64,000 nucleotides of DNA. Source: Agrococcus sp. ProA11 (GTDB taxonomy: Bacteria > Actinomycetota > Actinomycetes > Actinomycetales > Microbacteriaceae). The DNA is taken from assembly GCF_039880525.1 (NCBI RefSeq), contig NZ_CP156989.1:2542001-2606000 (forward strand), read 5' to 3'. Under the pieces are notes generated by a model. The model made no database searches. It was not told where the DNA came from and was given only the letters and a program-made list of their open reading frames with translations. This document shows positions 1 through 64,000 of this stretch, piece after piece (the stretch's first letter is position 1; each line of letters opens with the position of its first letter). Position numbers and translations under genes: made by a program.

Positions 1-822
1 GCGAAGCTGCAGCGGCAGCCCAAGCCGCGCTCGCACGCCGGCCGCATCGCGCTCGTGACGGGCGCGGCGTCGGGCATCGGGAAGGCGATCGCCACCCGGC
101 TCGCCGCGGAGGGCGCGTGCGTCGTGATCGCCGACCTCTCGCTCGAGAAGGCGCAGGCCGCGGCCGCCGAGCTCGGCTCCACCGACGTCGCGATCGGCGT
201 GCAGTGCGATGTCACGCAGGAGGCGGAGGTGCAGGCAGCGGTCGACGCGACGCTGCTGGCGTTCGGCGGCCTCGACCTGGTCGTCAACAACGCCGGCCTG
301 TCGCTCTCGCGATCGCTGCTCGAGACCACCGAGGCCGACTGGGATCTGCAGCACGACGTGATGGCGAAGGGCTCGTTCCTCGTCTCGCGCGCCGCTGCCC
401 GCGTGCTCATCGACCAGGGGATGGGCGGCGACATCATCTACATCTCGTCGAAGAACGCCGTGTTCGCGGGGCCGAACAACATCGCCTACTCGGCGACGAA
501 GGCCGACCAGGCGCATCAGGTGCGCCTGCTGGCCGCCGAGCTCGGCCAGTACGGCGTGCGCGTCAACGGCATCAACCCGGACGGCGTCGTGCGCGGCTCC
601 GGCATCTTCGCTGGCGGTTGGGGCGCGTCGCGTGCGAAGGTCTACGGCGTGGAGGAAGCAGAGCTCGGCAAGTACTACGCCGGTCGCACGCTGCTCGGCC
701 TCGAGGTGCTGCCCGAGCACGTCGCCAACGCCGTGGCGGCACTCACCGGCCCCGAGCTCAGCCACACCACCGGCCTGCACGTGCCGGTCGACTCGGGCGT
801 TGCGGCGGCATTCCTCCGATGA
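1..822 (+). CDS. C-terminal SDR part of RhaD-type aldolase/dehydrogenase fusion (5' truncated)
   Basis: The reading frame is open from base 1, so the gene starts left of the window; an ATG at 55 lies inside the conserved fold and is not a start. The visible 273 residues are a short-chain dehydrogenase: TGAASGIGKA (cofactor glycine motif), NNAG, and YSATK with the catalytic Tyr/Lys. The direct ATGA overlap with rhamnulokinase and the 'KLQRQPKPRSHAGRIALVTG' type linker suggest the C-terminal domain of the bifunctional rhamnulose-1-phosphate aldolase/lactaldehyde dehydrogenase known in rhamnose operons. In that family the N-terminal aldolase yields DHAP and L-lactaldehyde and this domain oxidises the aldehyde. 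The aldolase half is not visible, so the fusion is an inference from neighbours and linker. Confidence 0.8.
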   Translation, partial: AKLQRQPKPRSHAGRIALVTGAASGIGKAIATRLAAEGACVVIADLSLEKAQAAAAELGSTDVAIGVQCDVTQEAEVQAAVDATLLAFGGLDLVVNNAGLSLSRSLLETTEADWDLQHDVMAKGSFLVSRAAARVLIDQGMGGDIIYISSKNAVFAGPNNIAYSATKADQAHQVRLLAAELGQYGVRVNGINPDGVVRGSGIFAGGWGASRAKVYGVEEAELGKYYAGRTLLGLEVLPEHVANAVAALTGPELSHTTGLHVPVDSGVAAAFLR

Positions 823-2252
823 CGGCGACCGTCGCCGCGATCGATCTCGGCGCGACCAGCGGCCGCGTGGTGCGTGCCGAGGTCAGCCGGACGTCGCTGC
901 GACTCGACGAGATCACGCGCTTCGAGAATCGCCCGGTGCGGATCGCCGACGGGCTGCACTGGGCGGTGCTCGGCTTCTACGACCATGCGATGCAGGGCGT
1001 CGCGGCCGCCTCCAGGGGTCGCACGGGCGACGCGCAGCTCGCGTCGGTCGCGGTGGACTCGTGGGCGGTTGACTACGGCCTGCTGCGAGGCGGCAGCCTG
1101 CTCGGCATCCCCTTCTCCTACCGCGACGACCGCACGGCGCGCGGGCTGGAGCTCGTCGATGCGGTCATCGAGCAGCCCGCGCTCTACGCCCGCTGCGGCC
1201 TGCAGCGCATGCCGTTCACCACCATCAACCAGCTGATGGTCGACCGCGAGGGCGGTCTGCTCGAGGTGGCCGACACGCTGCTGATGCTGCCGGATCTGCT
1301 CAACTACTGGATGACCGGTCGCATGGTCACGGAGGCGACCAATGCCTCCACGACCGGGCTCATGCGCCTCGACGGCACGTGGGACACCGAGCTGATGGCG
1401 ATGCTCGGCATCCCCTCCTCGCTCGTCGCCGAGGTCGTGGTGCCCGGCACCAGGATCGGCGCGATCGATGCCACGACGCGCGCGCACTTCGGCATCGAGG
1501 GATCCCCGGAGGTGCTCGCCGTCGGCTCGCACGACACCGCCTCCGCAGTGGTGGGCGTGCCGATGGAGCCAGACGCCGCCTACGTCTCGAGCGGCACCTG
1601 GTCACTGGTGGGCATCGAGACCGCCGAGCCCATCGCGACGCCCGATGCGCTCGACGCGCAGTTCACGAACGAGGGCGGCGTCGATGGCCGCAATCGCTTC
1701 CTGAAGAACGTCATGGGGCTGTGGATCCTCTCGGAGTCGATGCGCACCTGGCAGGCGCAGAGCGCGCGGATCGATCTGCCGAGCCTGCTGGATGCTGCGG
1801 CGCGCGTCGACCGGCCGCTGCCGGTGTTCGACCCGACCGACGCTGCCTTCTACCCACCCGGCGACATGCCCGCGCGCATCGCCGCCTGGTTCGGCGAGCG
1901 CGGTCAGCGAGGCCCGCAGGGGCACGCCGAGGTGGTGCGCTGCATCCTCGAGTCGCTCGCCGAGGGCTATGCGGTCACCCTGCGGGACGCGGCGCGCATC
2001 AGCGGGCAGCGCATCGAGCGCGTGCACGTGGTGGGCGGCGGCTCGCGCAACGCCCTGCTGTGCCAGCTGACGGCCGACCGCACCGGGCTGCCGGTCGTCG
2101 CGGGCCCCGTGGAGGCGACCGCGATCGGCAACGTGCTCGTGCAGGCGCGCACGCTGGGTGCGGCGCCGGACACCCTCGAGGAGCTGCGTGCGCTCGTGCG
2201 CGCCACGCACGAGCTCACCGAGTACCGGCCGCGCGCGGCCGGCGCCCGGTGA
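819..2252 (+). CDS. rhaB: rhamnulokinase (FGGY family)
   Basis: 477 residues, the normal size for FGGY kinases. The N-terminus carries AAIDLGATSGRV, the phosphate-binding strand typical of RhaB (DxGATSGR rather than DxGTTS). The C-terminal half has GSHDTASAV, SSGTWSLVG and HVVGGGSRN, all family signatures. It phosphorylates L-rhamnulose at O1 with ATP in the cytoplasm, feeding the aldolase encoded just upstream. The ATG at 819 overlaps the upstream stop (ATGA), so the two are translationally coupled. Other FGGY sugars are possible, but the GATSGR motif and neighbour make rhamnulose the best call. Confidence 0.9.
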   Translation: MTATVAAIDLGATSGRVVRAEVSRTSLRLDEITRFENRPVRIADGLHWAVLGFYDHAMQGVAAASRGRTGDAQLASVAVDSWAVDYGLLRGGSLLGIPFSYRDDRTARGLELVDAVIEQPALYARCGLQRMPFTTINQLMVDREGGLLEVADTLLMLPDLLNYWMTGRMVTEATNASTTGLMRLDGTWDTELMAMLGIPSSLVAEVVVPGTRIGAIDATTRAHFGIEGSPEVLAVGSHDTASAVVGVPMEPDAAYVSSGTWSLVGIETAEPIATPDALDAQFTNEGGVDGRNRFLKNVMGLWILSESMRTWQAQSARIDLPSLLDAAARVDRPLPVFDPTDAAFYPPGDMPARIAAWFGERGQRGPQGHAEVVRCILESLAEGYAVTLRDAARISGQRIERVHVVGGGSRNALLCQLTADRTGLPVVAGPVEATAIGNVLVQARTLGAAPDTLEELRALVRATHELTEYRPRAAGAR

Positions 2253-2291
2253 CAGAATGACATCAGACCAATACGTGACGACGAGGACCTC

Positions 2292-3518
2292 ATGGAACGA
2301 CGCATCCCGACCCTGACCGACCTGCGTGCGAACCTGAACTTCAGGACGCCGGGCAACCCGGCAGCCGCGCGGCTCGCGCAGGCGCAGACGATCTGGGATC
2401 TGCGCGACATCGCGAAGCGTCGCACCCCGAAGGGGCCGTTCGACTACACCGACGGCGCCGCCGAGAGTGAGATCGGCATCGCCCGCGCCCGGCAGGCGTT
2501 CGAGGACGTCGAGCTGCACCCTGCGGTGCTCAAGGACGTGACGGATGTCTCCACGTCGTGGGATGTGCTCGGCGCGCCCAGCGCCTTCCCGCTCGCGATC
2601 GCGCCGACGGGCTTCACCCGGCTGATGCACGCCGAGGGCGAGACGGCGGGCGCCCGCGCGGCCGCCGCGTACGACATCCCCTTCACACTCTCGACGCTCG
2701 GCACCACGTCAATCGAGAACGTGCGCGAGGCGTCGCCCGACGGCCGCCTGTGGATGCAGCTCTACATGATGAAGGAGCGCCACCGCTCGCTGGAGCTGGT
2801 CGACCGCGCCTGGAAGGCCGGCTACGACACGCTCATGATCACCGTGGACACGCCGGTCGCCGGGGCCCGCCACCGCGACGCCCGCAACGGCATGCAGTTC
2901 CCGCCGCAGCTGACGCTCGGCACGCTGTTCGACGCGGCGCCGAAGGTGGAGTGGTGGTGGAACTTCCTCACCACCGAGCCCGTGACGTTCGCCGCGGTCT
3001 CGAAGTGGGACGGCACCGTCGGCGAGCTGCTCGACTCGATGTTCGACCCGTCGGTGGACTACGAGGCGCTCGCCGAGGTGCGGGCCGCCTGGCCGGGCAA
3101 GCTCGTGGTCAAGGGCGTGCAGTCGGTCGCCGACGCGCGCGCGCTCGCCGACCTGGGCGTCGACGCGATTACGCTCTCGAACCATGGCGGCCGCCAGCTC
3201 GACCGCGCCCCCGTGCCCTTCCTGCTGCTGCCGGAGGTCGCGCGCGAGGTCGGCAGGGATCTCGAGATCCACCTCGACACGGGCATCATGTCGGGCACCG
3301 ACATCGTCGCCGCCGTCGCGCTGGGCGCCCGCACGACCATGGTCGGTCGCGCCTACCTGTACGGCCTGATGGCCGGCGGCCGCGCTGGCGTCAACCGCGC
3401 GCTGGCGATCCTCACCGGGGAGGTGCGGCGCACCATGCGACTGCTGGGCGTCGGCTCGCTCGAGGAGCTCGGGCCGCAGCACGTCACGCAGCTCGACCGG
3501 CTCGTGCCGCGACGGTAG
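2292..3518 (+). CDS. lldD: FMN-dependent L-lactate dehydrogenase / alpha-hydroxy-acid oxidase
   Basis: 408 residues of the FMN alpha-hydroxy-acid dehydrogenase family. Visible signatures are [13 protein letters not shown] near residue 105, [14 protein letters not shown] near 183, the FMN-contacting lysine in LVVKG (K274), and the active-site [10 protein letters not shown] with H298 and R301. The family oxidises L-lactate to pyruvate at the membrane or passes electrons to oxygen or quinone; no membrane segment is present. It lies between rhamnose genes (lactaldehyde to lactate) and fuconate genes (ending in pyruvate plus lactate), so it probably completes both. A GAGG Shine-Dalgarno sits just before the ATG. 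Mycofactocin-linked MftD-like paralogs are an alternative; no mycofactocin genes are nearby. Confidence 0.82.
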
Positions 3519-3546
3519 GCCCCGTCGCACCCGGTGCGCGCGCAGA

Positions 3547-3560
3547 GGTCGGATCTTTCG
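3547..3560 (+). promoter_or_regulatory. putative operator, FCD regulon motif copy a
   Basis: GGTCGGATCTTTCG lies 13 bases before the GTG of the FCD-GntR gene. The first 13 bases match exactly one strand of the inverted repeat at 22113-22130 ahead of the ABC-importer operon. The location fits autoregulation. Binding is inferred, not shown. Confidence 0.45.
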
Positions 3561-3572
3561 TAGGATGGCCGC

Positions 3573-4280
3573 GTGGCTGTCACCGATGATGCGATCACCA
3601 AGATCAAGCAGATGATCCAGCAGGGAGAGCTCCGCCCTGGCGATCGGCTGCCGCCGGAGCAGGAGCTCTCCGAGCGGCTGGGGCTCTCGCGCTCGTCGAT
3701 GCGCGAGGCCGTGAAGGCGCTCGAAGCCATGCGCATCCTGGATGTGCGGCGCGGCGACGGCACCTACGTCACGAGCCTGCAGCCCAGCCTGCTGCTCGAG
3801 GCGATGTCGTTCGTGCTCGACTTCCACGAGTCGCACGCGGTGCTGGAGGTCTTCGAGGTGCGCCGCATCGTGGAGCCCGCCTCGGCCGCGATCGCCGCCC
3901 GGCGAGCCACGCCCGAGCAGATCGCCGAGATGCGCGAGCACCTGACGCATGTGCACCCCGACACTCCTCAGGACGAGCTCGTCGACCACGACGTGGCGTT
4001 CCACCGCATGATCGCGAGCGCGACCGGCAACGACTACCTCGTCAGCCTGCTCGAGACCATCTCGAGCCAGACCGCCAGGGCTCGGGTGTGGCGCGCGCTC
4101 ACGGAGGACGGTGCAGTGCCGCGCACCCTGCATGAGCACGAGCGCATCCTGGACGCCATCGAGGAGGGCGACACGGAGGTTGCGCGCGCCGCGATGATCG
4201 TGCACATCGCCGGCGTCGAGCAGTGGCTCCACGGGGCCGCCGAGCGGGAGGCGAAGGCGCTGGAGAACGACGCCGGCTGA
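3573..4280 (+). CDS. FadR/FCD-type GntR transcriptional regulator
   Basis: 235 residues. Residues 1-70 form the GntR winged helix (IKQMIQQGELRPGDRLPPEQ, then SRSSMREAVKALEAM, wing RRGDGTYV). Residues about 80-220 are the all-helical FCD ligand domain with the metal-binding pattern D...H (DHDVAFHRMI) and later histidines (HEHERILDAI, HIAGVE). Such regulators usually repress sugar-acid or hydroxy-acid operons and are released by the acid. It begins at GTG; no in-frame ATG precedes it. It lies between lldD and the convergent fucose block, and the TCSGATSTTY motif before it recurs in the fuconate and importer promoters, so it is the best candidate for a deoxyhexose regulator. LldR-like lactate control is the alternative. 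Confidence 0.85.
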   Translation: MAVTDDAITKIKQMIQQGELRPGDRLPPEQELSERLGLSRSSMREAVKALEAMRILDVRRGDGTYVTSLQPSLLLEAMSFVLDFHESHAVLEVFEVRRIVEPASAAIAARRATPEQIAEMREHLTHVHPDTPQDELVDHDVAFHRMIASATGNDYLVSLLETISSQTARARVWRALTEDGAVPRTLHEHERILDAIEEGDTEVARAAMIVHIAGVEQWLHGAAEREAKALENDAG

Positions 4281-4294
4281 GGCTCGCGCGAGCC
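4281..4294. terminator. short palindrome between convergent genes
   Basis: GGCTCGCGCGAGCC is a perfect 14-bp palindrome filling the 17-base gap between the regulator and fucU. It could act as a small bidirectional terminator, but the stem is short and there is no T-tract. Confidence 0.3.
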
Positions 4295-4297
4295 GCG

Positions 4298-4717
4298 TCA
4301 GTCGCCGAAGCCGACCACGCCCTTCCGCAGCAGCACGCAGCCGTACTTGCGGGACTCCGCGGTGCGCACGATCGCGAACGCGGTGCTCGCCAGCTCGTAG
4401 AAGGCGAAGCGCTCGACGGCGTCGATGCGATCGCCCGGCGCGCGCGCCGCCTCGCGCAGCTGCGCGCCGACCTCCTCGCCCTCCCCGGGCTCCGGTGTCA
4501 TGAGCGTGATCGACGGGCCCTCGTAGTCATCGAAGGGCACGACCGAGCGCACCGCGCGCAGCATCTCGGGCGAGGTCGTGTGCACGTCGATGACGGGCGC
4601 GCCGGTCGCATACGAGGGGTAGTGCGCGTCGGCCACGAGCACGGTGTCGCCGTGGCCCATGTGGTCGAGCAGCCGCAGCAGGTCACCGCTCAGCAGCGGG
4701 TCGATTCCGGTGAGCAT
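4298..4717 (-). CDS. fucU: L-fucose mutarotase (RbsD/FucU family)
   Basis: 139 residues, normal for FucU. The N-terminus MLTGIDPLLSGDLLRLLDHM followed by GHGD (catalytic histidine region at H22) and VLVADAHYP is characteristic; the C-terminus YGCVLLRKGV matches the sugar-binding end. It interconverts alpha and beta pyranose anomers so that the dehydrogenase downstream in the pathway receives the right one. It is the last gene of the minus-strand block 7897-4298, 36 bases after the lactonase. A ribose pyranase function is the alternative, but a second, more RbsD-like copy lies at 11412 and the neighbours here are fucose enzymes. Confidence 0.85.
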   Translation of the reverse strand: MLTGIDPLLSGDLLRLLDHMGHGDTVLVADAHYPSYATGAPVIDVHTTSPEMLRAVRSVVPFDDYEGPSITLMTPEPGEGEEVGAQLREAARAPGDRIDAVERFAFYELASTAFAIVRTAESRKYGCVLLRKGVVGFGD

Positions 4718-4753
4718 GGCTCCTCCATCCGAGTCGGTCGCGCGAGCCGATGC

Positions 4754-5599
4754 TCACGCGGGCAATCCATAGACGCGAGCGGCGGTGCCCGCCTCCAGCT
4801 GGCGACGCTCGGCCGCCGAGAGCGTCGCGACGGCCGCCTCGAGCTGCGCGGCGACGGGCGCGAGCCCCTCACCCAGCAGCGGCAGCGGCCAGTCGGAGCC
4901 GAGCATGAGGCGATCGGGCCCGAATGCCGCGAGCGCCGCCTCCCAGACACGATCGAACGCGTCCGGCGGCAGCGTCGCGCCCATCCGATGGAGGCCCGAG
5001 AGCTTGGCGACGGTGCCCGGTGCCGCTGCGAATTCCCGCAGCGCGGCCTGCCAGGCGTCGTGGTCGTCGGGCTCGGTGGGCGGCTTGCCGAGGTGGTCGA
5101 GCACCATCGTGAGGCCGTCGATCTCGCGCGCGGCGCACGCGGCACGACCCAGGTGATGCGGCCACGCATCGTGCACGTCGAACGGCAGCCCACGCGAGGC
5201 AAGCAGCGCGAGCGTCTGGCGCGCTGCCGCCCGGTCGAGCAGCGACGCGTCGGGCTGGTCGTTCAGCAGCACGCGGATGCCGACGAGCGGCCGGCCCGCG
5301 AGCGCATCGAGGCGCCGCTCGGCCCGGTGCGGGTCGTCGAGCGGCACCCAGCCGACGACCCCTCGGATCCAGTCGTGCGCCTCGGCGGTCTCGAGCAGCC
5401 ACTCGGTGTCTGCCTCGGTGTCGGCCGCCTGCACGAGCACGGCCTCGTCGTAGCCATGCGCGGTGATCGCCGACCGCGCCTCCTCGGCGGTGAAGCCGCG
5501 GCAGATGGGCGCGAGCGCCTCGGTCAGCCAGTCGTAGCCCTCGGTGGAGGGCCAGAGGTGCAGGTGGGCGTCGATGCGGCGCCGGGGGGCGTCGGTCAT
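4754..5599 (-). CDS. amidohydrolase-2 family lactonase, likely L-fuconolactonase
   Basis: 281 residues. RIDAHLHLWP near the N-terminus is the HxH metal motif; HDAWPHHLG, VLDHLGKPP and LMLGSDWPLP provide the remaining histidines and the catalytic aspartate of the COG3618 lactonase family. In L-fucose oxidation it opens L-fucono-1,5-lactone to L-fuconate. The ATG at 5599 was chosen because it overlaps the stop of the upstream aldo-keto reductase (ATGA); the longer open frame upstream has no family similarity. Position between dehydrogenase and mutarotase supports the assignment; a related sugar lactone is possible. Confidence 0.8.
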   Translation of the reverse strand: MTDAPRRRIDAHLHLWPSTEGYDWLTEALAPICRGFTAEEARSAITAHGYDEAVLVQAADTEADTEWLLETAEAHDWIRGVVGWVPLDDPHRAERRLDALAGRPLVGIRVLLNDQPDASLLDRAAARQTLALLASRGLPFDVHDAWPHHLGRAACAAREIDGLTMVLDHLGKPPTEPDDHDAWQAALREFAAAPGTVAKLSGLHRMGATLPPDAFDRVWEAALAAFGPDRLMLGSDWPLPLLGEGLAPVAAQLEAAVATLSAAERRQLEAGTAARVYGLPA

Positions 5600-6588
5600 G
5601 ATCGAGGCCGTGCCGAATCGGGCCGTGCCGGGATCAGGCCCGCCGCCTCGAGGTCGCTCCACAGCGCATCGGGCACCGCGGTCGCCGCGCGCGCGGCGGT
5701 CTGCTCGACCTGCGCGACCGTGCTGCCGCTCACCGCACGAGCCGTGACGCCGGCGAGCTGCAGCGGGTAGGCGATCGCGGCGGTGGGCAGATCGATGCCG
5801 TGCGACTCGCACACGTCGGCGATGCGGTGCGCGCGCTCGACGAGCGCGGCATCGGCCGACCCGTAGTCGTACCGGGCGTCAGACGCAGGCCGGGGCCTGG
5901 CGAGCATCCCCGAGTTGAAGATCGACACGGCGATCGCCTCGACGCCGTGCGCGACGCACGCCGGCAGCACGCGCTCCTGCGCCGAGTGGTCGAGCAGCGT
6001 GATGCGGCTCGAGACCATCAGCACATCGACGGCGCCGCTGACAGCGGCGGCCTCGAGGGCGCTGAGCGACTTCGTGCCGATGCCGACCTCGCGCACGAGG
6101 CCCTCGTCGCGCAGCGCGGCGATCGCCGGCAGCCCCGTCTCGAGCGCGGCCCGCTCGCCCTCCGGCGACGCATCCGGGTCGTGCAGGTAGACGATGTCGA
6201 CGCGGTCGAGGCCGAGGCGCTCGAGCGACGACTCCAGGCTCTGCCGCACTCCGGTCGTCGTCGCGTCGTAGCGGCGCACGTGCGTGCGCGGCACCGCGAA
6301 GTCGTGGGCCATGTCGTCGCCGGCGGGCTCGCCGGGATCGACGGGCTCGAGGATCCGCCCGACCTTGGACGAGAGCACGTACTCGTCGCGCGGCTTCGTC
6401 TGCAGGAACGCGCCCAGTCGTCGCTCCGAGAGACCCAGGCCGTAGTGCGGTGCGGTGTCGAAGTGGCGGATGCCCGCATCCCAGGCCGTCTGCAGGGTCG
6501 CGAGCGCCTGCTCGTCGGTGAGCTCGCGGTAGAGGTTGCCGACGGTGGCGGCGCCGAACGCGAGCGGGTGGTCGGCGAAGATCGACAT
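5596..6588 (-). CDS. aldo-keto reductase, likely L-fucose 1-dehydrogenase
   Basis: 330 residues, AKR fold. Catalytic residues are visible in order: HFDTAPHYGLGLSERRLG (Asp, Tyr), VLSSKVGR (Lys), DIVYLHDPD (His). The spacing and LGAFLQ style match the D-threo-aldose / L-fucose dehydrogenase branch (COG0667), which oxidises the anomeric carbon of L-fucose or L-galactose with NAD(P). Its gene neighbours, fuconate dehydratase on one side and the lactonase on the other, give the substrate. It starts 4 bases after the dehydratase stop, so both are on one transcript. Confidence 0.78.
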   Translation of the reverse strand: MSIFADHPLAFGAATVGNLYRELTDEQALATLQTAWDAGIRHFDTAPHYGLGLSERRLGAFLQTKPRDEYVLSSKVGRILEPVDPGEPAGDDMAHDFAVPRTHVRRYDATTTGVRQSLESSLERLGLDRVDIVYLHDPDASPEGERAALETGLPAIAALRDEGLVREVGIGTKSLSALEAAAVSGAVDVLMVSSRITLLDHSAQERVLPACVAHGVEAIAVSIFNSGMLARPRPASDARYDYGSADAALVERAHRIADVCESHGIDLPTAAIAYPLQLAGVTARAVSGSTVAQVEQTAARAATAVPDALWSDLEAAGLIPARPDSARPRS

Positions 6589-6592
6589 GCCC

Positions 6593-7897
6593 CTAGCCTG
6601 CCGCAGCCTCGCGATGCGCGCCGCTCCACGTGAACTCCCGCACCGACTCCGGCAGCATCTCCATGCCGGAGCCGGGCGCGGTCGGCGCCCGGTACGAGCC
6701 CTGCTCGATGACCGTCGGGGTCACGAAGTGCTCGTGCAGGTGGTCGACGAACTCGATCACGCGGCCGGCGCGTGTGCCCGCGACCGCGACGAAGTCGAAC
6801 ATCGACAGGTGCTGCACGGCCTCGCACAGCCCGACGCCGCCGGCGTGCGGGCACACCGGCAGGCCGAACTTGGCCGCCAGCAGCAGGATCGCGACGTTCT
6901 CGTTCACGCCGCCGACGCGCGTGGCGTCGATCTGCACGTAGTTGAGCGCCTCGGCCTGCATGAGCTGCTTGAAGACGATGCGGTTCTGCACGTGCTCGCC
7001 GGTCGCGACGGGCACGGGCGCGATGCCGCGGGCGATCGCGGCGTGCCCGAGCACGTCGTCGGGGCTGGTCGGCTCCTCCACCCAGTGCACGCCGAAGGGC
7101 GCGAGCTCCCGCACCCAGTCGATGGCGGACTGCACGTCCCAGCGCTGGTTCGCGTCGATCGCGATCGGGAAGTCGGGCCCGCACACCTCGCGCGCGATGC
7201 GGAAGCGGCGCACGTCGTCGGACAGATCCGCACCGACCTTGAGCTTGATCTGGGTGAAGCCATCCGCCATTGCCTCCCGGCAGAGCCGCGCGAGCTTCTC
7301 GTCGGAGTAGCCGAGCCATCCGGGCGTGGTCGTGTACGCGGGGTAGCCGGTCGCGAGCAGCTCGGCCTCGCGCTCGGCGCGGCCGGGCTCGGCGGCGCGC
7401 AGGATCTCGAGCGCCTCCTCGCGCGTGAGCGCGTCGCTCAGGTAGCGGAAGTCGACCAGGTCGACGAGCTCCTCGGGGCTCATGCGCGCCAGCAGCTGCC
7501 ACAGCGGCAGGCCGGCGCGCTTGGCCTTGAGATCCCAGAGCGCGTTGATGACGGCGCCGATCGCCATGTGCATGACGCCCTTCTCGGGCCCGAGCCAGCG
7601 CAGCTGCGAGTCGCCGATGAGCCAGGCAGAGGTCGCGCCCATGTCGGCCAGCAGCGGCTCGACCTCACGCCCACGCAGGTGCTCCGCGACCGCGCTGATG
7701 GCCGCCAGCTGCACGTCGTTGCCGCGACCGATCGTGAAGACGAAGCCGTGTCCCTCCAGCACATCGTCGGCGTCGGTGCGGATGACGAGGTAGGCCGCCG
7801 AGTAGTCGGGATCCGGGTTCATCGCATCGGAGCCGTCGAGGCCCTGCGACGTGGGGAATCGGACGTCGGCGACGTCGACGGTGACGATCGTGCTCAT
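6593..7897 (-). CDS. L-fuconate dehydratase (enolase superfamily)
   Basis: 434 residues, matching the usual fuconate dehydratase length. The N-terminus [20 protein letters not shown] is characteristic of this subgroup. Enolase-superfamily catalytic residues are visible: IKLKVG (Lys base), DANQRWD (metal Asp), EEPTSPDD (metal Glu), ATGEH, and [10 protein letters not shown] (His acid/base). It dehydrates L-fuconate to 2-keto-3-deoxy-L-fuconate with Mg2+. The ATG at 7897 begins the family-conserved sequence; the longer upstream frame crosses the divergent promoter. First gene of the minus-strand fucose block. Confidence 0.9.
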
Positions 7898-7933
7898 GCG
7901 CGCTCCTGCTCTGCTGTGGCCCCTGCAGACTAT

Positions 7934-7950
7934 AGATCCGATGTTTGAGA
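7934..7950 (+). promoter_or_regulatory. putative operator, FCD regulon motif copy f
   Basis: AGATCCGATGTTTGAGA contains TCCGATGTTT, a variant of the TCSGATSTTY motif. It lies 37 bases upstream of the dehydratase ATG in the 160-bp divergent promoter. Confidence 0.4.
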
Positions 7951-8000
7951 GGCAAGTCTCTGGGATTCTTCGCGGCTCTGCCCTACGATCGGGGCAGACT

Positions 8001-8019
8001 TCGGATGTTCTTGCATCCG
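8001..8019 (+). promoter_or_regulatory. putative operator, FCD regulon motif copy c
   Basis: TCGGATGTTC followed by TTGCATCCG. It combines the regulon motif with a perfect 6-bp inverted repeat, CGGATG-N6-CATCCG (8002-8019). It sits 39 bases upstream of the hydrolase ATG at 8058 in the same divergent promoter. Confidence 0.45.
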
Positions 8020-8057
8020 GCAGCAGGCTCGCAGACAGCGATGACGGAAGGGGCAGG

Positions 8058-8909
8058 ATGCGATTGGCACGACTCGGAGCGGTGGGCGCGGAGGTGCCCG
8101 TCATCATCGACGGCGAGCGCGCGCTCGACCTGCGCTCCATCACCGCGGACATCGACGGGGCGTTCCTCGCCGACGGCATGGACGCAGCACGGGCAGCGCT
8201 CGAGGCCGGCGAGCTGCCGACGCTCGACCGCGAAGGCCTGCGCGTCGGTGCGCCCATCGCGCGTCCGGGCGCAGTGGTCTGCATCGGCATGAACTACGCG
8301 GCGCATGCGGCCGAGTCGGGCAGCGAGCCGCCCAAGCAGCCGGTGATCTTCCTCAAGCACCCGAACACGGTGGTCGGGCCCGACGACGACGTGCCGCTGC
8401 CCGCGCACGCCGAGAAGATGGACTGGGAGGTCGAGCTGGCCATCGTGATCGGCAAGCCCGCCTGGAATCTCGCATCGCGCGAGGAGGCCCTCGCGTGCAT
8501 CGCGGGTGCGACGGTCGCCGACGATCTCTCCGAGCGCACGTGGCAGCTCGAGATCTCGGGCGGCCAGTGGTCGAAGGGCAAGTGCGCGCCGAGCTCGACG
8601 CCGCTCGGACCGGTGCTCGTGACGAGCGACGAGGTCGACTTCGGCGCGCTGCGGCTGCGGAGCCGCGTGAACGGCGAGCCGCGGCAGGACTCCTCCACGG
8701 CCGACCTCATCTTCGACGTCGCGACCGTGGTGCAGGACCTGAGCCGCTACATGCGCCTCGACCCGGGCGATCTGGTGCTGACCGGCACGCCCGAGGGCGT
8801 CGCGCTGTCGGGCCGGTTCCCCTACCTGGCCGACGGCGACATCGTGGAGATCGAGATCGACGGCCTGGGCGCGCAGCGCCACACCATGGTCGCGGAGGGA
8901 GCGGCATGA
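8058..8909 (+). CDS. fumarylacetoacetate hydrolase family, likely 2,4-diketo-3-deoxy-L-fuconate hydrolase
   Basis: 283 residues. Family signatures are [28 protein letters not shown], the metal triad region [14 protein letters not shown] (Glu residues), [11 protein letters not shown] and [11 protein letters not shown]. In the L-fucose route this family cleaves 2,4-diketo-3-deoxy-L-fuconate to pyruvate and L-lactate. The ATG at 8058 is preceded by GGAAGGGG; the open frame upstream extends into the divergent promoter. It overlaps the following SDR by ATGA. The family also includes ureidoglycolate lyase-like and other diketo-acid hydrolases, so context carries the substrate. Confidence 0.82.
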
Positions 8910-9646
8910 GCGAGTTCGATGGACTGGTCGCGGTCGTCACCGGTGGTGGCAGCGGCATCGGCGCGGCGATCGCGGACGAGCTGGCAGGACGCGGAGCCCG
9001 CGTCGCCGTGCTCGATCTGCGACCGGGCGATCGGCATCTGCCGGTGGAGTGCGACATCGCCGATGACGCCTCCGTGCGGCAGGCGATCGATCGGGTCGCG
9101 AGCGAGCTGGGCGGGATCGACATCGTCGTGAACAACGCCGGCATCGGCGCCGCGGGCGCAATCGACGGCAACGACGAGGACGAGTGGCACCGCGTCTGGG
9201 ATGTGAACGTGGTCGGCATCATGCGCGTGACGCGCGCGGCGCTGCCGCACCTGCGCGAATCGGCTGCGGCAGCGGTCGTCAACACGTCGTCGATCGCCGC
9301 GACGGCGGGCCTGCCGCAGCGCGCGCTCTACTCGGCGACGAAGGGCGCGGTGCTCGCGCTGACGCGCGCGATGGCCGCCGACCACCTGCGCGAGGGCATC
9401 CGCGTCAACGCCGTGAACCCCGGCACGGCAGACACCCCGTGGGTCGCCAGGCTGCTCGACGCCGCACCCGACCCCGCGCAGGAGCGTGCGCAGCTCGAGG
9501 CCCGCCAGCCGCACGGCCGGCTCGTCGCGCCCGAGGAGATCGCGCATGCGGTCGCCTACCTCGCGAGCCCCAGGGCCGGCTCGACCACCGGCACGAGCGT
9601 CGCGGTCGACGGCGGCATGCAGGAGCTGCGGCTGCGCAAGGAGTAG
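8906..9646 (+). CDS. SDR dehydrogenase, likely 2-keto-3-deoxy-L-fuconate dehydrogenase
   Basis: 246 residues of classical SDR. TGGGSGIG (cofactor), NNAG, NTSSIAATAG (Ser), YSATKGAV (Tyr/Lys) and the C-terminal GTSVAVDGGM are all present. The expected reaction is NAD-dependent oxidation of C4 of 2-keto-3-deoxy-L-fuconate to the 2,4-diketo acid used by the co-transcribed hydrolase. Start ATG at 8906 overlaps the hydrolase stop. A role as L-fucose dehydrogenase is the main alternative, since SDR-type fucose dehydrogenases exist. Confidence 0.78.
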   Translation: MSEFDGLVAVVTGGGSGIGAAIADELAGRGARVAVLDLRPGDRHLPVECDIADDASVRQAIDRVASELGGIDIVVNNAGIGAAGAIDGNDEDEWHRVWDVNVVGIMRVTRAALPHLRESAAAAVVNTSSIAATAGLPQRALYSATKGAVLALTRAMAADHLREGIRVNAVNPGTADTPWVARLLDAAPDPAQERAQLEARQPHGRLVAPEEIAHAVAYLASPRAGSTTGTSVAVDGGMQELRLRKE

Positions 9647-9661
9647 CGCGGCGTCAACCGG

Positions 9662-10315
9662 TCACGGACGCAGCGACGGGGAGGCCTCGAACACCTCCGT
9701 CGCGGCATCCGTGGCCGGATGCGCCAGCAGCGCGTGCAGCACCTCCGGCGCTGCCGTGAAGGTCGGCACGCCCGCCTCCGCGAGCGCCACGATGTCGTCC
9801 GGCGTGCGCAGGCTCGCCGCGAGCACCTCGGTGCCGGAGTCGCCGCAGGCGGCCTGCATGCGCGCGATCTCGGTCACGGCGTCGAAGCCGGCATCGCGCA
9901 TGCGGCCCAGGTAGGCGGCGATGTAGCGGATGCCGCAGGACGCGGCGGCGAGCGCCTGCGCCGGCGTGAAGACGGCGGTCAGCAGCACCGGCGCACCGTC
10001 GCGCGCGAGCCTCGCAGCGACCCCGAAGCCGTCGCCGGTCGCCGGGATCTTCACGACGGCCAGCTCGCCCAGCGCGAGGATCTCACGCGCTCGCGCCTCG
10101 AGCGCTTCGGCGTCGCCGCCCCACGCCTGGAAGAAGATCTCGCGCGCGCCCTCGTCGGCCCAGCGGCGGTAGAGCGCGGGGATCTCGCCGACCGTGCGAC
10201 CGGCGCGCTCGAGGATCGTCGGGTTGGTGGTGACGCCGTGCACGAGCGAGCGCTGCAGCAGCGGCGAGACCGCATCGAGGTCGGCGGAGTCGACGTAGAG
10301 GCGCGGTGCAGACAA
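9662..10315 (-). CDS. transaldolase of the fructose-6-phosphate aldolase (FSA/TalC) type
   Basis: 217 residues with the small FSA-type fold: LYVDSADLDAV, GVTTNPTI, LAVVKIPATGDG with the Schiff-base lysine at K89, and TAVFTPAQA. These enzymes cleave or join a dihydroxyacetone unit on aldose phosphates, or act as transaldolase. The start is inferred as TTG at 10315: AGGAG lies 6 bases upstream and the resulting length matches the family, whereas the in-frame ATG at 10393 adds 26 residues lacking similarity. Divergent from ribokinase across a 113-bp promoter that holds one UTRA-type operator copy. Confidence 0.78.
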   Translation of the reverse strand: MSAPRLYVDSADLDAVSPLLQRSLVHGVTTNPTILERAGRTVGEIPALYRRWADEGAREIFFQAWGGDAEALEARAREILALGELAVVKIPATGDGFGVAARLARDGAPVLLTAVFTPAQALAAASCGIRYIAAYLGRMRDAGFDAVTEIARMQAACGDSGTEVLAASLRTPDDIVALAEAGVPTFTAAPEVLHALLAHPATDAATEVFEASPSLRP

Positions 10316-10372
10316 AGGGGGCTCCTGACGAGGGCGTGCGACAGCCCCGAGGACAGCGGGGACGGACGCTAA

Positions 10373-10384
10373 TGTAATGACAGG
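10373..10384 (+). promoter_or_regulatory. putative UTRA-GntR operator, copy 1
   Basis: TGTAATGACAGG, a 12-base exact match to the core of the palindrome at 12661-12676. It lies 45 bases before the ribokinase GTG and 58 bases before the transaldolase start, so it could control both directions. Confidence 0.5.
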
Positions 10385-10428
10385 CGCGTGCACACGTCAA
10401 CGAGGACCGCGCCGGAGACGGAGAAGTC

Positions 10429-11412
10429 GTGACCGACCTGCAGGATCCCGCCGACGATCGAGCCGACAGCGACCGGGCCGGTGTGCTCGTGGTCGGATCG
10501 ATCACCGCCGACGTCACGACGTTCTCGAGCCGGCTGCCGAAGCCGGGTGAGACCTTCTTGGGCGACGCATTCACGATGGTGCTCGGCGGCAAGGGTGCCA
10601 ATCAGGCGGTGGCCGCGGGCCGCGCGGGCGTCCCGGCACGCATGGTGGGCTGCGTTGGCGATGACCTCTTCCGCGATCTCGTCTTCCACGGGCTCGAGGA
10701 TGCGGGCGTCGACGTGAGCCACGTGCGCACGGTGCCCGGTCAGACCGGCATCGCCCACATCCGCGTCGACGCGAGCGGCGAGAACGACATCGTGATGGTG
10801 CCGCTCGCCAACGCATCGCTCGACGAGGAGCAGATCGATCGGGCATTCGCCGAGCTCGGCCCCCGCACCCGCGTGATGCTGACGCAGCTCGAGATCCCGT
10901 TCCGCCTCACGATGCACGCCATCCGCCGCGCGCATGCCGCCGGCATCACGGTGGTGCTCGATCCCGCGCCGGCGCACGAGCTCGACGACGAGATCTGGCC
11001 GCTCATCGACATCGTCTCGCCGAACGAGACGGAGGCGACCCTGCTCACCGGCATCCAGGTCGACTCCCGCGACGCCGCCGTCGAAGCCGGGCGCTGGTTC
11101 ATCGAGCGCGGTGTGGGCGCGGCGCTCATCACCATGGCGGGCGCCGGCAGCGTGCTCGTGACCGCCGAGACCGTCACCGACCATGCCCCGATCCCGGTCG
11201 AGGTGGTGGACACGACCGCCGCGGGCGACGCCTTCGCGGGCTTCCTCGCCGCGGCCCTCGCCGCCGGGCTGCCGCGCGACGAGGCGATCCGGCGCGCCGG
11301 TGCCGCGGGCGCCCTCGCCGTCACCAAGCGCGGCGCCTCCCCCAGCCTGCCGACGGCCGCCGAGGTGGATGCGCTGCTCGCCGACCGAGCCAGCGCACGA
11401 ACGGACGCCTGA
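10429..11412 (+). CDS. ribokinase-like PfkB carbohydrate kinase
   Basis: 327 residues. VVGSITADVTTF, GGKGANQAVAAGRAG (residues about 53-67) and the C-terminal DTTAAGDAFAGFLAA with the catalytic aspartate are the PfkB/ribokinase signatures; SPNETEATLLTG is the central ATP-side motif. It phosphorylates ribose or a similar sugar at the terminal hydroxyl. It starts at GTG with GGAGA upstream and ends in a one-base overlap with the RbsD homolog (TGATG), a classic ribose-type pair. The rest of the locus is not a standard ribose operon, so the true sugar is open. Confidence 0.85.
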   Translation: MTDLQDPADDRADSDRAGVLVVGSITADVTTFSSRLPKPGETFLGDAFTMVLGGKGANQAVAAGRAGVPARMVGCVGDDLFRDLVFHGLEDAGVDVSHVRTVPGQTGIAHIRVDASGENDIVMVPLANASLDEEQIDRAFAELGPRTRVMLTQLEIPFRLTMHAIRRAHAAGITVVLDPAPAHELDDEIWPLIDIVSPNETEATLLTGIQVDSRDAAVEAGRWFIERGVGAALITMAGAGSVLVTAETVTDHAPIPVEVVDTTAAGDAFAGFLAAALAAGLPRDEAIRRAGAAGALAVTKRGASPSLPTAAEVDALLADRASARTDA

Positions 11413-11816
11413 TGCGCTCCAGCGCCACGACCATCCACCCGCAGCTGAGCAGGATCATCTCCGAGCTCGGGCACTTCGACGAGCTGTTCGTGACCGACGC
11501 GGGCCTGCCGATCCCCGCCGGTGCCGAGCGCGTCGACCTCGCGTACCGCAAGGGTGAGCCGCCGTTCCTCGACGTGCTGGACACGATCCTCGCCGAGATC
11601 GTGATCGAGGGCGCGGTGATGCCAGCGGAGGTCGCCGAGGCGAGCCCGCACATGCTCGCCGCCGTGCGGGAGCGGCTCGAGCCGCTCGGCATCGAGGTCG
11701 AGCTCATCCCGCACGTCGACTACAAGGCCAGGTCGCACAGCGCCCGGGCGTTCGTGCGCAGCGGCGAGTACACGTCGTACGCCAACGTCGCGCTCATCGC
11801 CGGCGTCGACTACTGA
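11412..11816 (+). CDS. rbsD: D-ribose pyranase (RbsD/FucU family)
   Basis: 134 residues, the usual RbsD size. HPQLSRIISELGH with the catalytic-position His21, VTDAGLPIPAG, DLAYRKGEPPFLDVLD and the C-terminal SGEYTSYANVALIAGV are typical. The enzyme converts beta-pyranose to beta-furanose ribose, the form the adjacent kinase takes. Start overlaps the ribokinase stop by one base, so expression is coupled. Closely related sugars could be the substrate. Confidence 0.88.
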   Translation: MRSSATTIHPQLSRIISELGHFDELFVTDAGLPIPAGAERVDLAYRKGEPPFLDVLDTILAEIVIEGAVMPAEVAEASPHMLAAVRERLEPLGIEVELIPHVDYKARSHSARAFVRSGEYTSYANVALIAGVDY

Positions 11817-11818
11817 CG

Positions 11819-12631
11819 ATGGCGACCACCACCCCGCGCCGCGGGCGGACCGCGGCGTCGATGCCCTCGATCCGCATCGACCGGCTCTCCGCCGCACCGA
11901 TGTACGACCAGCTGCGCCGGCAGATCCTGGAGACCATCGAGGACGATGACCTGCAGCCGGGCGACCTGCTGCCGAGCGAGCTGCGCATGTGCGAGCTCTA
12001 CGGCGTCTCGCGCACGGTCGTGCGGCAGGCGCTCGGGCAGCTCGAGCACGACGGCGTCATCACCCGGGTCAAGGGCAAGGGCACGTTCGTCGCCCCGCAG
12101 AAGACGGCGGAGTCGCTCGCCAACGGGCTCGCCGGCCTGTTCGAGGAGGTCTCCGCGCGCGGCGGCCACGTGCACTCGGAGGTGCTGCGGCTCGAGCGCG
12201 TGCCCGCGACCGACGCGGTCGCCGCCCAACTGCAGCTGGCGCCCGGCACGACAGTCGTGGCGCTCGAGCGGCTGCGCTTCGTGGACGGCGAGCGCTGGTC
12301 GCTCTCGACCACTTGGCTTCCGGAGCCGATCGGCGCGCACGTCTTCGGCGCCGACCTCACCGAGAGCTCGCTCTATGCGCTGCTCGCCTCGCACGGCATC
12401 CGAGCCGCGAAGGGCGTGCGCTCGGTCGAGGCGTCGATGACGGATGCGCGAGAGGGCGAGCTGCTCGGCATCGGGCCGTCGAAGCCGGTGCTGCTGCTGC
12501 GCAGCACCATGGTGGATGCCGCCGATCGCCCGATCGAGCACTTCCGCGCGCTGCATCGCGGCGATCGCACGCGCTTCGAGTTCCATCCCTCGGCGAGCGA
12601 TCCGCACGGTCCGCTGTTCCGCACGCACTGA
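11819..12631 (+). CDS. GntR-family regulator with UTRA ligand domain
   Basis: 270 residues. Residues about 20-90 are a GntR winged helix (PMYDQLRRQILETI, LPSELRMCELYGVSRTVVRQ, wing KGKGTFVAPQ); residues about 105-265 are a UTRA (HutC-type) domain with ERLRFVDGERW and LLLRSTMVDA. UTRA regulators bind a small metabolite, often a sugar phosphate, and release operators. It starts 2 bases after rbsD and lies between two copies of the TGTAATGACAGG element, which it probably binds. The N-terminal 15 residues are a poorly conserved basic tail. Confidence 0.88.
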   Translation: MATTTPRRGRTAASMPSIRIDRLSAAPMYDQLRRQILETIEDDDLQPGDLLPSELRMCELYGVSRTVVRQALGQLEHDGVITRVKGKGTFVAPQKTAESLANGLAGLFEEVSARGGHVHSEVLRLERVPATDAVAAQLQLAPGTTVVALERLRFVDGERWSLSTTWLPEPIGAHVFGADLTESSLYALLASHGIRAAKGVRSVEASMTDAREGELLGIGPSKPVLLLRSTMVDAADRPIEHFRALHRGDRTRFEFHPSASDPHGPLFRTH

Positions 12632-12660
12632 GCGCTCGGCGCCCGTTCCACCTGGCGCAA

Positions 12661-12676
12661 ACCTGTAATGACAGGT
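12661..12676. promoter_or_regulatory. putative UTRA-GntR operator, copy 2
   Basis: ACCTGTAATGACAGGT: 6-bp perfect arms ACCTGT/ACAGGT around AATG. It lies in the 93-bp gap between the regulator and the isomerase operon, 48 bases before the GTG start. Bases 12664-12675 are identical to copy 1 at 10373-10384. Confidence 0.6.
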
Positions 12677-12724
12677 AGGGTCGCAGTGTGCGCGAGGACG
12701 CGCGCCCACCGACCGAGGAGACCC

Positions 12725-13300
12725 GTGCCCGAGTTCGCCACGCCCCCCATCGCCCCGTTCGCGATTCGCTTCGATGCCGAGGCCGCGACCCTCACGCCGT
12801 CCGGCCCGACGCTGGAGCGCCGCATGAGCGACCTCGAGGGCCTGTTCGCCGACCACGACGCCTGGCAGGCAGCGGTCGCCGACGGCGACCCCGTGGTCTA
12901 CCGCGTGCAGTCCTCGCCCGTCCCGGAGGCCGACCGCGAGCTGCCGCAGTCGATCACCACGATCGAGCCCGGCACGACGGCCGGCGAGTGCTGGATGACG
13001 AAGGGGCACCAGCACCCCAACCACCAGGGGGAGATCTACCTGGCGCTGCACGGCACCGGCGGGCTGCTCATGTTCGACGGCGAGCGCACCGAATGGCTCG
13101 ACATGACGCCCGGCGTCATCGGCTACATCCCGCCGGGCTGGGCGCACCGCTCGGTCAACGTCGGCGACGAGCCCTACTCGTTCCTCGCGGTCTACCCCGG
13201 CGGGGCCGGGCACGACTACGGCTGGGTGCTCGAGCACGGCATGGGCAACCGCATCCACCGCGATGGCGCCGGCTTCGAGCGCCGCCCCTACAGCGCCTGA
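12725..13300 (+). CDS. cupin-type glucose-6-phosphate isomerase family
   Basis: 191 residues. TKGHQHPNHQGEIYLALHG carries the cupin metal ligands H95, H97 and E103, with a further histidine in GWAHRS at H141; this pattern defines the archaeal-type (Pfam GPI) phosphoglucose isomerase. The family interconverts aldose-6-phosphate and ketose-6-phosphate using a bound metal. Start GTG at 12725 has GAGGAG 4 bases upstream; an in-frame ATG at 12668 lies within the operator palindrome and is less likely. First gene of a six-gene coupled operon. The exact sugar phosphate is unknown; central glycolysis normally uses another isomerase. Confidence 0.82.
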   Translation: MPEFATPPIAPFAIRFDAEAATLTPSGPTLERRMSDLEGLFADHDAWQAAVADGDPVVYRVQSSPVPEADRELPQSITTIEPGTTAGECWMTKGHQHPNHQGEIYLALHGTGGLLMFDGERTEWLDMTPGVIGYIPPGWAHRSVNVGDEPYSFLAVYPGGAGHDYGWVLEHGMGNRIHRDGAGFERRPYSA

Positions 13301-13302
13301 GC

Positions 13303-14793
13303 ATGCTGATCGCGCACGACCTCGGCACCACCGGGAACAAGGCCAGCCTGCACGACGACGACGGGCGCCTCCGCGCCTCCACGACCGTCGGCTATCCGGC
13401 GCACTTCGCCGACGGCGGCGTCGCCGAGCAGGATCCCCGCGATTGGGAGCGCGCGGTCGTCGAGGCCACCCGCACGCTCCTGGCGGAGACGGGGACCGAC
13501 CCCGCGACGGTCACGGGGCTCGTCGTCAGCGGCCAGATGATGGGCGCCGTGCTGCTCGACGAGCGCTACGAGCCGGTGCGCGACGCGATCATCTGGGCCG
13601 ACACCCGGTCGCAGCCGCAGACGCAGCAGCTCGTCGACCGGCTCGGTGAGGATGATGCCTACGCCCTGCTGGGCCACCGCCTGAACCCCACCTACTCGAT
13701 CGCCAAGGTCATGTGGGTGCGCGACAACGAGCCGTCGGTGTTCGAGCGCGTGCGCTGGTTCTGCGTGGCGAAGGACTTCGTCGTGCACCGCCTGACCGGC
13801 CGCCTCGCGACCGAGCCGAGCGACGCATCCGCCACCAACGCCTTCGACCAGCGCGCGGGCACCTGGTCGCAGGCGGTCATCGACGCGGCGGGCCTCGACA
13901 GCGCCATCTTCCCCGAGATCGTGCCGTCGACCGAGGTGGTTGGCACGCTCACGGCGGATGCCGCCGCGGCCACCGGCCTGCTGCAGGGCACGCGCGTCGT
14001 GATGGGCGGCGGCGACGGCCCCATCGCTGCGGTCGGCGCCAGCATCGTGGCCCCCGAGGATGGCGCCTACGTGTGCATGGGCACCTCGTCGTGGATCTCG
14101 TTCGCCGCCGAGCAGCCCGTGCTCGACCCCAGTCAGCGCACCTTCACCTTCGACCACGTGGTCCCGGGCCTCTACGTGCCGACCGCGACCATGCAGTCGG
14201 CGGGCGCATCGGTGAGCTGGATCAACGAGGTGCTCTCGCCCGAGCCCGACGGGCAGACCCTCTCGCAGCTCGTCGCCGAGGCGGACACCGACGACGCCGC
14301 GACCGGTGGCCTCTACTTCCTCCCCTACCTGCTCGGCGAGCGCTCGCCGCGCTGGAACCCGGATGCGCGGGGCGCCTTCGTCGGCATCGGCCGGCACCAC
14401 GGCCGGCCCCACCTGGTGCGCGCCGTGCTCGAGGGCGTGGCCTTCAACCTCGCCGTCTGCATCGACGCGTTCCGGGCATCGGGCACCACGATCGACCGCA
14501 TCGACGCGGTCGGCGGCGGTGCCGCGAGCGACGCCTGGCTGCAGATCATGGCGGACGTCTGGGGCGTGCCCGTGCGCCGCCGCTCCGTGGTCGAGGAGGC
14601 CAACAGCCTCGGCGCCGCCGTCGTCGGCGCGGTGGGCCTCGGCCTGGTCGACTCCTTCGCGGCAGCCCGCGACCTGTCGGAGGTGACCGCGGAGTTCACG
14701 CCCGAGGTGGGCCGCCACGACGACTACCGGCGACGCCTGACGCGCTTCGACGAGGCCTACGATGCCCTCCAGCCGTGGTTCGGGAGGCAGTGA
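13303..14793 (+). CDS. FGGY-family carbohydrate kinase, xylulokinase-like
   Basis: 496 residues. AHDLGTTGNKASLHD is the N-terminal phosphate loop, GQMMGAVLLDE and WADTRSQPQ the sugar-side motifs, GGGDGPIAAVGA and DAVGGGAASDAWLQIMAD the C-terminal signatures. It phosphorylates a ketose, polyol or sugar acid in the cytoplasm. It begins 2 bases after the isomerase stop. The N-terminal GTTGNK and the overall style are those of xylulokinase-like proteins in polyol and sugar-acid clusters; the true substrate cannot be read. Confidence 0.83.
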   Translation: MLIAHDLGTTGNKASLHDDDGRLRASTTVGYPAHFADGGVAEQDPRDWERAVVEATRTLLAETGTDPATVTGLVVSGQMMGAVLLDERYEPVRDAIIWADTRSQPQTQQLVDRLGEDDAYALLGHRLNPTYSIAKVMWVRDNEPSVFERVRWFCVAKDFVVHRLTGRLATEPSDASATNAFDQRAGTWSQAVIDAAGLDSAIFPEIVPSTEVVGTLTADAAAATGLLQGTRVVMGGGDGPIAAVGASIVAPEDGAYVCMGTSSWISFAAEQPVLDPSQRTFTFDHVVPGLYVPTATMQSAGASVSWINEVLSPEPDGQTLSQLVAEADTDDAATGGLYFLPYLLGERSPRWNPDARGAFVGIGRHHGRPHLVRAVLEGVAFNLAVCIDAFRASGTTIDRIDAVGGGAASDAWLQIMADVWGVPVRRRSVVEEANSLGAAVVGAVGLGLVDSFAAARDLSEVTAEFTPEVGRHDDYRRRLTRFDEAYDALQPWFGRQ

Positions 14794-15782
14794 TGGCGAC
14801 GATCCTGGCGACCAGCCGCTCCTTCGGCGCCGGCAGCATCGACCTCGCCGGCGACCTCGAGCGCGCGGGCCACACGGTGCTCCGCGGGCCGAGCGACCAC
14901 GGACTCGAGGCGCTGCGGGGCGCCCTCGCCACGGCCGACGCCTGGGTGGCGGGCACGGGCCCCGTGACCGCGGCGCACCTCGACGCCGCGCCGCGGCTGC
15001 GCGTGGTGGCGCGCTACGGCGTCGGCACGGAGGCCGTCGACGTCGAGGCCGCCGCCCAGCGCGGCATCCTCGTCACGAACACGCCGGGCGCCAACTCAGA
15101 CGCGGTGGCCGACCACGCGGTCGCGCTCATGCTCGCGGCGCTGCGCTCGATCGCGGACGGCGACCGGCGGGTGCGCGCGAGCGACTGGACGGTCGTGCGC
15201 GGTCGACAGCTCGGCGCGCTCACGGTCGGCATCGTCGGCTTTGGCCGCATCGGCCGCGGGGTCGCACAGCGGCTCAGCGGCTTCGGCTCGCGGATCGTCG
15301 CCGCCGACCCGATGCTCAGCGACCAGCAGTTGCGCGAGGCCGGCGCCGAGCCGATGGGCTTCGCCGAGATGGCGAGCGAGTGCGACCTCATCACGCTGCA
15401 CGCGCCCGGCGGCCAGACGCTCGTCGACGCCGCGTGGCTCGGCACCCTCGCGCGCCCGGTCGTGCTCGTCAACACCGCGCGTGCGGACCTCATCGACGAG
15501 GACGCGCTCGCGGCGGCGCTGCGGGCGCGCACCGTGGCGGCGTACGCCGCCGACACCTTGCTCGGCGACACGGCGGCCGACGCATCCGCACTGCTGGTGG
15601 AGGATCTCGCCGATCGCGTCACCATCACCCCGCACCTGGCGGCGCAGACCGTCGAGGCGGTCGACGGCATGGGCTCGATGGCCGTCGAGAACGCCCTCGC
15701 CGCGCTGGCCGGGCGCACGGCCCCGAACCCCGTGAACGAACCAGATCCGGCGGCCAGCCGCCGACGACAGGAGACCGCGTGA
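14793..15782 (+). CDS. D-isomer-specific 2-hydroxyacid dehydrogenase
   Basis: 329 residues. VVARYGVGTEAVDVEAAAQR, TPGANSDAVADHAVALML, VGFGRIGRG (Rossmann glycines at about 149-154), NTARADLID with the substrate-binding Arg at R230, and TPHLAAQT with the catalytic His at H281 are all canonical for the phosphoglycerate dehydrogenase/hydroxypyruvate reductase family. It reduces a 2-keto acid or oxidises a 2-hydroxy acid with NAD(P). One-base-overlap start after the kinase with GGGAGG Shine-Dalgarno. With a KDPG-type aldolase next, the natural substrate may be a sugar-derived 2-hydroxy or 2-keto acid phosphate. Confidence 0.83.
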   Translation: MATILATSRSFGAGSIDLAGDLERAGHTVLRGPSDHGLEALRGALATADAWVAGTGPVTAAHLDAAPRLRVVARYGVGTEAVDVEAAAQRGILVTNTPGANSDAVADHAVALMLAALRSIADGDRRVRASDWTVVRGRQLGALTVGIVGFGRIGRGVAQRLSGFGSRIVAADPMLSDQQLREAGAEPMGFAEMASECDLITLHAPGGQTLVDAAWLGTLARPVVLVNTARADLIDEDALAAALRARTVAAYAADTLLGDTAADASALLVEDLADRVTITPHLAAQTVEAVDGMGSMAVENALAALAGRTAPNPVNEPDPAASRRRQETA

Positions 15783-16435
15783 ATCCGACAGCAGTGGCCG
15801 ACCGGCTCGCATCCGTCCGGGCGACCGGCGTGCTCGCCGTGCTGCGCGCCGCGAGCCCCGAGACCGCCATCGAGGCCGCGAATGCGCTCATCCGCGGCGG
15901 CGTGACCGGCATCGAGGTGACCTACTCGACGCCCGACGCGCCCGCGGTGATCGCCGAGCTGCGCCGCAGCCACGGCGACGCCGCGCTCGTGGGTGCGGGC
16001 ACCGTCACGACGCCGGCGCAGGCAGAGGAGTCGGCCGCGGCCGGCGCGCAGTTCCTCGTCTCCCCCGGCACCCTCCCGGGGCTGACGGGCGCCATGCTCG
16101 GCACCGGCCTCGTCACCATGACGGGCGCCATGACCCCCACCGAGGTGATGGTCGCGATGTCGCTCGGCGTGGATGTCGTGAAGGTGTTCCCGGCGTCGCT
16201 GGGCGGCCCCGGCTTCCTCAAGGCGCTGCGCGAGCCCTTCGCCGACGCCGTGCTCATGCCCACCGGCGGCGTGACCGCCGAGAACCTCGCGGAGTTCCTC
16301 GCGGCCGGCGCCGTCGCGGTGGGCGCCGGCGGCGACCTGCTCGCCAAGGACGCCCTGGCGGGCGGAGACTGGCACCGCATCGAGGCCCGCGCCCGCGACT
16401 ACGCGGCTGCGCTGCAGGCGGCGAGGCAGTCGTGA
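15779..16435 (+). CDS. KDPG/KHG-type aldolase
   Basis: 218 residues, the standard Entner-Doudoroff aldolase size. GIEVTYSTP contains the general-base glutamate (E46), VGAGTVTTPAQA the phosphate-side loop, and VDVVKVFPAS the Schiff-base lysine (K135). It cleaves a 2-keto-3-deoxy sugar acid (phosphate) to pyruvate and an aldehyde. GTG start at 15779 overlaps the preceding stop by GTGA, with AGGAG 5 bases upstream. No dehydratase is present in this operon, so how its 2-keto-3-deoxy substrate is made is unclear. Confidence 0.88.
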   Translation: MNPTAVADRLASVRATGVLAVLRAASPETAIEAANALIRGGVTGIEVTYSTPDAPAVIAELRRSHGDAALVGAGTVTTPAQAEESAAAGAQFLVSPGTLPGLTGAMLGTGLVTMTGAMTPTEVMVAMSLGVDVVKVFPASLGGPGFLKALREPFADAVLMPTGGVTAENLAEFLAAGAVAVGAGGDLLAKDALAGGDWHRIEARARDYAAALQAARQS

Positions 16436-17343
16436 GCGAGCGGATGGGATTCGTCGGCGTCTCGACCGGGTCGTCGTCGATCATGCGCATCTTCCCGGTG
16501 TGGGCCGAGATCCTCGACCTCCCCACGCGTGAGCTCGCGGGCCACGACCTGCCGCTCGACTCCACGCCGACGCAGTACCGCGCGCTGGTCGAGCAGATCC
16601 GCGACGACCCCTCCCATCGCGGCGCGCTTGTCACGACCCACAAGATGGCCCTCTACGAGGCGGCGCACGACCTGTTCGACGAGCTCGACGACTTCGCCCG
16701 CGCCTGCGGCGAGGTCTCCAGCATCGCCAAGCGTCACGGCCGGCTGCTCGGGCACGCGAAGGACCCCATCACGGCGGGGCTCGCGCTCGACGAGTTCCTG
16801 CCGACGGATGCCTTCGGCGGGGCCCGCGACGCGGTCGTGCTGGGCGCCGGCGGCGCGGGCCTCGCGCTGACATGGCGGCTCGCCGAGCGCGACGACCGGC
16901 CGCGTCGCATCATCGTCACCGACGCCAGCCAGGATCGGCTCGACCACCTCGCCCAGGTGCACGAGGCGCGCGGCACCGACCCGGCGCTGCTGCACCTCGT
17001 GCTCGCGAGCCCCTCGGCCACCCGCGCAGCGCTCGACGATGCCCCGGCAGGCAGCCTAGTGGTCAACGCCTCCGGTCTCGGCAAGGACCGCCCCGGCTCG
17101 CCCGTGCCCGATGGCGCCCGCTTCCCGGAGCGCGCCGTGGTCTGGGAGTTCAACTACCGCGGCAGCCTCGAGTTCCTGCAGCAGGCCCGCGCGCAGCAGG
17201 CCGAGCGGCAGCTGACGATCGTCGACGGCTGGCGCTACTTCATCCACGGCTGGACCCAGGTGATCGGCGAGGTCTTCGAGACCGACATGACGCCCGAGAT
17301 CGTCGAGCGCCTGGCAGCGGCGGCGGAGCCGTTCCGGGCATGA
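16432..17343 (+). CDS. divergent shikimate-dehydrogenase-like oxidoreductase
   Basis: 303 residues. The layout is that of AroE: catalytic-type lysine in VTTHK (K71, replacing VTxPxK), an aspartate in HAKDPITAG (D111, replacing NTD), and a cofactor loop VLGAGGAG (138-143). The usual N-terminal SLSPxxHN shikimate motif is replaced by STGSSSIMRIFP, so shikimate is unlikely. The position inside a sugar operon, with GTGA overlap upstream and ATGA overlap downstream, suggests a dehydrogenase for a sugar-derived or cyclic polyol substrate. Related 'shikimate dehydrogenase' annotations in sugar clusters are mostly uncharacterised. Confidence 0.68.
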   Translation: MSERMGFVGVSTGSSSIMRIFPVWAEILDLPTRELAGHDLPLDSTPTQYRALVEQIRDDPSHRGALVTTHKMALYEAAHDLFDELDDFARACGEVSSIAKRHGRLLGHAKDPITAGLALDEFLPTDAFGGARDAVVLGAGGAGLALTWRLAERDDRPRRIIVTDASQDRLDHLAQVHEARGTDPALLHLVLASPSATRAALDDAPAGSLVVNASGLGKDRPGSPVPDGARFPERAVVWEFNYRGSLEFLQQARAQQAERQLTIVDGWRYFIHGWTQVIGEVFETDMTPEIVERLAAAAEPFRA

Positions 17344-18320
17344 GCGGCATGCGCGCGGCGCCCGTTCCTGCACCGCTCATCCGCACGGTGCTGGGCGACA
17401 TCGACGCGGCGTCGCTCGGCAGGGTCAACGCCCACGAGCACCTGTTCCAGGTCTCGCCGCTGCTGCCGGGCGACGAGCTCGACGATGCCCGGCGCTCCGC
17501 GGCTGAGGCGGCGAGCCTGCGCGACTCCGGCTTCGACGCCATGATCGACGCCACGCCCATCGGCCTCGGGCGCCGACCGGCATCGGTCGCCGCCATCAGC
17601 GAAGCAACGGGCCTGCGGGTGGTCGCGAGCACCGGCATCCACCGCGAGGCGCACTACCCCGACGGCCATCCGCTGCGCGCGCTCGACGCCGACGCGCGCG
17701 CCGCGCTGTTCCTGCGCGACCTGCGCGACGGCATGCCCGACGCGGATGACGCCGCGGAGCCCGATCTCGACGACGCCTCCCGTGCGCCCGTGCGCGCGGG
17801 ACTGATCAAGACCGGCATCGGCTACTGGTCGATCTCTGCCTTCGAGCGCACCACCCTCGAGGCCGCAGCCGCAGCCCACGCGGCGACCGGCGCGGCGATC
17901 ATGGTGCACCTCGAGCACGGCACGGCCGCGCACGAGGTGCTCGACCTGCTGGAGTCGCTCGACGTGAGCGCCGAACGTGTCATGCTCGCGCACGCCGACA
18001 GGCTGCTGGACGCGGGTCATCACGTCGAGCTGCTCGAGCGCGGCGCGGCGCTGGGCTACGACGGCATCGCCCGATGGAAGGACCGCAGCGACGAGGAGCT
18101 GCTGACGCTCACCGCAGCCGTCGTCGAGCGCGGGCACGATCGCCTCCTGCTGGGCGGCGACGTCGCGCGCGCCTCCCGCTACGTCGCCTACGGCGGCATG
18201 CCGGGGCTCGCCTACCTCGGCGCTCGATACCTCCCGAGGCTGCGGGCTCGCATCGGCGAGGCCGCGCTCGAGCGCATGCTCGTGCAGCATCCGCGCGACC
18301 TGCTCACGCTCAGCCGCTGA
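17340..18320 (+). CDS. phosphotriesterase-like metal-dependent lactonase/esterase
   Basis: 326 residues of the PTE/amidohydrolase family. Metal and catalytic residues are visible in order: NAHEHLF (H32, H34), LIKTGIGYWS (carboxylated-type Lys, K157), IMVHLEHGT (H190), MLAHADR (H218) and LLLGGDVAR (D274). Members of this family include sugar-lactone-phosphate hydrolases such as D-xylono-1,4-lactone-5-phosphate lactonase, a more likely role here than phosphotriester hydrolysis. Last gene of the operon, starting in ATGA overlap with the SKDH-like gene and followed by a strong terminator. Confidence 0.78.
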   Translation: MSGMRAAPVPAPLIRTVLGDIDAASLGRVNAHEHLFQVSPLLPGDELDDARRSAAEAASLRDSGFDAMIDATPIGLGRRPASVAAISEATGLRVVASTGIHREAHYPDGHPLRALDADARAALFLRDLRDGMPDADDAAEPDLDDASRAPVRAGLIKTGIGYWSISAFERTTLEAAAAAHAATGAAIMVHLEHGTAAHEVLDLLESLDVSAERVMLAHADRLLDAGHHVELLERGAALGYDGIARWKDRSDEELLTLTAAVVERGHDRLLLGGDVARASRYVAYGGMPGLAYLGARYLPRLRARIGEAALERMLVQHPRDLLTLSR

Positions 18321-18329
18321 CGGCACGAC

Positions 18330-18360
18330 GAAGCCCCCGACCGCGATGGTCGAGGGCTTC
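18330..18360. terminator. bidirectional hairpin terminator
   Basis: GAAGCCCCCGACC and GGTCGAGGGCTTC form a 13-bp stem with one mismatch around GCGAT. It sits between the convergent lactonase and solute-binding-protein genes and would stop both transcripts. Confidence 0.8.
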
Positions 18361-18382
18361 GCGTCAGACTCGGCTCAGCGGA

Positions 18383-19384
18383 TCACTCGTAGAGGACCGC
18401 TGCGATCTCCGGGTCGTCGATGTTGGTCGAGTCGTACCAGTACGAACCGGTGTCGGTGAAGTCCTCGAGCTCCTCGCCGTTGACCGCCGCGACCGCGTTC
18501 TCGACCACGCTGCGGCCGATGCCGATCGGGTCCTGCGTGATGGCGCCCGCCATCGCGCCGCTGCGGATCGCCTCGATCTGGGCGGCGCCCGAGTCGAAGC
18601 CGACGATGGTGATCTGCCCGTTCGGCAGGTTCAGCTCGCTGGCAGCGTTCACGATGCCGATCGCCGAGCCCTCGTTGGTGCCGTACAGGCCCGCGAGGTC
18701 GGGGTGGGCGGCGATGATCGCCTTCGCGATGTCGGCCGAGCGCAGGTGGTCGCCGTCGCCGTACTGGATGTCGACGATCTCGATGTCGGGCTCGTTCTCC
18801 TCCATGTACTGGACGAAGCCGTCGCGGCGCTCGACACCGGTCGAGTTGATCTGGCTGTGGCCGACGATCGCGACCTGGCCCTCGTGGCCGATGAGCTCCG
18901 CCATGTGCTCGGCGGCGAGGCCGCCGGCGACGATGGAGTCGGTCGCTGCCAGGTTCTGGCTGTACTCGCTGTCGCAGGGCGCGTCGAACTCGACGATCGG
19001 GATGCTCGCACCCTCGGCCTGCTCATACAGCGGCACGCATGCCTGCGGGTCGAGCGCGGCGTAGCCGATCGCGTCGGGACCGCGGTCGATCGCGGCGCGC
19101 AGCATCTGCAGCTGCGCGTCGATCTCGGTCTCGGATGCGGGACCCTCGAAGGTCACCTCGACGCCGAGCTCGTCCGCTGCCTCCTCGGCACCGGTGCGCA
19201 CGGCCTGCCAGAACTGGTGCTGGAAGCCCTTCGACACGAGTGCGATCTGCAGCGTCTCGCCGTTGCCCTCGGAGCCTGCGCCCTCGGAACCTGCCGGGGC
19301 GTCGGTGCCGCCGGAGCAGCCCGCGAGCGCGAGTGCGACGGTCGCGGTGCCTGCCAGCAGCGCTGTCCTCTTGCTGAACTTCAT
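18383..19384 (-). CDS. sugar ABC transporter substrate-binding lipoprotein (RbsB type)
   Basis: 333 residues. The N-terminus has basic residues, a hydrophobic run LLAGTATVALALAGC and a lipobox cysteine, so the protein is lipid-anchored outside the membrane. The mature part follows the periplasmic-binding-protein I fold: LQIALVSKGFQHQFWQAVRTG, AAIDRGPDAIGYAALD, IPIVEFDAPCD, LYGTNEGSAIGIV and IVGFDSGAAQIEAIR. Start ATG at 19384 has GGAG 5 bases upstream. Third gene of the ATPase-permease-binding protein transcript, separated from the permease by 148 bases. D-ribose, L-fucose or a related pentose are candidates. Confidence 0.87.
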   Translation of the reverse strand: MKFSKRTALLAGTATVALALAGCSGGTDAPAGSEGAGSEGNGETLQIALVSKGFQHQFWQAVRTGAEEAADELGVEVTFEGPASETEIDAQLQMLRAAIDRGPDAIGYAALDPQACVPLYEQAEGASIPIVEFDAPCDSEYSQNLAATDSIVAGGLAAEHMAELIGHEGQVAIVGHSQINSTGVERRDGFVQYMEENEPDIEIVDIQYGDGDHLRSADIAKAIIAAHPDLAGLYGTNEGSAIGIVNAASELNLPNGQITIVGFDSGAAQIEAIRSGAMAGAITQDPIGIGRSVVENAVAAVNGEELEDFTDTGSYWYDSTNIDDPEIAAVLYE

Positions 19385-19532
19385 GGAAACTCCGTTGTCT
19401 CGTGATCCCGGGATGTCCGGTGATCGGGTCCTGCTGTGCCGGGTGCCTGCCCCCTGGGGCGAGCTGGATGCCGGGACGGTCCGGCTGCGCTCGGCGGCTG
19501 GCACGTGATGCCGCCGGTCGCAGGTCTTGGGG

Positions 19533-20555
19533 TCATACGCCTCGTCGGTTGCGCAGCGTGTCGGCGAAGACGGCGATCGCGATCACGACACCGACGACGA
19601 CGTTCTGCCACTCCGTCTGGATCGACATGATGCGCAGACCGTTGATGAGCACGCTCATGATGAGCGCGCCGATGAGCGTGCCCACGATCGAGCCGCGTCC
19701 ACCGAGGAGCGAGGTGCCGCCGATGATCACCGCGGCGATCGCCTGCAGCTCGTAGCCGACACCGAGCTGCGGCTGCGCCGAGTCGAGCCGCGAGGCGATC
19801 ACCACGCCCGCGATGCCCGTGAACACGCCGGCGACCGTGTAGATCATCACGAGTCGACGGTTGGTGTTGATGCCGGACAGGCGCGTCGCCTCCTCGTTGG
19901 AGCCGATGGCGACGGTGTACCGGCCGAAGGTCGTCTTGCTCAGCAGCACGTAGGCGAACGCGGCGAGCGCGAACATGATGAGCACGGCGTTCGGCAGACC
20001 GGGGATGAGGGTGCCGGTCGCGATCTCCTTGAAGCCGGCCACGCCGGAGAAGTAGATCGGGCTGACGCCCGAGATCACGAGCGCCAGGCCCTGCGCGACC
20101 ATCATCATCGCGAGCGTCGCGATGAAGGGCGGCAGCTTGAGGTAGGCGACGTTGAAGCCGTTGACGAAGCCCATGAGCGCGCCCGTCAGGATGCCGGCGA
20201 GCACGCCGACGATGAGTGGCAGGCCGAAGTTCACGGCGACGACACCGGTCATCACCGACGCCAGCGTCATGCCGGTGCCGATCGAGAGATCGATGCCGCC
20301 GGTGGTGATGACGAAGGTCGTGCCGAGGGCGAGGATGCCGATCACGGCGGTCGCCAGCAGGATGCCGGAGATGTTCGACCAGGTGAAGAAGTTGTTGCTG
20401 GCGATCGAGAAGAAGAGCAGCAGCAGCACCAGGGTGCCGAAGGCGAGGCCCTGCTGCAGGCCCTTGCGCCAGAGATCGGCGCGCTTGCCGCGCTCCTTGG
20501 CGATCGCCGTGTCCGAGGGGGCGTCGACGGGAGTCTGGGGGGTGGTGTTCGTCAT
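19533..20555 (-). CDS. sugar ABC transporter permease (RbsC type)
   Basis: 340 residues with about eight to ten hydrophobic segments after a charged cytoplasmic N-terminus. FVITTGGIDLSIGTGMTLASV and the SLLGGRGSIVGTLIGALIM segment are the hallmarks of the BPD_transp_2 ribose/xylose permease family. It forms the membrane channel of the importer. Its ATG overlaps the ATPase stop (ATGA, 20552-20555). Confidence 0.9.
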   Translation of the reverse strand: MTNTTPQTPVDAPSDTAIAKERGKRADLWRKGLQQGLAFGTLVLLLLFFSIASNNFFTWSNISGILLATAVIGILALGTTFVITTGGIDLSIGTGMTLASVMTGVVAVNFGLPLIVGVLAGILTGALMGFVNGFNVAYLKLPPFIATLAMMMVAQGLALVISGVSPIYFSGVAGFKEIATGTLIPGLPNAVLIMFALAAFAYVLLSKTTFGRYTVAIGSNEEATRLSGINTNRRLVMIYTVAGVFTGIAGVVIASRLDSAQPQLGVGYELQAIAAVIIGGTSLLGGRGSIVGTLIGALIMSVLINGLRIMSIQTEWQNVVVGVVIAIAVFADTLRNRRGV

Positions 20556-22069
20556 GCTGCTCCCTCTTCGTCCGCGACCAGGTGGGTCGCGTAATCCATG
20601 ATCTTCTGCTGGCTCGCATCCTCGTTCGCGAGCGTGCCCGTGACTCGGCCGTTGGCCATCACCACGATGCGGTGCGCCAGGCGCAGCACCTCCGGCAGCT
20701 CGCTGGAGATGACGATGATCGACTTGCCGTCGGCGGCGAGGCGCTGCAGCAGGCGATAGATCTCCTCCTTCGCACCCACGTCGATGCCACGGGTGGGCTC
20801 GTCGAAGATGAGGATGTCGCTGTCGCGCACCAGCCACTTGGCGATGACGACCTTCTGCTGGTTGCCGCCGGAGAGCAGCTTCACGTGCTGCTCGGTGGAG
20901 GGCGTCTTGGTGCGGAGCTCCTCGACGTAGCGCTGCGCGACCTTCTTCGCCTTCGCCTGCTGGATGAACCCGAGGGGGCCGGCGAACGCACCGATCGAGG
21001 CGAGCGACGTGTTGAACGTGACGCTCTGCTCGAGCAGCAGGCCGAGGCGCTTGCGGTCCTCCGAGAGGTAGCCGATGCCCTGCCGCACGGCATCCGCGGG
21101 CTGCTTGATGGCGACCTGCTTGCCGTGCACCTCGATCGTGCCCGACGTGCGGGGATCGGCGCCGATGATCGCGCGGGCGGTCTCGGTGCGGCCGGCACCC
21201 ATCAGTCCCGCGAACCCCAGGATCTCGCCCCGGTGGAGCTCGAAGCTGACGTCTCGGAGCAGGGCGCGGGTGGAGAGGCCGGTGACGCGGAGCACGATCT
21301 CATCCCGCGCGTGGTCGCTCGCCTTCGGCCGCGCGCCCTCGTCGATGTGGCGCCCGACCATCATCTCGATGATGGTCGGCACGTCGATCTGCTCGCGCTC
21401 GAGGGTGCCGATGTACTCACCGTCGCGCAGCACCGTGACCCGATCGGCCAGGCGCTTGAGCTCCTCCATGCGGTGCGAGATGTAGACGATGCCGGTGCCC
21501 TTGGCGCGCAGGTTGTCGATCAGGCCGATGAGCGTCTCGACCTCGGTGTCGGTGAGCGCCGACGTGGGCTCGTCCATGATCAGCACGCGGGCGTCGAACG
21601 AGAGCGCCTTCGCGATCTCGACCATCTGCTGCTTCGCGACGGTGAGATCCCCGACGATCTGGTCGGCCTCGAGCGAGATCCCCATGTCGTCGAGCAGCTG
21701 CTGCGCCTTGCGGTTGATGCCGCGCGCATCCAGGAACGGGCCCTTGCGCGGCTCTCGCCCGATGTAGATGTTCTGGGCGACCGTGAGGTCGGGCATCAGG
21801 TTCATCTCCTGGTGGATGATGCTGATGCCGAGCTGCTGCGCCGCCGCCGGGTTGGCGATCGTGACCTCGCGGCCCTCGACCTTGATCGTGCCCTCGTCGC
21901 GCTGGTAGATGCCGGAGAGGATCTTCATCAGGGTCGACTTGCCAGCGCCGTTCTCGCCCACGAGGACGAGCACCTCACCCGCGTGCAGGGTGAACTGCAC
22001 CTGGTGGAGCGCCCGGACGCCCGGGAAGCTCTTGCTGATCCCCTCGACCTCGAGGAGCGCTGCTGTCAC
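20552..22069 (-). CDS. sugar ABC transporter ATP-binding protein, two-domain (RbsA type)
   Basis: 505 residues with two nucleotide-binding domains. The first has GENGAGKSTLMKIL (Walker A), IIHQEM (Q loop), LTVAKQQMVEIAKAL (signature region) and LIMDEPTSALT (Walker B). The second has the degenerate GLMGAGRTET Walker A, GGNQQKVVIAKWL signature and LIFDEPTRGIDVGAK, as usual in RbsA. A GTG at 22069 gives the typical RbsA N-terminus (LLEVEGISKSFPGVRAL); a further ATG at 22132 overlaps the operator-like palindrome and is unlikely. First gene of the importer operon. Confidence 0.9.
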   Translation of the reverse strand: MTAALLEVEGISKSFPGVRALHQVQFTLHAGEVLVLVGENGAGKSTLMKILSGIYQRDEGTIKVEGREVTIANPAAAQQLGISIIHQEMNLMPDLTVAQNIYIGREPRKGPFLDARGINRKAQQLLDDMGISLEADQIVGDLTVAKQQMVEIAKALSFDARVLIMDEPTSALTDTEVETLIGLIDNLRAKGTGIVYISHRMEELKRLADRVTVLRDGEYIGTLEREQIDVPTIIEMMVGRHIDEGARPKASDHARDEIVLRVTGLSTRALLRDVSFELHRGEILGFAGLMGAGRTETARAIIGADPRTSGTIEVHGKQVAIKQPADAVRQGIGYLSEDRKRLGLLLEQSVTFNTSLASIGAFAGPLGFIQQAKAKKVAQRYVEELRTKTPSTEQHVKLLSGGNQQKVVIAKWLVRDSDILIFDEPTRGIDVGAKEEIYRLLQRLAADGKSIIVISSELPEVLRLAHRIVVMANGRVTGTLANEDASQQKIMDYATHLVADEEGAA

Positions 22070-22112
22070 GTTGGTACCTGCTTCGTTGAAGGATTCCGAC
22101 TGCGTCAGACCC

Positions 22113-22130
22113 GGTCGGAAAGATCCGACC
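22113..22130. promoter_or_regulatory. putative operator, FCD regulon motif copy b (full palindrome)
   Basis: GGTCGGA-AAGA-TCCGACC, 7-bp perfect arms, located 43 bases before the ATPase start. On the minus strand it reads GGTCGGATCTTTCCGACC, whose first 13 bases are identical to 3547-3559 before the FCD regulator. Confidence 0.6.
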
Positions 22131-22163
22131 AATCATGCCCTCAGGTGGCGGTCTGTCGCAAGT

Positions 22164-22180
22164 TGTATCTGAATGTATCT
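22164..22180 (+). promoter_or_regulatory. helically phased direct repeat in importer promoter
   Basis: TGTATCT-GAA-TGTATCT: two identical 7-mers spaced 10 bases start to start, in an AT-rich patch that is rare in this window. On the minus strand it lies just upstream of a possible TTGCGA / CATGAT promoter (18-base spacer) for the importer operon. It may be an activator or repressor site. Confidence 0.4.
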
Positions 22181-22229
22181 AACGTGGCCGTTGCGCGCGA
22201 GCATCCAAGGTCACGACCCGATAACCATT

Positions 22230-22247
22230 TCGGGGCCGATGCCCCGA
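22230..22247. terminator. hairpin downstream of fucI-like gene
   Basis: TCGGGGC-CGAT-GCCCCGA, a 7-bp stem with a tetraloop in the 332-bp gap 22070-22401. It may back up the hairpin at 22355-22389. Confidence 0.4.
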
Positions 22248-22354
22248 CGTCGCGCCGTCATTGGTGGAATCGGCTGAGGATCGGCCCTCGGCGGGCGCGC
22301 TTCAGGCGCCACCAGGGGCGCTCGCGACGCCAAGCGACAGCCCGGGTCGCCTGC

Positions 22355-22389
22355 GGCGCCTGCGGTCAGACATCCGACCGCAGGGCGCC
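22355..22389 (-). terminator. terminator of the isomerase/kinase transcript
   Basis: GGCGCCTGCGGTC pairs with GACCGCAGGGCGCC (single bulged G) around an 8-base loop. It starts 12 bases beyond the stop codon of the isomerase gene. The rest of the gap 22070-22401 holds the importer promoter elements listed separately; no gene was seen. Confidence 0.65.
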
Positions 22390-22401
22390 GCGGCTGCAGG
22401 A

Positions 22402-24039
22402 CTACAGCGCGACGTCGCCGCAGAGGTGGACGCGGATGCCCATCCCCTCGAACATCGCTGCCTTCGCCTCCAGCGCCCGATCGGCGGCCTCGGCGTCCGG
22501 AGCGTAGGCGACCTGCACGTGGTTGGCCTTGTGGCGCGCCATCAGCTGGTCGCGGCTGACGCCGTGCAGCACCGCGTGCATGATGGGCCACTGCCGGTCT
22601 GTCGCCTCGAGCCGACGCTGCGTCTCCTCGGCCGGCAGCTCGGCCACGTGGGCCCGGCCGATGTCGGCATGCAGCGCGTCATCCATCACGAACACGCGCG
22701 ACCAGACGATCTCGCCCGGCTTCGAGACGCCCGAGAGCGTGCCGCCGCCCTTCGGGAAGAACATCGGCACCTGGCGCATCGAGTACGACTGGTCGTAGCC
22801 GCCGTTGTGGCTCGCGGGCACGGAGCCCGAGATCTCGAAGACCCAGACGAACTCGCCGTCGTACTCCTCGCCCCAGCGGATGTCGTGCAGCGTGGTGGCG
22901 GGGTCGAACCCCATCGCGGTCCACACCCGGTTGGTCACGAGCGCATCCACCGCGACGCCCTCGTCGACCTCGTTGAAGTGCGGCAGCGGCGCCCCGGCCC
23001 ACAGCTCTCGCTCGCCGTCGCGCGAGCGCACGGGCGGGCGCTGCACGTTGTTCAGCAGCCCCTCGGCGAGGTCGGATGCCGCGCACTGGTCCTTGAGGCC
23101 CTGCTGGTACTGGATGCCGATCGCGTCCACGCCGTAGTCGTCGCCGATGCGCAGCGCCGCGATGTACATCCGCAGCTGGCTGAGCACCTGCTCGCGGGTG
23201 AGCTCGGTCGCGTCGTCCTCGCCCCAGTGGAACGTCAGACCTGCCTCCTCGAGCCAGGCGAGCGCCGCCTCGGCCTCGCCGGCCGGCACGCGATCCATCT
23301 CGGCCAGCAGCGCGCTCTGCGAGAGCCGCTCCTTGTAGATGCCGGTGGGGTTGAGCATCTCGTCGTCGATGATGGCGTTGTACATGCCCATGCAGCCCTC
23401 ATCGAAGATGCCGATCACCGCGTGATCCTCGCGCAGCTGCTCGGCGAGCGCGGTGCCCAGCCGGGCCTCGTCGCTGTCGCGGAGCGCAGGCAGGTCGCGC
23501 ACGTGCGAGGTCTCGTGCGCGATGGCGCCGGTGCGCAGCCACTCCCCGAGCTTGTCGAGCGCCCACTCGTCCGTGAAGTCGCGGCTCCACAGGATCGAGT
23601 GCTCGATGTTGGCCTTCGTGAGGCTGGCGGTGAGGTTCAGCATGCCCACGAGGCCCGGGAACTGCCCCGACCAGTTGGCGACCAGCAGGATGGGACCGCG
23701 GTGCGCGCGCAGTCCCGCGAGCACGTGGTGGCTGTACTGCCAGACGGCGTCGACGACCACGACCGGCGCATCCTTGGGCACCGAGCGGAAGACCTCGATG
23801 CCGCGCGCCTGCGAGTCGATGAAGCCGTGGCCGGTCGCGGGATCGACGTCGTGCGCCCGCTGCATTGCCCAGCCGTGCGATGCCATCGCGGTGCGCACCT
23901 GCTCCTCGAACGCCTGCTGAGCCGGCCAGCAGGTCGTGTTCGCTGCCAGGCGCAGGTCGCCGGAGGCGACCGCGTAGACGGTGTCGGATGCGGGCTCGGG
24001 CCGGGAGCGCAGCTGCGGCATCGCGTAGGTGGTGGTCAT
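22402..24039 (-). CDS. L-fucose/D-arabinose isomerase-like protein
   Basis: 545 residues, in the range of FucI-type isomerases. PVVVVDAVWQYSHHVLAGL, GPILLVANWSGQFPGLVGML, IGIFDEGCMGMYNAIIDDEM and the C-terminal AHVAELP match the COG2407 L-fucose isomerase group; the glutamate and aspartate in FDEGCMGM and the late histidines are probable Mn ligands. It would convert an aldose (L-fucose, D-arabinose or similar) to the ketose used by the kinase 22 bases upstream on the same transcript. It is the distal gene of a two-gene operon. The proteins of this subgroup vary in substrate, so fucose is probable but not certain. Confidence 0.75.
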   Translation of the reverse strand: MTTTYAMPQLRSRPEPASDTVYAVASGDLRLAANTTCWPAQQAFEEQVRTAMASHGWAMQRAHDVDPATGHGFIDSQARGIEVFRSVPKDAPVVVVDAVWQYSHHVLAGLRAHRGPILLVANWSGQFPGLVGMLNLTASLTKANIEHSILWSRDFTDEWALDKLGEWLRTGAIAHETSHVRDLPALRDSDEARLGTALAEQLREDHAVIGIFDEGCMGMYNAIIDDEMLNPTGIYKERLSQSALLAEMDRVPAGEAEAALAWLEEAGLTFHWGEDDATELTREQVLSQLRMYIAALRIGDDYGVDAIGIQYQQGLKDQCAASDLAEGLLNNVQRPPVRSRDGERELWAGAPLPHFNEVDEGVAVDALVTNRVWTAMGFDPATTLHDIRWGEEYDGEFVWVFEISGSVPASHNGGYDQSYSMRQVPMFFPKGGGTLSGVSKPGEIVWSRVFVMDDALHADIGRAHVAELPAEETQRRLEATDRQWPIMHAVLHGVSRDQLMARHKANHVQVAYAPDAEAADRALEAKAAMFEGMGIRVHLCGDVAL

Positions 24040-24061
24040 GATGGTCCTTTCGGGAGGCGCG

Positions 24062-25534
24062 TCAGCGCTGGAGGTCGACGAGCGCGTGGGCGATGTCGCG
24101 GGTTGCGGGGTAGAGGGCTCGGTAGTGGCGGTAGAGCGCGTCGTAGGTCTCGCGCAGCCGCGGATCGGGCTCGACGACGACGGCCGGCGGGTTCCATGCA
24201 TCGATGTCGGGATCGCCGACCAGGCCCGCCGCGAGGAACGCGGCGCCGAAGCTCGCGCCGACGGTGACGCTCGGGATCACCTGGGGCAGACCCGTGACGT
24301 CGGAGACGATCTGCGTCCAGAGGCCGCCGGTGGTGCCGCCGCCGACGGCGACGACCCGCTCGATGGGCGTGCCGGCCTCGCGCATGACGTCGATGTTGTG
24401 GCGCACGCCGAAGGCGGTCGCCTCGAGGGCCGCGCGGTACAGGTCGCCGGCGGTGGTCTGCAGCGTCATGCCCACGAGCACGCCGCGGGCATCCGGATCC
24501 TGGATCGGGGTGCGCTCGCCGGCGAGGTAGGGCAGCATCAGCAGGCCGTTCGCGCCCGGCCCGCTCTCGGCCGCCTGGGCGGTGAGACCGGCGTAGTCGC
24601 CGCCGACGAGGTCGCGGATCCAGGTCGTGATCGCGCCGGAGGTCGCCATGCCGCCCGCGAGCGAGTAGGTGCCGGCTGCGACGCCGCGCGTCGTCCACAT
24701 GCCGGGCGCAGCGGGCCGCTCGGCGGTGGTCGTGACGAGGAACATCGTCGTGCCGTACATGAGCATGAGATCACCGGGCCGGGTGGCGCCGGCGCTCACC
24801 GCCTCATCCCACGCGTCGATGGTGCCGAGCGCGACCGGGATGCCCTCCGGCAGCCCCGTCTGCTGGGCCGCCTCGGCGGTGATGACGCCGATCGCGTCGC
24901 TGGGCAGCGCGAGCCGCGGCTGCGAGATGCCCGGCGCGACGCGCTCCCACCAGTCGTCGCGCCATGCGGCGGCGTCGATGTCGTAGAGCGGCCACGACTG
25001 GCTTGCCGAGTGGTGGTCGAGGAAGAGCTCGCCGGTCAGCCGCTGGGCGAGGAACGACGCGGGCATGGCGAGCGCCGATGCCCTGGCGTAGGCGTCGGGC
25101 TCGTGCTCCCGCACCCAGGCGATCTTGGGGCCCACCGCCTGCGAGGTGAGCGGCGTGCCGCCCGTGGCGACGATCTCGTCGGCGCCCAGCTCGGCCGTGA
25201 GTCGCGCGATCTGCTCGCCCGCGCGGGTGTCGACGCCGTAGAGGATGGCGGGGCGCACCGGGGCGCCCGCGTCATCGAGCAGCAGCACGCACGGCCCCAT
25301 GCCGCTGACGCCGATGGCGGCCGGCTCGGCGTCGGGAGCCAGCTCACGCAGCTCTGCGACGATCGAGACGAGCTCGCTCCACCAGATCTCCGCGTCCATC
25401 TCGACGTGGCCCGGCATGGGCCGATGCACGGCGTGCTCACGGACCGCGGTCGCGAGCACGGCACCGTGCTGATCGACGAGCACGCCCTTCGTGCTCGACG
25501 TGCCGACGTCGATGCCGATGGTGACACTGGGCAT
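24062..25534 (-). CDS. FGGY-family carbohydrate kinase
   Basis: 490 residues. TIGIDVGTSSTKGVLVDQ (phosphate loop), GVSGMGPCVLLLDD, ALGTIDAWDEAVSAGA, YGTTMFLV and VVAVGGGTTGGLWTQIVSDV are FGGY signatures. It is expected to phosphorylate the ketose made by the adjacent isomerase-like protein, giving L-fuculose- or D-ribulose-phosphate. First gene of the operon; its promoter contains two regulon-motif copies. The xylulokinase/gluconokinase-like sequence does not settle the substrate. Confidence 0.82.
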   Translation of the reverse strand: MPSVTIGIDVGTSSTKGVLVDQHGAVLATAVREHAVHRPMPGHVEMDAEIWWSELVSIVAELRELAPDAEPAAIGVSGMGPCVLLLDDAGAPVRPAILYGVDTRAGEQIARLTAELGADEIVATGGTPLTSQAVGPKIAWVREHEPDAYARASALAMPASFLAQRLTGELFLDHHSASQSWPLYDIDAAAWRDDWWERVAPGISQPRLALPSDAIGVITAEAAQQTGLPEGIPVALGTIDAWDEAVSAGATRPGDLMLMYGTTMFLVTTTAERPAAPGMWTTRGVAAGTYSLAGGMATSGAITTWIRDLVGGDYAGLTAQAAESGPGANGLLMLPYLAGERTPIQDPDARGVLVGMTLQTTAGDLYRAALEATAFGVRHNIDVMREAGTPIERVVAVGGGTTGGLWTQIVSDVTGLPQVIPSVTVGASFGAAFLAAGLVGDPDIDAWNPPAVVVEPDPRLRETYDALYRHYRALYPATRDIAHALVDLQR

Positions 25535-25571
25535 GGAGCACTCCTTCGATCCTGCTCTAGCGTGCCAGAGA

Positions 25572-25581
25572 TCGGATGTTC
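25572..25581 (+). promoter_or_regulatory. putative operator, FCD regulon motif copy d
   Basis: TCGGATGTTC within GAGATCGGATGTTCTC (GAGA/TCTC ends inverted), 38 bases upstream of the FGGY kinase ATG. Confidence 0.45.
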
Positions 25582-25653
25582 TCGCACGCCGCGCGCGCCG
25601 CCAGCCGCTCAGGCGCGAGCATCCGCTCTCGTCCGTTCGGGATGTCCCGCATG

Positions 25654-25663
25654 GAACATCGGA
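25654..25663 (-). promoter_or_regulatory. putative operator, FCD regulon motif copy e
   Basis: On the minus strand TCCGATGTTC, in the same 147-bp gap as copy d and in the opposite orientation to it. Confidence 0.4.
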
Positions 25664-25681
25664 TGCTTCAGCGGATGATGA

Positions 25682-26548
25682 TCAGCGATAGGCCGCGACG
25701 ACGCGCTCGATCTCGCCGATCGCGGCGGCATCGGGCGCATCCAGCATCATGCGGCAGGTGCCGTCGGCGACGCCGAGCAGTCGCAGCGCCACCTTCATGC
25801 GGGCCATGTCGCCGCCGATGATCGAGACGACGTCGTCGACCTGCCGCTGCGCCTCGTCGATCGCCTGCGCATCCTCGGCCGCCGCGGCATCCGCGAGGGC
25901 GCGGAACGGCCGGGGCAGCACCGAGCTGACGCCCGAGACCACGCCCTGCGCGCCCGAGCCGGCGGCCGCGACCAGATCCCGGTCTGCGCCGGTGTACAGC
26001 ACGAAGTGCTCGGGAACGGCGTCCCGGTAGGCCTGGATCTGCTCGAGCGAGAGCTCGCTGACCTTCGCGCCGACGACGCCCGGCAGCGTCGCGAGCTCTG
26101 CCAGCAGCGCCGGGGAGACCGCGTTGCCGCTGCGCGCGGGGTAGATGTAGATCCACAGCGCGATGCCGTCGGCGGCCGCCGCCAGCTGCGAGAAGTACTC
26201 GACGATCCCCTGCTCGCTCGCCGGGAGGTAGTACGGCGTGATGGCGGCGACCTCGGTGGCGCCCGCGTCGCGGGCGATCGCGAGCCGGCGCAGGGCGCCG
26301 TAGGCACTCGGGTGCCCGACGTGCACGACGACGCGCATGGTGTCGCCGAGCGTGTCCATCGCGAGCCGGGTGAGGGTGGCGAACTCCGCCTCCTCGATCA
26401 CCGGGAACTCCCCGGTGGTGCCGAGCACGAATGCGCCCTCGTTGCCGGAGCGGCCGACGTGCTCGAGGATCGCGCGGCTGCCGGGCACGTCGAGCGACCC
26501 ATCCGGCAGGAACGAAGTGGGGACGGCGGTCAGGATGTCGTGGGGCAC
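25682..26548 (-). CDS. dihydrodipicolinate synthase family aldolase/dehydratase
   Basis: 288 residues, DapA/NAL fold. GTTGEFPVIEEAEF (keto-acid binding loop), ITPYYLPASEQGIVEYF, a Tyr in WIYIYPARSG and the Schiff-base lysine in VVGAKVSEL are visible. Family members cleave or dehydrate 2-keto sugar acids or condense pyruvate. It is the last gene of the tctCBA transcript, so it probably processes the acid that the transporter imports rather than making lysine. GTG start at 26548 lies 7 bases after the tctA stop; the upstream open frame reads into tctA. Confidence 0.72.
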   Translation of the reverse strand: MPHDILTAVPTSFLPDGSLDVPGSRAILEHVGRSGNEGAFVLGTTGEFPVIEEAEFATLTRLAMDTLGDTMRVVVHVGHPSAYGALRRLAIARDAGATEVAAITPYYLPASEQGIVEYFSQLAAAADGIALWIYIYPARSGNAVSPALLAELATLPGVVGAKVSELSLEQIQAYRDAVPEHFVLYTGADRDLVAAAGSGAQGVVSGVSSVLPRPFRALADAAAAEDAQAIDEAQRQVDDVVSIIGGDMARMKVALRLLGVADGTCRMMLDAPDAAAIGEIERVVAAYR

Positions 26549-26555
26549 GTCGTGC

Positions 26556-28166
26556 TCATCTCTTGTCGTGATCGGGGTCCGACGCGCGGTGCGCGCTGGA
26601 GGGAGCGGGGTCGGGGTCGTGGGTGGTGCCCGCGACGGCGTCGGCATGCGCCTCGTCCTCGAGCCGCTGGGCGAACGAGCGGCTGTCGCGACGGTGGCGC
26701 AGCGCGGCGCGGATCGGCGGCAGGGCGACGGAGAGCACCGCGAGCACCAGCAGCAGGATCGCGATCGGGCTCACCACCTCGAGGAACGGGCGCGTCGGGA
26801 GGATCGCGAGCGTGCGCGCGAGGTTCTCCTCGGCGAGCGGTCCCAGCAGCAAGCCGAGCACGACCGGTCCGGCGGGCATCTCGACGCGCTTGAAGAAGAG
26901 GCCGATGACGCCGAAGACCAGCATCGTGAGCACCGTCGAGAGGCTGTTCGTCGTCGCGTACGTGCCGACGACGCAGAAGATCAGGATGCCGCTCCAGAGG
27001 TAGGGGCGCGGCACATCGAGCAGCCGCACCATCCCCTTCATGCGGACGAGGCTGAAGGCGAGCGAGAGCAGCGTCGCGAGCAGCATGATGCCCGCGATCG
27101 AGACCACCAGGTCTGGCCGGTTGGTGAACAGGCTCGGCCCGGGCGCGATGCCCCAGATGATCATCGAACCGATCATCACCGCCATCACGGAGTCGCCCGG
27201 CACGCCGAGTGCCATGGTGGTGGTGAGCGATCCGCCCAGGGTCGCGCTGGAGGCGGTGTCGGCGGCGGCGACGCCCTCGATGGAGCCCTTGCCGAACTCC
27301 TCGGGGTGCTTCGAGGCGCGCCGTGCGCGCTCCCAGCCGATGAGGCCTGCGATGTCGCCGCCGGCGGCGGGGATGAGGCCGACGCCCAGGCCGACGCCGC
27401 CGCCGACCGCGACGGCGCGGCCCGTCTGCCGCAGCTCTGCGCGGCTGGGCCACCAGCGGCCCAGGCTCGAGATGGGGCGCACTGCCGTCTTCGAGTGGGT
27501 CAGCAGCTGGTCGAGCAGCTCGGCGATGCCGAACAGGCCGATGATCACGGCGATGAAGTTCAGGCCCTCCGCGAGCTCGAGCACCCCGAAGGTGAAGCGC
27601 TGGTCGGCCGTCGCGGCATACGCGCCGACGGTGCCGAGCATGAGCCCGATGAGGCCCGCCAAGATGCCCTTGACCATCGACTTCGACGAGATGCCGATCA
27701 TGATCGCGATGCCGAACACCACGAGCGCGAACAGCTCGGGGCTCTTGAACGACGAGCGCGCGAAGTTCGCGATCGGCACCGCGGCGGCGCAGAACAGGAT
27801 GATCGAGGCGAGGATGCCGACCGCCGAGACGATCGCCGAGATCGTCAGCGCGAGGCCGGCACGACCCTGCTTCGCCATCGGGTAGCCGTCGAGCGTCGTT
27901 GCGATCGACGCGGGGGTCCCCGGCGTGTTCACCAGGATGGAGGGCACCCGGTCGCCGAAGTTCGCGGCGACGTAGATCGACAGCAGCACGGCGAGGCCCT
28001 GCACGGGCTCCATCGTCATCGTGAAGCCGGCGGCGAGCGCGACCACCATGGTGGCGGTGAGGCCAGGGAACGCGCCGACGAGCATGCCGAGCGCCATCCC
28101 GATGACCAGCGCGATGATCACCTGGAGCTCGAGCAGGGCGCCGATGCCGTCGAAGAACGCGTTCAC
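26556..28166 (-). CDS. tctA: tripartite tricarboxylate transporter, large membrane subunit (TctA)
   Basis: 536 residues with about eleven hydrophobic segments. MLVGAFPGLTATMVVALAAG, VNTPGTPASIATTLDGYPMAKQ, AAGGDIAGLIGWERAR and TTMALGVPGDSVMAVMIG are the highly conserved TctA motifs. It forms the transport path for a carboxylate taken up with Na+ or H+. A 50-residue hydrophilic acidic tail follows the last membrane segment. GTG start at 28166 overlaps the tctB stop by GTGA. Confidence 0.92.
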   Translation of the reverse strand: MNAFFDGIGALLELQVIIALVIGMALGMLVGAFPGLTATMVVALAAGFTMTMEPVQGLAVLLSIYVAANFGDRVPSILVNTPGTPASIATTLDGYPMAKQGRAGLALTISAIVSAVGILASIILFCAAAVPIANFARSSFKSPELFALVVFGIAIMIGISSKSMVKGILAGLIGLMLGTVGAYAATADQRFTFGVLELAEGLNFIAVIIGLFGIAELLDQLLTHSKTAVRPISSLGRWWPSRAELRQTGRAVAVGGGVGLGVGLIPAAGGDIAGLIGWERARRASKHPEEFGKGSIEGVAAADTASSATLGGSLTTTMALGVPGDSVMAVMIGSMIIWGIAPGPSLFTNRPDLVVSIAGIMLLATLLSLAFSLVRMKGMVRLLDVPRPYLWSGILIFCVVGTYATTNSLSTVLTMLVFGVIGLFFKRVEMPAGPVVLGLLLGPLAEENLARTLAILPTRPFLEVVSPIAILLLVLAVLSVALPPIRAALRHRRDSRSFAQRLEDEAHADAVAGTTHDPDPAPSSAHRASDPDHDKR

Positions 28167-28693
28167 AGGGGGATCCTCAGGATCATCGCGAACAGCACCC
28201 AGTTGAGGGTCGCGAGCGCGATCGGGTAGATGATGAGGCCCTTCCAGCCGCGGTGGCCGTAGAGCAGCAGGAGCGCGGCCACGGTGAGCGCTGTCGCGAC
28301 CGGGAAGAGCGCGAGGCGGAGGCCGAGGAGCGCGATGTCGCCCACCGACCACAGGGCGAGGTAGCCGAGCGCGATGAGGACGGTGCCGCCGACGCGCAGC
28401 AGCGCGCCGGGCTGGGCGGCCTCGATCTCGTCGCGCGCACCGGCACCGCGCAGCATCGTGCGCAGCACGAGCAGCCCCGCGGCCGCGACCGCGGCCACGC
28501 CGAGGAAAGTCGGCCATGCGCGGGCATCCATCTGCCCCGGTGCCGCTTCGCGGCGGAGCTCGATCTGCCCGGCGAGCACCAGGTAGACGATCGTGACGAG
28601 CAGCAGCGCGAGCGCGGCCACGAGCTCGATCGCCGTGTCGCGCGTCCAGCGCCGCGCACCGGCGGGCGCGGATGCGGGTGCGATGTCGGTCAT
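28163..28693 (-). CDS. tctB: tripartite tricarboxylate transporter, small membrane subunit (TctB)
   Basis: 176 residues with four hydrophobic segments (about 24-42, 62-80, 98-120, 125-165) and the TctB-like DARAWPTFLGVAAVAAAGLL segment. It partners TctA in the membrane. Located between tctC and tctA, with coupling to tctA. Small subunits are poorly conserved, so context carries much of the assignment. Confidence 0.85.
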   Translation of the reverse strand: MTDIAPASAPAGARRWTRDTAIELVAALALLLVTIVYLVLAGQIELRREAAPGQMDARAWPTFLGVAAVAAAGLLVLRTMLRGAGARDEIEAAQPGALLRVGGTVLIALGYLALWSVGDIALLGLRLALFPVATALTVAALLLLYGHRGWKGLIIYPIALATLNWVLFAMILRIPL

Positions 28694-28714
28694 CGTTGAC
28701 TCCTGCGGGTGGGT

Positions 28715-28741
28715 GGCCGGCCGGGCAGCGCCCGGCCGGCC
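28715..28741 (-). promoter_or_regulatory. intra-operon hairpin between tctC and tctB
   Basis: GGCCGGCCGGGC-AGC-GCCCGGCCGGCC, a perfect 12-bp stem. It sits just after the tctC stop and 21 bases before tctB. It probably attenuates read-through or protects the tctC message, giving more binding protein than membrane subunits. Confidence 0.65.
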
Positions 28742-28750
28742 GTGGACACG

Positions 28751-29737
28751 TCAGCCCAGCAGCTGCTGGAAGACGTCGAACTGCTCGCCGACGAAGCCCG
28801 TGAACTCCTCGGAGTCGCGGTAGACGACGAGGTTGCCGGAGTTGTCCTGGAACTCCTGGTAGCTCTCGCTCTCGACCGCCTGGGCGATCGCATCCTCGAG
28901 CGTCGCGTGCACGTCCTCGGGCAGACCGGCCGGCGCGTAGATGCCGCCCCAGCCGCCGAACTCGACGGACTCGCCGAGCGCCTCCTCGACCGTGGGCGTC
29001 TCGGGCGCTTTCGGGTGCCGCTCGTCGTGGAAGACGGCGAGCACGCGCACGGCGCCCTCCTGGGCGAGCGCCTCGCCGAGGCCCGACACTGCCGCGTCGG
29101 CCTCGCCGGAGGCGGCCGCCGAGACGGCCGTGGCCCCGCCGTCATACGGGATCGGCGTCAGCTGCGCGCCGGTCGCGTCGGAGAGGCCGAGCGTCGCCGC
29201 CTCCCAGATCGAGCCGGCACCGGAGTTCGCGACCGTGAGCGGCGATGCCTCCGACTGTGCGACGAGATCCTCGAGCGTCTGGATGTCGCTGTCCGCAGCC
29301 ACCGAGATGACGCCCGGCGCGAGCATGATCTGGCCGAGGAAGTCGTAGTTCTCGGGCAGCACGTCGGCGCCCTGCGTCGTGTTGAGCATCGCGATCTCCA
29401 CCGGGCCGAAGCCGATGACGGAGCCGTCGGCGGGCTGCGAGGCGACGTACTCCATCGCGAGGGCACCGGAGGCGCCCGGCATGTTCTCGGCGATCACCGA
29501 GACGCCCAGGATCTGCTCGAGCTCTGCGGCGAGCGCGCGGGAGGAGAGGTCGGAGCCGCCGCCCGGGTTGGCCTGGATGATCAGGCGGATGTCGCTCTCG
29601 GGGAACGTCGAGCCGTCGGCGGCATCGGTCGCCTCGGGGTCTGCCGGCGTGGTGGACGCGCAGCCGGCCAGCGCCGCGGCACCGATGCCGATCGCTGCGA
29701 GCGCCGCGAATGCGCGGCGGGGGGTCGGTCGGGGCAT
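28751..29737 (-). CDS. tctC: tripartite tricarboxylate transporter solute-binding lipoprotein (TctC)
   Basis: 328 residues. A signal sequence with AALAAIGIGAAALAGC ends in a lipobox cysteine; the mature part has IRLIIQANPGGGSDLSSR, the conserved Bug/TctC ligand loop, and GGWGGIYAPAGLPEDV. It captures the carboxylate outside the cell for TctAB. Two adjacent ATGs exist (29740, 29737); the second has the better spacing to GAGGAGGAG. First gene of the operon, with a 22-bp palindrome 56 bases upstream. Confidence 0.9.
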   Translation of the reverse strand: MPRPTPRRAFAALAAIGIGAAALAGCASTTPADPEATDAADGSTFPESDIRLIIQANPGGGSDLSSRALAAELEQILGVSVIAENMPGASGALAMEYVASQPADGSVIGFGPVEIAMLNTTQGADVLPENYDFLGQIMLAPGVISVAADSDIQTLEDLVAQSEASPLTVANSGAGSIWEAATLGLSDATGAQLTPIPYDGGATAVSAAASGEADAAVSGLGEALAQEGAVRVLAVFHDERHPKAPETPTVEEALGESVEFGGWGGIYAPAGLPEDVHATLEDAIAQAVESESYQEFQDNSGNLVVYRDSEEFTGFVGEQFDVFQQLLG

Positions 29738-29792
29738 CATGCTCCTCCTCGTCATTGAGCGGTTCGGCGACTGCCGTGTCCACACCTTACGA

Positions 29793-29814
29793 CGTTGACT
29801 GTTAACAGTCAACG
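29793..29814. promoter_or_regulatory. 22-bp perfect palindrome, operator of the tct operon
   Basis: CGTTGACTGTT followed by its exact inverse AACAGTCAACG. It lies upstream of tctC and just after the 3' end of the FCD-GntR gene at 29880. A symmetric site like this fits a GntR dimer. Confidence 0.7.
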
Positions 29815-29879
29815 CTCGGTCGGCGCGGCGCGCCGAGGGCGCTGCTGCCGGCGCGCGGCGCGCGGCAGAAGGGACCGAT

Positions 29880-30542
29880 TCAGCGCGACTCGATGGCGGT
29901 GCGCATGCGCGCGTGCGATCCCTCGAGGTGCCGCGCGAGCGCTCGCTTCGCGGCCGCCACATCCCCCGAGCGCATGGTGTCGAGCAGGCGTCGGTGATCC
30001 TCCGCGGCCTCCGTCAGATCGCTGTCCTGATGGATGGTGACGTCCAGGAGCGCTTCGAACGTCGGCCGATACTGCTGCCAGGCGCCGAGCAGTCTGGGAT
30101 GCTCGGCCAAGTCGTAGATGCGGGAGTGGAACTCGAGATCGGCGGCGAGGAACCCCTCCGCATCGCTGCGACGAGCGCACTCGAGCATCGCCTCAGCAGC
30201 GCGCTCCGAGCCTTTCCACGGCTCCTCATCGACGACCCGCATGGCGCGCTCGAGCGCAAGCCCCTCGAGGGCACCGCGCAGGCTGTACAGCTGCTCCACG
30301 TCGTCGAGCGTGAGGCCGATGACGAACACTCCGGCGGGCTTCCGCACCTCGACCAGCCGCTCGAAGCTCAGCTGCGTGAATGCGTCGCGCACCGGGCCCC
30401 TGCTCACCGCGAACTCCTCCGCGACCGCCTCCTCGACCAGCCGCGCCCCCGGCAGCAGCTCGCCGCGCACGATGCGCTGCCTGAGCACATCAGCGACCTG
30501 GCGCCCGAGACTGCGCGGGCGGTGCAGCTGCACTTCCGACAT
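29880..30542 (-). CDS. FCD-type GntR transcriptional regulator
   Basis: 220 residues. Winged helix at about 10-75 (QVADVLRQRIVRGELLPGAR, FAVSRGPVRDAFTQL, VEVRKPAGVFV); FCD domain at about 80-215 with LEFHSRIYDLAEHP and late ARHLEGSHARM histidines. It lies directly upstream of the tct operon on the same strand and probably represses it until its acid ligand is bound. Two adjacent ATGs (30545, 30542); the second is better spaced from GGGAGG. Confidence 0.88.
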   Translation of the reverse strand: MSEVQLHRPRSLGRQVADVLRQRIVRGELLPGARLVEEAVAEEFAVSRGPVRDAFTQLSFERLVEVRKPAGVFVIGLTLDDVEQLYSLRGALEGLALERAMRVVDEEPWKGSERAAEAMLECARRSDAEGFLAADLEFHSRIYDLAEHPRLLGAWQQYRPTFEALLDVTIHQDSDLTEAAEDHRRLLDTMRSGDVAAAKRALARHLEGSHARMRTAIESR

Positions 30543-30555
30543 CATGACCTCCCGC

Positions 30556-30570
30556 TGTCAACCGTAGACA
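30556..30570. promoter_or_regulatory. possible autoregulatory site of FCD-GntR
   Basis: TGTCAACCGTAGACA has TGTC/GACA ends and shares GTTGAC (minus strand) with the 29793 palindrome. It lies 11 bases before the regulator's first ATG. Only a weak match to the larger palindrome. Confidence 0.3.
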
Positions 30571-30623
30571 TTGTGGGTCGAAGTCGGCCCGAGCGCCAAC
30601 CCGGCGCGGCGGTGGCGCCCCGG

Positions 30624-32297
30624 TCAGGGCAGCGGGACGCTCGGATCCGCCTCTGCGGCGCGCGGGCGCTCCCACGGCGCTGCGATCGGGAAGTAGGCCT
30701 CGAGGAACTCGGTGACCGCGTGCGTGCGCTGCTCGGTGGAGAGCTCGGGATTGCTGCCGTCGTTGAGGCAGAACATGTCCTGGTCGCGCTTGCGCAACAG
30801 CCGATCCATCGCGGGCAGGGCGGCGCGCAGCGTCGTCTCGATGTACTGCACCCTGGCGTCGGTCTGCTGCACGGCACGGCCGGTCATGAGCGCGTAGTAG
30901 TGATAGAGCGAGTTGGTGACCGAGATGTCGGTGGCCGACCGGAAGCGCGACGCGGCGGTGCGCCGGAAGTCCTCAGGGAACGTCGCCTCGAGCTCCGCCA
31001 GCACGCTGCGCCGCAGCGGGGCCGCGCAGTGCTCCAGGTGGCGCGTGGTGACCGCGCCGAAGCGCTCGCGCAGCAGCCGCCGGTTGTAGCGGGCCGCGTT
31101 GTCGTGGCCGGAGCGCGCCGGATCGGTCTCGCCCAGCCCGATGCGGGTGGTGGCCTCGACGAACTTCGTGATGCCGCCGGGCGAGAAGAACATGTCGGGC
31201 CCCAGCGGCCTGCCGAAGAACATGTCGTCGTTGGAGTAGAGGAAGTGCTCGCTGAGCCCCTCGATGTGATGCAGCTGCGCCTCGACGGCATGCGAGTTGT
31301 GGGTCGGGAGCGTCGAGGTGTCGGCGAACATCGCCTCGGCCGGCACCAGGGTCACCCGCGGATGCTCGGCGAGCCAGCTCGGCGCCGGCGAATCCGTCGC
31401 GATGAAGATGCGCCGCACCCAGGGCGCGTACATGTGCACTGATCGCAGCGCGTACTTCAGCTCGTCGAGCTGGCGGTAGCGCGCCTCGGAGTCGTCGCCC
31501 TCGCCGACGACGTACGCCTGCATCTGCCTGGCACGCTCGCGCTGGTACTCGCTGCTGGAGCCGTCCACCCACGAGAACACCATGTCGATCTCGAAGGTGA
31601 TGTCGCTCGCCAGCGGCTCCCACATGTGCTGGATGGTCTGCCACTCCCTGCCGAAGCGCACGACCGTCTCGCCCACCGCCTCGCTGCGCGGCATGGCCGC
31701 CCGCATCAGCGCGTTCGGCAGCGGAGCCACGAGCGTCTCCTCGCCGAAGCGCCACAGCTCCAGCTGCACCGCAGTGTCCGGCCCGTAGCGCAGCCGGCCC
31801 GCCGGCTCGACCCTCGGCCGGTAGACGCGCATCGCCGATGCCTTCTTGTGCCCAGCGAGCGCTCCGTCGGTGAGCAGCGCAGGGCCACGGCCCGCGACCC
31901 GCTCCGGCGCGATCGCCTCGGCGTAGAAGGGCTCGTCGGCGAAGGCCGCAGCCAGGGCCGCCGCGAGCTCCTTGCGGCGCGCGCGGTCGACCGCGATGAT
32001 CGGGCGGCCGTCGTCGTGGCGCACGAGCAGGCACGGGATGCCCGCCGCATCGATCGCGGCGCCCAGCGCCAGCAGATCCTCGACCATCGACTCGCGCGGG
32101 CTCATGTGCCCGTTGCGCAGGGCGTAGCGACCCTTCCGCACCACGATGTCGGGCCGGTCGAAGCGATCGAAGCGACCGCCCGTCGGCACGAGCACCGGCT
32201 CCTCGACGTTCGCGACGCGGATGCCGGGCGGCTCTGCGCGCACTGCGGCGAATGCGCTGCGCTCGCCGTCGATGCCCTGCTCTCGAAGATCGCTCAC
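30624..32297 (-). CDS. Stealth-family sugar-phosphate transferase
   Basis: 557 residues. The four Stealth conserved regions are visible: CR1 [12 protein letters not shown] (236-247), CR2 [20 protein letters not shown] and RRIFIATD (273-302), CR3 [15 protein letters not shown] (351-365), and a CR4-like DMFCLNDG near the C-terminus. The family transfers hexose-1-phosphate to build phosphodiester-linked capsule or wall glycans. About 230 N-terminal residues precede CR1 and are variable. It starts at GTG (32297), is monocistronic, and has no other glycan genes nearby in the window. The acceptor is unknown. Confidence 0.85.
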
Positions 32298-32489
32298 GTC
32301 TTGCTCGGCTCCTGCCTGTGGGGTGCTGGTGTCGACTCATGCTATCCGCGCCGACCTGGGGCAGTCGGCGTCATCGCACGGGCTGCGGGTTGGGCCTGCG
32401 TACACGCCGCGTTCACGCCGCGGCCATCCGGCCGTGCTGGACTACCGTGCGAGCACGTGCCCGACATCGTGCACGGACCGAGCGATCGG

Positions 32490-33413
32490 ATGGGATCAAT
32501 CGTGAGCACCCGCGCGGCCGAGCATCCCCGGCCCGACCACTTCCTGCTCCACATCTCCGACACCCACCTGCTCGCTGGCGGCGGTCGCCTCTACGACCGC
32601 GTGCCGAGCGAGGAGCATCTGCGGCGGCTGTTCGCCGAGTTCGAGGGGTCCGGCGCGCGGCCGGACGCGATCGTCTTCACCGGCGATCTCGCCGACCGCG
32701 GGGAGCCCGACGCCTACCGGCGCCTGCGGGCGATCGTGGATCCGATCGCCGCCGAGCTGGGGGCGCGCGTCGTGTGGGTGATGGGCAACCACGACGAGCG
32801 CCGCGCCTTCCGCACCGGCCTGCTCGACGAGCCGGCATCCGATGCCCCCGTCGACGCGGTGACGGATGTCAACGGGCTCCGCATCATCACGCTCGACTCG
32901 ACCGTGCGCGGCCACCACCACGGTCGCGTCAGCGCCGAGCAGTGCGACTGGCTGCGCGCGGTGCTCGCGACCCCGGCGCCGCACGGCACGATCCTGGCCA
33001 TGCACCACCCGCCCGTGCCCAGCGTGCTCGACCTCGCCGTCAGCGTCGAGCTGCGCGATCAGGCCGACCTCGCCGACGCGCTCTTAGGCAGCGACGTGCG
33101 CGCCATCCTGGCCGGCCACCTGCACTACTCCTCCACCGCGACCTTCGCGGGCATCCCCGTCTCGGTCGCCTCCGCCACCTGCTACACGCAGGACCTCAAT
33201 GTGCCGGTGGGCGGCACGCGCGGTCGCGACGGCGCTCGCGCGTTCAACCTCGTGCACGTCTACCCCAGCACGGTGCTGCACTCGGTCGTGCCGCTCGGGC
33301 AGTTCGCGGCGCTCGACTGGATCGACGCCGAGGAGTCCGCGCGTCGACTCGCGGACGCCCGGGTCGAGCTGCCGCCCCGCGCGCGCATCCCGGCGCAGCT
33401 GGTCGACGCGTAG
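32490..33413 (+). CDS. calcineurin-like metallophosphoesterase (CpdA/Icc-like)
   Basis: 307 residues. Metal motifs in order: HISDTHL (DxH), [11 protein letters not shown] (GDxxD region), VMGNHDE (GNHD), AMHHPPVPS and LAGHLHYS (GHxH). This pattern matches class III cyclic nucleotide phosphodiesterase-like enzymes, which hydrolyse cAMP or other phosphodiesters. Start may be ATG at 32490 or GTG at 32502; neither Shine-Dalgarno is decisive. Convergent with the next gene across 9 bases. Confidence 0.85.
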
Positions 33414-33422
33414 CCGGGGGCG

Positions 33423-34262
33423 TCAGCCCAGACGGGCCTCGATGGTCACGCGATCGGTGACCTCGACCTGCACGTCGGTGACGCGCACGCCCGCCGGCAG
33501 CTCCGAGGCGAGGTCGAAGCGACGGCCCTCGAACTGCGCGATCCTGCCGCGCAGGGAGCCCAGCATCGCCGCGACGAGCGCGTTGCCGCTCTCCACCCGG
33601 ATGTCGGAGAGCGTCACGCCCATGGCGTCGTCGATCACAGCGGTGGCGGCGCCCGTGACGTGCGCGCCCAGCAGCCCCTTGCGCACCTTCGCCTCGAATG
33701 TGAGGCGCAGCCGGTCCGGGCTCTCCTGCTCGACGTCGAGGTCGAGGCGCGAGACGCTGACGCCGCGATCGCGCAGCATCGCATCGGCCAGTCCGAGCAC
33801 GGCCTTGCCCAGCTCGTCCTTGGGCACCGCGACGCGCGCTCGGCCGCGCAGCGGTTGGTCGGCGTCGGTCCGCGCGACCTCGACCGCCAGCTCCCCGTTG
33901 TCGGTCTCGACCCAGCGGAACGGCACGTCGGCGAGCTGGGCATCGAGGCGCACCTCGGCGCCGGAGATCACCATCGGGTCGCCGGTGACGCGCAGCTCGC
34001 GCATGACGGCATCCTCCGCCGACACGGGCGCGCCCTGCGGTTCGAGCCGGACGCGATCGCGGTCGTGCTCGCCCGCGAGCCGGAAGCCGGTCAGGTCCAG
34101 GTGCAGGTGCGCGACATCCGCGCCGTCGAGCTCGGCGTCGATCACCGACGTGCAAGCGACGCCGGCGGGCTCCGCCGCCACCACGAGGGTGCGGATGCGC
34201 TTCTCCAGCTGCGTGCCGGAGGTCGGTCTGGGGGCGTGCCCGAGCAGGATGCGTGCAACCAC
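33423..34262 (-). CDS. LmeA/DUF2993-like lipid-binding protein (tentative)
   Basis: 279 residues, mostly alternating beta-strand pattern: LHLDLTGFRLAGEHDRDRVR, VEVARTDADQPLRGRARVAV, GVSVSRLDLDVEQ, GAATAVIDDAMGVTLSD and DVQVEVTDRVTIEARLG. The strand-rich layout and repeated V-x-L-x-D patterns resemble actinobacterial DUF2993/LmeA proteins that bind phospholipid. Unlike most of that family it has no signal peptide or membrane anchor in the chosen frame. GTG start at 34262 is uncertain. The function is not assigned. Confidence 0.5.
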   Translation of the reverse strand: MVARILLGHAPRPTSGTQLEKRIRTLVVAAEPAGVACTSVIDAELDGADVAHLHLDLTGFRLAGEHDRDRVRLEPQGAPVSAEDAVMRELRVTGDPMVISGAEVRLDAQLADVPFRWVETDNGELAVEVARTDADQPLRGRARVAVPKDELGKAVLGLADAMLRDRGVSVSRLDLDVEQESPDRLRLTFEAKVRKGLLGAHVTGAATAVIDDAMGVTLSDIRVESGNALVAAMLGSLRGRIAQFEGRRFDLASELPAGVRVTDVQVEVTDRVTIEARLG

Positions 34263-34364
34263 GCCGTCACCATACGCCGGATTCGCACGAAGTCCAGTCC
34301 GCGCGCGGCGTCCGCGCCGTCGCGCCCCTGGCGCGAGCGATGCGGCGCGCGTAGCCTCGCCGCC

Positions 34365-34877
34365 ATGAGCCTCGTCGTGCACTTCGAGATCCATGCCAGT
34401 GAGCCGCAGCGGCTGATCGACTTCTACAGCGGACTGCTGGGCTGGAGGTTCACACGCTTCGGCGAGCTGGAGTACTGGTCGATCGACACCGGCAGCGGGG
34501 CGGTGCAGCAGGGCGCTGACGGCGAGCCGCAGCCCGGCATGGGCATCAACGGCGGTCTGACGCGGCGCCGCGGACCGGCACCGGCGGCGGGCGCGCCGGT
34601 CGTCGGCGCCAATCTGGTCGTCGGGGTCGACGACGTCGACGCGAGCTTCACCCGGGGGCTCGCGCTCGGCGGCGTCGAGGCGCTGGCGCCCCACGACATG
34701 CCGGGCGTCGGCCGCCTCGCCTACCTGCTCGATCCGGACGGCAACGTGTTCGGCATGGTCTCGCCGCAGCGCACCGACGGCACGACCGAGATCGACGCGG
34801 CGGATGTCGACCTGGAGCGACCCATGCACGGCGAGTCGCAGCCGCTCGACCCCATGCGCGTCACGCCAGAGCCCTGA
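34365..34877 (+). CDS. VOC (glyoxalase/bleomycin-resistance fold) protein
   Basis: 170 residues. VVHFEIHASEPQRLIDFYSG with metal-type histidine near the start, LGWRFTRFGELEYWSID, VVGVDDVDASF and YLLDPDGNVFGMV define the VOC two-module fold. Such proteins are metal-dependent or metal-free small-molecule enzymes; the substrate is unknown. The last 35 residues are an acidic tail. Followed by a 26-bp palindrome that probably ends its transcript. Confidence 0.75.
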   Translation: MSLVVHFEIHASEPQRLIDFYSGLLGWRFTRFGELEYWSIDTGSGAVQQGADGEPQPGMGINGGLTRRRGPAPAAGAPVVGANLVVGVDDVDASFTRGLALGGVEALAPHDMPGVGRLAYLLDPDGNVFGMVSPQRTDGTTEIDAADVDLERPMHGESQPLDPMRVTPEP

Positions 34878-34904
34878 GGCGATCCCGCCGACCCCTGGCG
34901 CCAC

Positions 34905-34930
34905 CGGCGACCCGGTGCACCGGGTCGCCG
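34905..34930. terminator. 26-bp perfect palindrome between convergent genes
   Basis: CGGCGACCCGGTG meets its exact inverse CACCGGGTCGCCG. Located 28 bases after the VOC stop; likely bidirectional terminator for the VOC and rocD transcripts. Confidence 0.7.
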
Positions 34931-34946
34931 AGGGCGGGCGGGGTCC

Positions 34947-34974
34947 GCGCAGGGCGGACGCCGGCGCCCTGCGC
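34947..34974. terminator. second hairpin in the same gap
   Basis: GCGCAGGGC pairs with GCCCTGCGC (9 bp) around ten bases. With 34905-34930 and the repeat at 34981 it makes the whole gap 34878-35037 highly structured; no gene is present. Confidence 0.5.
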
Positions 34975-34980
34975 GACGGC

Positions 34981-35024
34981 CTGGTCTCGCGACGCCGGCC
35001 GGAAGGGCCGGCTCCTCGACCCGC
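34981..35024. repeat. REP-like element, family 2, copy 1
   Basis: On the minus strand GGTCGAGGAGC, then a 7-bp GCCGGCC hairpin (34994-35012), then GTCGCGAGACC. The same architecture of GGTCGAGGAGC arm, GC hairpin and CGAGACC arm occurs at 60331-60376. Confidence 0.5.
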
Positions 35025-35037
35025 TCGGGCGCCGGCG

Positions 35038-36324
35038 CTACGCGCCGACGGCCGAGCGGAACTCTCGGACGAGCATGTCCAGGTCGGCCTCGTCGATCAC
35101 GATCGGCGGCGCAAGGCGCACGGTCTGGCCGTGGGTGTCCTTCGCGAGGATCCCGGCGTCCAGCAGGCGCATGCACACGTCGCGGGCGGTGCCGACGGCG
35201 GGATCGATGTCGATGCCGGCCCACAGGCCGACGCCGCGCACCGCGGTGACGCCGTGGCCGACGAGCTCCGAGAGCCCCGCGTGCAGCCGCTCGCCCAGCT
35301 CGCGGGCGCGCGCCTGCATGTCGCCCTCGGCGAGCATCCGCACCACCTCGAGGCCGACGGCCGCCGCGAGCGGATTGCCGCCGAAGGTGGAGCCGTGCGA
35401 GCCCGGGGTGAGCACGCCCAGCACATCCGCGTCCGCGACCACGGCCGAGACCGGCACCACGCCGCCGCCGAGCGCCTTGCCCAGCAGGTACATGTCGGGC
35501 ACGACGCCCTCGTTGTCGCACTGGAACGTCGCGCCGGTGCGGCCGAGTCCCGACTGGATCTCGTCGGCGATGAAGAGCACCTGCTCGCGCGTCGTCAGCT
35601 CGCGCACGGCCTGCAGGTAGCCGGCGGGCGGCACGTTGATGCCGGCCTCGCCCTGGATCGGCTCGAGCAGCACGGCGGCAGTGTTGGGCGTGATCGCGGC
35701 CTCGAGGGCCGCGATGTCGCCGAACGGCACGCGCACGAACCCGGGCGTGAACGGGGCGTAGCCCTCGCGCGCATCCGGGTCGTCCGAGAAGGACACGATC
35801 GTCGTGGTGCGTCCGTGGAAGTTGCCCTCCATCACGACGATCTCCGCCTGGCCGGCGGGCACGCCCTTCACCTCGTAGGCCCAGCGGCGGGCGACCTTGA
35901 TGCCCGACTCGACCGCCTCGGCGCCGGTGTTCATCGGCAGCACCATGTCCTTCTTCGCGAGCGCCGCGAGCGCCTCGACGAAGGGTCCGAGGGCGGCGGC
36001 GTGGAAGGCGCGGCTCGTGAGCGTGACGCGATCGAGCTGCGCGTGGGCGGCGTCGAGCAGTCGCCGGTTGCCGTGGCCGAAGTTCATCGACGAGTAGGCG
36101 GCGAGGCAGTCGAGGTAGCGGCGCCCGTCGACATCGGTGACCCAGGCGCCGGAGGCCTCCACGACCACCACGGGCAGCGGGTGGTAGTTGTGGGCGGCGT
36201 GCGCCTCCACCTGCGTGATCGCGGCCTGCGTCGCCGAGCTCACGGCATCCGTCATGTTGGTCATCGTCGCCTCCGTCGTCGTGGCCTCGGTGGGCAGGTC
36301 GTGCGTGGTGCTGCCGGTGCTCAT
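35038..36324 (-). CDS. rocD: ornithine aminotransferase
   Basis: 428 residues, class-III PLP aminotransferase. [85 protein letters not shown] and [16 protein letters not shown] (PLP lysine) are the ornithine-transaminase signatures. It converts ornithine plus 2-oxoglutarate to glutamate semialdehyde, which PutA (49287) could oxidise. ATG at 36324 overlaps the dimethylargininase stop; the first 25 residues are Thr/Ser-rich and variable. Confidence 0.9.
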
Positions 36325-37160
36325 CGTCGCAGTTCCAGCGTGCAGCACTTGATGCCACCGCCGCCCAGCAGCAGCTCCGACAGGTCGAGACCGGTGGTCT
36401 GGTAGCCGCGCTCGGCGAGCTGGCGCTCGAAGCCGGCGGCGCGCTCGGCGATGACCATGGTGCGGCCGTCGCCGAAGGAGTTGAGGCCCAGGACGGATGC
36501 GTCGGCCTCGTCGACGATGATCGCGTCGGGGTAGCGACGCTCGAGCGCCGAGCGGCTGGCCTCGTCGAAGGCGGTCGGGAGGTAGGCGATGTTGTCGTCG
36601 TCGAGGATCGCCATGGCGGTGTCGAGGTGGTAGAACCGCGGGTCGACCAGGCGCAGGCTCACGACCTCACGGTCGAAGATGCCGCGCAGCTCGTCGTGCG
36701 ACTCGAGGCTGGTGCGGAAGCCGTGGCCGGCCAGGATCGCGCCCTGCGAGAGCAGCATGTCGCCCTCGCCCTCGTTGACGTGCACGGGCTCGTGCACCTG
36801 GAAGCCGTTCGCCGCGAACCACTCCATGTAGGCCGGGCCCTCGGGCATCCGCTCGGCGTAGGTGAACTTCGCGCCGTAGGCGTGGCCGTCGAGCGTGAAG
36901 CCGCCGTTCGCCGCGTAGACCATGTCGTCGAGGCCGTCGACCGGGTCGATGAGCTCGACGTCGTAGCCGAGCGCGACGTAGGCGTCGTGCAGCGTCTGCC
37001 ACTGCTCGACCGCGCGCTCGGTGCTGGTGGGCTTCGACGGATCCATCCACGGGTTGATGGCGTAGCTCACCGTGAAGTGCTCGGGCCGGCACATGAGCAC
37101 GGTCTTGTGCTTGGGCGTGCGGCCCTCGGTGGTCGCGGTCGAAGTCGTCGTCTGCTGCAT
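36321..37160 (-). CDS. ddaH: dimethylarginine dimethylaminohydrolase (arginine deiminase superfamily)
   Basis: 279 residues. VLMCRPEHFTVSYAINPWMD near the start, VYAANGGFTLDG, HVNEGEGDML, the catalytic-type histidine in FYHLDTAMAIL and the cysteine in [14 protein letters not shown] at the extreme C-terminus fit the guanidino-group-modifying family. It hydrolyses methylated arginine to citrulline plus methylamine; an arginine-type hydrolase role is also possible. First gene of the operon with rocD, divergent from an Lrp regulator. ATG at 37160 was preferred to the longer upstream frame, which crosses the promoter. Confidence 0.82.
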   Translation of the reverse strand: MQQTTTSTATTEGRTPKHKTVLMCRPEHFTVSYAINPWMDPSKPTSTERAVEQWQTLHDAYVALGYDVELIDPVDGLDDMVYAANGGFTLDGHAYGAKFTYAERMPEGPAYMEWFAANGFQVHEPVHVNEGEGDMLLSQGAILAGHGFRTSLESHDELRGIFDREVVSLRLVDPRFYHLDTAMAILDDDNIAYLPTAFDEASRSALERRYPDAIIVDEADASVLGLNSFGDGRTMVIAERAAGFERQLAERGYQTTGLDLSELLLGGGGIKCCTLELRR

Positions 37161-37200
37161 GCTTCGATGGTTGCAACGAATCGACACAATTGCACGGGTT

Positions 37201-37214
37201 GAAACGCTAGTTTC
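37201..37214. promoter_or_regulatory. inverted repeat in ddaH/Lrp divergent promoter
   Basis: GAAAC-GCTA-GTTTC, 5-bp perfect arms; a second pair TGCAA (37172-37176)/TTGCA (37190-37194) lies beside it. The 90-bp gap is unusually AT-rich. Likely Lrp-type binding region. Confidence 0.45.
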
Positions 37215-37250
37215 TTGCGGATCGGCTGAATGCGTCGTAGATTCCTGCGT

Positions 37251-37688
37251 ATGGACCGAATCGACCACGGCATCATCGACCAGTTGCGCCTGAATGCGCG
37301 GGCGGGCTACGCCGACATCGGCGCCGAGGTGGGGCTCTCAGCCTCCGCGGTGAAGCGCCGCATCGACCGGCTCATCGCCGACGGCGTCATCCGCGGCTTC
37401 ACGGTGCAGATCGACCCCAAGGTCGAGGGGCTCGCGACTGAGGCATACGTCGAGCTCTTCTGTCGCGGCACCGTCTCACCGGCCGACCTCAAGCGGATGC
37501 TCTCCGGCGTGCCGGAAGTCATCGAGGCGAGCACGGTCACGGGCACCGCCGACGCGATCGTGATGATGCGTGCGCGCGACGTGATCGCCTTCGAGGAGGC
37601 GCTCGAGAAGGTGCGCGCCGCGGCGTCGGTGGATCACACGACCAGCGCCATCCTGCTCTCGAAGCTGATCAGCCGCCACGCCGGCTGA
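37251..37688 (+). CDS. Lrp/AsnC-family transcriptional regulator
   Basis: 145 residues. N-terminal HTH at about 1-55 (MDRIDHGIIDQLRLNARAGY, ADIGAEVGLSASAVKRRIDR) and a RAM ligand domain at about 60-140 (VEGLATEAYVELFC, GVPEVIEASTVTGTADAIVM). Divergent from ddaH-rocD and probably controls it in response to an amino acid. ATG at 37251 starts the family-typical MDxID sequence. Confidence 0.9.
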   Translation: MDRIDHGIIDQLRLNARAGYADIGAEVGLSASAVKRRIDRLIADGVIRGFTVQIDPKVEGLATEAYVELFCRGTVSPADLKRMLSGVPEVIEASTVTGTADAIVMMRARDVIAFEEALEKVRAAASVDHTTSAILLSKLISRHAG

Positions 37689-37721
37689 CGGCGCGCCGGC
37701 CGCCGCCGACCGGTGCGCTTC

Positions 37722-37759
37722 CGCCCGAGCGGGGCTGGCGCGCCGGCACCGCTCGGGCG
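37722..37759. terminator. hairpin after the Lrp gene
   Basis: CGCCCGAGCGG and CCGCTCGGGCG are perfect 11-bp arms 16 bases apart. Located 33 bases after the Lrp stop and before a convergent gene. Confidence 0.55.
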
Positions 37760-37784
37760 CAGCAGCACCGCTCGGGCGCAGCAG
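37747..37784 (+). repeat. 19-bp tandem duplication
   Basis: CACCGCTCGGGCGCAGCAG occurs twice in tandem (37747-37765, 37766-37784). The first unit overlaps the right arm of the terminator hairpin, so the duplication doubled half of the stem. Confidence 0.7.
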
Positions 37785-37790
37785 CACCGG

Positions 37791-38684
37791 CTAGCGGCGA
37801 GCCGCCAGCAGGTCGGGCAGGTGCACCTCGCCGTCGTAGGCGGCCCACACCAGCCAAGCCCACGGGCCGAGGGCGCGCGCCTGCTCGATCGACTCGAGGG
37901 GCACGTTGCCGGCCAGCTCCGCGAGCTCGATCCGCCACCGCTCCCGCACCGCCTCGTCGATCGGCACCTTGCGCGCGTAGCGGCGGGCGCGGGAGACGAG
38001 CTCGATCGCGAACTCCCGCCGAGCATGCTCCGCGGGCTTCAGCTCGACGCTCCGCTCGCGGCGTGGCGCGGCCCGCCAGGCGAGCACGGTGCCACCCACG
38101 ACGGTGCCGGTCGCGCCGATCAGCCAGGTGAGCACGTTGCTGGCGCCGCCGGCCGCCATGAGGAGATCCCAGCGAACGGCGCTCAGCGCGGCCGCGGCGG
38201 CAGCGAACACGGCGCTGCTCAGCGCGAGTCCCAGCGCGGTGCCGCTGCGCGCCGACCTGGGCGTGAACGCGGCGGTCAGCACGAGCAGCGCTCCCGCCAG
38301 CAGCATGGCGGCCGGTGTGATCGCGAGGATGAGCGCGGGGTCCTGCGCGATCTGCAGCGGGATCAGCGGCACAGCACCGATCGTGGCGGCGACGGCCGCG
38401 ACAGACAGCAGCGTCCACCACACCGTGATGAGCATCGCGGGGCGCGCCGCCGGTGTCGCCTCCGTCGTGCTCGGCTGCGGCGACTCCGCCGCCATCGAGG
38501 CGACAGCGCTCTCCTCACTCCAGTCCCCCGTGGCGAGCGAGCGCACGTACTCCCGCCGCTCCGTGTGGAGCCGCCGCACGCTGGCGACCCAGGAGGCGTG
38601 GGTCGGACCGATGGAGCGCAGCGCCGCCTGGGCGACGGCCATGACGTCACGGTCGTCCCCAGCGAGGTGCACCACGTGCCTCAT
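37791..38684 (-). CDS. membrane protein of unknown function
   Basis: 297 residues. About 80 soluble N-terminal residues (LRSIGPTHASWVASVRRLHT) precede four hydrophobic segments near 83-103, 116-137, 148-168 and 174-200, then a 90-residue basic/acidic cytoplasmic-type tail ending in WLVWAAYDGEVHLPDLLAAR. The N-terminal part resembles the short helical domain seen ahead of membrane segments in HAAS-type proteins, but I do not recognise the family. Single gene, convergent with Lrp. Confidence 0.6.
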   Translation of the reverse strand: MRHVVHLAGDDRDVMAVAQAALRSIGPTHASWVASVRRLHTERREYVRSLATGDWSEESAVASMAAESPQPSTTEATPAARPAMLITVWWTLLSVAAVAATIGAVPLIPLQIAQDPALILAITPAAMLLAGALLVLTAAFTPRSARSGTALGLALSSAVFAAAAAALSAVRWDLLMAAGGASNVLTWLIGATGTVVGGTVLAWRAAPRRERSVELKPAEHARREFAIELVSRARRYARKVPIDEAVRERWRIELAELAGNVPLESIEQARALGPWAWLVWAAYDGEVHLPDLLAARR

Positions 38685-38815
38685 CGGCTCGTGGGCCTCA
38701 CCGAGCGGCGGCCACGCGGGAGCGCGCTCACGACCGCAGCCCGCGCGCAGGGGCTGCCGAGATGCCGGCTGGGGATCCGCATACCGTCGACGGTATCGAG
38801 CCCTAGCCTGAAGGC

Positions 38816-39226
38816 ATGGGCATCATCACCGTGTCGGCGATCTGCTTCCAGCGTGAGGACGGCGCCGTGCTCACGGTGCGGAAGCGCGGCACGCACGCGT
38901 GGATGCTGCCGGGCGGCAAGCCAGAGGCCGGCGAGACGGCCGCCGAGTGCGCGGTGCGCGAGGTCTTCGAGGAGCTCGGGGTCGAGATCCCGCTCGACCG
39001 CATCGAGCCGATGGGCGAGTTCGAGACGCGCGCCGCCAACGAGGCGGGGTTCGCGCTGCACGCGAGCGTGTTCCGGACCCGCGAGCCGGTCGCGCCGATC
39101 GCGCAGGCCGAGATCGAGGCGGTGCGCTGGATCGACCCCGCGGCCGGCATCGATGACCAGTCGGAGGCGCCGCTCAACCGCGAGCTCGTCTTCCCGATGC
39201 TGCTCGCGGAGCGCACGCCGCGATAG
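38816..39226 (+). CDS. Nudix hydrolase
   Basis: 136 residues. The Nudix box is complete: GGKPEAGETAAECAV followed by REVFEELGVE (about residues 38-62), matching GX5EX7REUXEEXGU. Upstream strand ITVSAICFQREDGAVLTVRK is typical. It hydrolyses a nucleoside diphosphate linked to another moiety, such as 8-oxo-dGTP or NDP-sugars; the target is unknown. Monocistronic with a strong terminator 35 bases beyond the stop. Confidence 0.9.
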   Translation: MGIITVSAICFQREDGAVLTVRKRGTHAWMLPGGKPEAGETAAECAVREVFEELGVEIPLDRIEPMGEFETRAANEAGFALHASVFRTREPVAPIAQAEIEAVRWIDPAAGIDDQSEAPLNRELVFPMLLAERTPR

Positions 39227-39261
39227 CGCCCGACACGCGAGTAGTGCCCGAGACGCGAAGG

Positions 39262-39286
39262 GGGCCCGACCGATGCGGTCGGGCCC
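39262..39286. terminator. rho-independent-type terminator after Nudix gene
   Basis: GGGCCCGACC-GATGC-GGTCGGGCCC, a perfect 10-bp stem followed by TCCTT. Confidence 0.8.
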
Positions 39287-39299
39287 TCCTTGCAAAGCA

Positions 39300-39480
39300 G
39301 GACGGCACCGAAGTGCCGCGCATTGCCCCGTCCATGCAACGGGACTCCCTCTGCATCCCGGAGAAGAAACTCCGAAACCCTGTCAAGCCCGATTTCCCCT
39401 CGCGGGGCCCCAGCCGGGCTGTATCTCTACGGTAGGCGCGATTCCTGGGAGCCGTCGATGGGGAGAACTCCCCATTGCCT
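39300..39480. other. structured gene-free region, possible non-coding RNA
   Basis: No convincing reading frame lies in 39287-39530. The stretch has lower GC than its surroundings and a run of small hairpins: CGGCAC-CGAA-GTGCCG (39303-39318), CCCGT/ACGGG (39327-39343), GGAG/CTCC near 39359-39372, CCCC/GGGG near 39397, and ATGGGGAG-AA-CTCCCCAT (39458-39475). This could be an sRNA or a decayed element. Strand is not clear. Confidence 0.35.
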
Positions 39481-39530
39481 GAACGCGCGTGTCCCCCAGG
39501 CTGGATCCGCCCGCGCCTCGGCGATCGGCG

Positions 39531-40847
39531 TCAGTCGGCGCTGCGGGGTGAGCGCCAGGCGAGCATCCAGTCGCTGGCGATCTCGGTCGCCAGCGCCGGC
39601 GTGAGATTGAGCAGGCCGTTGCGCGCCGCGACGAGCGCGGGCATCCGCATGCGCGTGTTGACGCGCGCGACGCGCTCCGACAGGTGCATCATGCGCTGGG
39701 TGCGCTCCACGCGCGCGCGGTCGTAGCCAGCGAGCGCCTGCTCGAGCGGGTGATCCTCGAGCAGGATGCCGAGGGTCGCGGCATCCTCGAGGGTCGCATT
39801 GCCGCCCTGCCCGAGCGTCGGGAGCATCGCGTGAGCGGCATCACCCACGAGCACGACGCCCGGCCGGTGGTACGAGTCGAGGCGGGTCGCGAGCGAGAAG
39901 AGATCCCGGTGCGTGATGCTGCTGCTGCCGGTCGCGGCGATGTGGTCGCGCACCTCCGGGGCCCAATCGTCGAACTGCCGCACGGCGGCTTCGATCTCGT
40001 CATCGGCACGGCGTCCCATGCGCGCGAACGCCATGCCCCACCAGGAGATGCGGCCGCCGTCGATGGGCTCCATCCCGAACGCGGCGCCGCGCCCGAGGTA
40101 CATCCGGGGTCCGGCGGGCGAATCCGCCTCGGCCTGGACGATGCCGAACCACGCCGTCGCACCGGAGTAGTCGGTGCGCGCCCTGCGCCAGAGCGCCGAC
40201 CGCACCGCGGAGTCGATGCCGTCGGCACCCACGATCAGATCGGCCTCGAGCGTCTCGAAGCGCGACGACGCCAGTGACCGCACCTGCGCCCTGGTCGCGC
40301 GGGCCTCCGCCCTCCGGTCGATCGGGTCGTCGCCAGGCTCGAGCAGCCGGTGCAGTCGCCGGCCGAGCTTCGTGCCGCGCGCCCGATCCTTGCGGCGCTC
40401 GCGCTCCGACCGCGCATCGGAGGAGTCGGGATCCGCCGCGCCGTGCTCGATCGTGACGCTCGGCCGTCCGCGCTCGCCATCGCTGGCGCCCGCGACGCGC
40501 ATCCCGGTCTCGATCTCGCGCTCGCCGCGCAGGATGTCGAGCAGCGTGGAGCGATGGATCGCGTGCACGACGCTCGAGTCGGCGTGCATCCCCTCCTGGA
40601 GCGGCGTGCCCTGGTCGGTGAAGACGCCCTCCGGCAGCGCGCGCACGGCCGCGCCGCGCACCGCGTCGCCCACGCCGAGCGCATCGAGCGCAGCCATGCC
40701 GTTGCTCGTGATCGAGACGCCCGCTCCGAGCGATCCGGGCTCCGGCGCGGCATCCAGCACCCGCACCTGCCAGCCGGCTGCCTCGAGCCCTCGGGCGGCG
40801 GCGAGGCCGCCGATTCCTGCTCCGACGATGATGGCGGTCTGCGTCAT
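39531..40847 (-). CDS. FAD-dependent monooxygenase with internal charged insertion
   Basis: 438 residues. TAIIVGAGIGGLAAARGLEA (FAD glycine motif), LIVGADGIDSAVR (GADG/DG motif) and VVLVGDAAHAMLPTLGQGGN (GD motif) define the PHBH-type aromatic hydroxylase family. It would hydroxylate an aromatic or oxidise a related substrate with NAD(P)H and O2. Residues about 135-197 (nt 40257-40445) are a basic/acidic low-complexity insertion (DARSERERRKDRARGTKLGR) absent from typical members. Start ATG at 40847 is family-like; upstream frame is not. Confidence 0.82.
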   Translation of the reverse strand: MTQTAIIVGAGIGGLAAARGLEAAGWQVRVLDAAPEPGSLGAGVSITSNGMAALDALGVGDAVRGAAVRALPEGVFTDQGTPLQEGMHADSSVVHAIHRSTLLDILRGEREIETGMRVAGASDGERGRPSVTIEHGAADPDSSDARSERERRKDRARGTKLGRRLHRLLEPGDDPIDRRAEARATRAQVRSLASSRFETLEADLIVGADGIDSAVRSALWRRARTDYSGATAWFGIVQAEADSPAGPRMYLGRGAAFGMEPIDGGRISWWGMAFARMGRRADDEIEAAVRQFDDWAPEVRDHIAATGSSSITHRDLFSLATRLDSYHRPGVVLVGDAAHAMLPTLGQGGNATLEDAATLGILLEDHPLEQALAGYDRARVERTQRMMHLSERVARVNTRMRMPALVAARNGLLNLTPALATEIASDWMLAWRSPRSAD

Positions 40848-40902
40848 GAGACCGAGGCTAACGGCCGCGGCTGTGCTCGGCCAGCGAGGTCCGGAGCCCG
40901 CC

Positions 40903-41253
40903 TCAGTCGGCCGCCGGGGCGTCCCGCTCGCCGGCGCGCTGCGAGACGCGCCGATCCCACACCAGCCACTTGTCGTCGATCGCCTGCTCGATGTCGACGC
41001 CCGTCGCCTCCGCCAGCGCGAGCAGCATGCCGAGCGCGTCCGCAAGCTCCAGGCTGAAGCGTCGGTCGATCTCCTCCGGCGCGTGGCCCTTGTCGCGCTG
41101 CCTGCCGGTCTTGGCCAGGTAGGCCTGCACGAGCTCACCCACCTCCTCCTGCAGCTTCAGCACCAGCCAGTCGGTGCTGCGCTCGAACCCGTAGATGTCG
41201 GCGTAGCGGCGAGAGATCGCGTCGATCTGCTGGGCGGTGGCGCGGAGCTCCAT
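40903..41253 (-). CDS. MazG-like nucleotide pyrophosphohydrolase
   Basis: 116 residues, all helical. LVLKLQEEVGELVQAYL carries the EExxE metal motif and FSLELADALGMLLALAEATG the second ExxD motif of the MazG/PRA-PH superfamily. It likely hydrolyses non-canonical nucleoside triphosphates to monophosphates. ATG at 41253, divergent from the carbonic-anhydrase-like gene across 37 bases. Confidence 0.8.
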   Translation of the reverse strand: MELRATAQQIDAISRRYADIYGFERSTDWLVLKLQEEVGELVQAYLAKTGRQRDKGHAPEEIDRRFSLELADALGMLLALAEATGVDIEQAIDDKWLVWDRRVSQRAGERDAPAAD

Positions 41254-41290
41254 GCGGCCAATGCTCGCACGCGGTAATAGATTCATCTCC

Positions 41291-41788
41291 ATGGACTCCT
41301 CCTTCGACGATCTCCTCGCCCACAACAGGACGTTCGCCGAGTCCTTCGACCTGCAGGGGTTCGATGGCGTCGCGCGTGCGGGCGTCGCGATCGTCACCTG
41401 CATGGATTCGCGCCTGGATCCGCTCGGCATGGTCGGGCTGGTGCCGGGCGACGCGAAGATCCTGCGGAATCCGGGTGGTCGCGCGACCGAGCGCACCCTC
41501 GTGGCGCTGATCCTCGGCGTGCACCTGCTGGGCGTCGAGCGCGTGCTGATCGTGCAGCACACCCGCTGCGCCATGGCGTCGAAGTCGGAGCGCACCTTGC
41601 TCGCCGACATCTCGGCCTCCGCCGGCACCGACGCATCGTGGCTCGACCTGGGCGCGATCGAGCATCAGGAGCTCGCGATCATCGAGGATGTGCACCGGGT
41701 GCGCTCGCACCCGCTGATCGCAGACCGGGTCCGCGTCGGCGGCTTCCTCTACGACGTCGACACGGGGCTCATGCAGCAGGTCGCCTGA
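41291..41788 (+). CDS. beta-carbonic anhydrase family protein
   Basis: 165 residues. VTCMDSRLDP (zinc cysteine and the Asp/Arg dyad) and VQHTRCAMA (His and Cys ligands) are the beta-class signature; GDAKILRNPGGRATERTL matches the neighbouring loop. Family enzymes hydrate CO2 to bicarbonate. The protein is short and belongs to the compact actinobacterial type; HTRC replaces the usual HTxC-G. Followed by a REP-like palindrome. Confidence 0.85.
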   Translation: MDSSFDDLLAHNRTFAESFDLQGFDGVARAGVAIVTCMDSRLDPLGMVGLVPGDAKILRNPGGRATERTLVALILGVHLLGVERVLIVQHTRCAMASKSERTLLADISASAGTDASWLDLGAIEHQELAIIEDVHRVRSHPLIADRVRVGGFLYDVDTGLMQQVA

Positions 41789-41810
41789 GCGCCCGCCACT
41801 CCCCCGCGTC

Positions 41811-41885
41811 CCGTCCGTCAACCGGGCTGCTGGCGCGGGAGGCGAGAATCCGGCGTCCCAGACCACAGGACCGGTTGAGCGACGG
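41811..41885. repeat. REP-like element, family 1, copy 1
   Basis: Left arm CCGTCCGTCAACCGG and right arm CCGGTTGAGCGACGG form a 75-bp imperfect palindrome with AGAATCCGGCG in the centre. The reverse complement of the element at 55338-55411 aligns along the full length, with both arms almost identical. Confidence 0.75.
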
Positions 41886-41897
41886 CAGGATGGGGCC

Positions 41898-43064
41898 ATG
41901 AACCCGTTCGAGCGCGTCTCCCTCGCCGACCTGCAGCAGCGCAGCAGCATCAAGTGGCGCTTCTTCGAGCCCGACGTGCTGCCCTTGTGGGTGGCAGAGA
42001 TGGACGTGATGCCGGCGGAGGCCGTGACCCGCGCCGTCACGGATGCGCTGGGTCGCGGCGACACCGGCTACCCGTTCGGCACCGGCTACGCAGAGGCGTT
42101 CGGTCGCTTCGCCGACGCCCGGTGGGGCGCGCAGCTGGAGGTGGCGCGCACCGCCCTCGTCTCCGACGTGATGATGGGCGTGTTCGAGCTGATCCGGATG
42201 CTCACGCCGCCCAGCGGCTCGGTGATCGTGACGAGTCCCGTCTACCCGCCCTTCCACGCCTACGCTGCGCACGCCGAGCGCGCGGTCGTCGAGGCGCCGC
42301 TGGGCGAGGATCTGCGGCTCGACCTCGCCGCGATCGAGGAGGCGTGCGCCCGCCTCGACGCCGCGGGCGCGGTGCTGCTGCTCTGCAACCCGCACAACCC
42401 CACCGGGACCGTGCACACCCGCGCGGAGCTCGAGGCCGTGGCGCGGATCGCCGACCGCCACGGCGCGCGCGTGATCGCGGACGAGGTGCACGCCCCGCTG
42501 CTGTTCGACGCCGACTTCACGCCCTACTGGAGCGTCGACCCGCGCGGCTTCTCGGTCACCAGCGCGTCCAAGGCCTGGAACCTCGCCGGCCTGCGCACCG
42601 CGCTCATCGTGGGCGGCGCGGAGACGGGCGAGGCCATCGGCGGCATCGCCGAGGTCGTCAGCCACGGCCCCTCCCACCTCGCCTCCATCGCCCACATCGC
42701 GGCATTCGACGACGGCCGCGCCTGGCTCGACGAAGTGCTCGACGGCCTGCGCGACAACCGCGCGCTGCTCGCCCGGCTGCTCGCCGAGCACGCGCCGACG
42801 ATCCGCTGGCGACCGGGCGAGGCGACCTTCCTCGCGTGGCTCGACTGCCGCCATACCCGCGTCGCCGACCCCGCCTCACGCGCCGACGCCGGCTACCAGG
42901 GGCTCTCCGCCGGCCCTGCGAAGGCGTTCCTCGAGCAGGCGCGGGTCGGGCTCAACGCGGGCGAGGCCTTCGGCGCGGGCGGCGAGAACCACGTGCGGTT
43001 CAACCTGGGCACCAGGCCGGATGTCATCGAGGACGCCGTGCGCCGCATGGGCGCGATCGCCTGA
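41898..43064 (+). CDS. MalY/PatB-type PLP C-S lyase (aminotransferase-like)
   Basis: 388 residues. KWRFFEPDVLPLWVAEMDVM at the start, CNPHNPTGTVHTRAELE, VIADEVHAPLLFD and SASKAWNLAGLRTAL with the PLP lysine at K225 are MalY/PatB signatures. This group cleaves cystathionine or cysteine C-S bonds, or acts as an aminotransferase. Convergent with the nucleoside hydrolase gene; the upstream gap is the REP element. Confidence 0.85.
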   Translation: MNPFERVSLADLQQRSSIKWRFFEPDVLPLWVAEMDVMPAEAVTRAVTDALGRGDTGYPFGTGYAEAFGRFADARWGAQLEVARTALVSDVMMGVFELIRMLTPPSGSVIVTSPVYPPFHAYAAHAERAVVEAPLGEDLRLDLAAIEEACARLDAAGAVLLLCNPHNPTGTVHTRAELEAVARIADRHGARVIADEVHAPLLFDADFTPYWSVDPRGFSVTSASKAWNLAGLRTALIVGGAETGEAIGGIAEVVSHGPSHLASIAHIAAFDDGRAWLDEVLDGLRDNRALLARLLAEHAPTIRWRPGEATFLAWLDCRHTRVADPASRADAGYQGLSAGPAKAFLEQARVGLNAGEAFGAGGENHVRFNLGTRPDVIEDAVRRMGAIA

Positions 43065-43084
43065 TCGCGCTGCCGAGCCTGCGC

Positions 43085-44029
43085 TCAGGCGCCTGCGAGC
43101 AGGTCGACCATGCGCTCCTCGAAGCCCGGCTCGACCTCCATCACCACCCGGTGGCGGTCGCCATCGCGCTCCGGCCACATCCCCCACTGGCCCTCCAGCG
43201 TCGTCACCGTGCGGCCCCGCGCCTCGCCATCCGAGCAGTCGACGGTCACATCGACGAGCGGCGACAGCGTGGTGCGCACCAGTCCGGTCGCCACCGCGAG
43301 GGCGAGGGCATCGTGGTTGCCGGAGGCGCGCTCGCCCGCGTAGCTCTCGTAGTAGGCCAGGTAGAAGTCGAGGATCGCCGCCGAGAATCGGCCGATCGCG
43401 CCACCGGCGGCGAGCCGCGCGCGGTGCTCATCGGTGATGAGCGACGTCATCGTCACATCGAGCCCCACCATGGTCGTCTCCCAGGGCGCGTCGAAGACGA
43501 TCTGCGCGGCCTCCGGATCGTGCCAGATGTTCGCCTCGGCGGTCTCGCTCACGTTGCCCGGTGCGAGCGCCGTGCCGCCCATGATCGTCACCTGCCGGAT
43601 GCGCTCGGGCAGCGTGGGATCGGCGTCCAGCGCGGCGGCGAGATTGGTGAGCGGCCCGACCGCGACGATCTCGAGCGATCCGGCGTGCTCGTGGCTGAGC
43701 CGCAGCAGCAGCTCCACGGCGCTCTCGGCCACCAGGACGGGCACGTGGGCCGGGTCGGCGCATCCGCCCAGCCCGTCGGCGCCGTGCACCTCGGGCGAGA
43801 AGACCGCGGGAGCGCCGTTGCGCGGCCCGGCCGCGCCGACGGCGATCGGCACGTCGCGGTGCCCTGCGAGCTGCAGCACCTCCGAGGTGTTGCGGGCGCC
43901 CTGCGCCACGTCGACGTTGCCCCAGGTGACGGTGCACCCGACGAGGTCGATCTCGTTGGAGAACGCAGCGGTGAAGATGGCCAGGGCATCGTCGATGCCG
44001 GTGTCGACGTCGAGCAGCACGGTGGTCAC
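43085..44029 (-). CDS. inosine/uridine-preferring nucleoside hydrolase family
   Basis: 314 residues. LLDVDTGIDDA at the N-terminus gives the calcium-binding aspartates (D7, D9, D13, D14); VTWGNVDVAQGARN, VGPLTNLAAAL, MGGTALAPGNVSETAEANIW and HDALALAVA complete the family pattern. It hydrolyses ribonucleosides to base and ribose. GTG start; divergent from a GNAT gene. Confidence 0.88.
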   Translation of the reverse strand: MTTVLLDVDTGIDDALAIFTAAFSNEIDLVGCTVTWGNVDVAQGARNTSEVLQLAGHRDVPIAVGAAGPRNGAPAVFSPEVHGADGLGGCADPAHVPVLVAESAVELLLRLSHEHAGSLEIVAVGPLTNLAAALDADPTLPERIRQVTIMGGTALAPGNVSETAEANIWHDPEAAQIVFDAPWETTMVGLDVTMTSLITDEHRARLAAGGAIGRFSAAILDFYLAYYESYAGERASGNHDALALAVATGLVRTTLSPLVDVTVDCSDGEARGRTVTTLEGQWGMWPERDGDRHRVVMEVEPGFEERMVDLLAGA

Positions 44030-44091
44030 GGGACGAGCCTAGGCCGGGCGTGGCGTTGACCGCAGCGCACGAAGCGGACGACACTGATGGC

Positions 44092-44790
44092 ATGTTCGGC
44101 AACCCCGATCTGCCGCAGCGCGAGGGCGTGCAGCTGCGCGCGGCGTGGGCGGAGGCGCTGGGCACCACGATGTCGGCCTTCGAGGGCTCGAGCATCACCC
44201 GGGTGGAGCGCGACGACCTGGACGCGGTGGTCGTGGTGGCGATCGGCGACGCCACCGTGGTCGCCGGTCCCCCGCGCGTGAAGGCGGCGCTCGCGTCGCT
44301 GTCGGTCCTGGCGCTGCGCGACGCCGCAGCGATCGCGGCGGCGCTGCCGGGATCGCGCGCGATCGGCACGGGCCATCTGCTGTTCACCGGCACCCGGCCA
44401 GGGCATCCGCCGCTCCCGGTCGACGAGGCGAGCTCGATGGATGTCGCCTCGGTCGGCGCGAGCCTGGTGGAGACCGCCTGGGCGGAGGCCGGCGTGCAGG
44501 CGATGGAGCACCGCTGGGCACTGCACGACGAGGGCATCCCCGTGGCGGTCGCGGGCTACCAGCGCTGGCACGGCACCGTCGCCCATCTGGGAGTCGCGAG
44601 CGTCCCGGCGCAGCGACGGCGCGGCTTCGCCTTCTCGGTCGCGTCCGCCGCGGTCTGCGCCGCGATCGATGCAGGGCTCGTGGCGCAGTGGCGCACCCGG
44701 ATCGGCAACGAGGCATCGCTGCGGCTGGCCGACCGACTGGGATTCACCAGATTGGGCACCCAGGCGGCGGTGGTGCTGCCGCAGGACTGA
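44092..44790 (+). CDS. GNAT-like acetyltransferase
   Basis: 232 residues from ATG at 44092; an in-frame GTG at 44050 adds 14 residues and cannot be excluded. The C-terminal half has VAHLGVASVPAQRRRGFAFSV (acetyl-CoA loop, R-R-x-G-x-A) and IGNEASLRLADRLGFTRLGT, the standard GNAT end. The N-terminal half is not recognisable. The acceptor is unknown. Confidence 0.7.
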   Translation: MFGNPDLPQREGVQLRAAWAEALGTTMSAFEGSSITRVERDDLDAVVVVAIGDATVVAGPPRVKAALASLSVLALRDAAAIAAALPGSRAIGTGHLLFTGTRPGHPPLPVDEASSMDVASVGASLVETAWAEAGVQAMEHRWALHDEGIPVAVAGYQRWHGTVAHLGVASVPAQRRRGFAFSVASAAVCAAIDAGLVAQWRTRIGNEASLRLADRLGFTRLGTQAAVVLPQD

Positions 44791-44799
44791 GCGGTCGCC

Positions 44800-45171
44800 T
44801 CAGCTCGCGCAGAGGCAGAACGGATGCCCGGCGGGGTCGAGGAAGACGCGGAAGGTCTCGCCCGGCTGGTGCTCGTGCTTCGTCGCGCCGAGGATGAGGG
44901 TCGCCGCCTCTGCCTCGTCGAGATCGTCGACCACGACGTCGAGGTGCATCTGCTGCGGGTGCTCCTGCGTGGGCCAGACGGGCGCACGGTAGTCGTCGAC
45001 CTGCTGGAAGTCGAGCACCTGCCCCTCGGGTCCGCGGATCTCGACCCAGCGGTCGTCCTCGTCGTCGCTCGCGCGCGAGATCGGCCAGTCGAGCAGCGCG
45101 CCGTAGAACGTCGCGAGGCCGCGAGCGTCGGGGCAGTCGATGACGATCGATGGGGTGCGTGCAATAGCCAT
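44800..45171 (-). CDS. VOC-family protein
   Basis: 123 residues. SIVIDCPDARGLATFYGALL, DRWVEIRGPEGQVLDFQQV, HLDVVVDDLDEAEAATLILG and RVFLDPAGHPFCLC match the small single-domain VOC proteins common in actinobacteria. Metal-type residues are partly present (H in MHLDVVV). Function unknown. ATG at 45171; convergent with GNAT. Confidence 0.8.
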   Translation of the reverse strand: MAIARTPSIVIDCPDARGLATFYGALLDWPISRASDDEDDRWVEIRGPEGQVLDFQQVDDYRAPVWPTQEHPQQMHLDVVVDDLDEAEAATLILGATKHEHQPGETFRVFLDPAGHPFCLCAS

Positions 45172-45215
45172 GCCGGTGAGGCTACGCGTGGTCGGCGACA
45201 TCCGCCACGGACGGG

Positions 45216-46049
45216 TCAGAAGCCGTGGACGAGCGGGAAGATCGGCAGCGCCTCCTGGTGGTGCGCGTGCACGATGACGAGGAAGACCACGGCGTCGAAC
45301 AGCAGGTGCACGGTGACGACGTAGAGCAGGTTCTTCGTCCAGGAGAAGATCGCGCCCTGCACGAGCGCGAACGGGATCGTCAGCAGCGGGCCCCACGCCT
45401 GGTAGCCGAGCTCCCACAGGAACGACACGAAGATGCCCGCCTGCAGGATGTTGGCCAGCCACGGGCGGAAGTGGCGTAGCAGCAGCGTGTAGGCCGTGCA
45501 GATGAAGAACAGCTCGTCCCACAGCCCCACGGCGTTCACGCCCATGAAGAGCCGCGCGATCATGTCCCACTCCTCCACGGCCGGCCAGTTGCGGTACACG
45601 CCGGAGGTGAGGAAGTAGAAGGGCAGGATCAGGTAGGCGGCGAGCACCACCACGACGATGTAGGTCCACATGCGCCGCGACCAGCGCCCGCCCTTCCAGG
45701 GGAAGCGGATGGCGTGGTCCTTGAAGCCCCAGCGCGTGACGACGTAGGGGATGACGACGGCGCCGCCGAGCGCGATCGTGAAGCCGGCGATGCCCGCGTT
45801 CGAGATGTCGGCGTGCAGCGAGATGAAGCTGATCCACGTGAGCGCGATCGCGATGAGCGCGAGATCCTGCCCGAGCTTGCGGGAGGCGCCGGCGCGGTCG
45901 GTGAGGATGCCGCCGACGACGCCCGCGACGAGCGGCAGGTAGCCCCAGTCGCTCAGCACCCAGAACAGCAGCACGGCGCCGGCCGTCACGAGCGCGGCGG
46001 GCACGATCGCGATCGGCCTGGTGGGGGCGCCTTCGGCTGCGATCGTCAC
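45216..46049 (-). CDS. CPBP-type intramembrane protease-like membrane protein
   Basis: 277 residues with about seven hydrophobic segments. GLWDELFFICTAYTLL resembles the CPBP EExxxR motif with DE in place of EE and no clear arginine; FVSFLWELGYQ and VHLLFDAVVF resemble the FxxxH and HxxxN/D motifs. The family includes prenyl-protein and immunity-type proteases, but the altered motif makes activity uncertain. GTG start; divergent from the ABC pair. Confidence 0.65.
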   Translation of the reverse strand: MTIAAEGAPTRPIAIVPAALVTAGAVLLFWVLSDWGYLPLVAGVVGGILTDRAGASRKLGQDLALIAIALTWISFISLHADISNAGIAGFTIALGGAVVIPYVVTRWGFKDHAIRFPWKGGRWSRRMWTYIVVVVLAAYLILPFYFLTSGVYRNWPAVEEWDMIARLFMGVNAVGLWDELFFICTAYTLLLRHFRPWLANILQAGIFVSFLWELGYQAWGPLLTIPFALVQGAIFSWTKNLLYVVTVHLLFDAVVFLVIVHAHHQEALPIFPLVHGF

Positions 46050-46096
46050 GACGCCAGCCTACGGAGTGAGCGAGCGGTGCCGCGCTCTCATCCCAG

Positions 46097-46114
46097 CGGA
46101 TGATCGTGCATCCG
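46097..46114. promoter_or_regulatory. inverted repeat in divergent promoter
   Basis: CGGATG-N6-CATCCG, the same arms as 8002-8019, located between the CPBP-like and ABC genes. It may be only a chance pairing of the common GGATG/CATCC motif. Confidence 0.3.
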
Positions 46115-46178
46115 ACGCCCGATGGAATGCGGGCCGAATCGCTCGCTCGGCCGGCTCGCTGCTGCTCCGATGGGAGTC

Positions 46179-46892
46179 ATGCAGATCAATCGACTCGATG
46201 CACACCAGCTCACGCACACCTACGGGCGCGGCGACTCGGCGGCCCCGGCGCTCGCCGAGGTGTCGGTCTCCATCGGCGCCGACGCCCCGGAGGCCGTCGC
46301 GATCATGGGGCCCAGCGGCTCCGGCAAGTCCACGCTGCTCCACGTGCTCGCCGGCATCATCGCACCCGACAGCGGCCGCGTCGTCTGGCGCGGCGACGAT
46401 CTCGCGACCATGCGCGACAGTCAGCGCACGAGGCTGCGTCGCAGCGACTTCGGCTTCGTCTTCCAGTCCGGGCAGCTGCTGCCGGAGCTGCCCGCGATCG
46501 AGAACGTCGCCCTGCCGCTCATGCTCGGCGGCGGCCCGCGATCGGGTGCGGAGGCGGCGGCCGGCGCACTGCTGCACCGGCTCGGACTGGGCGGGATGCT
46601 GCACCGTCGGCCGGGCGAGCTCTCGGGCGGGCAGGCGCAGCGGGTCGCGATCGCCCGCGCCCTGGTCGGCAGCCCCGGCATCGTCTTCGCGGACGAGCCG
46701 ACCGGCGCGCTCGACCGGGCGACGGGCCAAGCCGTCATGTCGCTGCTGATCGGAGCGACGCTCGGGCACGGCGCCTCGCTCGTGGTGGTGACGCACGACC
46801 CCGAGGTGGCCGCCGCGTGCTCGCGCGTGATCCGCCTCGAGGACGGCCGCGTCGTGAGCGACGCCCGCGCCGAGGTCGAGGTCTCGCGATGA
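46179..46892 (+). CDS. ABC transporter ATP-binding protein (LolD/MacB type)
   Basis: 237 residues. IMGPSGSGKSTLLHVLAG (Walker A), VFQSGQLLPELPAIENV (Q loop), LSGGQAQRVAIARAL (signature), IVFADEPTGALD (Walker B) and VVVTHDPEVAA (switch His). It powers the FtsX-like permease with which it overlaps (ATGA). ATG at 46179 has GGGAG close upstream; starts at 46122 and 46170 are possible. Confidence 0.88.
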   Translation: MQINRLDAHQLTHTYGRGDSAAPALAEVSVSIGADAPEAVAIMGPSGSGKSTLLHVLAGIIAPDSGRVVWRGDDLATMRDSQRTRLRRSDFGFVFQSGQLLPELPAIENVALPLMLGGGPRSGAEAAAGALLHRLGLGGMLHRRPGELSGGQAQRVAIARALVGSPGIVFADEPTGALDRATGQAVMSLLIGATLGHGASLVVVTHDPEVAAACSRVIRLEDGRVVSDARAEVEVSR

Positions 46893-48196
46893 CCGCCCTC
46901 CGCCTCTGGGCGCGACTGCTCCGCGCCACCGGTCCGCGCGCCACCGACGTGCTGAGCGCTGTTGCGTTCGCGTTCGCGACCGCGGCGCTGCTCGCCGTGC
47001 TGGGCGGCGTCAATGCCTTCCGCGTGCGACTGGAGACCGGCCTCGTCGACGAGGACAGCGGCGCCTTCGTGCTGACGCTCGCGTTCGTCGCGGCTGCCCT
47101 GCTGCTGCCCGCCGTGTGGACCCTCGCGCAGGCCGCCGTGCGGCTGGCGATCGCCCGCCGTGACGATCGCCTCGCGGCGCTGCGGCTCGCGGGCGCCACC
47201 CAGGGGCAGGTGACGGCGATGGCCGTGCTCGACGCGGTCGCGCAGGCGCTCGTGGGCGTGCTGGTCGGCGCGATGCTCGCGCTCGCGGTGACGCCGGGGA
47301 TCGCTCGCATCGAGTTCCAGGGCATGCCGTTCTCAGTGGGCGAGCTCCTGCCGCCGGCGTGGGTCTGGCTCGCGGCCGGTGGTGCCGTGGTCGCCATCGC
47401 GCTCATCGCGGCGCTCGCGTCGCTCCGGCGCGTGCGCGTCACCCCGCTCGGCGTCGCGCAGCGCGTGGGCGCGAAGCGCCTCTCGCTCTGGCGCATCGCC
47501 GGCTTCGCGCTCGTGGCGGCCAGCTACATCGTCATCTCCGTCATGAACCTCATCCCGGTCGGGCTGAGCATCTCGATCGCGCTCATCTCGATCGTCGTGC
47601 TCTCCTACGCGTTGATCGGGCCACTGGTGATCCAAGGCGTTGCCTGGCTCGTGGCGAAGGGCGCACGTCGCCCCGCGACCCTGCTGGCCGCGCGGCGCGT
47701 GGTCGACGACCCGCGCGGCGCCTTCAACATCGTCGGCGCGATGGCGATCGCCGTGATGGCGGGCGGGTTCGCCTCGCTCGCCCCGGTGCTGGCCGCCGAG
47801 GACGACACGATGAGCAGCGACATGGCGACCGGTGCGGTGCTGACGATCGCGATCGCCGCCGTGCTCGGTGCCGTGCTGGCGGGCATCGCGCAGTCGGCGA
47901 AGGTGCTCGACCAGCGGCGGGAGCACCAGGCGATGCACCGGCTCGGCGTCGACCTGTCGGTGATGCGCGGCGCGATCGTGCGCCAAGTGGCGCTGCCGCT
48001 GCTGGTCGCCGTCGGCGGCGCCGCGGCGATGGCGCTGCTGCTCATCCTGCCGAGCATCCAGTTCTGGATCCGCAGCCCCGACTCGGTGCTCGCGTGGGCG
48101 CTGATCGTGGTCGGCGCCGTGGTGGTCACGCTGGGCGCGACGGCCTGCGCGCTGCCGCTCGTGCGCCGCGTGGCGACGGACGCGGCGCCCGTCTGA
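46889..48196 (+). CDS. FtsX-like ABC transporter permease
   Basis: 435 residues with about eight hydrophobic segments in two FtsX-like halves: segments near 20-40, 60-90, 105-135 and 150-175, then a second group at 190-240 and 265-430. DDRLAALRLAGATQGQVTAM and REHQAMHRLGVDLSVMR are the cytoplasmic coupling-type loops. Probable exporter of a peptide, drug or lipid with its ATPase; a bacitracin/lantibiotic-type role is possible but there is no sensor kinase nearby. Confidence 0.82.
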   Translation: MTALRLWARLLRATGPRATDVLSAVAFAFATAALLAVLGGVNAFRVRLETGLVDEDSGAFVLTLAFVAAALLLPAVWTLAQAAVRLAIARRDDRLAALRLAGATQGQVTAMAVLDAVAQALVGVLVGAMLALAVTPGIARIEFQGMPFSVGELLPPAWVWLAAGGAVVAIALIAALASLRRVRVTPLGVAQRVGAKRLSLWRIAGFALVAASYIVISVMNLIPVGLSISIALISIVVLSYALIGPLVIQGVAWLVAKGARRPATLLAARRVVDDPRGAFNIVGAMAIAVMAGGFASLAPVLAAEDDTMSSDMATGAVLTIAIAAVLGAVLAGIAQSAKVLDQRREHQAMHRLGVDLSVMRGAIVRQVALPLLVAVGGAAAMALLLILPSIQFWIRSPDSVLAWALIVVGAVVVTLGATACALPLVRRVATDAAPV

Positions 48197-48226
48197 CGCG
48201 CCACGAGGTGGCCGATGCGTGGCGGC

Positions 48227-49219
48227 TCAGCGGGCGGGCAGCAGCGGCAGCACGTCCTCCGAGAACTGCTCGAGGAAGCGTCGCTGGTCGTCGCCCGGGC
48301 CGTGGAAGACCAGGTGGGTGAAGCCGAGCTCGACATAGTGGCCGATCGCCTCGGCGACCTCCGCCGCATCCGATCCCACGATCCAGCGCTTTGCCACCTG
48401 CTCGATCGGCAGCTCGTCGGCCAGCCGCTGCATCTCGATCGGGTCGCTCACCGCGTGCTTCTGCTCCTGCGTGAGCGACAGCGCCGCCCAGAAGCGGGTG
48501 TTGTGCAAGGCGGCATCCGGGTCGCGGTCGTAGGAGACCTTGATCTCGATCATGCGGTCGACCTCGGCGGTGTCGCGCTCGGCCTTCGCGAGCCCCTCCT
48601 CGAGGTTCGCCACGATCGTGTCGCGGTAGTACTCGTCGCCCTTGCCGGAGGTGCAGATGTGACCGTCGGCGAACCGCGCGGCGTATCGCGTCGTGGCGGG
48701 CCCGCCGCCGGCGACGTAGATGGGGACGGGCATCTCCGGCCGGTCGTAGATGGTCGCGCCGTTGGTGGCGTAGTAGTCGCCGTCGAACTCGACCCGCTCC
48801 TCGCGCCAGAGCCGCTTGATGAGGCGCACGGCCTCGCGCAGCCGGGCGAAGCGCTCCTGCAGCGCTGGGTACTCCACGCCGATGATCTGCTCGTTGAGCG
48901 CCTCGCCCGTGCCGACGCCGAGGATCAGCCTGCCCGGGTGCACCTGCCCGAGGGTCGCGAACTGCTGCGCGACGACGGCCGGCTGGTAGCGCAGCGTCGG
49001 CGTGAGCACCGAGGTGCCGAGCACGATCGACTCGGTGCGCTCGAGCGCCATCCCGAGCCACGCGACCGCGTTCGGCGCGTGGCCGCCGTCGTGCCGCCAC
49101 GGCTGCAGGTGGTCGCTGATGAACGCGCTGTCGAGGCCCGCCTGCTCGGCGAGCGCGACGAGCTCGAGCAGCTCGCTGGGGCTGAACTGCTCGGCGCTGG
49201 CCTTGTATCCGTACCGCAT
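48227..49219 (-). CDS. F420-dependent oxidoreductase, FGD/LLM class
   Basis: 330 residues. [70 protein letters not shown] and [17 protein letters not shown] are very close to the F420-dependent glucose-6-phosphate dehydrogenase group. Family enzymes transfer hydride from glucose-6-phosphate or another substrate to F420. Convergent with the ABC permease. Presence implies the cell makes F420. Confidence 0.88.
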
Positions 49220-49286
49220 GGGAGCCAGTCAAGCAGGGTCGGGTGGGAGGCGGCACGACCGGTCTCGTGACGCGGGCGGCCTGCGG

Positions 49287-52200
49287 CTAGAAGCGCAGCG
49301 CCTGCATCTCGGGGTCGGGGGTGCCGAAGCGGTGCGCCGTGATCGAGATGGCCTGCTCGCGCAGGAACGGCAGCAGCTCGATGCGGCCCTCGCCGGTCAC
49401 CGGCTGGTCGTAGACCGCGACGGTCGCATTGCCCGCGAGCGCGCCCCGCAGCCCCGCGTCGGTGCCCACGAGGCGGATGCGCCGCAGCGGCTCGGTGACT
49501 CGGGTGTGGCCCATCGCGTCCTCGTTCTCGACCGCCGCCAGCACGGAGCCGTCGGCGATGCGGGCATGGAAGGCGGCATCCGTCTCCTGCACGAGCTCCT
49601 CGAGGCGCAGGGGCGGGATCGCCTGCCGCGAGAGCTGCACGACGCCCGCGGGCACCTCCACCGCGCTCGACACGCGCACGATCGCACGCGTGCGGGTCGC
49701 CGCGGCGAGCAGCCGCACGAGATCGGCGACCGACCCGTCCTCGGCGACGCGGATCAGCACATCGGCCGGACGGTAGCGGAACACGTTGCGCTCGACCCCG
49801 AGCTCGGAGACGTCTCTGGCGAGCCCGAACTCCGCCTCCCACGCGGTCTGGTCGCTGTTGGCACCCGCACGCACGCGGTCGAACTCGAGGAAGTCGAGCG
49901 ACGGCGTCGCCGCCTCGATCACCGCGGAGACGCGCCGGTCGAGCCCGTGCAGCCGCACCGACTGTCGCGGTCCACGATCGACGGGCTCCCAGTCGACCAG
50001 CGTCGTCAGGTAGTTCGGCCCGCCCGCCTTGGCACCGGGCCCGACCTGCGAGCGCTTCCAGCCGCCGAACGGCTGCCGGCGCACGATGGCACCCGTGATG
50101 CCGCGGTTGACGTACAGGTTGCCGGCGCGCACCTCATCGATCCACTGCGCGACCTCGTAGGGGTCGAGCGAATGGATGCCGGCCGTCAGCCCGAACTCGG
50201 TGTCGTTCTGCACGTCGATCGCCTCGTCGAGCGTGTCGACCTCGATGAGCGTGAGGTGCGGCCCGAAGAACTCGGTGCGGTGCGTCACCGATCCCGGCTC
50301 GACCGCGTCGCGGATGCCGGGCGACCAGAGTCGGCCAGCGGCGTCCAGCTGCTTGGGCTCGAGCAGCCACTCCTCCTCATCCTCCAGTGTGGTCAGGGCA
50401 CGCAGCAGCGCACCCTGCGCGGGCTCGATGAGCGGCCCGATGTGCGTACGCGCGTCGAGCGGCGAGCCGACCCGCAGGGTGGTGGCGGCGTCGACGAGCT
50501 GACGGCGGAAGCGCTCCGAGTCCCCCACCGTGCCGACCATGATGACGACCGACGCGGCCGAGCACTTCTGGCCCGCATGGCCGAACGCGCTCTGCACGAT
50601 GTCGGCCGCGGCGAGCTCGAGGTCGGCCGACGGGGTGACGACGATCGCGTTCTTGCCGCTCGTCTCGGCGAGCAGCGGCAGGTCGGGGCGCCACGAGGAG
50701 AACAGCTCGGCCGTCTCGATCGACCCGGTCAGGATCAGGCGGCCGACCGCGGGGTGGGTGACGAGCTGCCGGGAGATTTCGCCCTCGGCGACATCGCACA
50801 GCACCAGCACCTCGCGCGGCACGCCCGCCTCCCACAGCGCCTCGCACAGCACGGCGGCGCTCCGGCGTGCCTGGGGCGCGGGCTTGAGGATCACGGCGGA
50901 GCCGGTCGCGAGCGCGGCGGTGACCCCGCCGGCGGCGATGGCGACGGGGAAGTTCCACGGCGGCGTCACCACCGTGAGCGCGACCGGCTTCGGGGTGGCG
51001 TGCTCGGCCGCCTCCAGCAGCGTCGCCTGCTCGGCGTAGTAGCGCGCGAAGTCGATCGCCTCCGACACCTCGGGGTCGGCCTCGGCGAGCGTCTTGCCCG
51101 CCTCGGCGATCATGATCTCGATCAGGCGGCCGCGGTAAGCCCCGAGTGTCGCCGCCGCATCGCGCAGGATGCCGGCGCGGGCCTCGGCTCCCCGCGCGGC
51201 CCATCCGTCTGCCGCCTGCGCAGCGCGGTCGATGCGGCGCTCGAGCGTCGGCCAGTCCTCGATCGTGTTCATCCCGAGCGTGCGGTTGCCGAGCTCGGTG
51301 GACGCCGCGCGCTGCACGATCTGGCGAGCCCAGTCGCGGTTGGCCGCGAGCGCGGGATCGGTGTCCGGCTCGTTCGCGAAGCCGTCCGGATGCGTCATGG
51401 ACGCCTGCAGGTCGCCAGAGCGATCCTGGGTGCGGTTGGGCGTGGGCGCGGCGCCGTCCGCGCGCTCGGCATCCTCCCGCTCCAGCACGGCCAGCGAGTC
51501 GAGGAAGCGATCGCGCTCGCGCTGCAGCACTGCCGGGTCGGCGAGGTCGAACATGCTCGAGGCGAAGTTCGTGCCGGCGGCGTTCTCCTCCAGCCGTCGC
51601 ACCAGGTAGGCGACCGCGGCATCGAAATGGCCTGGCTGCACGACGGGCGTGTAGAGCACGAGGTCGGGGAACACCTCGCGCACGGCGGCGCGGTGCTCGG
51701 AGGCCATGCCCAGCAGCATCTCGGCATCGACGCGATGGTGCGTGCCGTGGTGGCGCGACAGCTCTGCCGCGTAGGCGAGGTCGAAGAGGTTGTGGCTCGC
51801 GACACCCAGCCGCACGGCGAACGCGTTGTCGGGCAGCAGCGCCTCGCGCAGCACGCGCTTGAAGTTCGCGTCGCTCGACTCCTTCGAGGGCAGCACCGCG
51901 AGCGGCCAGCCGTGGAGGGCGGCGTCGACGCGCTCCAGCGCGATGTTGGCGCCCTTCACGAGCCGCACCTTGATGCCGGCGCCGCCCTGCGCACGACGCT
52001 CCTTGGCGAAGGCCGCCAGGCGTCGGTAGGCCGCGAGCGCGTCGGGCAGGTATGCCTGCAGCACGATGCCCGCCTCGAGCTTCGCGAGCTCCGGTCGGGC
52101 GAGGAGGCGCTCGAAGACCGCGATCGTGAGGTCGAGGTCGCGGTACTCCTCCATGTCGAGGTTGATGAACTTGGGGGTGTGGGATTCGGCCGCCAGGCGG

Positions 52201-53609
52201 AACGCGGGCAGCAGCCGCTCGACCACCGCGTCGACCGTCTCGTCGAATGCCCACAGCTGCAGCTGCGGCGCCATCGACGACACCTTCACCGAGACGTAGT
52301 CGACGTCATCGCGGCGCAGCAGCGCCATCGTGCCCTCGAGCCGATCGAGCGCCTCCTCGTCGCCGAGCACAGCCTCGCCGAGCAGGTTGATGTTGAGCCG
52401 ATTGCCCTCCTCGCGCAATCGCGCGAGCGGCTTCGCGAGCTTCGCGGGCGTGGCGTCGATCACGAGATGCGAGACCATCTCGCGCATCGCCTTCTTCACC
52501 ACCGGGATGATCAGCTTGGGCGTGACGATGCCGAAGCCGCCGCCGAGCGTGACGCCGAGCTTGAGGTACCAGTCGAGGAAGCCGGGGATGTCGCGGCTGA
52601 GCTCCTCGAAGTTGCGAGCGCTGATCTTCGGATCCTCGGGCCGCATGACCTTGTCGACGAACCCGACCGCGAAGGCGAGGCCCTTCGGGTCGTGCAGCAG
52701 CCCCGCGAGGCGCTCCTCCGCCTTGTCGCGCTTGCCCTCGACCGGGCGGGAGACCCAGCCGCGCACGCGCTCGATCGCGGCGAGCGCGAACGGGTCGTCG
52801 CTGGCGGCATCGGTGATCGGTGCGGGCGCGGGCGTCGGCTCGGGCTCGGGCGCAGGCGTCGGCTCGGGCTCCGGCGCGCGCGCGGGCGCGGGCTCAGGTT
52901 CGGGCGCTGGCTCGGGTGCGGGCTCCGGCTGCGACAGCGCTTCGGCGGCGCTCGCCGCGGCCGCGCGCTCGGCCGCTGCCTTGGCCTCCGCGCGAGCGGT
53001 GACCGCTGCGGCAAGGCCACCGATGCGCGGCTCGTCCGGCTGCGAGGCCTCGGGCGTCGGCGCATCCGGCGTCGGCGCGTCAGGCGTCGCGTCGGCGGCC
53101 TGCTGCGCCCTGATGCGCTTCCGTGTGGCCGGCGGCGCCGATTCCGCGGTCGGCTCGGGTTCCGGCGGCAGGGACGCCGCGCGCAGCTCGGCCTGCAGCT
53201 CGGCAGCATCCATCTGCACCGTCGGCACCTCGGCGACATCGTGCGACAGCGACCAGCCGGCCGCGGGGGCGGAAGCGGGGCGCGGAATGCCCGGCGCCTC
53301 CACCGGCTCGTACGGCCGCACCGCGGCAGCCCAGGTGACGTCGTCGATCTCAAAGGCGGGACCGGAGTCGAGCGTCGTCCGCAGCTCGATGGGCTCGTCG
53401 GGATCCTGCGCTGCGGAGCCCGGCCGCGCCGCAGGCGGCTGCACCACGACCTGCTCCTCGACCACCTCGAGCGGATCGTCGAGACCCAGCTGCGCGATGT
53501 CGTCGGCGCTCGCGTGCTGCGGCTCCGTCGCCGGAGGCTGCTCGTCTGCCCGCGCGATGCCCTCCTTGATCAGGGCATCGAAGTCCTCGTGCCTGGGCTG
53601 CTCGGTCAT
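49287..53609 (-). CDS. putA: bifunctional proline dehydrogenase / P5C dehydrogenase with long disordered N-terminus
   Basis: 1440 residues. About residues 1-275 are low complexity, Pro/Glu/Ala-rich, with PAPEPEPAP-type repeats at 227-265. PRODH follows (about 285-650; GNRLNINLLGEAVLGDEEA, KFINLDMEEYRDL, GIKVRLVKGANI, ASHNLFDLAY). The aldehyde dehydrogenase domain spans about 740-1240 with TPPWNFP, ETSGKNAIVV and FGHAGQKCSAAS (catalytic Cys about 1016). A C-terminal region of about 180 residues follows. It converts proline to glutamate through channelled P5C. No DNA-binding RHH domain was seen at the N-terminus. ATG at 53609, divergent from an FAD oxidoreductase. Confidence 0.93.
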   Translation of the reverse strand: MTEQPRHEDFDALIKEGIARADEQPPATEPQHASADDIAQLGLDDPLEVVEEQVVVQPPAARPGSAAQDPDEPIELRTTLDSGPAFEIDDVTWAAAVRPYEPVEAPGIPRPASAPAAGWSLSHDVAEVPTVQMDAAELQAELRAASLPPEPEPTAESAPPATRKRIRAQQAADATPDAPTPDAPTPEASQPDEPRIGGLAAAVTARAEAKAAAERAAAASAAEALSQPEPAPEPAPEPEPAPARAPEPEPTPAPEPEPTPAPAPITDAASDDPFALAAIERVRGWVSRPVEGKRDKAEERLAGLLHDPKGLAFAVGFVDKVMRPEDPKISARNFEELSRDIPGFLDWYLKLGVTLGGGFGIVTPKLIIPVVKKAMREMVSHLVIDATPAKLAKPLARLREEGNRLNINLLGEAVLGDEEALDRLEGTMALLRRDDVDYVSVKVSSMAPQLQLWAFDETVDAVVERLLPAFRLAAESHTPKFINLDMEEYRDLDLTIAVFERLLARPELAKLEAGIVLQAYLPDALAAYRRLAAFAKERRAQGGAGIKVRLVKGANIALERVDAALHGWPLAVLPSKESSDANFKRVLREALLPDNAFAVRLGVASHNLFDLAYAAELSRHHGTHHRVDAEMLLGMASEHRAAVREVFPDLVLYTPVVQPGHFDAAVAYLVRRLEENAAGTNFASSMFDLADPAVLQRERDRFLDSLAVLEREDAERADGAAPTPNRTQDRSGDLQASMTHPDGFANEPDTDPALAANRDWARQIVQRAASTELGNRTLGMNTIEDWPTLERRIDRAAQAADGWAARGAEARAGILRDAAATLGAYRGRLIEIMIAEAGKTLAEADPEVSEAIDFARYYAEQATLLEAAEHATPKPVALTVVTPPWNFPVAIAAGGVTAALATGSAVILKPAPQARRSAAVLCEALWEAGVPREVLVLCDVAEGEISRQLVTHPAVGRLILTGSIETAELFSSWRPDLPLLAETSGKNAIVVTPSADLELAAADIVQSAFGHAGQKCSAASVVIMVGTVGDSERFRRQLVDAATTLRVGSPLDARTHIGPLIEPAQGALLRALTTLEDEEEWLLEPKQLDAAGRLWSPGIRDAVEPGSVTHRTEFFGPHLTLIEVDTLDEAIDVQNDTEFGLTAGIHSLDPYEVAQWIDEVRAGNLYVNRGITGAIVRRQPFGGWKRSQVGPGAKAGGPNYLTTLVDWEPVDRGPRQSVRLHGLDRRVSAVIEAATPSLDFLEFDRVRAGANSDQTAWEAEFGLARDVSELGVERNVFRYRPADVLIRVAEDGSVADLVRLLAAATRTRAIVRVSSAVEVPAGVVQLSRQAIPPLRLEELVQETDAAFHARIADGSVLAAVENEDAMGHTRVTEPLRRIRLVGTDAGLRGALAGNATVAVYDQPVTGEGRIELLPFLREQAISITAHRFGTPDPEMQALRF

Positions 53610-53696
53610 GCGGCATATCGTATGCGTGCGGGACCCGGCGCCTTCACTTCGCGCGAGTCGGGCCCGCAGAACCGCTGTCGCTCGAGGAGGAGTCGC

Positions 53697-55295
53697 ATGC
53701 CGAAGGTCGCCATCATCGGCGGAGGCCACAACGGCCTGACCGCCGCCGCCTACCTGGCCCGCGCTGGCGTCTCGGTGACGGTGCTCGAACGCCTGCCGCA
53801 CGTCGGGGGCGCCGCCGTCTCGACCAACGACTTCGTCGGTCTGGATGCGCGCCTGTCGCGCTACTCCTACCTCGTGAGCCTGCTGCCCGCGCAGATCATC
53901 GACGATCTCGGCCTCGACGTGCAGTTCGCCAGACGCCGGTACTCGAGCTACACGCCCGTGCCGGCAGGCTCTGGAGCGGATGCAAACCGGGGCCTGCTCA
54001 TCGACGCCGGCGACGAGTCCGCCACCCGCGCATCGTTCGCCGCGATCGGCGCGGCCGACGACGCCGACGCCTTCGCGGCGTTCGCCGACCGCACGACACG
54101 GCTCGCCGGCTCGCTGTTCCCGACCCTCACCCAGCCCCTGCCCACCCGGGACGCCGCCCGCGCGGCCGCCGGCTCGGCATCCGCCTGGTCGGAGATCGTC
54201 GACGCGCCGATCAGCGACGCCATCGAGCGAGCGGTGCGGCACGACCTGGTGCGCGGCGTCATCGCGACCGATGCCCTCATCGGCACCTTCGCGGCGCTCG
54301 ACGACCCCGGGCTGCAGCAGAACCGCTGCCTCCTCTACCACGTGATCGGCGGCGGCACCGGCGACTGGGATGTGCCGATCGGCGGCATGGGGCGCGTCTC
54401 CGGCGAGCTCGAGGTCGCTGCCAGGCAGGCGGGCGCGACGATCCTCACGGGCGTGACGGTCACGCGCGTGACGCCCGACGGCGAGGTGACGTGGGAGGAG
54501 CGGGTCGGCGGGCTGCCCACGAGCTCGCCGGGCCTCCCGACCGGCATCGAGCTCACCGCACAGTTCGACCTCGTGCTGTCGGCGGTCGCGCCGCACGTGC
54601 TCGCGGAGCTGCTGGGCGAGCAGGCGCCGCGGCCGGAGGGCGCGCAGGTGAAGGTCAACATGGTGCTGCAGCGGCTGCCGCGGCTGCGCGGTGACGTGGC
54701 GCCGGAGGCCGCGTTCGGCGGCACCTTCCACGTCAACGAGACCTACACGCAGCTCGGTGCGGCGCACGCCGCGGCGGTGAGCGGCACGGTGCCCGACCCG
54801 CTGCCGTGCGAGATCTACTGCCACTCGCTCACTGACCCGACGATCCTCGGGGACGAGCTGCGCGCATCCGGCGCCCACACGCTCACCGTCTTCGGACTGC
54901 ACACCCCCGACCGACTGGTGACCGACGAGACCAACGAGCGGATGCGCGGCGAGCTCGAGCAGGCAGTGCTCGCGTCGCTCGATTCGGTGCTGGCCGAACC
55001 GATCGAGCCGCTGCTCGTGGAGGGCCCGCAGGGTCGTGCGATCGAGACGAAGACGACGCTCGACATCGAGGACGCCCTGGCGATGCCGGGCGGCAACATC
55101 TTCCACGGCCCGCTGTCGTGGCCGTGGCTGGAGTCGGAGGCCGCCGGCCCAGCCGAGGCGTGGGGCGTCGAGACGGCGCACCCGCGGATCCTGCTGGCGG
55201 GATCGGGCGCGCGCCGTGGCGGCGCCGTCTCCGGCATCGGCGGCCACAACGCCGCTCACGCGGCGCTGGAGCTGCTGGCCGACCGCCTGCGCTGA
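53697..55295 (+). CDS. phytoene-desaturase-like FAD-dependent oxidoreductase
   Basis: 532 residues. KVAIIGGGHNGLTAAAYLAR (FAD dinucleotide loop), VTVLERLPHVGGAAVS, GGGTGDWDVPIGGMGRVSGEL and the C-terminal RILLAGSGARRGGAVSGIGG are the CrtI/PYROXD2-type features. The GGxGDW stretch and lack of carotenoid genes argue against carotenoid desaturation; PYROXD2-like oxidoreductases are mostly uncharacterised. GAGGAGGAG Shine-Dalgarno precedes the ATG at 53697. Confidence 0.82.
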   Translation: MPKVAIIGGGHNGLTAAAYLARAGVSVTVLERLPHVGGAAVSTNDFVGLDARLSRYSYLVSLLPAQIIDDLGLDVQFARRRYSSYTPVPAGSGADANRGLLIDAGDESATRASFAAIGAADDADAFAAFADRTTRLAGSLFPTLTQPLPTRDAARAAAGSASAWSEIVDAPISDAIERAVRHDLVRGVIATDALIGTFAALDDPGLQQNRCLLYHVIGGGTGDWDVPIGGMGRVSGELEVAARQAGATILTGVTVTRVTPDGEVTWEERVGGLPTSSPGLPTGIELTAQFDLVLSAVAPHVLAELLGEQAPRPEGAQVKVNMVLQRLPRLRGDVAPEAAFGGTFHVNETYTQLGAAHAAAVSGTVPDPLPCEIYCHSLTDPTILGDELRASGAHTLTVFGLHTPDRLVTDETNERMRGELEQAVLASLDSVLAEPIEPLLVEGPQGRAIETKTTLDIEDALAMPGGNIFHGPLSWPWLESEAAGPAEAWGVETAHPRILLAGSGARRGGAVSGIGGHNAAHAALELLADRLR

Positions 55296-55337
55296 GCCCG
55301 CCGGCGCGCGCGGCGACCGGCAATGCCGCGTCGGCCC

Positions 55338-55411
55338 CCGTCGCTCAACCGGCCCAGTGGTCTGGCGGCCGGATTCGCGACTCGCCAGACCACTGGACCG
55401 GTTGACGGACG
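55338..55411. repeat. REP-like element, family 1, copy 2 (inverted)
   Basis: Left arm CCGTCGCTCAACCGG and right arm CCGGTTGACGGACG; an inner pair CCAGTGGTCTGG/CCAGACCACTGG (perfect 12 bp) surrounds GGCCGGATTCGCG. It is the reverse complement of copy 1 at 41811-41885 and lies between convergent genes, where it may also terminate transcripts. Confidence 0.8.
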
Positions 55412-55415
55412 AGGT

Positions 55416-55991
55416 TCAGCGAGGGGTGCGCGTGCCCCAGCTCGACGGCGCCGGCTGCCGGTTCGAGGGCAGCCGGTTCATCTCGGCCCAGTCGTGCACG
55501 CGCTGGTCGAGCTCCGGCAGCGGCACGGCGATGCCCGCCGCCTCGAGCACCTCGATGACGCGCGCGGTGGTCGCCGTGCCGACGCCCCGCTCGATGAAGC
55601 GGCCCTGCATGACGCCGCGCGCGTGCAGCTCGCCGTCGACGACGAAGCGCTGCTGCAGGTAGATGGCGCGCTCGTCGGCACCCAGCACCGCCGTCTCGAT
55701 GTCGAAGCGCTGCCACAGGTCGAGGCTGCGGCGGTAGACCATGGTCGACTGGCCCACGACCGCGTAGATGCCGGCGCGCCCCAGCACCTCCTGCATGCCG
55801 GTGCGCACGGTCATGTCCACGCGCGCGAGATCCATGTAGGACAGGTAGCGGCCGTTGTTCATGTGACCGAGCAGGTCGATGTCGGTCGGCAGCACCATGA
55901 ACGGCGTGCGCGCCACCTCGTCGATCCCGAGCTCCGGGCGCCCCTTGCTCTTCACGGTCATCGCCAGCAGCCACTGCAACCACATGTTCAT
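55416..55991 (-). CDS. acyl-CoA thioesterase-like (hotdog) protein
   Basis: 191 residues. FMVLPTDIDLLGHMNNGRYL contains the hotdog-type D...HMNNGRY signature of 4-hydroxybenzoyl-CoA/THEM6-like thioesterases; QSTMVYRRSLDLWQRFDIET and QQRFVVDGELHARGVMQGRF complete the fold. Probably hydrolyses acyl-CoA thioesters. ATG at 55991; the longer frame to 56051 is less likely. Confidence 0.8.
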   Translation of the reverse strand: MNMWLQWLLAMTVKSKGRPELGIDEVARTPFMVLPTDIDLLGHMNNGRYLSYMDLARVDMTVRTGMQEVLGRAGIYAVVGQSTMVYRRSLDLWQRFDIETAVLGADERAIYLQQRFVVDGELHARGVMQGRFIERGVGTATTARVIEVLEAAGIAVPLPELDQRVHDWAEMNRLPSNRQPAPSSWGTRTPR

Positions 55992-56050
55992 GAGGAGCAA
56001 TCCTGCCCGACGCGTGCGCGGCCTCCCGCATCGTTTGGGAGAATCGTCCA

Positions 56051-56914
56051 ATGCACAAGGTGCTGCTCTACTACCGCTTCACGCCCATCGCCGATCCCGA
56101 GGCCGTGCGGCTCTGGCAGCACGCGCTCTGCGAGCAGCTCGGACTCACCGGGCGCATCCTCATCTCCCGCCACGGCATCAACGGCACGGTCGGTGGCGAG
56201 ATGGATGCGTGCAAGCGGTACGCCAGGGCGACCCGGGAGTACTCGGGGTTCCGCGGCATGGACATCAAGTGGTCGGCGGGCACGGGCGCGGACTTCCCGC
56301 GGCTGAGCGTCAAGGTGCGCGACGAGATCGTCACCTTCGGCGCCGCGGACGAGATCGAGGTGGATGCCGCCGGCGTCGTCGGCGGCGGACGGCACCTCAA
56401 GCCGGGCGAGCTGCACGCGCTGGTGGAGGAGCGCGACGACGTGGTCTTCTTCGACGGCCGCAACCGCTTCGAGGCCGAGGTGGGCCGGTTCAAGGACGCG
56501 ATCGTGCCCGACGTCGACACCACGCGCGACTTCGTCGAGCTGCTCGACTCGGGCGCCTACGACCACCTGAAGGACAAGCCGGTCGTCACCTACTGCACCG
56601 GCGGCGTGCGCTGCGAGGTGCTCTCCTCCCTGATGACGAAGCGCGGCTTCCAGGAGGTCTACCAGCTCGACGGCGGCATCGTCCGCTACGGCGAGAGCTT
56701 CGGCAACGCCGGGCTCTGGGAGGGCTCGCTGTACGTCTTCGACCAGCGCCAGACGGTCGACTTCGGCGCGGGGGCCGCGGTGCTCGGCAGCTGCGCGAGC
56801 TGCGGCGCACCGACGGGCGGCATGGGCAACTGCCGCCTCTGGTCGTGCCGCAAGCAGGTGCCCGTCTGCGACGCGTGCGAGCCCGCGTGCGCCGAGCACG
56901 TCGCGGCGGCCTGA
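56051..56914 (+). CDS. trhO: tRNA uridine(34) hydroxylase, rhodanese-type
   Basis: 287 residues. [13 protein letters not shown], the rhodanese loop with catalytic cysteine [10 protein letters not shown] (C182), and the [11 protein letters not shown] region match TrhO/YceA. The C-terminus has a cysteine cluster [16 protein letters not shown] and CDACEPAC (about 248-280) as a likely zinc site. It uses O2 to hydroxylate U34 of several tRNAs on the way to 5-methoxyuridine-type modifications. Divergent from the thioesterase. Confidence 0.9.
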
Positions 56915-56978
56915 GCGGCGCGAGCGCGCGGCCGCGGCGCGTCCGGGACTCCCGGCCGACGACGGCTACGCTGGCCGC

Positions 56979-57464
56979 ATGGCCGACGGCGACATCCACA
57001 TCCGACGCGCGACGCGCGATGACGCGGCCGTGCTGCAGCGGCTGATCAGCGCCCACCGGCACGCCGACGAGGATGACGAGAAGGTCGACCGCTACCGCGA
57101 GCGCCTGGACTCGCTGGTCGTGAACGACGCCCACCACATCGTGGTGGCGGAGGCCGACGGGCAGGTGCTCGGCTACGCGGCGGCGCAGGACTACGGCCCC
57201 GCTCCCCAGCGGGACTGGTCGATCGCCCGCATGCACGATCTGTGGGTGTCACCGGATGCGCGCGGCCGCGGCGCGGGCACCGCGCTGTTCCGTGCGGTGC
57301 AGCAGTGGGCCGAGCAGCAGACGCGCATCCGCGTGCTCGAGTGGCAGTCGCTCGAGGTGGCTGCCGACTTCTACCGGAAGCTCGGGCTCTCCGGCGAGCG
57401 CGTCGACGAGGCCGACCCGCGCGAGCTGTACGAGATCGAGGTGCACCTGCCGTCGCGCGACTGA
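56979..57464 (+). CDS. GNAT N-acetyltransferase
   Basis: 161 residues. IRRATRDDAAVLQRLISAHR at the N-terminus, LWVSPDARGRGAGTALFRAV (acetyl-CoA loop R-G-x-G-x-G) and WQSLEVAADFYRKLGL are canonical. Substrate unknown. ATG at 56979; convergent with the phosphatase gene. Confidence 0.88.
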   Translation: MADGDIHIRRATRDDAAVLQRLISAHRHADEDDEKVDRYRERLDSLVVNDAHHIVVAEADGQVLGYAAAQDYGPAPQRDWSIARMHDLWVSPDARGRGAGTALFRAVQQWAEQQTRIRVLEWQSLEVAADFYRKLGLSGERVDEADPRELYEIEVHLPSRD

Positions 57465-57478
57465 CGCGCGCGGCAGCG

Positions 57479-58225
57479 TTACTCCGGCTCGGCGACCTCG
57501 CCGACGGCGTCGAGCTGCCAGCGCGTCGAGCCGGACTCCAGCGAGACCGTGGTCACCGAGCAGTTCGGCAGGATCACGTCGGGCGCGAGCTCCGGCACGA
57601 GCTGGCGCAGCAGCGACGTGATGAAGCCGCCGTGCGAGACGATGAGCACCTCGGCGCGGTCCTCCCCGGGAATGGCGGCGGCGGCGCGGATGACCTGCTC
57701 GAGGGCGGCATCGGCGCGCACCACCGTCGCGTAGGCGTGCTCGGCCTGGCCGCTCGTGTCGAGCTTGGCGATGGTGTCGAACAGGCCGCGCCAGCCGACC
57801 TGCTCGCCGATGGTGCGCAGCGCGCTCAGCTCCCGGTCGACCTCGTAGCCGTGCTCGACGATGACCTCCTGCCAGACGTCCGACGCCAGTCGCTGCTCGT
57901 GCGAGCCGAAGTTCCACTCGCGCAGCAGCTCGGTGTACTCGATCGTCGGGCGCGGGTCCATCGCCGCCGCGATGCCCTCCGCGGTGGTGCGCGTGCGCGG
58001 CAGGTCGGAGCTCTGCACGATGTCGAAGCGCGCGCTCGCCAGCCTGCGCGCGACCGCGGCGATCTGCCGGTGGCCGAGCTCCGTGATCGGCGAATCCGAC
58101 CAGCCCTGCATGAGGTGCCCGACGTTGAACTCCGTCTCCGCGTGGCGCACGATGCGCAGCCGCAGCGCGCGGCCGGATGCGAGCGCCGCGAGCTCGGCCG
58201 GGAGGTACTGGTGCTTCTCGGTCAT
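57479..58225 (-). CDS. histidine phosphatase (phosphoglycerate-mutase-like)
   Basis: 248 residues. LRIVRHAETEFN (catalytic His), RTRTTAEGIAA, EYTELLREWNFG (acid Glu region) and LIVSHGGFITSLL (second His) are the branch-1 histidine phosphatase pattern. Such proteins dephosphorylate sugar phosphates or nucleotides. ATG at 58225 overlaps the CopD-CtaG stop. Confidence 0.87.
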   Translation of the reverse strand: MTEKHQYLPAELAALASGRALRLRIVRHAETEFNVGHLMQGWSDSPITELGHRQIAAVARRLASARFDIVQSSDLPRTRTTAEGIAAAMDPRPTIEYTELLREWNFGSHEQRLASDVWQEVIVEHGYEVDRELSALRTIGEQVGWRGLFDTIAKLDTSGQAEHAYATVVRADAALEQVIRAAAAIPGEDRAEVLIVSHGGFITSLLRQLVPELAPDVILPNCSVTTVSLESGSTRWQLDAVGEVAEPE

Positions 58226-60225
58226 CGGTTCCCCATCTTGTCGAGCATGTCGTTGTAGGCGCTCAGCTGCGCGCCGCCGTCACGATCGGCGGCGCGGTCG
58301 ATGCGCGTGCGCTCCTGCTTGTCGCTGCGCGCCCACATCACGGAGGTGATGATCGCGAGGATCACGGTCGGGACCTCGCCGATCGACCAGGCGATGCCGC
58401 CGCCCTCCTGCTGATCCTGCAGCGCGTCGATGCCGTTGCCCATCGCGCCGAACCAGTCGGCGAGCAGCAGCGCCTCGCCGGTCATGAGGGTCAGCCCGAA
58501 GAAGGCGTGGAAGACCATGGTGCCGATCAGCAGCACCAGCCGCAGGGCGAAGGGAGGCCTGGCGGGGGCGGGGTCGATGCCGATGATCGCCTGCACGAAG
58601 AGGTAGCCGGCGCCGACGAAGTGCAGCACCATCCAGATGTGCCCGAGGTGGTCGTGCATCGCCCACTCGAAGATGGGCGTGTAGTAGAAGATCCAGAGGC
58701 TGAGCACGAAGATCGCGGCGGCGACGATCGGATGCCCCACCACCTGCATGTAGCGCGAGTGCACGATCGCGAGCAGCCACTCGCGGCCGCCGCGGCTGCC
58801 GTCGCGACGCTTGGCGATCGTGCGCAGCGCGAGCGTGATGGGCGCGCCGGGCACGAGCAGCACCGGCACCGCCATGCCCAGCAGCATGTGCACGAGCATG
58901 TGGAGTGAGAACTGGAACTCCTGATAGACGTTCAGCGCGCCGGACGTGCACCACCACAGCAGCAGCACGCCTGCCGTCCACGACACCGTGCGCAGCGCCG
59001 GCCAGCGATCGCCGCGCTTGGTGAGGCGGCGCACGGCCGCGAGGTAGAAGAACAGCAGCAGCGCGGCGATCACCGTCCACAGCGGGTCGAGCGCCCACTC
59101 GGTGAACAGTCGCCCGACGTCGAACGGCGGCGGCAGCGGCTTGCCCGTCAGGATCTCGGCAGGGGTCGCCTCGAGGCCCGGCGGCGTCTCCGGCACCGGC
59201 GTCGGGGTGCGGGCGAGCCCGGCCGCGACGCCGGCGGTGACGCCCATCACCACGAGCTCGAGCCCGAGGATCGCGGCGATCGCCCTGCCGCCCACGCGCT
59301 CGCCGAGCGTCTGCACCGGGGTGAGCAGCCGCATCCGCTGCCAGGCTCCGAAGCCGCCGAGCACGAGCAGCAGCACCGCCTTCGCGATCGTGAGGATGCC
59401 GTAGTCGCTGAACCAGTCGCCCTCCATGCGCACCCACGCGGAGGCGACGCCGGTGAAGGCGACCACCCCGAAGCTCGCCATGGCGAGGCTCGAGTAGCGC
59501 AGCAGCACGTCGCCGTAGGCGACGTCCGGAGCGGATGCTGCGCCGGTGGCACCGGCAGTGTCGGTCGCGGCGCCGCGGCCACGGCCGGCGAGCAGCAGCC
59601 CGAGGTGCAGGACGCCGCCGAGCCAGATCGAGACGAAGATCAGGTGCAGCAGCAGCGCGGAGACCGCGACGTCATGGCCGGCGGTACCGCCCGCGTGACC
59701 GCCGGAGGCGATGAACCAGAACGGCACCAGCCAGGCGACGGCGGTGAAGGCGGCGGCCACCGGGCCCCGCGCGACGAGCAGCACGACCGTGAGCACGGCG
59801 AGCGACAGCAGCGTCGCCAGCAGCAGGCGACCGGTCTCGATCTCGGTGAAGAAGAGCTGCAGCAGATCGCCGAACTCGTTGGTGGCGGTGACCGGGTTCG
59901 ACACCAGGGTGCGGAAGCTGCCCCATGCGATGAACCCCTGCGCCACGGCGGCGATGCCGGTGGTCGCCGCGGCGATGTCGAGGGTGCGGTGCCAGTCGCG
60001 GCTGCCGGGCCGGAGCGCGAAGCATGCCAGCACGAGACCGCCGAATGCGGCGGCGATCGCGATGTTGCGCAGCATGCTGGCGATCGGGATGCCGTAGCGC
60101 ACCGCGGGACCGGGATCCTCGATCGCGAGCTCGGCCGCGCCGCCACCGAACTCGAGCGCCGCCCAGAGCGCAGCCAGCCCCGCGAGGATCGCGAGTGCCG
60201 GGGCGAGGAGACGGAGGCGCTGCAC
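58222..60225 (-). CDS. CopD-CtaG fusion, copper-linked cytochrome oxidase assembly protein
   Basis: 667 residues with roughly fifteen hydrophobic segments. The N-terminal half (about 1-345) is CopD-like, with FIAWGSFRTL, LHLIFVSIWLGGVLHLGLLL and FGVVAFTGVASAWVRME. The C-terminal half (about 380-645) is caa3-CtaG, with FQFSLHMLVHMLLGMAVPVL and HDHLGHIWMVLHFVGAGYLF, whose histidines likely bind copper. It probably delivers copper to the cytochrome c oxidase. GTG start; the fusion is normal in actinobacteria. Confidence 0.9.
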   Translation of the reverse strand: MQRLRLLAPALAILAGLAALWAALEFGGGAAELAIEDPGPAVRYGIPIASMLRNIAIAAAFGGLVLACFALRPGSRDWHRTLDIAAATTGIAAVAQGFIAWGSFRTLVSNPVTATNEFGDLLQLFFTEIETGRLLLATLLSLAVLTVVLLVARGPVAAAFTAVAWLVPFWFIASGGHAGGTAGHDVAVSALLLHLIFVSIWLGGVLHLGLLLAGRGRGAATDTAGATGAASAPDVAYGDVLLRYSSLAMASFGVVAFTGVASAWVRMEGDWFSDYGILTIAKAVLLLVLGGFGAWQRMRLLTPVQTLGERVGGRAIAAILGLELVVMGVTAGVAAGLARTPTPVPETPPGLEATPAEILTGKPLPPPFDVGRLFTEWALDPLWTVIAALLLFFYLAAVRRLTKRGDRWPALRTVSWTAGVLLLWWCTSGALNVYQEFQFSLHMLVHMLLGMAVPVLLVPGAPITLALRTIAKRRDGSRGGREWLLAIVHSRYMQVVGHPIVAAAIFVLSLWIFYYTPIFEWAMHDHLGHIWMVLHFVGAGYLFVQAIIGIDPAPARPPFALRLVLLIGTMVFHAFFGLTLMTGEALLLADWFGAMGNGIDALQDQQEGGGIAWSIGEVPTVILAIITSVMWARSDKQERTRIDRAADRDGGAQLSAYNDMLDKMGNR

Positions 60226-60261
60226 CCACTCAGGGTAGTCGCCGCCCCTATGACCGCCGCC

Positions 60262-60376
60262 CGCCGGCTGGTCGAGGAGCGCCCGCCGCCCGCCAGTTGC
60301 CGCCGGCTGGTCGAGGAGCGCCCGCCGCCCGCTGGTCGAGGAGCGCCCGGCCGCAGGCCGCGCGCTTCACGAGACC
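60262..60376. repeat. REP-like family 2 cluster, direct repeats
   Basis: A 32-bp unit beginning CGCCGGCTGGTCGAGGAGCG is exactly repeated at 60262-60293 and 60301-60332; a third partial GCTGGTCGAGGAGCGCCC starts at 60331 and continues through a GGCC-GCA-GGCC hairpin to CGAGACC. This fills the gap 60226-60405; no gene is present. Confidence 0.7.
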
Positions 60377-60405
60377 GAGGGCGGCAGCCTGCGCAGGACG
60401 CAGGC

Positions 60406-61128
60406 TCACTCGCGCGCTGCTGGCTCCCCAGCCGGGGGCTCCGCTGCCGGCACCGTCTGCTCACGCAGGAAGTACGCGCCCAGCGCGCCGGCGAGACCCG
60501 CGAACACCACCACCGAGTAGATGGCCAGGCCGAGCCGCACGAACTTGGCGAACGGGTCGCCGGCGGTGATGCCGGAGCCCGTGATGGTGGCGATCGCCGC
60601 CTCGAAGAGGGCGGTCGTGAAGTCGTCGTGCGACTCCATCGCGTACAGCAGCTGGCCGGAGGCGAGGATGACGACGAGCGTCACGGCGGCCAGCCAGCCG
60701 ATGCGGCTCGAGAGCAGGCGGCCCGCCGAGCGCGAGCCGCGCACCCCTGCCGAGAGGATGCCGCCCACGCGGGCGAACCGCGCGATCCGCAGCATCCGCA
60801 CGGCCTGCAGCGCGCGGAAGAAGCGCAGGAACGGGATCGCGAGGAACAGCAGCTGCCACCAGTTGCGCCGCCAGAACGCGGCCTGGAACCGCGCGACCCA
60901 TGCGCGCAGCACGAACTCGGCGACGAAGCATGCCCAGAGCACCCACCCCGCGACGCTCAGCAGCCTCGCCCAGCCTGGCTCGTCGACGAGCAGCTGGCCG
61001 AGCACGACGAAGAGGAACAGCACGCCCAGGTAGCCCATCGGGCGATCGAGCCGCGCGGCGAGCGCCTCGGCGGCGACGAGCTGGTCGGGCATCGAACGAC
61101 GGGCACCGTTCTCGTTGCGTGCATGCAT
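60406..61128 (-). CDS. voltage-gated-channel-like membrane protein with altered filter
   Basis: 240 residues. About six hydrophobic segments; RFFRALQAVRMLRIARFARV resembles the arginine-bearing S4 voltage sensor of one-domain K+ channels. The pore region reads ATITGSGITAGD, where a K+ channel would have TVGYGD, so the filter is not canonical. C-terminal 20 residues are Pro/Ala/Glu-rich. It may be an ion channel of other selectivity or a membrane sensor. GGAGG Shine-Dalgarno upstream of the ATG. Confidence 0.75.
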   Translation of the reverse strand: MHARNENGARRSMPDQLVAAEALAARLDRPMGYLGVLFLFVVLGQLLVDEPGWARLLSVAGWVLWACFVAEFVLRAWVARFQAAFWRRNWWQLLFLAIPFLRFFRALQAVRMLRIARFARVGGILSAGVRGSRSAGRLLSSRIGWLAAVTLVVILASGQLLYAMESHDDFTTALFEAAIATITGSGITAGDPFAKFVRLGLAIYSVVVFAGLAGALGAYFLREQTVPAAEPPAGEPAARE

Positions 61129-61180
61129 TCCGCCTCCTTGCGTGGCTGACCGTCGCCCTACTCAGAGAAGCGCCGGAACG

Positions 61181-61217
61181 CACGAGGGGCTCCGCCGTCG
61201 TGGCGGAGCCCCTCGTG
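61181..61217 (-). terminator. strong terminator of the HU gene
   Basis: CACGAGGGGCTCCGCC-GTCGT-GGCGGAGCCCCTCGTG, a perfect 16-bp stem. It starts 19 bases after the HU stop. Confidence 0.88.
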
Positions 61218-61235
61218 TGCTGTGTGGTGCAGTGC

Positions 61236-61520
61236 TTACTTGACGGCTGCCTTGAGCTTCGAGCCAGCGGTCAGCTTGACGCGGTGGCCAGCAGCGATCT
61301 GGATCTCTTCGCCCGTCTGCGGGTTGCGGCCCGTGCGAGCCGACGTCTCGGTGCGCTCGGCGCTGAAGAAGCCGGGGATCGAGACCTTGTCGCCGGCGGC
61401 GACGGCCGTCGAGACCTCGTCGAAGAGCGCGTCGAGCACGGCGCTGACCTTTGCCTGCGACAGGTCGGTGGACGCAGCGATCTTCGATGCGAGGGTGGTC
61501 TTGTTGATGGTCTCAGCCAT
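61236..61520 (-). CDS. hup: HU-family nucleoid DNA-binding protein
   Basis: 94 residues. MAETINKTTLASKIAASTDL, VSIPGFFSAERTETSARTGR and NPQTGEEIQIAAG form the helical dimer part and the DNA-binding arm with the prolyl tip (RNPQTG). It bends and packages DNA. Short HU without the long basic tail seen in mycobacterial HupB. GGAGG precedes the ATG; the 185-bp upstream gap is relatively AT-rich and includes CCCGCC-TAGG-GGCGGG (61549-61564) in the leader. Confidence 0.93.
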   Translation of the reverse strand: MAETINKTTLASKIAASTDLSQAKVSAVLDALFDEVSTAVAAGDKVSIPGFFSAERTETSARTGRNPQTGEEIQIAAGHRVKLTAGSKLKAAVK

Positions 61521-61705
61521 GGTGTCCTCCTGGTGGTGGCATGTCCGTCCCGCCTAGGGGCGGGCATTCGCCGGGCCCTGGTGGGGCTCCGACCACCCCC
61601 GAACGTAGCCGCGAGGCCCTGATTCCTCCGGAGAAACACGGCGACACGCCGCGATTTCCGCGTCTTTTCGCGGTTTGCGAACGCTTTTGGGGGACAGATC
61701 GGCCC

Positions 61706-62398
61706 TCAGGGGCGCGAGATGGCGACCCCGGCTGCCAGCCTGCGGGCGCGCAGACGCGACGCCGTGGCGGCTCTGCGCCGCTCGAAGTACGGCAGGAAGA
61801 TGCCGATGAGCGGCCCCACGCCGAAGGCGAAGATGAGCGTGCCGAGCCCCACCGGGCCACCCAGCAGCCAGCCGACCAGCAGTGCACTGCCCTCGATGAG
61901 GGTGCGCACGATCCAGATGCGCCACCCGGTGATGCGCACGAGGCCGGTCATCAGGCCATCGCGCGGACCGGGTCCGAGCTGCGGCGCGATGTAGATGCCG
62001 GTGGCGATCGACAGCAGCAGGATGCTGCCGGCGAGCATCGCGATCTGCCCCCACAGTTCCGTCGGGCTGGGGATGAGCCACAGCCCGAGGTCGGCGGCCG
62101 GCCCGACGAGCACCGCGTTCAGCAGCGTGCCGATGCCCGGGCGCTGCCGCAGCGGGATCCACAGCAGCAGCACGAGGCCCGACACCACGACGGTCGCGGC
62201 GCCGTAGCTCATCGGCAGGTGGTTCGCGATGCCGAGCGACAGCACATCCCAGGGGCCCACCCCGAGCAGCGCCCGCACCAGCAGCGCGAGCGAGATGCCG
62301 TAGAGGAACAGGCCGACCATCAGCTGCGCGACCCGGGCGACGGTGTCGGCGGGCCCGAGCGAGTCGATCGGGAGGAGCAGGTGGCGGATGCGGTGCAC
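61706..62398 (-). CDS. YczE/YyaS/YitT-like membrane protein
   Basis: 230 residues with five to six hydrophobic segments. VARVAQLMVGLFLYGISLAL, GPWDVLSLGIANHLPMSYGA, GTLLNAVLVGPAADLGL and LGPGPRDGLMTGLVRITGW are the BSU-YczE-type motifs. Function unknown; partner of the divergent MocR regulator as in the known yczR-yczE arrangement. GTG start at 62398. Confidence 0.8.
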   Translation of the reverse strand: MHRIRHLLLPIDSLGPADTVARVAQLMVGLFLYGISLALLVRALLGVGPWDVLSLGIANHLPMSYGAATVVVSGLVLLLWIPLRQRPGIGTLLNAVLVGPAADLGLWLIPSPTELWGQIAMLAGSILLLSIATGIYIAPQLGPGPRDGLMTGLVRITGWRIWIVRTLIEGSALLVGWLLGGPVGLGTLIFAFGVGPLIGIFLPYFERRRAATASRLRARRLAAGVAISRP

Positions 62399-62436
62399 GG
62401 CTCCATTCCATCGCGTCCGGCGAACCGCCGGGCGGA

Positions 62437-62454
62437 CCACTGCTGCAGAAGTGG
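62437..62454. promoter_or_regulatory. possible MocR operator
   Basis: CCACTGCTGCAGAAGTGG, palindromic at 16 of 18 positions, in the 94-bp divergent promoter. TCCACT recurs at 62469-62474, so a direct-repeat arrangement of half sites is also possible. Confidence 0.45.
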
Positions 62455-62492
62455 CTCGCGCATCCCGGTCCACTCTCGGGCACCATGGGTGC

Positions 62493-63917
62493 ATGGCATC
62501 CCGGCTCGGCACCCACCTGGGTGAATGGCAGGCGACGACGCACCTCGCGCAGTCGCTCGCCGACCGCATCCGCATGCTGCTGCTCGACGGGCGGATCACC
62601 GTCGGCGAGCGGCTGCCGAGCGAGCGCGCCCTCGCCGCCGAGCTGGGTCGCTCGCGCGCGACGATCGCGCGCGCCTACGAGCTGCTCGAGTCGAGGGGCT
62701 ACGTCGCCCGCACGCACGGCTCCGGCACCCGCGCCGCGCTGCCGGCCCAGCGCATCCACCGACCCGCCGCCGCCGATGACGACACGATCGACTTCACCAT
62801 CGCCTCGGTCGGCTCCACCCCCGGCCTGCATGCCGCCACGGTGCGGGCGCTCGACCGGGTCGCTGGGCTGCTGGGCACGCCCGGCTACTCGCTCGACGGC
62901 CTGCCAGAGCTGCGCGCCCGCATCGCCGCGCGCTACGCGGAGCGTGGGCTGCCGACCGATCCGGAGCAGATCGTCGTGACGAGCGGCGCCATGCATGCGC
63001 TGACGCTCGTGCTCGCCGCATTCGGCGAGCGCGGTCGCGCCGCGCTGGTCGAGCAGCCGTCGTTCCCGCATGCGCTCGAGGCGCTGCGACGCACCGGCCA
63101 TCGGCTGGTGCCGACCCCGGTGGGGCCGGAGGGGCGCGACGGCGACGGCGGGTGGGATGCGGCGCACCTGATCGAGACGCTGCGCACGCAGCGGCCGGCG
63201 CTCGCCTACCTGATCGCCGACTTCCACAACCCGACCGGGGCGACGATGCCGGAGCTCGAGCGGGCCAGGCTCGCCGCGGTCGCGCGCGCCACCGACACGC
63301 TGCTGATCGTCGATGAGACCTGCGCCGAGCTCGACATCGATCGCGGCTGGACGCCGCGACCGTTCGCGGCGCACGGGCCCGCCATCCTGCTCGGCTCGAT
63401 GTCGAAGATCGCCTGGGGCGGCATGCGGATCGGCTGGATCCGTGCCGCGAGCGCGGTGCAGACAGCCCAGCTGCTCGCGGCGCGTCCCTCGATCGACCTC
63501 GGCACCGCGGTGCTGGAGCAGTGCATCGCGATCGAGCTGCTCGACGACATGGAGCCGCTGCTCGCGCGGGCACGCGAGCGCCTCGCCGCCGGGCGCACCG
63601 CGGTCGCCGACGGCGTCGCGGCGCACCTGCCCGGCGTCACCATGCCGCGCGTGCCGGGCGGGCTCGCCGCCTGGGTCGACCTGGGCGGTCCGTGGTCGAC
63701 CGCGCTCTCGCTGGGCGCGCGCGACCGCGGCCTGCTGCTGCCGCCCGGACCCCGCTTCGCGCCCTCCGGCGTGCTCGACCGCTTCGCGCGCATCCCGATC
63801 ACCTGGGAGCCGGATCGCACCGCCGCCGCGATGGCGCGGCTGGGCGACGCGTGGCGCGCGCTGCATGCCGGCGAGCTGCCCGACACGACCAGACTGGCCT
63901 CGGCCGCCGTCGTCTGA
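62493..63917 (+). CDS. MocR-type GntR regulator with aminotransferase domain (YczR-like)
   Basis: 474 residues. GntR winged helix at about 15-85 (ADRIRMLLLDGRITVGERLP, AELGRSRATIARAYELLE, VARTHGSGTRAAL) and a class-I aminotransferase-like domain at about 115-465 with DFHNPTGATMPELE, LLIVDETCAEL and SMSKIAWGG (PLP lysine K305). MocR proteins sense PLP or amino-PLP adducts to control a divergent gene; the YczE-like membrane protein is divergent here. Confidence 0.9.
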   Translation: MASRLGTHLGEWQATTHLAQSLADRIRMLLLDGRITVGERLPSERALAAELGRSRATIARAYELLESRGYVARTHGSGTRAALPAQRIHRPAAADDDTIDFTIASVGSTPGLHAATVRALDRVAGLLGTPGYSLDGLPELRARIAARYAERGLPTDPEQIVVTSGAMHALTLVLAAFGERGRAALVEQPSFPHALEALRRTGHRLVPTPVGPEGRDGDGGWDAAHLIETLRTQRPALAYLIADFHNPTGATMPELERARLAAVARATDTLLIVDETCAELDIDRGWTPRPFAAHGPAILLGSMSKIAWGGMRIGWIRAASAVQTAQLLAARPSIDLGTAVLEQCIAIELLDDMEPLLARARERLAAGRTAVADGVAAHLPGVTMPRVPGGLAAWVDLGGPWSTALSLGARDRGLLLPPGPRFAPSGVLDRFARIPITWEPDRTAAAMARLGDAWRALHAGELPDTTRLASAAVV

Positions 63918-63956
63918 GCCTTGACGGACGCCCGCATCCACGGTTGCGTGATCGGC

Positions 63957-64000
63957 ATGGCTGTCATCGGCTTCCACGCCTCCCACGAGCAGATCCCCCC
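63957..64000 (+). CDS. F420-type LLM-class oxidoreductase, 3' truncated
   Basis: Only 14 codons are inside the window: MAVIGFHASHEQIP. The N-terminus xxIGFHASHEQxP is characteristic of LLM-class F420-dependent proteins and parallels [12 protein letters not shown] of the FGD-like gene at 48227. An in-frame GTG at 63948 may be the true start. The gene continues past the right edge. Confidence 0.6.
   Translation, partial: MAVIGFHASHEQIP

Follow-up and report, generated by a model that had tools for sequence, protein, structure and literature searches.

Three described catabolic pathways come close to the six-gene operon found in the window, i.e., the 64,000-nucleotide stretch of DNA that was analysed. 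The Entner-Doudoroff pathway (Edd/Eda) has in common with this operon a KDPG-type aldolase, a class of enzymes acting on 2-keto-3-deoxy acids, and presumably a phospho-lactonase step, but differs from it by the dehydratase Edd, which is missing from the genome and whose place in the operon is occupied by a D-2-hydroxyacid dehydrogenase (2-HADH). In the 2-ketogluconate pathway of Pseudomonas (KguK, KguD), which is not known to contain an aldolase, cupin or SKDH-like protein, a 2-HADH links the aldonate 6-phosphate and its 2-keto form but works as a reductase, in the direction opposite to that proposed for the 2-HADH of the operon. The D-altritol/galactitol pathway of Agrobacterium ends in fructose 6-phosphate via tagatose 6-phosphate and is not known to involve an SKDH, a lactonase or a 2-HADH; a hexitol-binding transporter and polyol dehydrogenases are found both in this pathway and in the rhizobial form of the cluster.

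At the level of the individual proteins, the cupin of the operon shares its His/Glu set with the cupin-type phosphoglucose isomerases (1j3p, 1x7n) and stands in a catabolic setting. The phospho-furanose lactonase (NF045706) and the L-ascorbate 6-phosphate lactonase UlaG, built on the PTE and the MBL fold, respectively, both have phosphorylated sugar lactones as substrates, but the PTE protein of the operon and the MBL protein of related loci score far under the corresponding cut-offs. Finally, the shikimate dehydrogenase AroE and 5-ketofructose reductase have the fold (as modelled), a Rossmann domain and a Lys-Asp pair in common with the SKDH-like protein.

The six genes follow each other in a row on the + strand at 12725-18320, with overlaps of 1-4 bases or a gap of 2 bases, and the coordinates agree with the coupling described in the first-pass annotation. 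The operon and its surroundings comprise the following features:

11819-12631, + strand: GntR/UTRA (HutC-type) regulator; PF00392 and PF07702 over cut-off
12661-12676, no strand: predicted operator ACCTGTaatgACAGGT, a perfect palindrome between the GntR and cupin genes
12725-13300, + strand: cupin sugar-phosphate isomerase of the archaeal PGI type (PF06560); GTG start with AGGAG 4 nt ahead
13303-14793, + strand: FGGY ketose kinase, XylB-like (TIGR01312); 2-base gap after the cupin gene
14793-15782, + strand: 2-HADH (PF02826, PF00389); 1-base overlap
15779-16435, + strand: KDPG/KHG-type class I aldolase (TIGR01182); 4-base overlap
16432-17343, + strand: SKDH-like (SKDH-fold) dehydrogenase, from an AlphaFold model and a Foldseek match to AroE; 4-base overlap
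17340-18320, + strand: PTE-family hydrolase (PF02126); 4-base overlap
18325-18364, no strand: terminator-like hairpin between convergent transcription units; -27.9 kcal/mol, z -3.6

The six families are those named previously, five being recognized by family profiles and the SKDH fold by the match of the model to 2cy0. The operator claimed ahead of the operon is borne out, since within 64 kb ACCTGTNNNNACAGGT is matched exactly only once, by ACCTGTAATGACAGGT at 12661-12676 (0 in 100 shuffles), and 33/62 loci carry, in the 200 bp preceding the cupin gene, a site deviating by no more than 1 mismatch, for a background of 26/4000 random 200-bp windows from the same loci with the genuine sites left in. 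The GntR/UTRA regulator, whose gene also stands in front of the operon in relatives, e.g., loci L030-L035, is likely the repressor of the six genes. Of the terminator placed behind the operon, the hairpin stands, but its terminator function is only partly supported because it has no T-run and a consensus terminator scan detected no terminator.

Relatives of the SKDH-like protein occur in at least 580 genome stretches, the best 80 of which, belonging to six phyla, made up a sample skewed toward the relatives of the window. Of 90 SKDH-like copies, 18 had too little flanking sequence and were dropped, and neighbours were counted for the 72 flanked by 6.5 kb or more in both directions. The neighbourhood analysis suggested by the first-pass annotation revealed the cupin and the FGGY kinase near 68/72 copies each (the kinase within 8 kb), the 2-HADH near 64/72, a lactonase-type hydrolase of the PTE or MBL type near 66/72, the KDPG aldolase near 36/72 and an ILVD dehydratase near 1/72. 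Counted by group (n = 39), the numbers are 36 for the cupin, 37 for the kinase, 32 for the 2-HADH, 33 for the lactonase and 29 for the KDPG aldolase. The hydrolase is of the PTE type in 55 copies and of the MBL type in 13 (PTE only 53, MBL only 11, both 2), and neither type is found in six copies (L081, L090, L091, L094, L098 and L104); both the 2-HADH and the KDPG aldolase are missing from some loci. The view of the six-gene set as one conserved unit, found in very different bacteria, is supported, and its conservation in other phyla speaks against a chance grouping. A literature search found no paper assigning this operon to a known sugar, in agreement with the earlier view of a sugar or polyol pathway without existing assignment.

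The operon would quite possibly be devoted to the phosphorylating oxidative catabolism of an imported ketose, or of a polyol first oxidised to a ketose, a reading which is held with slightly more doubt than confidence and whose steps, substrates and order are all deduced from protein family, gene context and gene swaps. Under the control of the GntR regulator acting at ACCTGTnnnnACAGGT, the FGGY kinase would convert the ketose to a ketose phosphate, the cupin PGI-type isomerase would turn the latter into an aldose phosphate, the SKDH-fold protein would oxidise C1 of the ring to yield a lactone phosphate, the PTE-type or MBL-fold hydrolase would open the ring to an aldonate phosphate, the 2-HADH would oxidise C2 to give a 2-keto-aldonate phosphate, and the KDPG-type aldolase would cleave this compound, releasing a three-carbon keto acid along with a small phosphorylated aldehyde. 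Depending on the sugar, this keto acid would be hydroxypyruvate if C3 bears a hydroxyl or pyruvate if the sugar is 3-deoxy, and a hexose would give a triose phosphate as the aldehyde. With the aldose phosphate oxidised step by step to the 2-keto-aldonate phosphate in this manner, a dehydratase would be superfluous, and the 2-keto-3-deoxy intermediate of unusual origin invoked previously is not required, as two dehydrogenases and a lactonase fit a linear oxidation. The release of hydroxypyruvate by a KDPG-type aldolase would be unusual.

The cupin matches PF06560 at 74 bits and, over its residues 11-177 (of 191), the phosphoglucose isomerases 1j3p and 1x7n at 149-150 bits, as expected for a cupin-type PGI, and its His/Glu set, which we take to be the metal ligands, is conserved in at least 90% of 26 rows. 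The kinase matches FGGY_N/C and reaches 390.5 bits with the XylB model TIGR01312 (cut-off 380.25), which places it among the xylulokinase-type enzymes. The PTE-like protein belongs to the PTE superfamily (PF02126, 112 bits), with an HxH motif, Lys, His, His and Asp, presumably the metal ligands, conserved in at least 90% of 18 rows. Its best solved relative is 3pnz (132 bits), assumed to be a phospho-furanose lactonase, and it scores 101.9 bits of the 630 required by NF045706. Most Pseudomonadota loci examined have in its place an MBL-fold hydrolase, which is weakly UlaG-like (44 bits of 306) and reaches 61 bits of 144 with a general metal-dependent hydrolase model. At least three changes between the PTE and MBL types are required on the SKDH tree, built from 68 rows to the exclusion of 22 close Microbacteriaceae loci and of copies shorter than 230 residues. 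The PTE-family hydrolase is proposed to be a phospho-sugar lactonase.

The SKDH-like protein has no Pfam match above cut-off and obtains at most 45 bits with the aroE models (TIGR00507, 38 of 200; best PRK00258 model, 45 of 295), so that no curated aroE cut-off is reached. Its AlphaFold model (pLDDT 95.1) matches the AroE structure 2cy0 in Foldseek with an E value of 3e-17, and it possesses both the SKDH fold and the Lys-Asp pair, K71 and D111, aligned to that of AroE and invariant in 43 rows. It differs from AroE by an identity of 15-25% among the Foldseek matches listed, by a Ser in place of the aligned Asn, by the additional Lys110, Lys218 and Arg243, equally invariant in the 43 rows, and by its sugar-kinase neighbourhood. 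Because the adjacent hydrolase swaps between the PTE and MBL types, and because, in 63/78 copies having a lactonase gene on the locus, no more than 150 bp separates it from the SKDH-like gene, the genomic context suggests that this protein is an aldose-phosphate 1-dehydrogenase forming a sugar-phosphate lactone. We know of no precedent for lactone formation by the SKDH fold. The family can act on sugars, as exemplified by 5-ketofructose reductase (7cok, also among the PDB matches of the SKDH-like protein), and another SKDH-like protein was inactive on 5-ketofructose, according to the available passages of PMC7954740; sugar activity is therefore not general in the SKDH family.

The 2-HADH (2-Hacid_dh_C, 135 bits) displays an Arg and a His, presumably catalytic, conserved in at least 90% of 29 rows, and is proposed to be an aldonate-phosphate 2-dehydrogenase. 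The oxidative direction is argued for by loci L025 and L123, where a gene for an FAD-linked oxidase adjoins the operon and the 2-HADH is absent. This argument is weak, since an SDR gene located between the SKDH-like and MBL genes of both loci may be the true substitute and since L022 carries the FAD-linked oxidase together with the 2-HADH. The aldolase reaches 188.5 bits with the eda model TIGR01182 (cut-off 156), as expected by family for an Entner-Doudoroff KDPG aldolase, its Glu and Lys, which we equate with the known aldolase residues, are conserved in at least 90% of 24 rows, and it is the only KDPG aldolase of the genome (single match at E 0.001). All three Microbacterium genomes examined in which the operon has no KDPG aldolase encode a 68-70% identical aldolase elsewhere, which offered no clue to the substrate.

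The lack of a dehydratase in the operon, reported beforehand, is accompanied in the genome by a single PF00920 (ILVD/EDD) protein, IlvD (TIGR00110, 727 bits for a cut-off of 618; edd, 255 of 708); this search retrieved no Edd (6-phosphogluconate dehydratase). The three MR_MLE proteins over cut-off are that of a fucose-type cluster (6593-7852), an epimerase/cycloisomerase-like protein reaching no NCBIfam cut-off, and MenC. An Edd-type dehydratase acting in trans was accordingly rejected for this genome, and, as far as the PF00920 and MR_MLE families go, these proteins make hardly credible an Entner-Doudoroff-like route with a dehydratase encoded elsewhere and the 2-HADH as a side reductase, even though the KDPG aldolase and the lactonase are parts of that type. 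The same cluster could point to the operon as an accessory branch of a neighbouring L-fucose (or L-galactose/D-arabinose) pathway, as 4754-8909 encodes proteins resembling an L-fucono-1,5-lactonase (177 of 400 bits) and an MR_MLE acid dehydratase, as well as an FAH-type hydrolase (227 of 500 bits), and a gene of this MR_MLE type occurs on 28/88 loci. Such a branch is very unlikely because many loci carry the operon without that gene, including the rhizobial, Saccharopolyspora and Chloroflexota ones within the stretches fetched, and the six genes have their own predicted operator.

A 3-deoxy ketose, e.g., 3-deoxyfructose, following the proposed route would be oxidised at C1 and C2 to KDPG and cleaved to pyruvate and glyceraldehyde 3-phosphate, which suits the aldolase family, uses all six genes once and accounts for the absence of a dehydratase. 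Favoured at first, this substrate is now regarded as distinctly unlikely because a psicose-3-epimerase-like gene, whose product needs a C3 hydroxyl, occurs on 37/88 loci, though in 8/39 groups and below cut-off (167 bits of 300), and because HxlA/HxlB genes replace the aldolase in two related Bacillota operons (L125 and L127), a swap mildly favouring a C3 hydroxyl and mildly opposing a 3-deoxy intermediate. Moreover, 3-deoxy ketoses are scarce, and a literature search on 3-deoxyfructose catabolism yielded nothing useful. The HxlA/HxlB variant could also use 3-keto sugar acids, in line with an SKDH-like protein which, like 5-ketofructose reductase, would reduce or oxidise a phosphorylated sugar or sugar acid at a secondary hydroxyl (C3 or C5), the PTE/MBL hydrolase acting on another ester or lactone; the sugar-active relative 7cok reduces a C5 ketone, as far as the available passages of its description go (PMC7954740). 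This possibility appears unlikely, as it leaves the operon without an enzyme making the lactone for the lactonase and is at odds with the close spacing of the two genes.

Concerning the substrate of the preferred ketose-phosphate oxidation, hints come from the transporter encoded on the opposite strand:

18383-19504, - strand: solute-binding protein of a sugar ABC transporter, RbsB class (PF13407); longest ORF, start not fixed
19533-20837, - strand: sugar ABC transporter permease (PF02653); longest ORF, the domain starting further inside
20552-22132, - strand: sugar ABC transporter ATPase, RbsA class (PF00005 in 2 stretches)

A solute-binding protein gene is located within 8 kb of the SKDH-like gene in 57/72 copies. 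In relatives, an operator-like site occurs within 200 bp upstream of the ATPase gene in 21/56 loci with at most 2 mismatches and in 4/56 with at most 1; none was found upstream of the ATPase gene of the window. The homologous transporter protein 4ry9, confirmed by its title as VEIS_2079, has a ligand which we take to be D-talitol and which gives a hint that the substrate is a rare hexitol or hexulose. Another hint, to tagatose, comes from Cryobacterium tagatosivorans, which carries the operon (L033) and is the only one of 19 species with the word 'tagatose' in its description, in the available part of PMC10067761; an SKDH-like relative occurs in 9/57 Cryobacterium genomes.

A broader claim, to be considered as rather doubtful, is that hexulose phosphates are widely oxidised without a dehydratase, by a pathway that is built on an SKDH-fold aldose-phosphate 1-dehydrogenase and in which a KDPG-type aldolase would yield hydroxypyruvate and a triose phosphate or, in some Bacillota, HxlB/HxlA-type enzymes would isomerise and decarboxylate the intermediate to a pentulose phosphate. 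If true, the relatives of the SKDH-like protein, labelled as shikimate dehydrogenase in 8/15 plasmid records, would be misannotated catabolic sugar-phosphate dehydrogenases, a second dehydratase-free way to supply a KDPG-type aldolase would exist, and the SKDH fold would gain a lactone-forming activity, a new role for this family.

In the first-pass annotation six genes were described as a translationally coupled operon for a sugar-acid or polyol pathway. Their positions hold, all six lying on the + strand with neighbours overlapping by 1-4 bases or standing 2 bases apart, and the families named for them agree with the family searches. The operon and its surroundings in the window are organized as follows.

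4754-9646: adjoining L-fucose-type oxidative cluster, comprising an L-fucono-lactonase-like protein, an aldo/keto-reductase-type ORF, an MR_MLE acid dehydratase-like protein, an FAH-type hydrolase and an SDR
9662-11816: fructose-6-phosphate-aldolase-like protein (119 of 246 bits), PfkB kinase and D-ribose pyranase, in the interval from the fucose cluster to the GntR gene
11819-12631: GntR gene
12661-12676: operator-like palindrome
12725-18320, + strand: operon of cupin, FGGY kinase, 2-hydroxyacid dehydrogenase (2-HADH), KDPG-type aldolase, shikimate-dehydrogenase-like (SKDH-like, 16432-17343) and PTE-like lactonase genes
18383-22132, - strand: sugar ABC transporter
22402-24201: ORF with, by eye, a fucose/arabinose-isomerase-type look, and no Pfam match at 1e-5
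24062-29962: second FGGY kinase and DHDPS-family protein, then tripartite tricarboxylate transporter-like ORFs (by eye)

Every member of the L-fucose-type cluster scores under its NCBIfam equivalog cut-off; its MR_MLE protein is presumably an L-fuconate dehydratase, and a similar gene occurs at 28 of the 88 loci with SKDH-like relatives. The D-ribose pyranase (130 bits) exceeds its cut-off of 93. The cluster of ORF 22402-24201 covers 8 loci, including the window, and the stretch 24062-29962 is probably another sugar-acid cluster.

SKDH-like matches above 200 bits were found by family search in 38 of 299 genomes, including the window's own, and a one-genome-per-species scan returned at least 580 relatives, the best 80 of 580 being kept. 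The gene was also matched in 15 plasmid records, 8 of which were examined (3 of these 8 devoid of annotation), and it is rare in two samples of other phyla (4/348 and 3/398 genomes). The window and the annotated plasmid loci supplied the seeds of the profiles used to tally neighbours; since such profiles may overlook distant members, absences weigh less than presences. From a starting set of 90 SKDH copies at 88 loci, 18 copies were excluded because one flank was shorter than 6.5 kb. Around the remaining 72, the genome-neighbourhood analysis that had been proposed as a check bears out the association, with cupin and kinase genes each recurring at 68 copies, 2-HADH at 64, KDPG at 36, PTE at 55 and MBL, the other lactonase-type fold, at 13; a binding protein lies near 57 and an ILVD dehydratase near one. 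Counted over 39 groups of loci named from record titles, cupin occurs in 36, kinase in 37, 2-HADH in 32, KDPG in 29 and a lactonase in 33. Nine additional loci all carry a PTE or MBL gene, and eight of them a cupin gene.

A lactonase-type gene accompanies 66 of the 72 copies (PTE only at 53, MBL only at 11, both at 2) and lies within 150 bp of the SKDH-like gene in 63 of the 78 copies having one. An SKDH tree of 68 rows, built without 22 close Microbacteriaceae loci, requires at least three changes of the PTE/MBL label. The two unrelated folds substitute for each other beside the SKDH-like gene. Both are known for phosphorylated sugar lactones; the PTE-type protein is nearest to NF045706 and to 3pnz, a phospho-furanose lactonase, and the MBL protein is weakly UlaG-like. 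Because PTE and MBL replace each other at its side, the gene context is most simply read as lactone formation by the SKDH-like protein, acting as an aldose-phosphate 1-dehydrogenase. At 11899-16088 the L055 locus has another SKDH-like gene, a divergent one, accompanied by a split transketolase and an MBL gene; this may be a further pathway variant.

The SKDH-like protein reaches no Pfam family above cut-off, the aroE models giving at most 45 bits. A profile built on 20 relatives nevertheless picks out PDB entries of shikimate dehydrogenase (AroE) and of 5-ketofructose reductase, and the AlphaFold model (pLDDT 95.1) matches AroE structures over its full length. The Lys-Asp pair of AroE is retained as K71 and D111, invariant in 43 rows, as are K110, K218 and R243, which would be suited to a phosphate. 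Geometry would allow the 1-dehydrogenase role, the oxidised ring carbon of shikimate standing 1,3 to the carboxylate-bearing carbon as C1 of an aldopyranose 6-phosphate would stand to the phosphate-arm carbon. Eight of the 15 plasmid records label the gene shikimate dehydrogenase, the others having no feature or annotation there; despite this label, it lies within sugar clusters at the annotated plasmid loci examined.

In the proposed scheme, an aldose phosphate would be furnished by the FGGY kinase together with the cupin, whose match to phosphoglucose isomerase 1j3p reaches 150 bits and whose His/Glu set is retained. The SKDH-like protein would turn this product into a lactone, and C2 would then be oxidised by 2-HADH. 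The FAD-linked oxidase gene found at the operon in L025 and L123, where 2-HADH is absent, speaks for this oxidative direction. However, L022 possesses both genes, and an SDR gene present in L025 and L123 may be the true substitute.

Concerning the substrate, VEIS_2079 (4ry9), whose ligand is presumably D-talitol, is matched at 388 bits by a binding protein from a rhizobial locus, and the one encoded at the Erwinia locus shares 57% identity with VEIS_2079. The window's own binding protein shows only distant likeness to solved ones. The operon is present in Cryobacterium tagatosivorans, which alone among 19 described species has D-tagatose in its description (PMC10067761). The resulting link to D-tagatose is weak, because 9 of 57 Cryobacterium genomes contain an SKDH-like relative. 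No description of the gene set was found among the open-access papers searched, so an earlier assignment may exist in print.

With respect to regulation, ACCTGTAATGACAGGT at 12661-12676 is the sole exact palindrome match in the window; 100 shuffles gave none. Allowing one mismatch, the site lies upstream of the cupin gene at 33 of 62 loci of relatives; among 4000 random 200-bp windows drawn from these loci, 26 contain such a site. In front of the transporter ATPase gene, the first of the transporter unit in Microbacteriaceae gene order, it occurs at 4 of 56 loci at one mismatch and at 21 of 56 at two, the random-window control applying to the one-mismatch level only. This suggests joint control of operon and transporter, limited to the relatives because no operator-like site was found at the window's own transporter. 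Between the operon and the convergent transporter genes stands a strong hairpin that lacks a T-run. In two Cryobacterium loci, L030 (6251-6283) and L033 (6252-6284), the operator is doubled, the copies being 17 bases apart.

The KDPG-type aldolase is the sole one in its genome, from which the Entner-Doudoroff dehydratase is missing, and therefore does not serve that pathway. Three Microbacterium genomes with KDPG-less operons have a 68-70% identical copy elsewhere (3/3 tested), and L094 and L096 carry a DeoC-type gene inside the operon. The aldolase would release pyruvate from a 3-deoxy sugar and hydroxypyruvate if C3 bears a hydroxyl. We lean towards the C3 hydroxyl because of three features of gene context: a psicose-3-epimerase-like gene, at 37 of 88 loci but only 8 of 39 groups, its protein under cut-off (167 of 300 bits); polyol-dehydrogenase-type genes of the rhizobial loci (GolD/DthD and glycerol dehydrogenase types); and operons with HxlA and HxlB. 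The latter occur in two related Bacillota genomes, L125 and L127 (SKDH proteins 92% identical), where the KDPG-less operon runs on after its cupin gene into two genes.

L125 10807-12007: HxlA (248 bits) and HxlB (225 bits), both above cut-offs
L127 5545-6741: HxlA and HxlB, with an MDR dehydrogenase inserted in this stretch

Another Bacillota locus, L099, has the KDPG gene. At L081 the operon includes KDPG, and HxlA/HxlB genes lie about 5 kb from it. From L125 and L127 we infer that an isomerase and a decarboxylase of the HxlA/HxlB families could end the route there, yielding CO2 and a pentulose phosphate from a 2-keto-hexonate phosphate.
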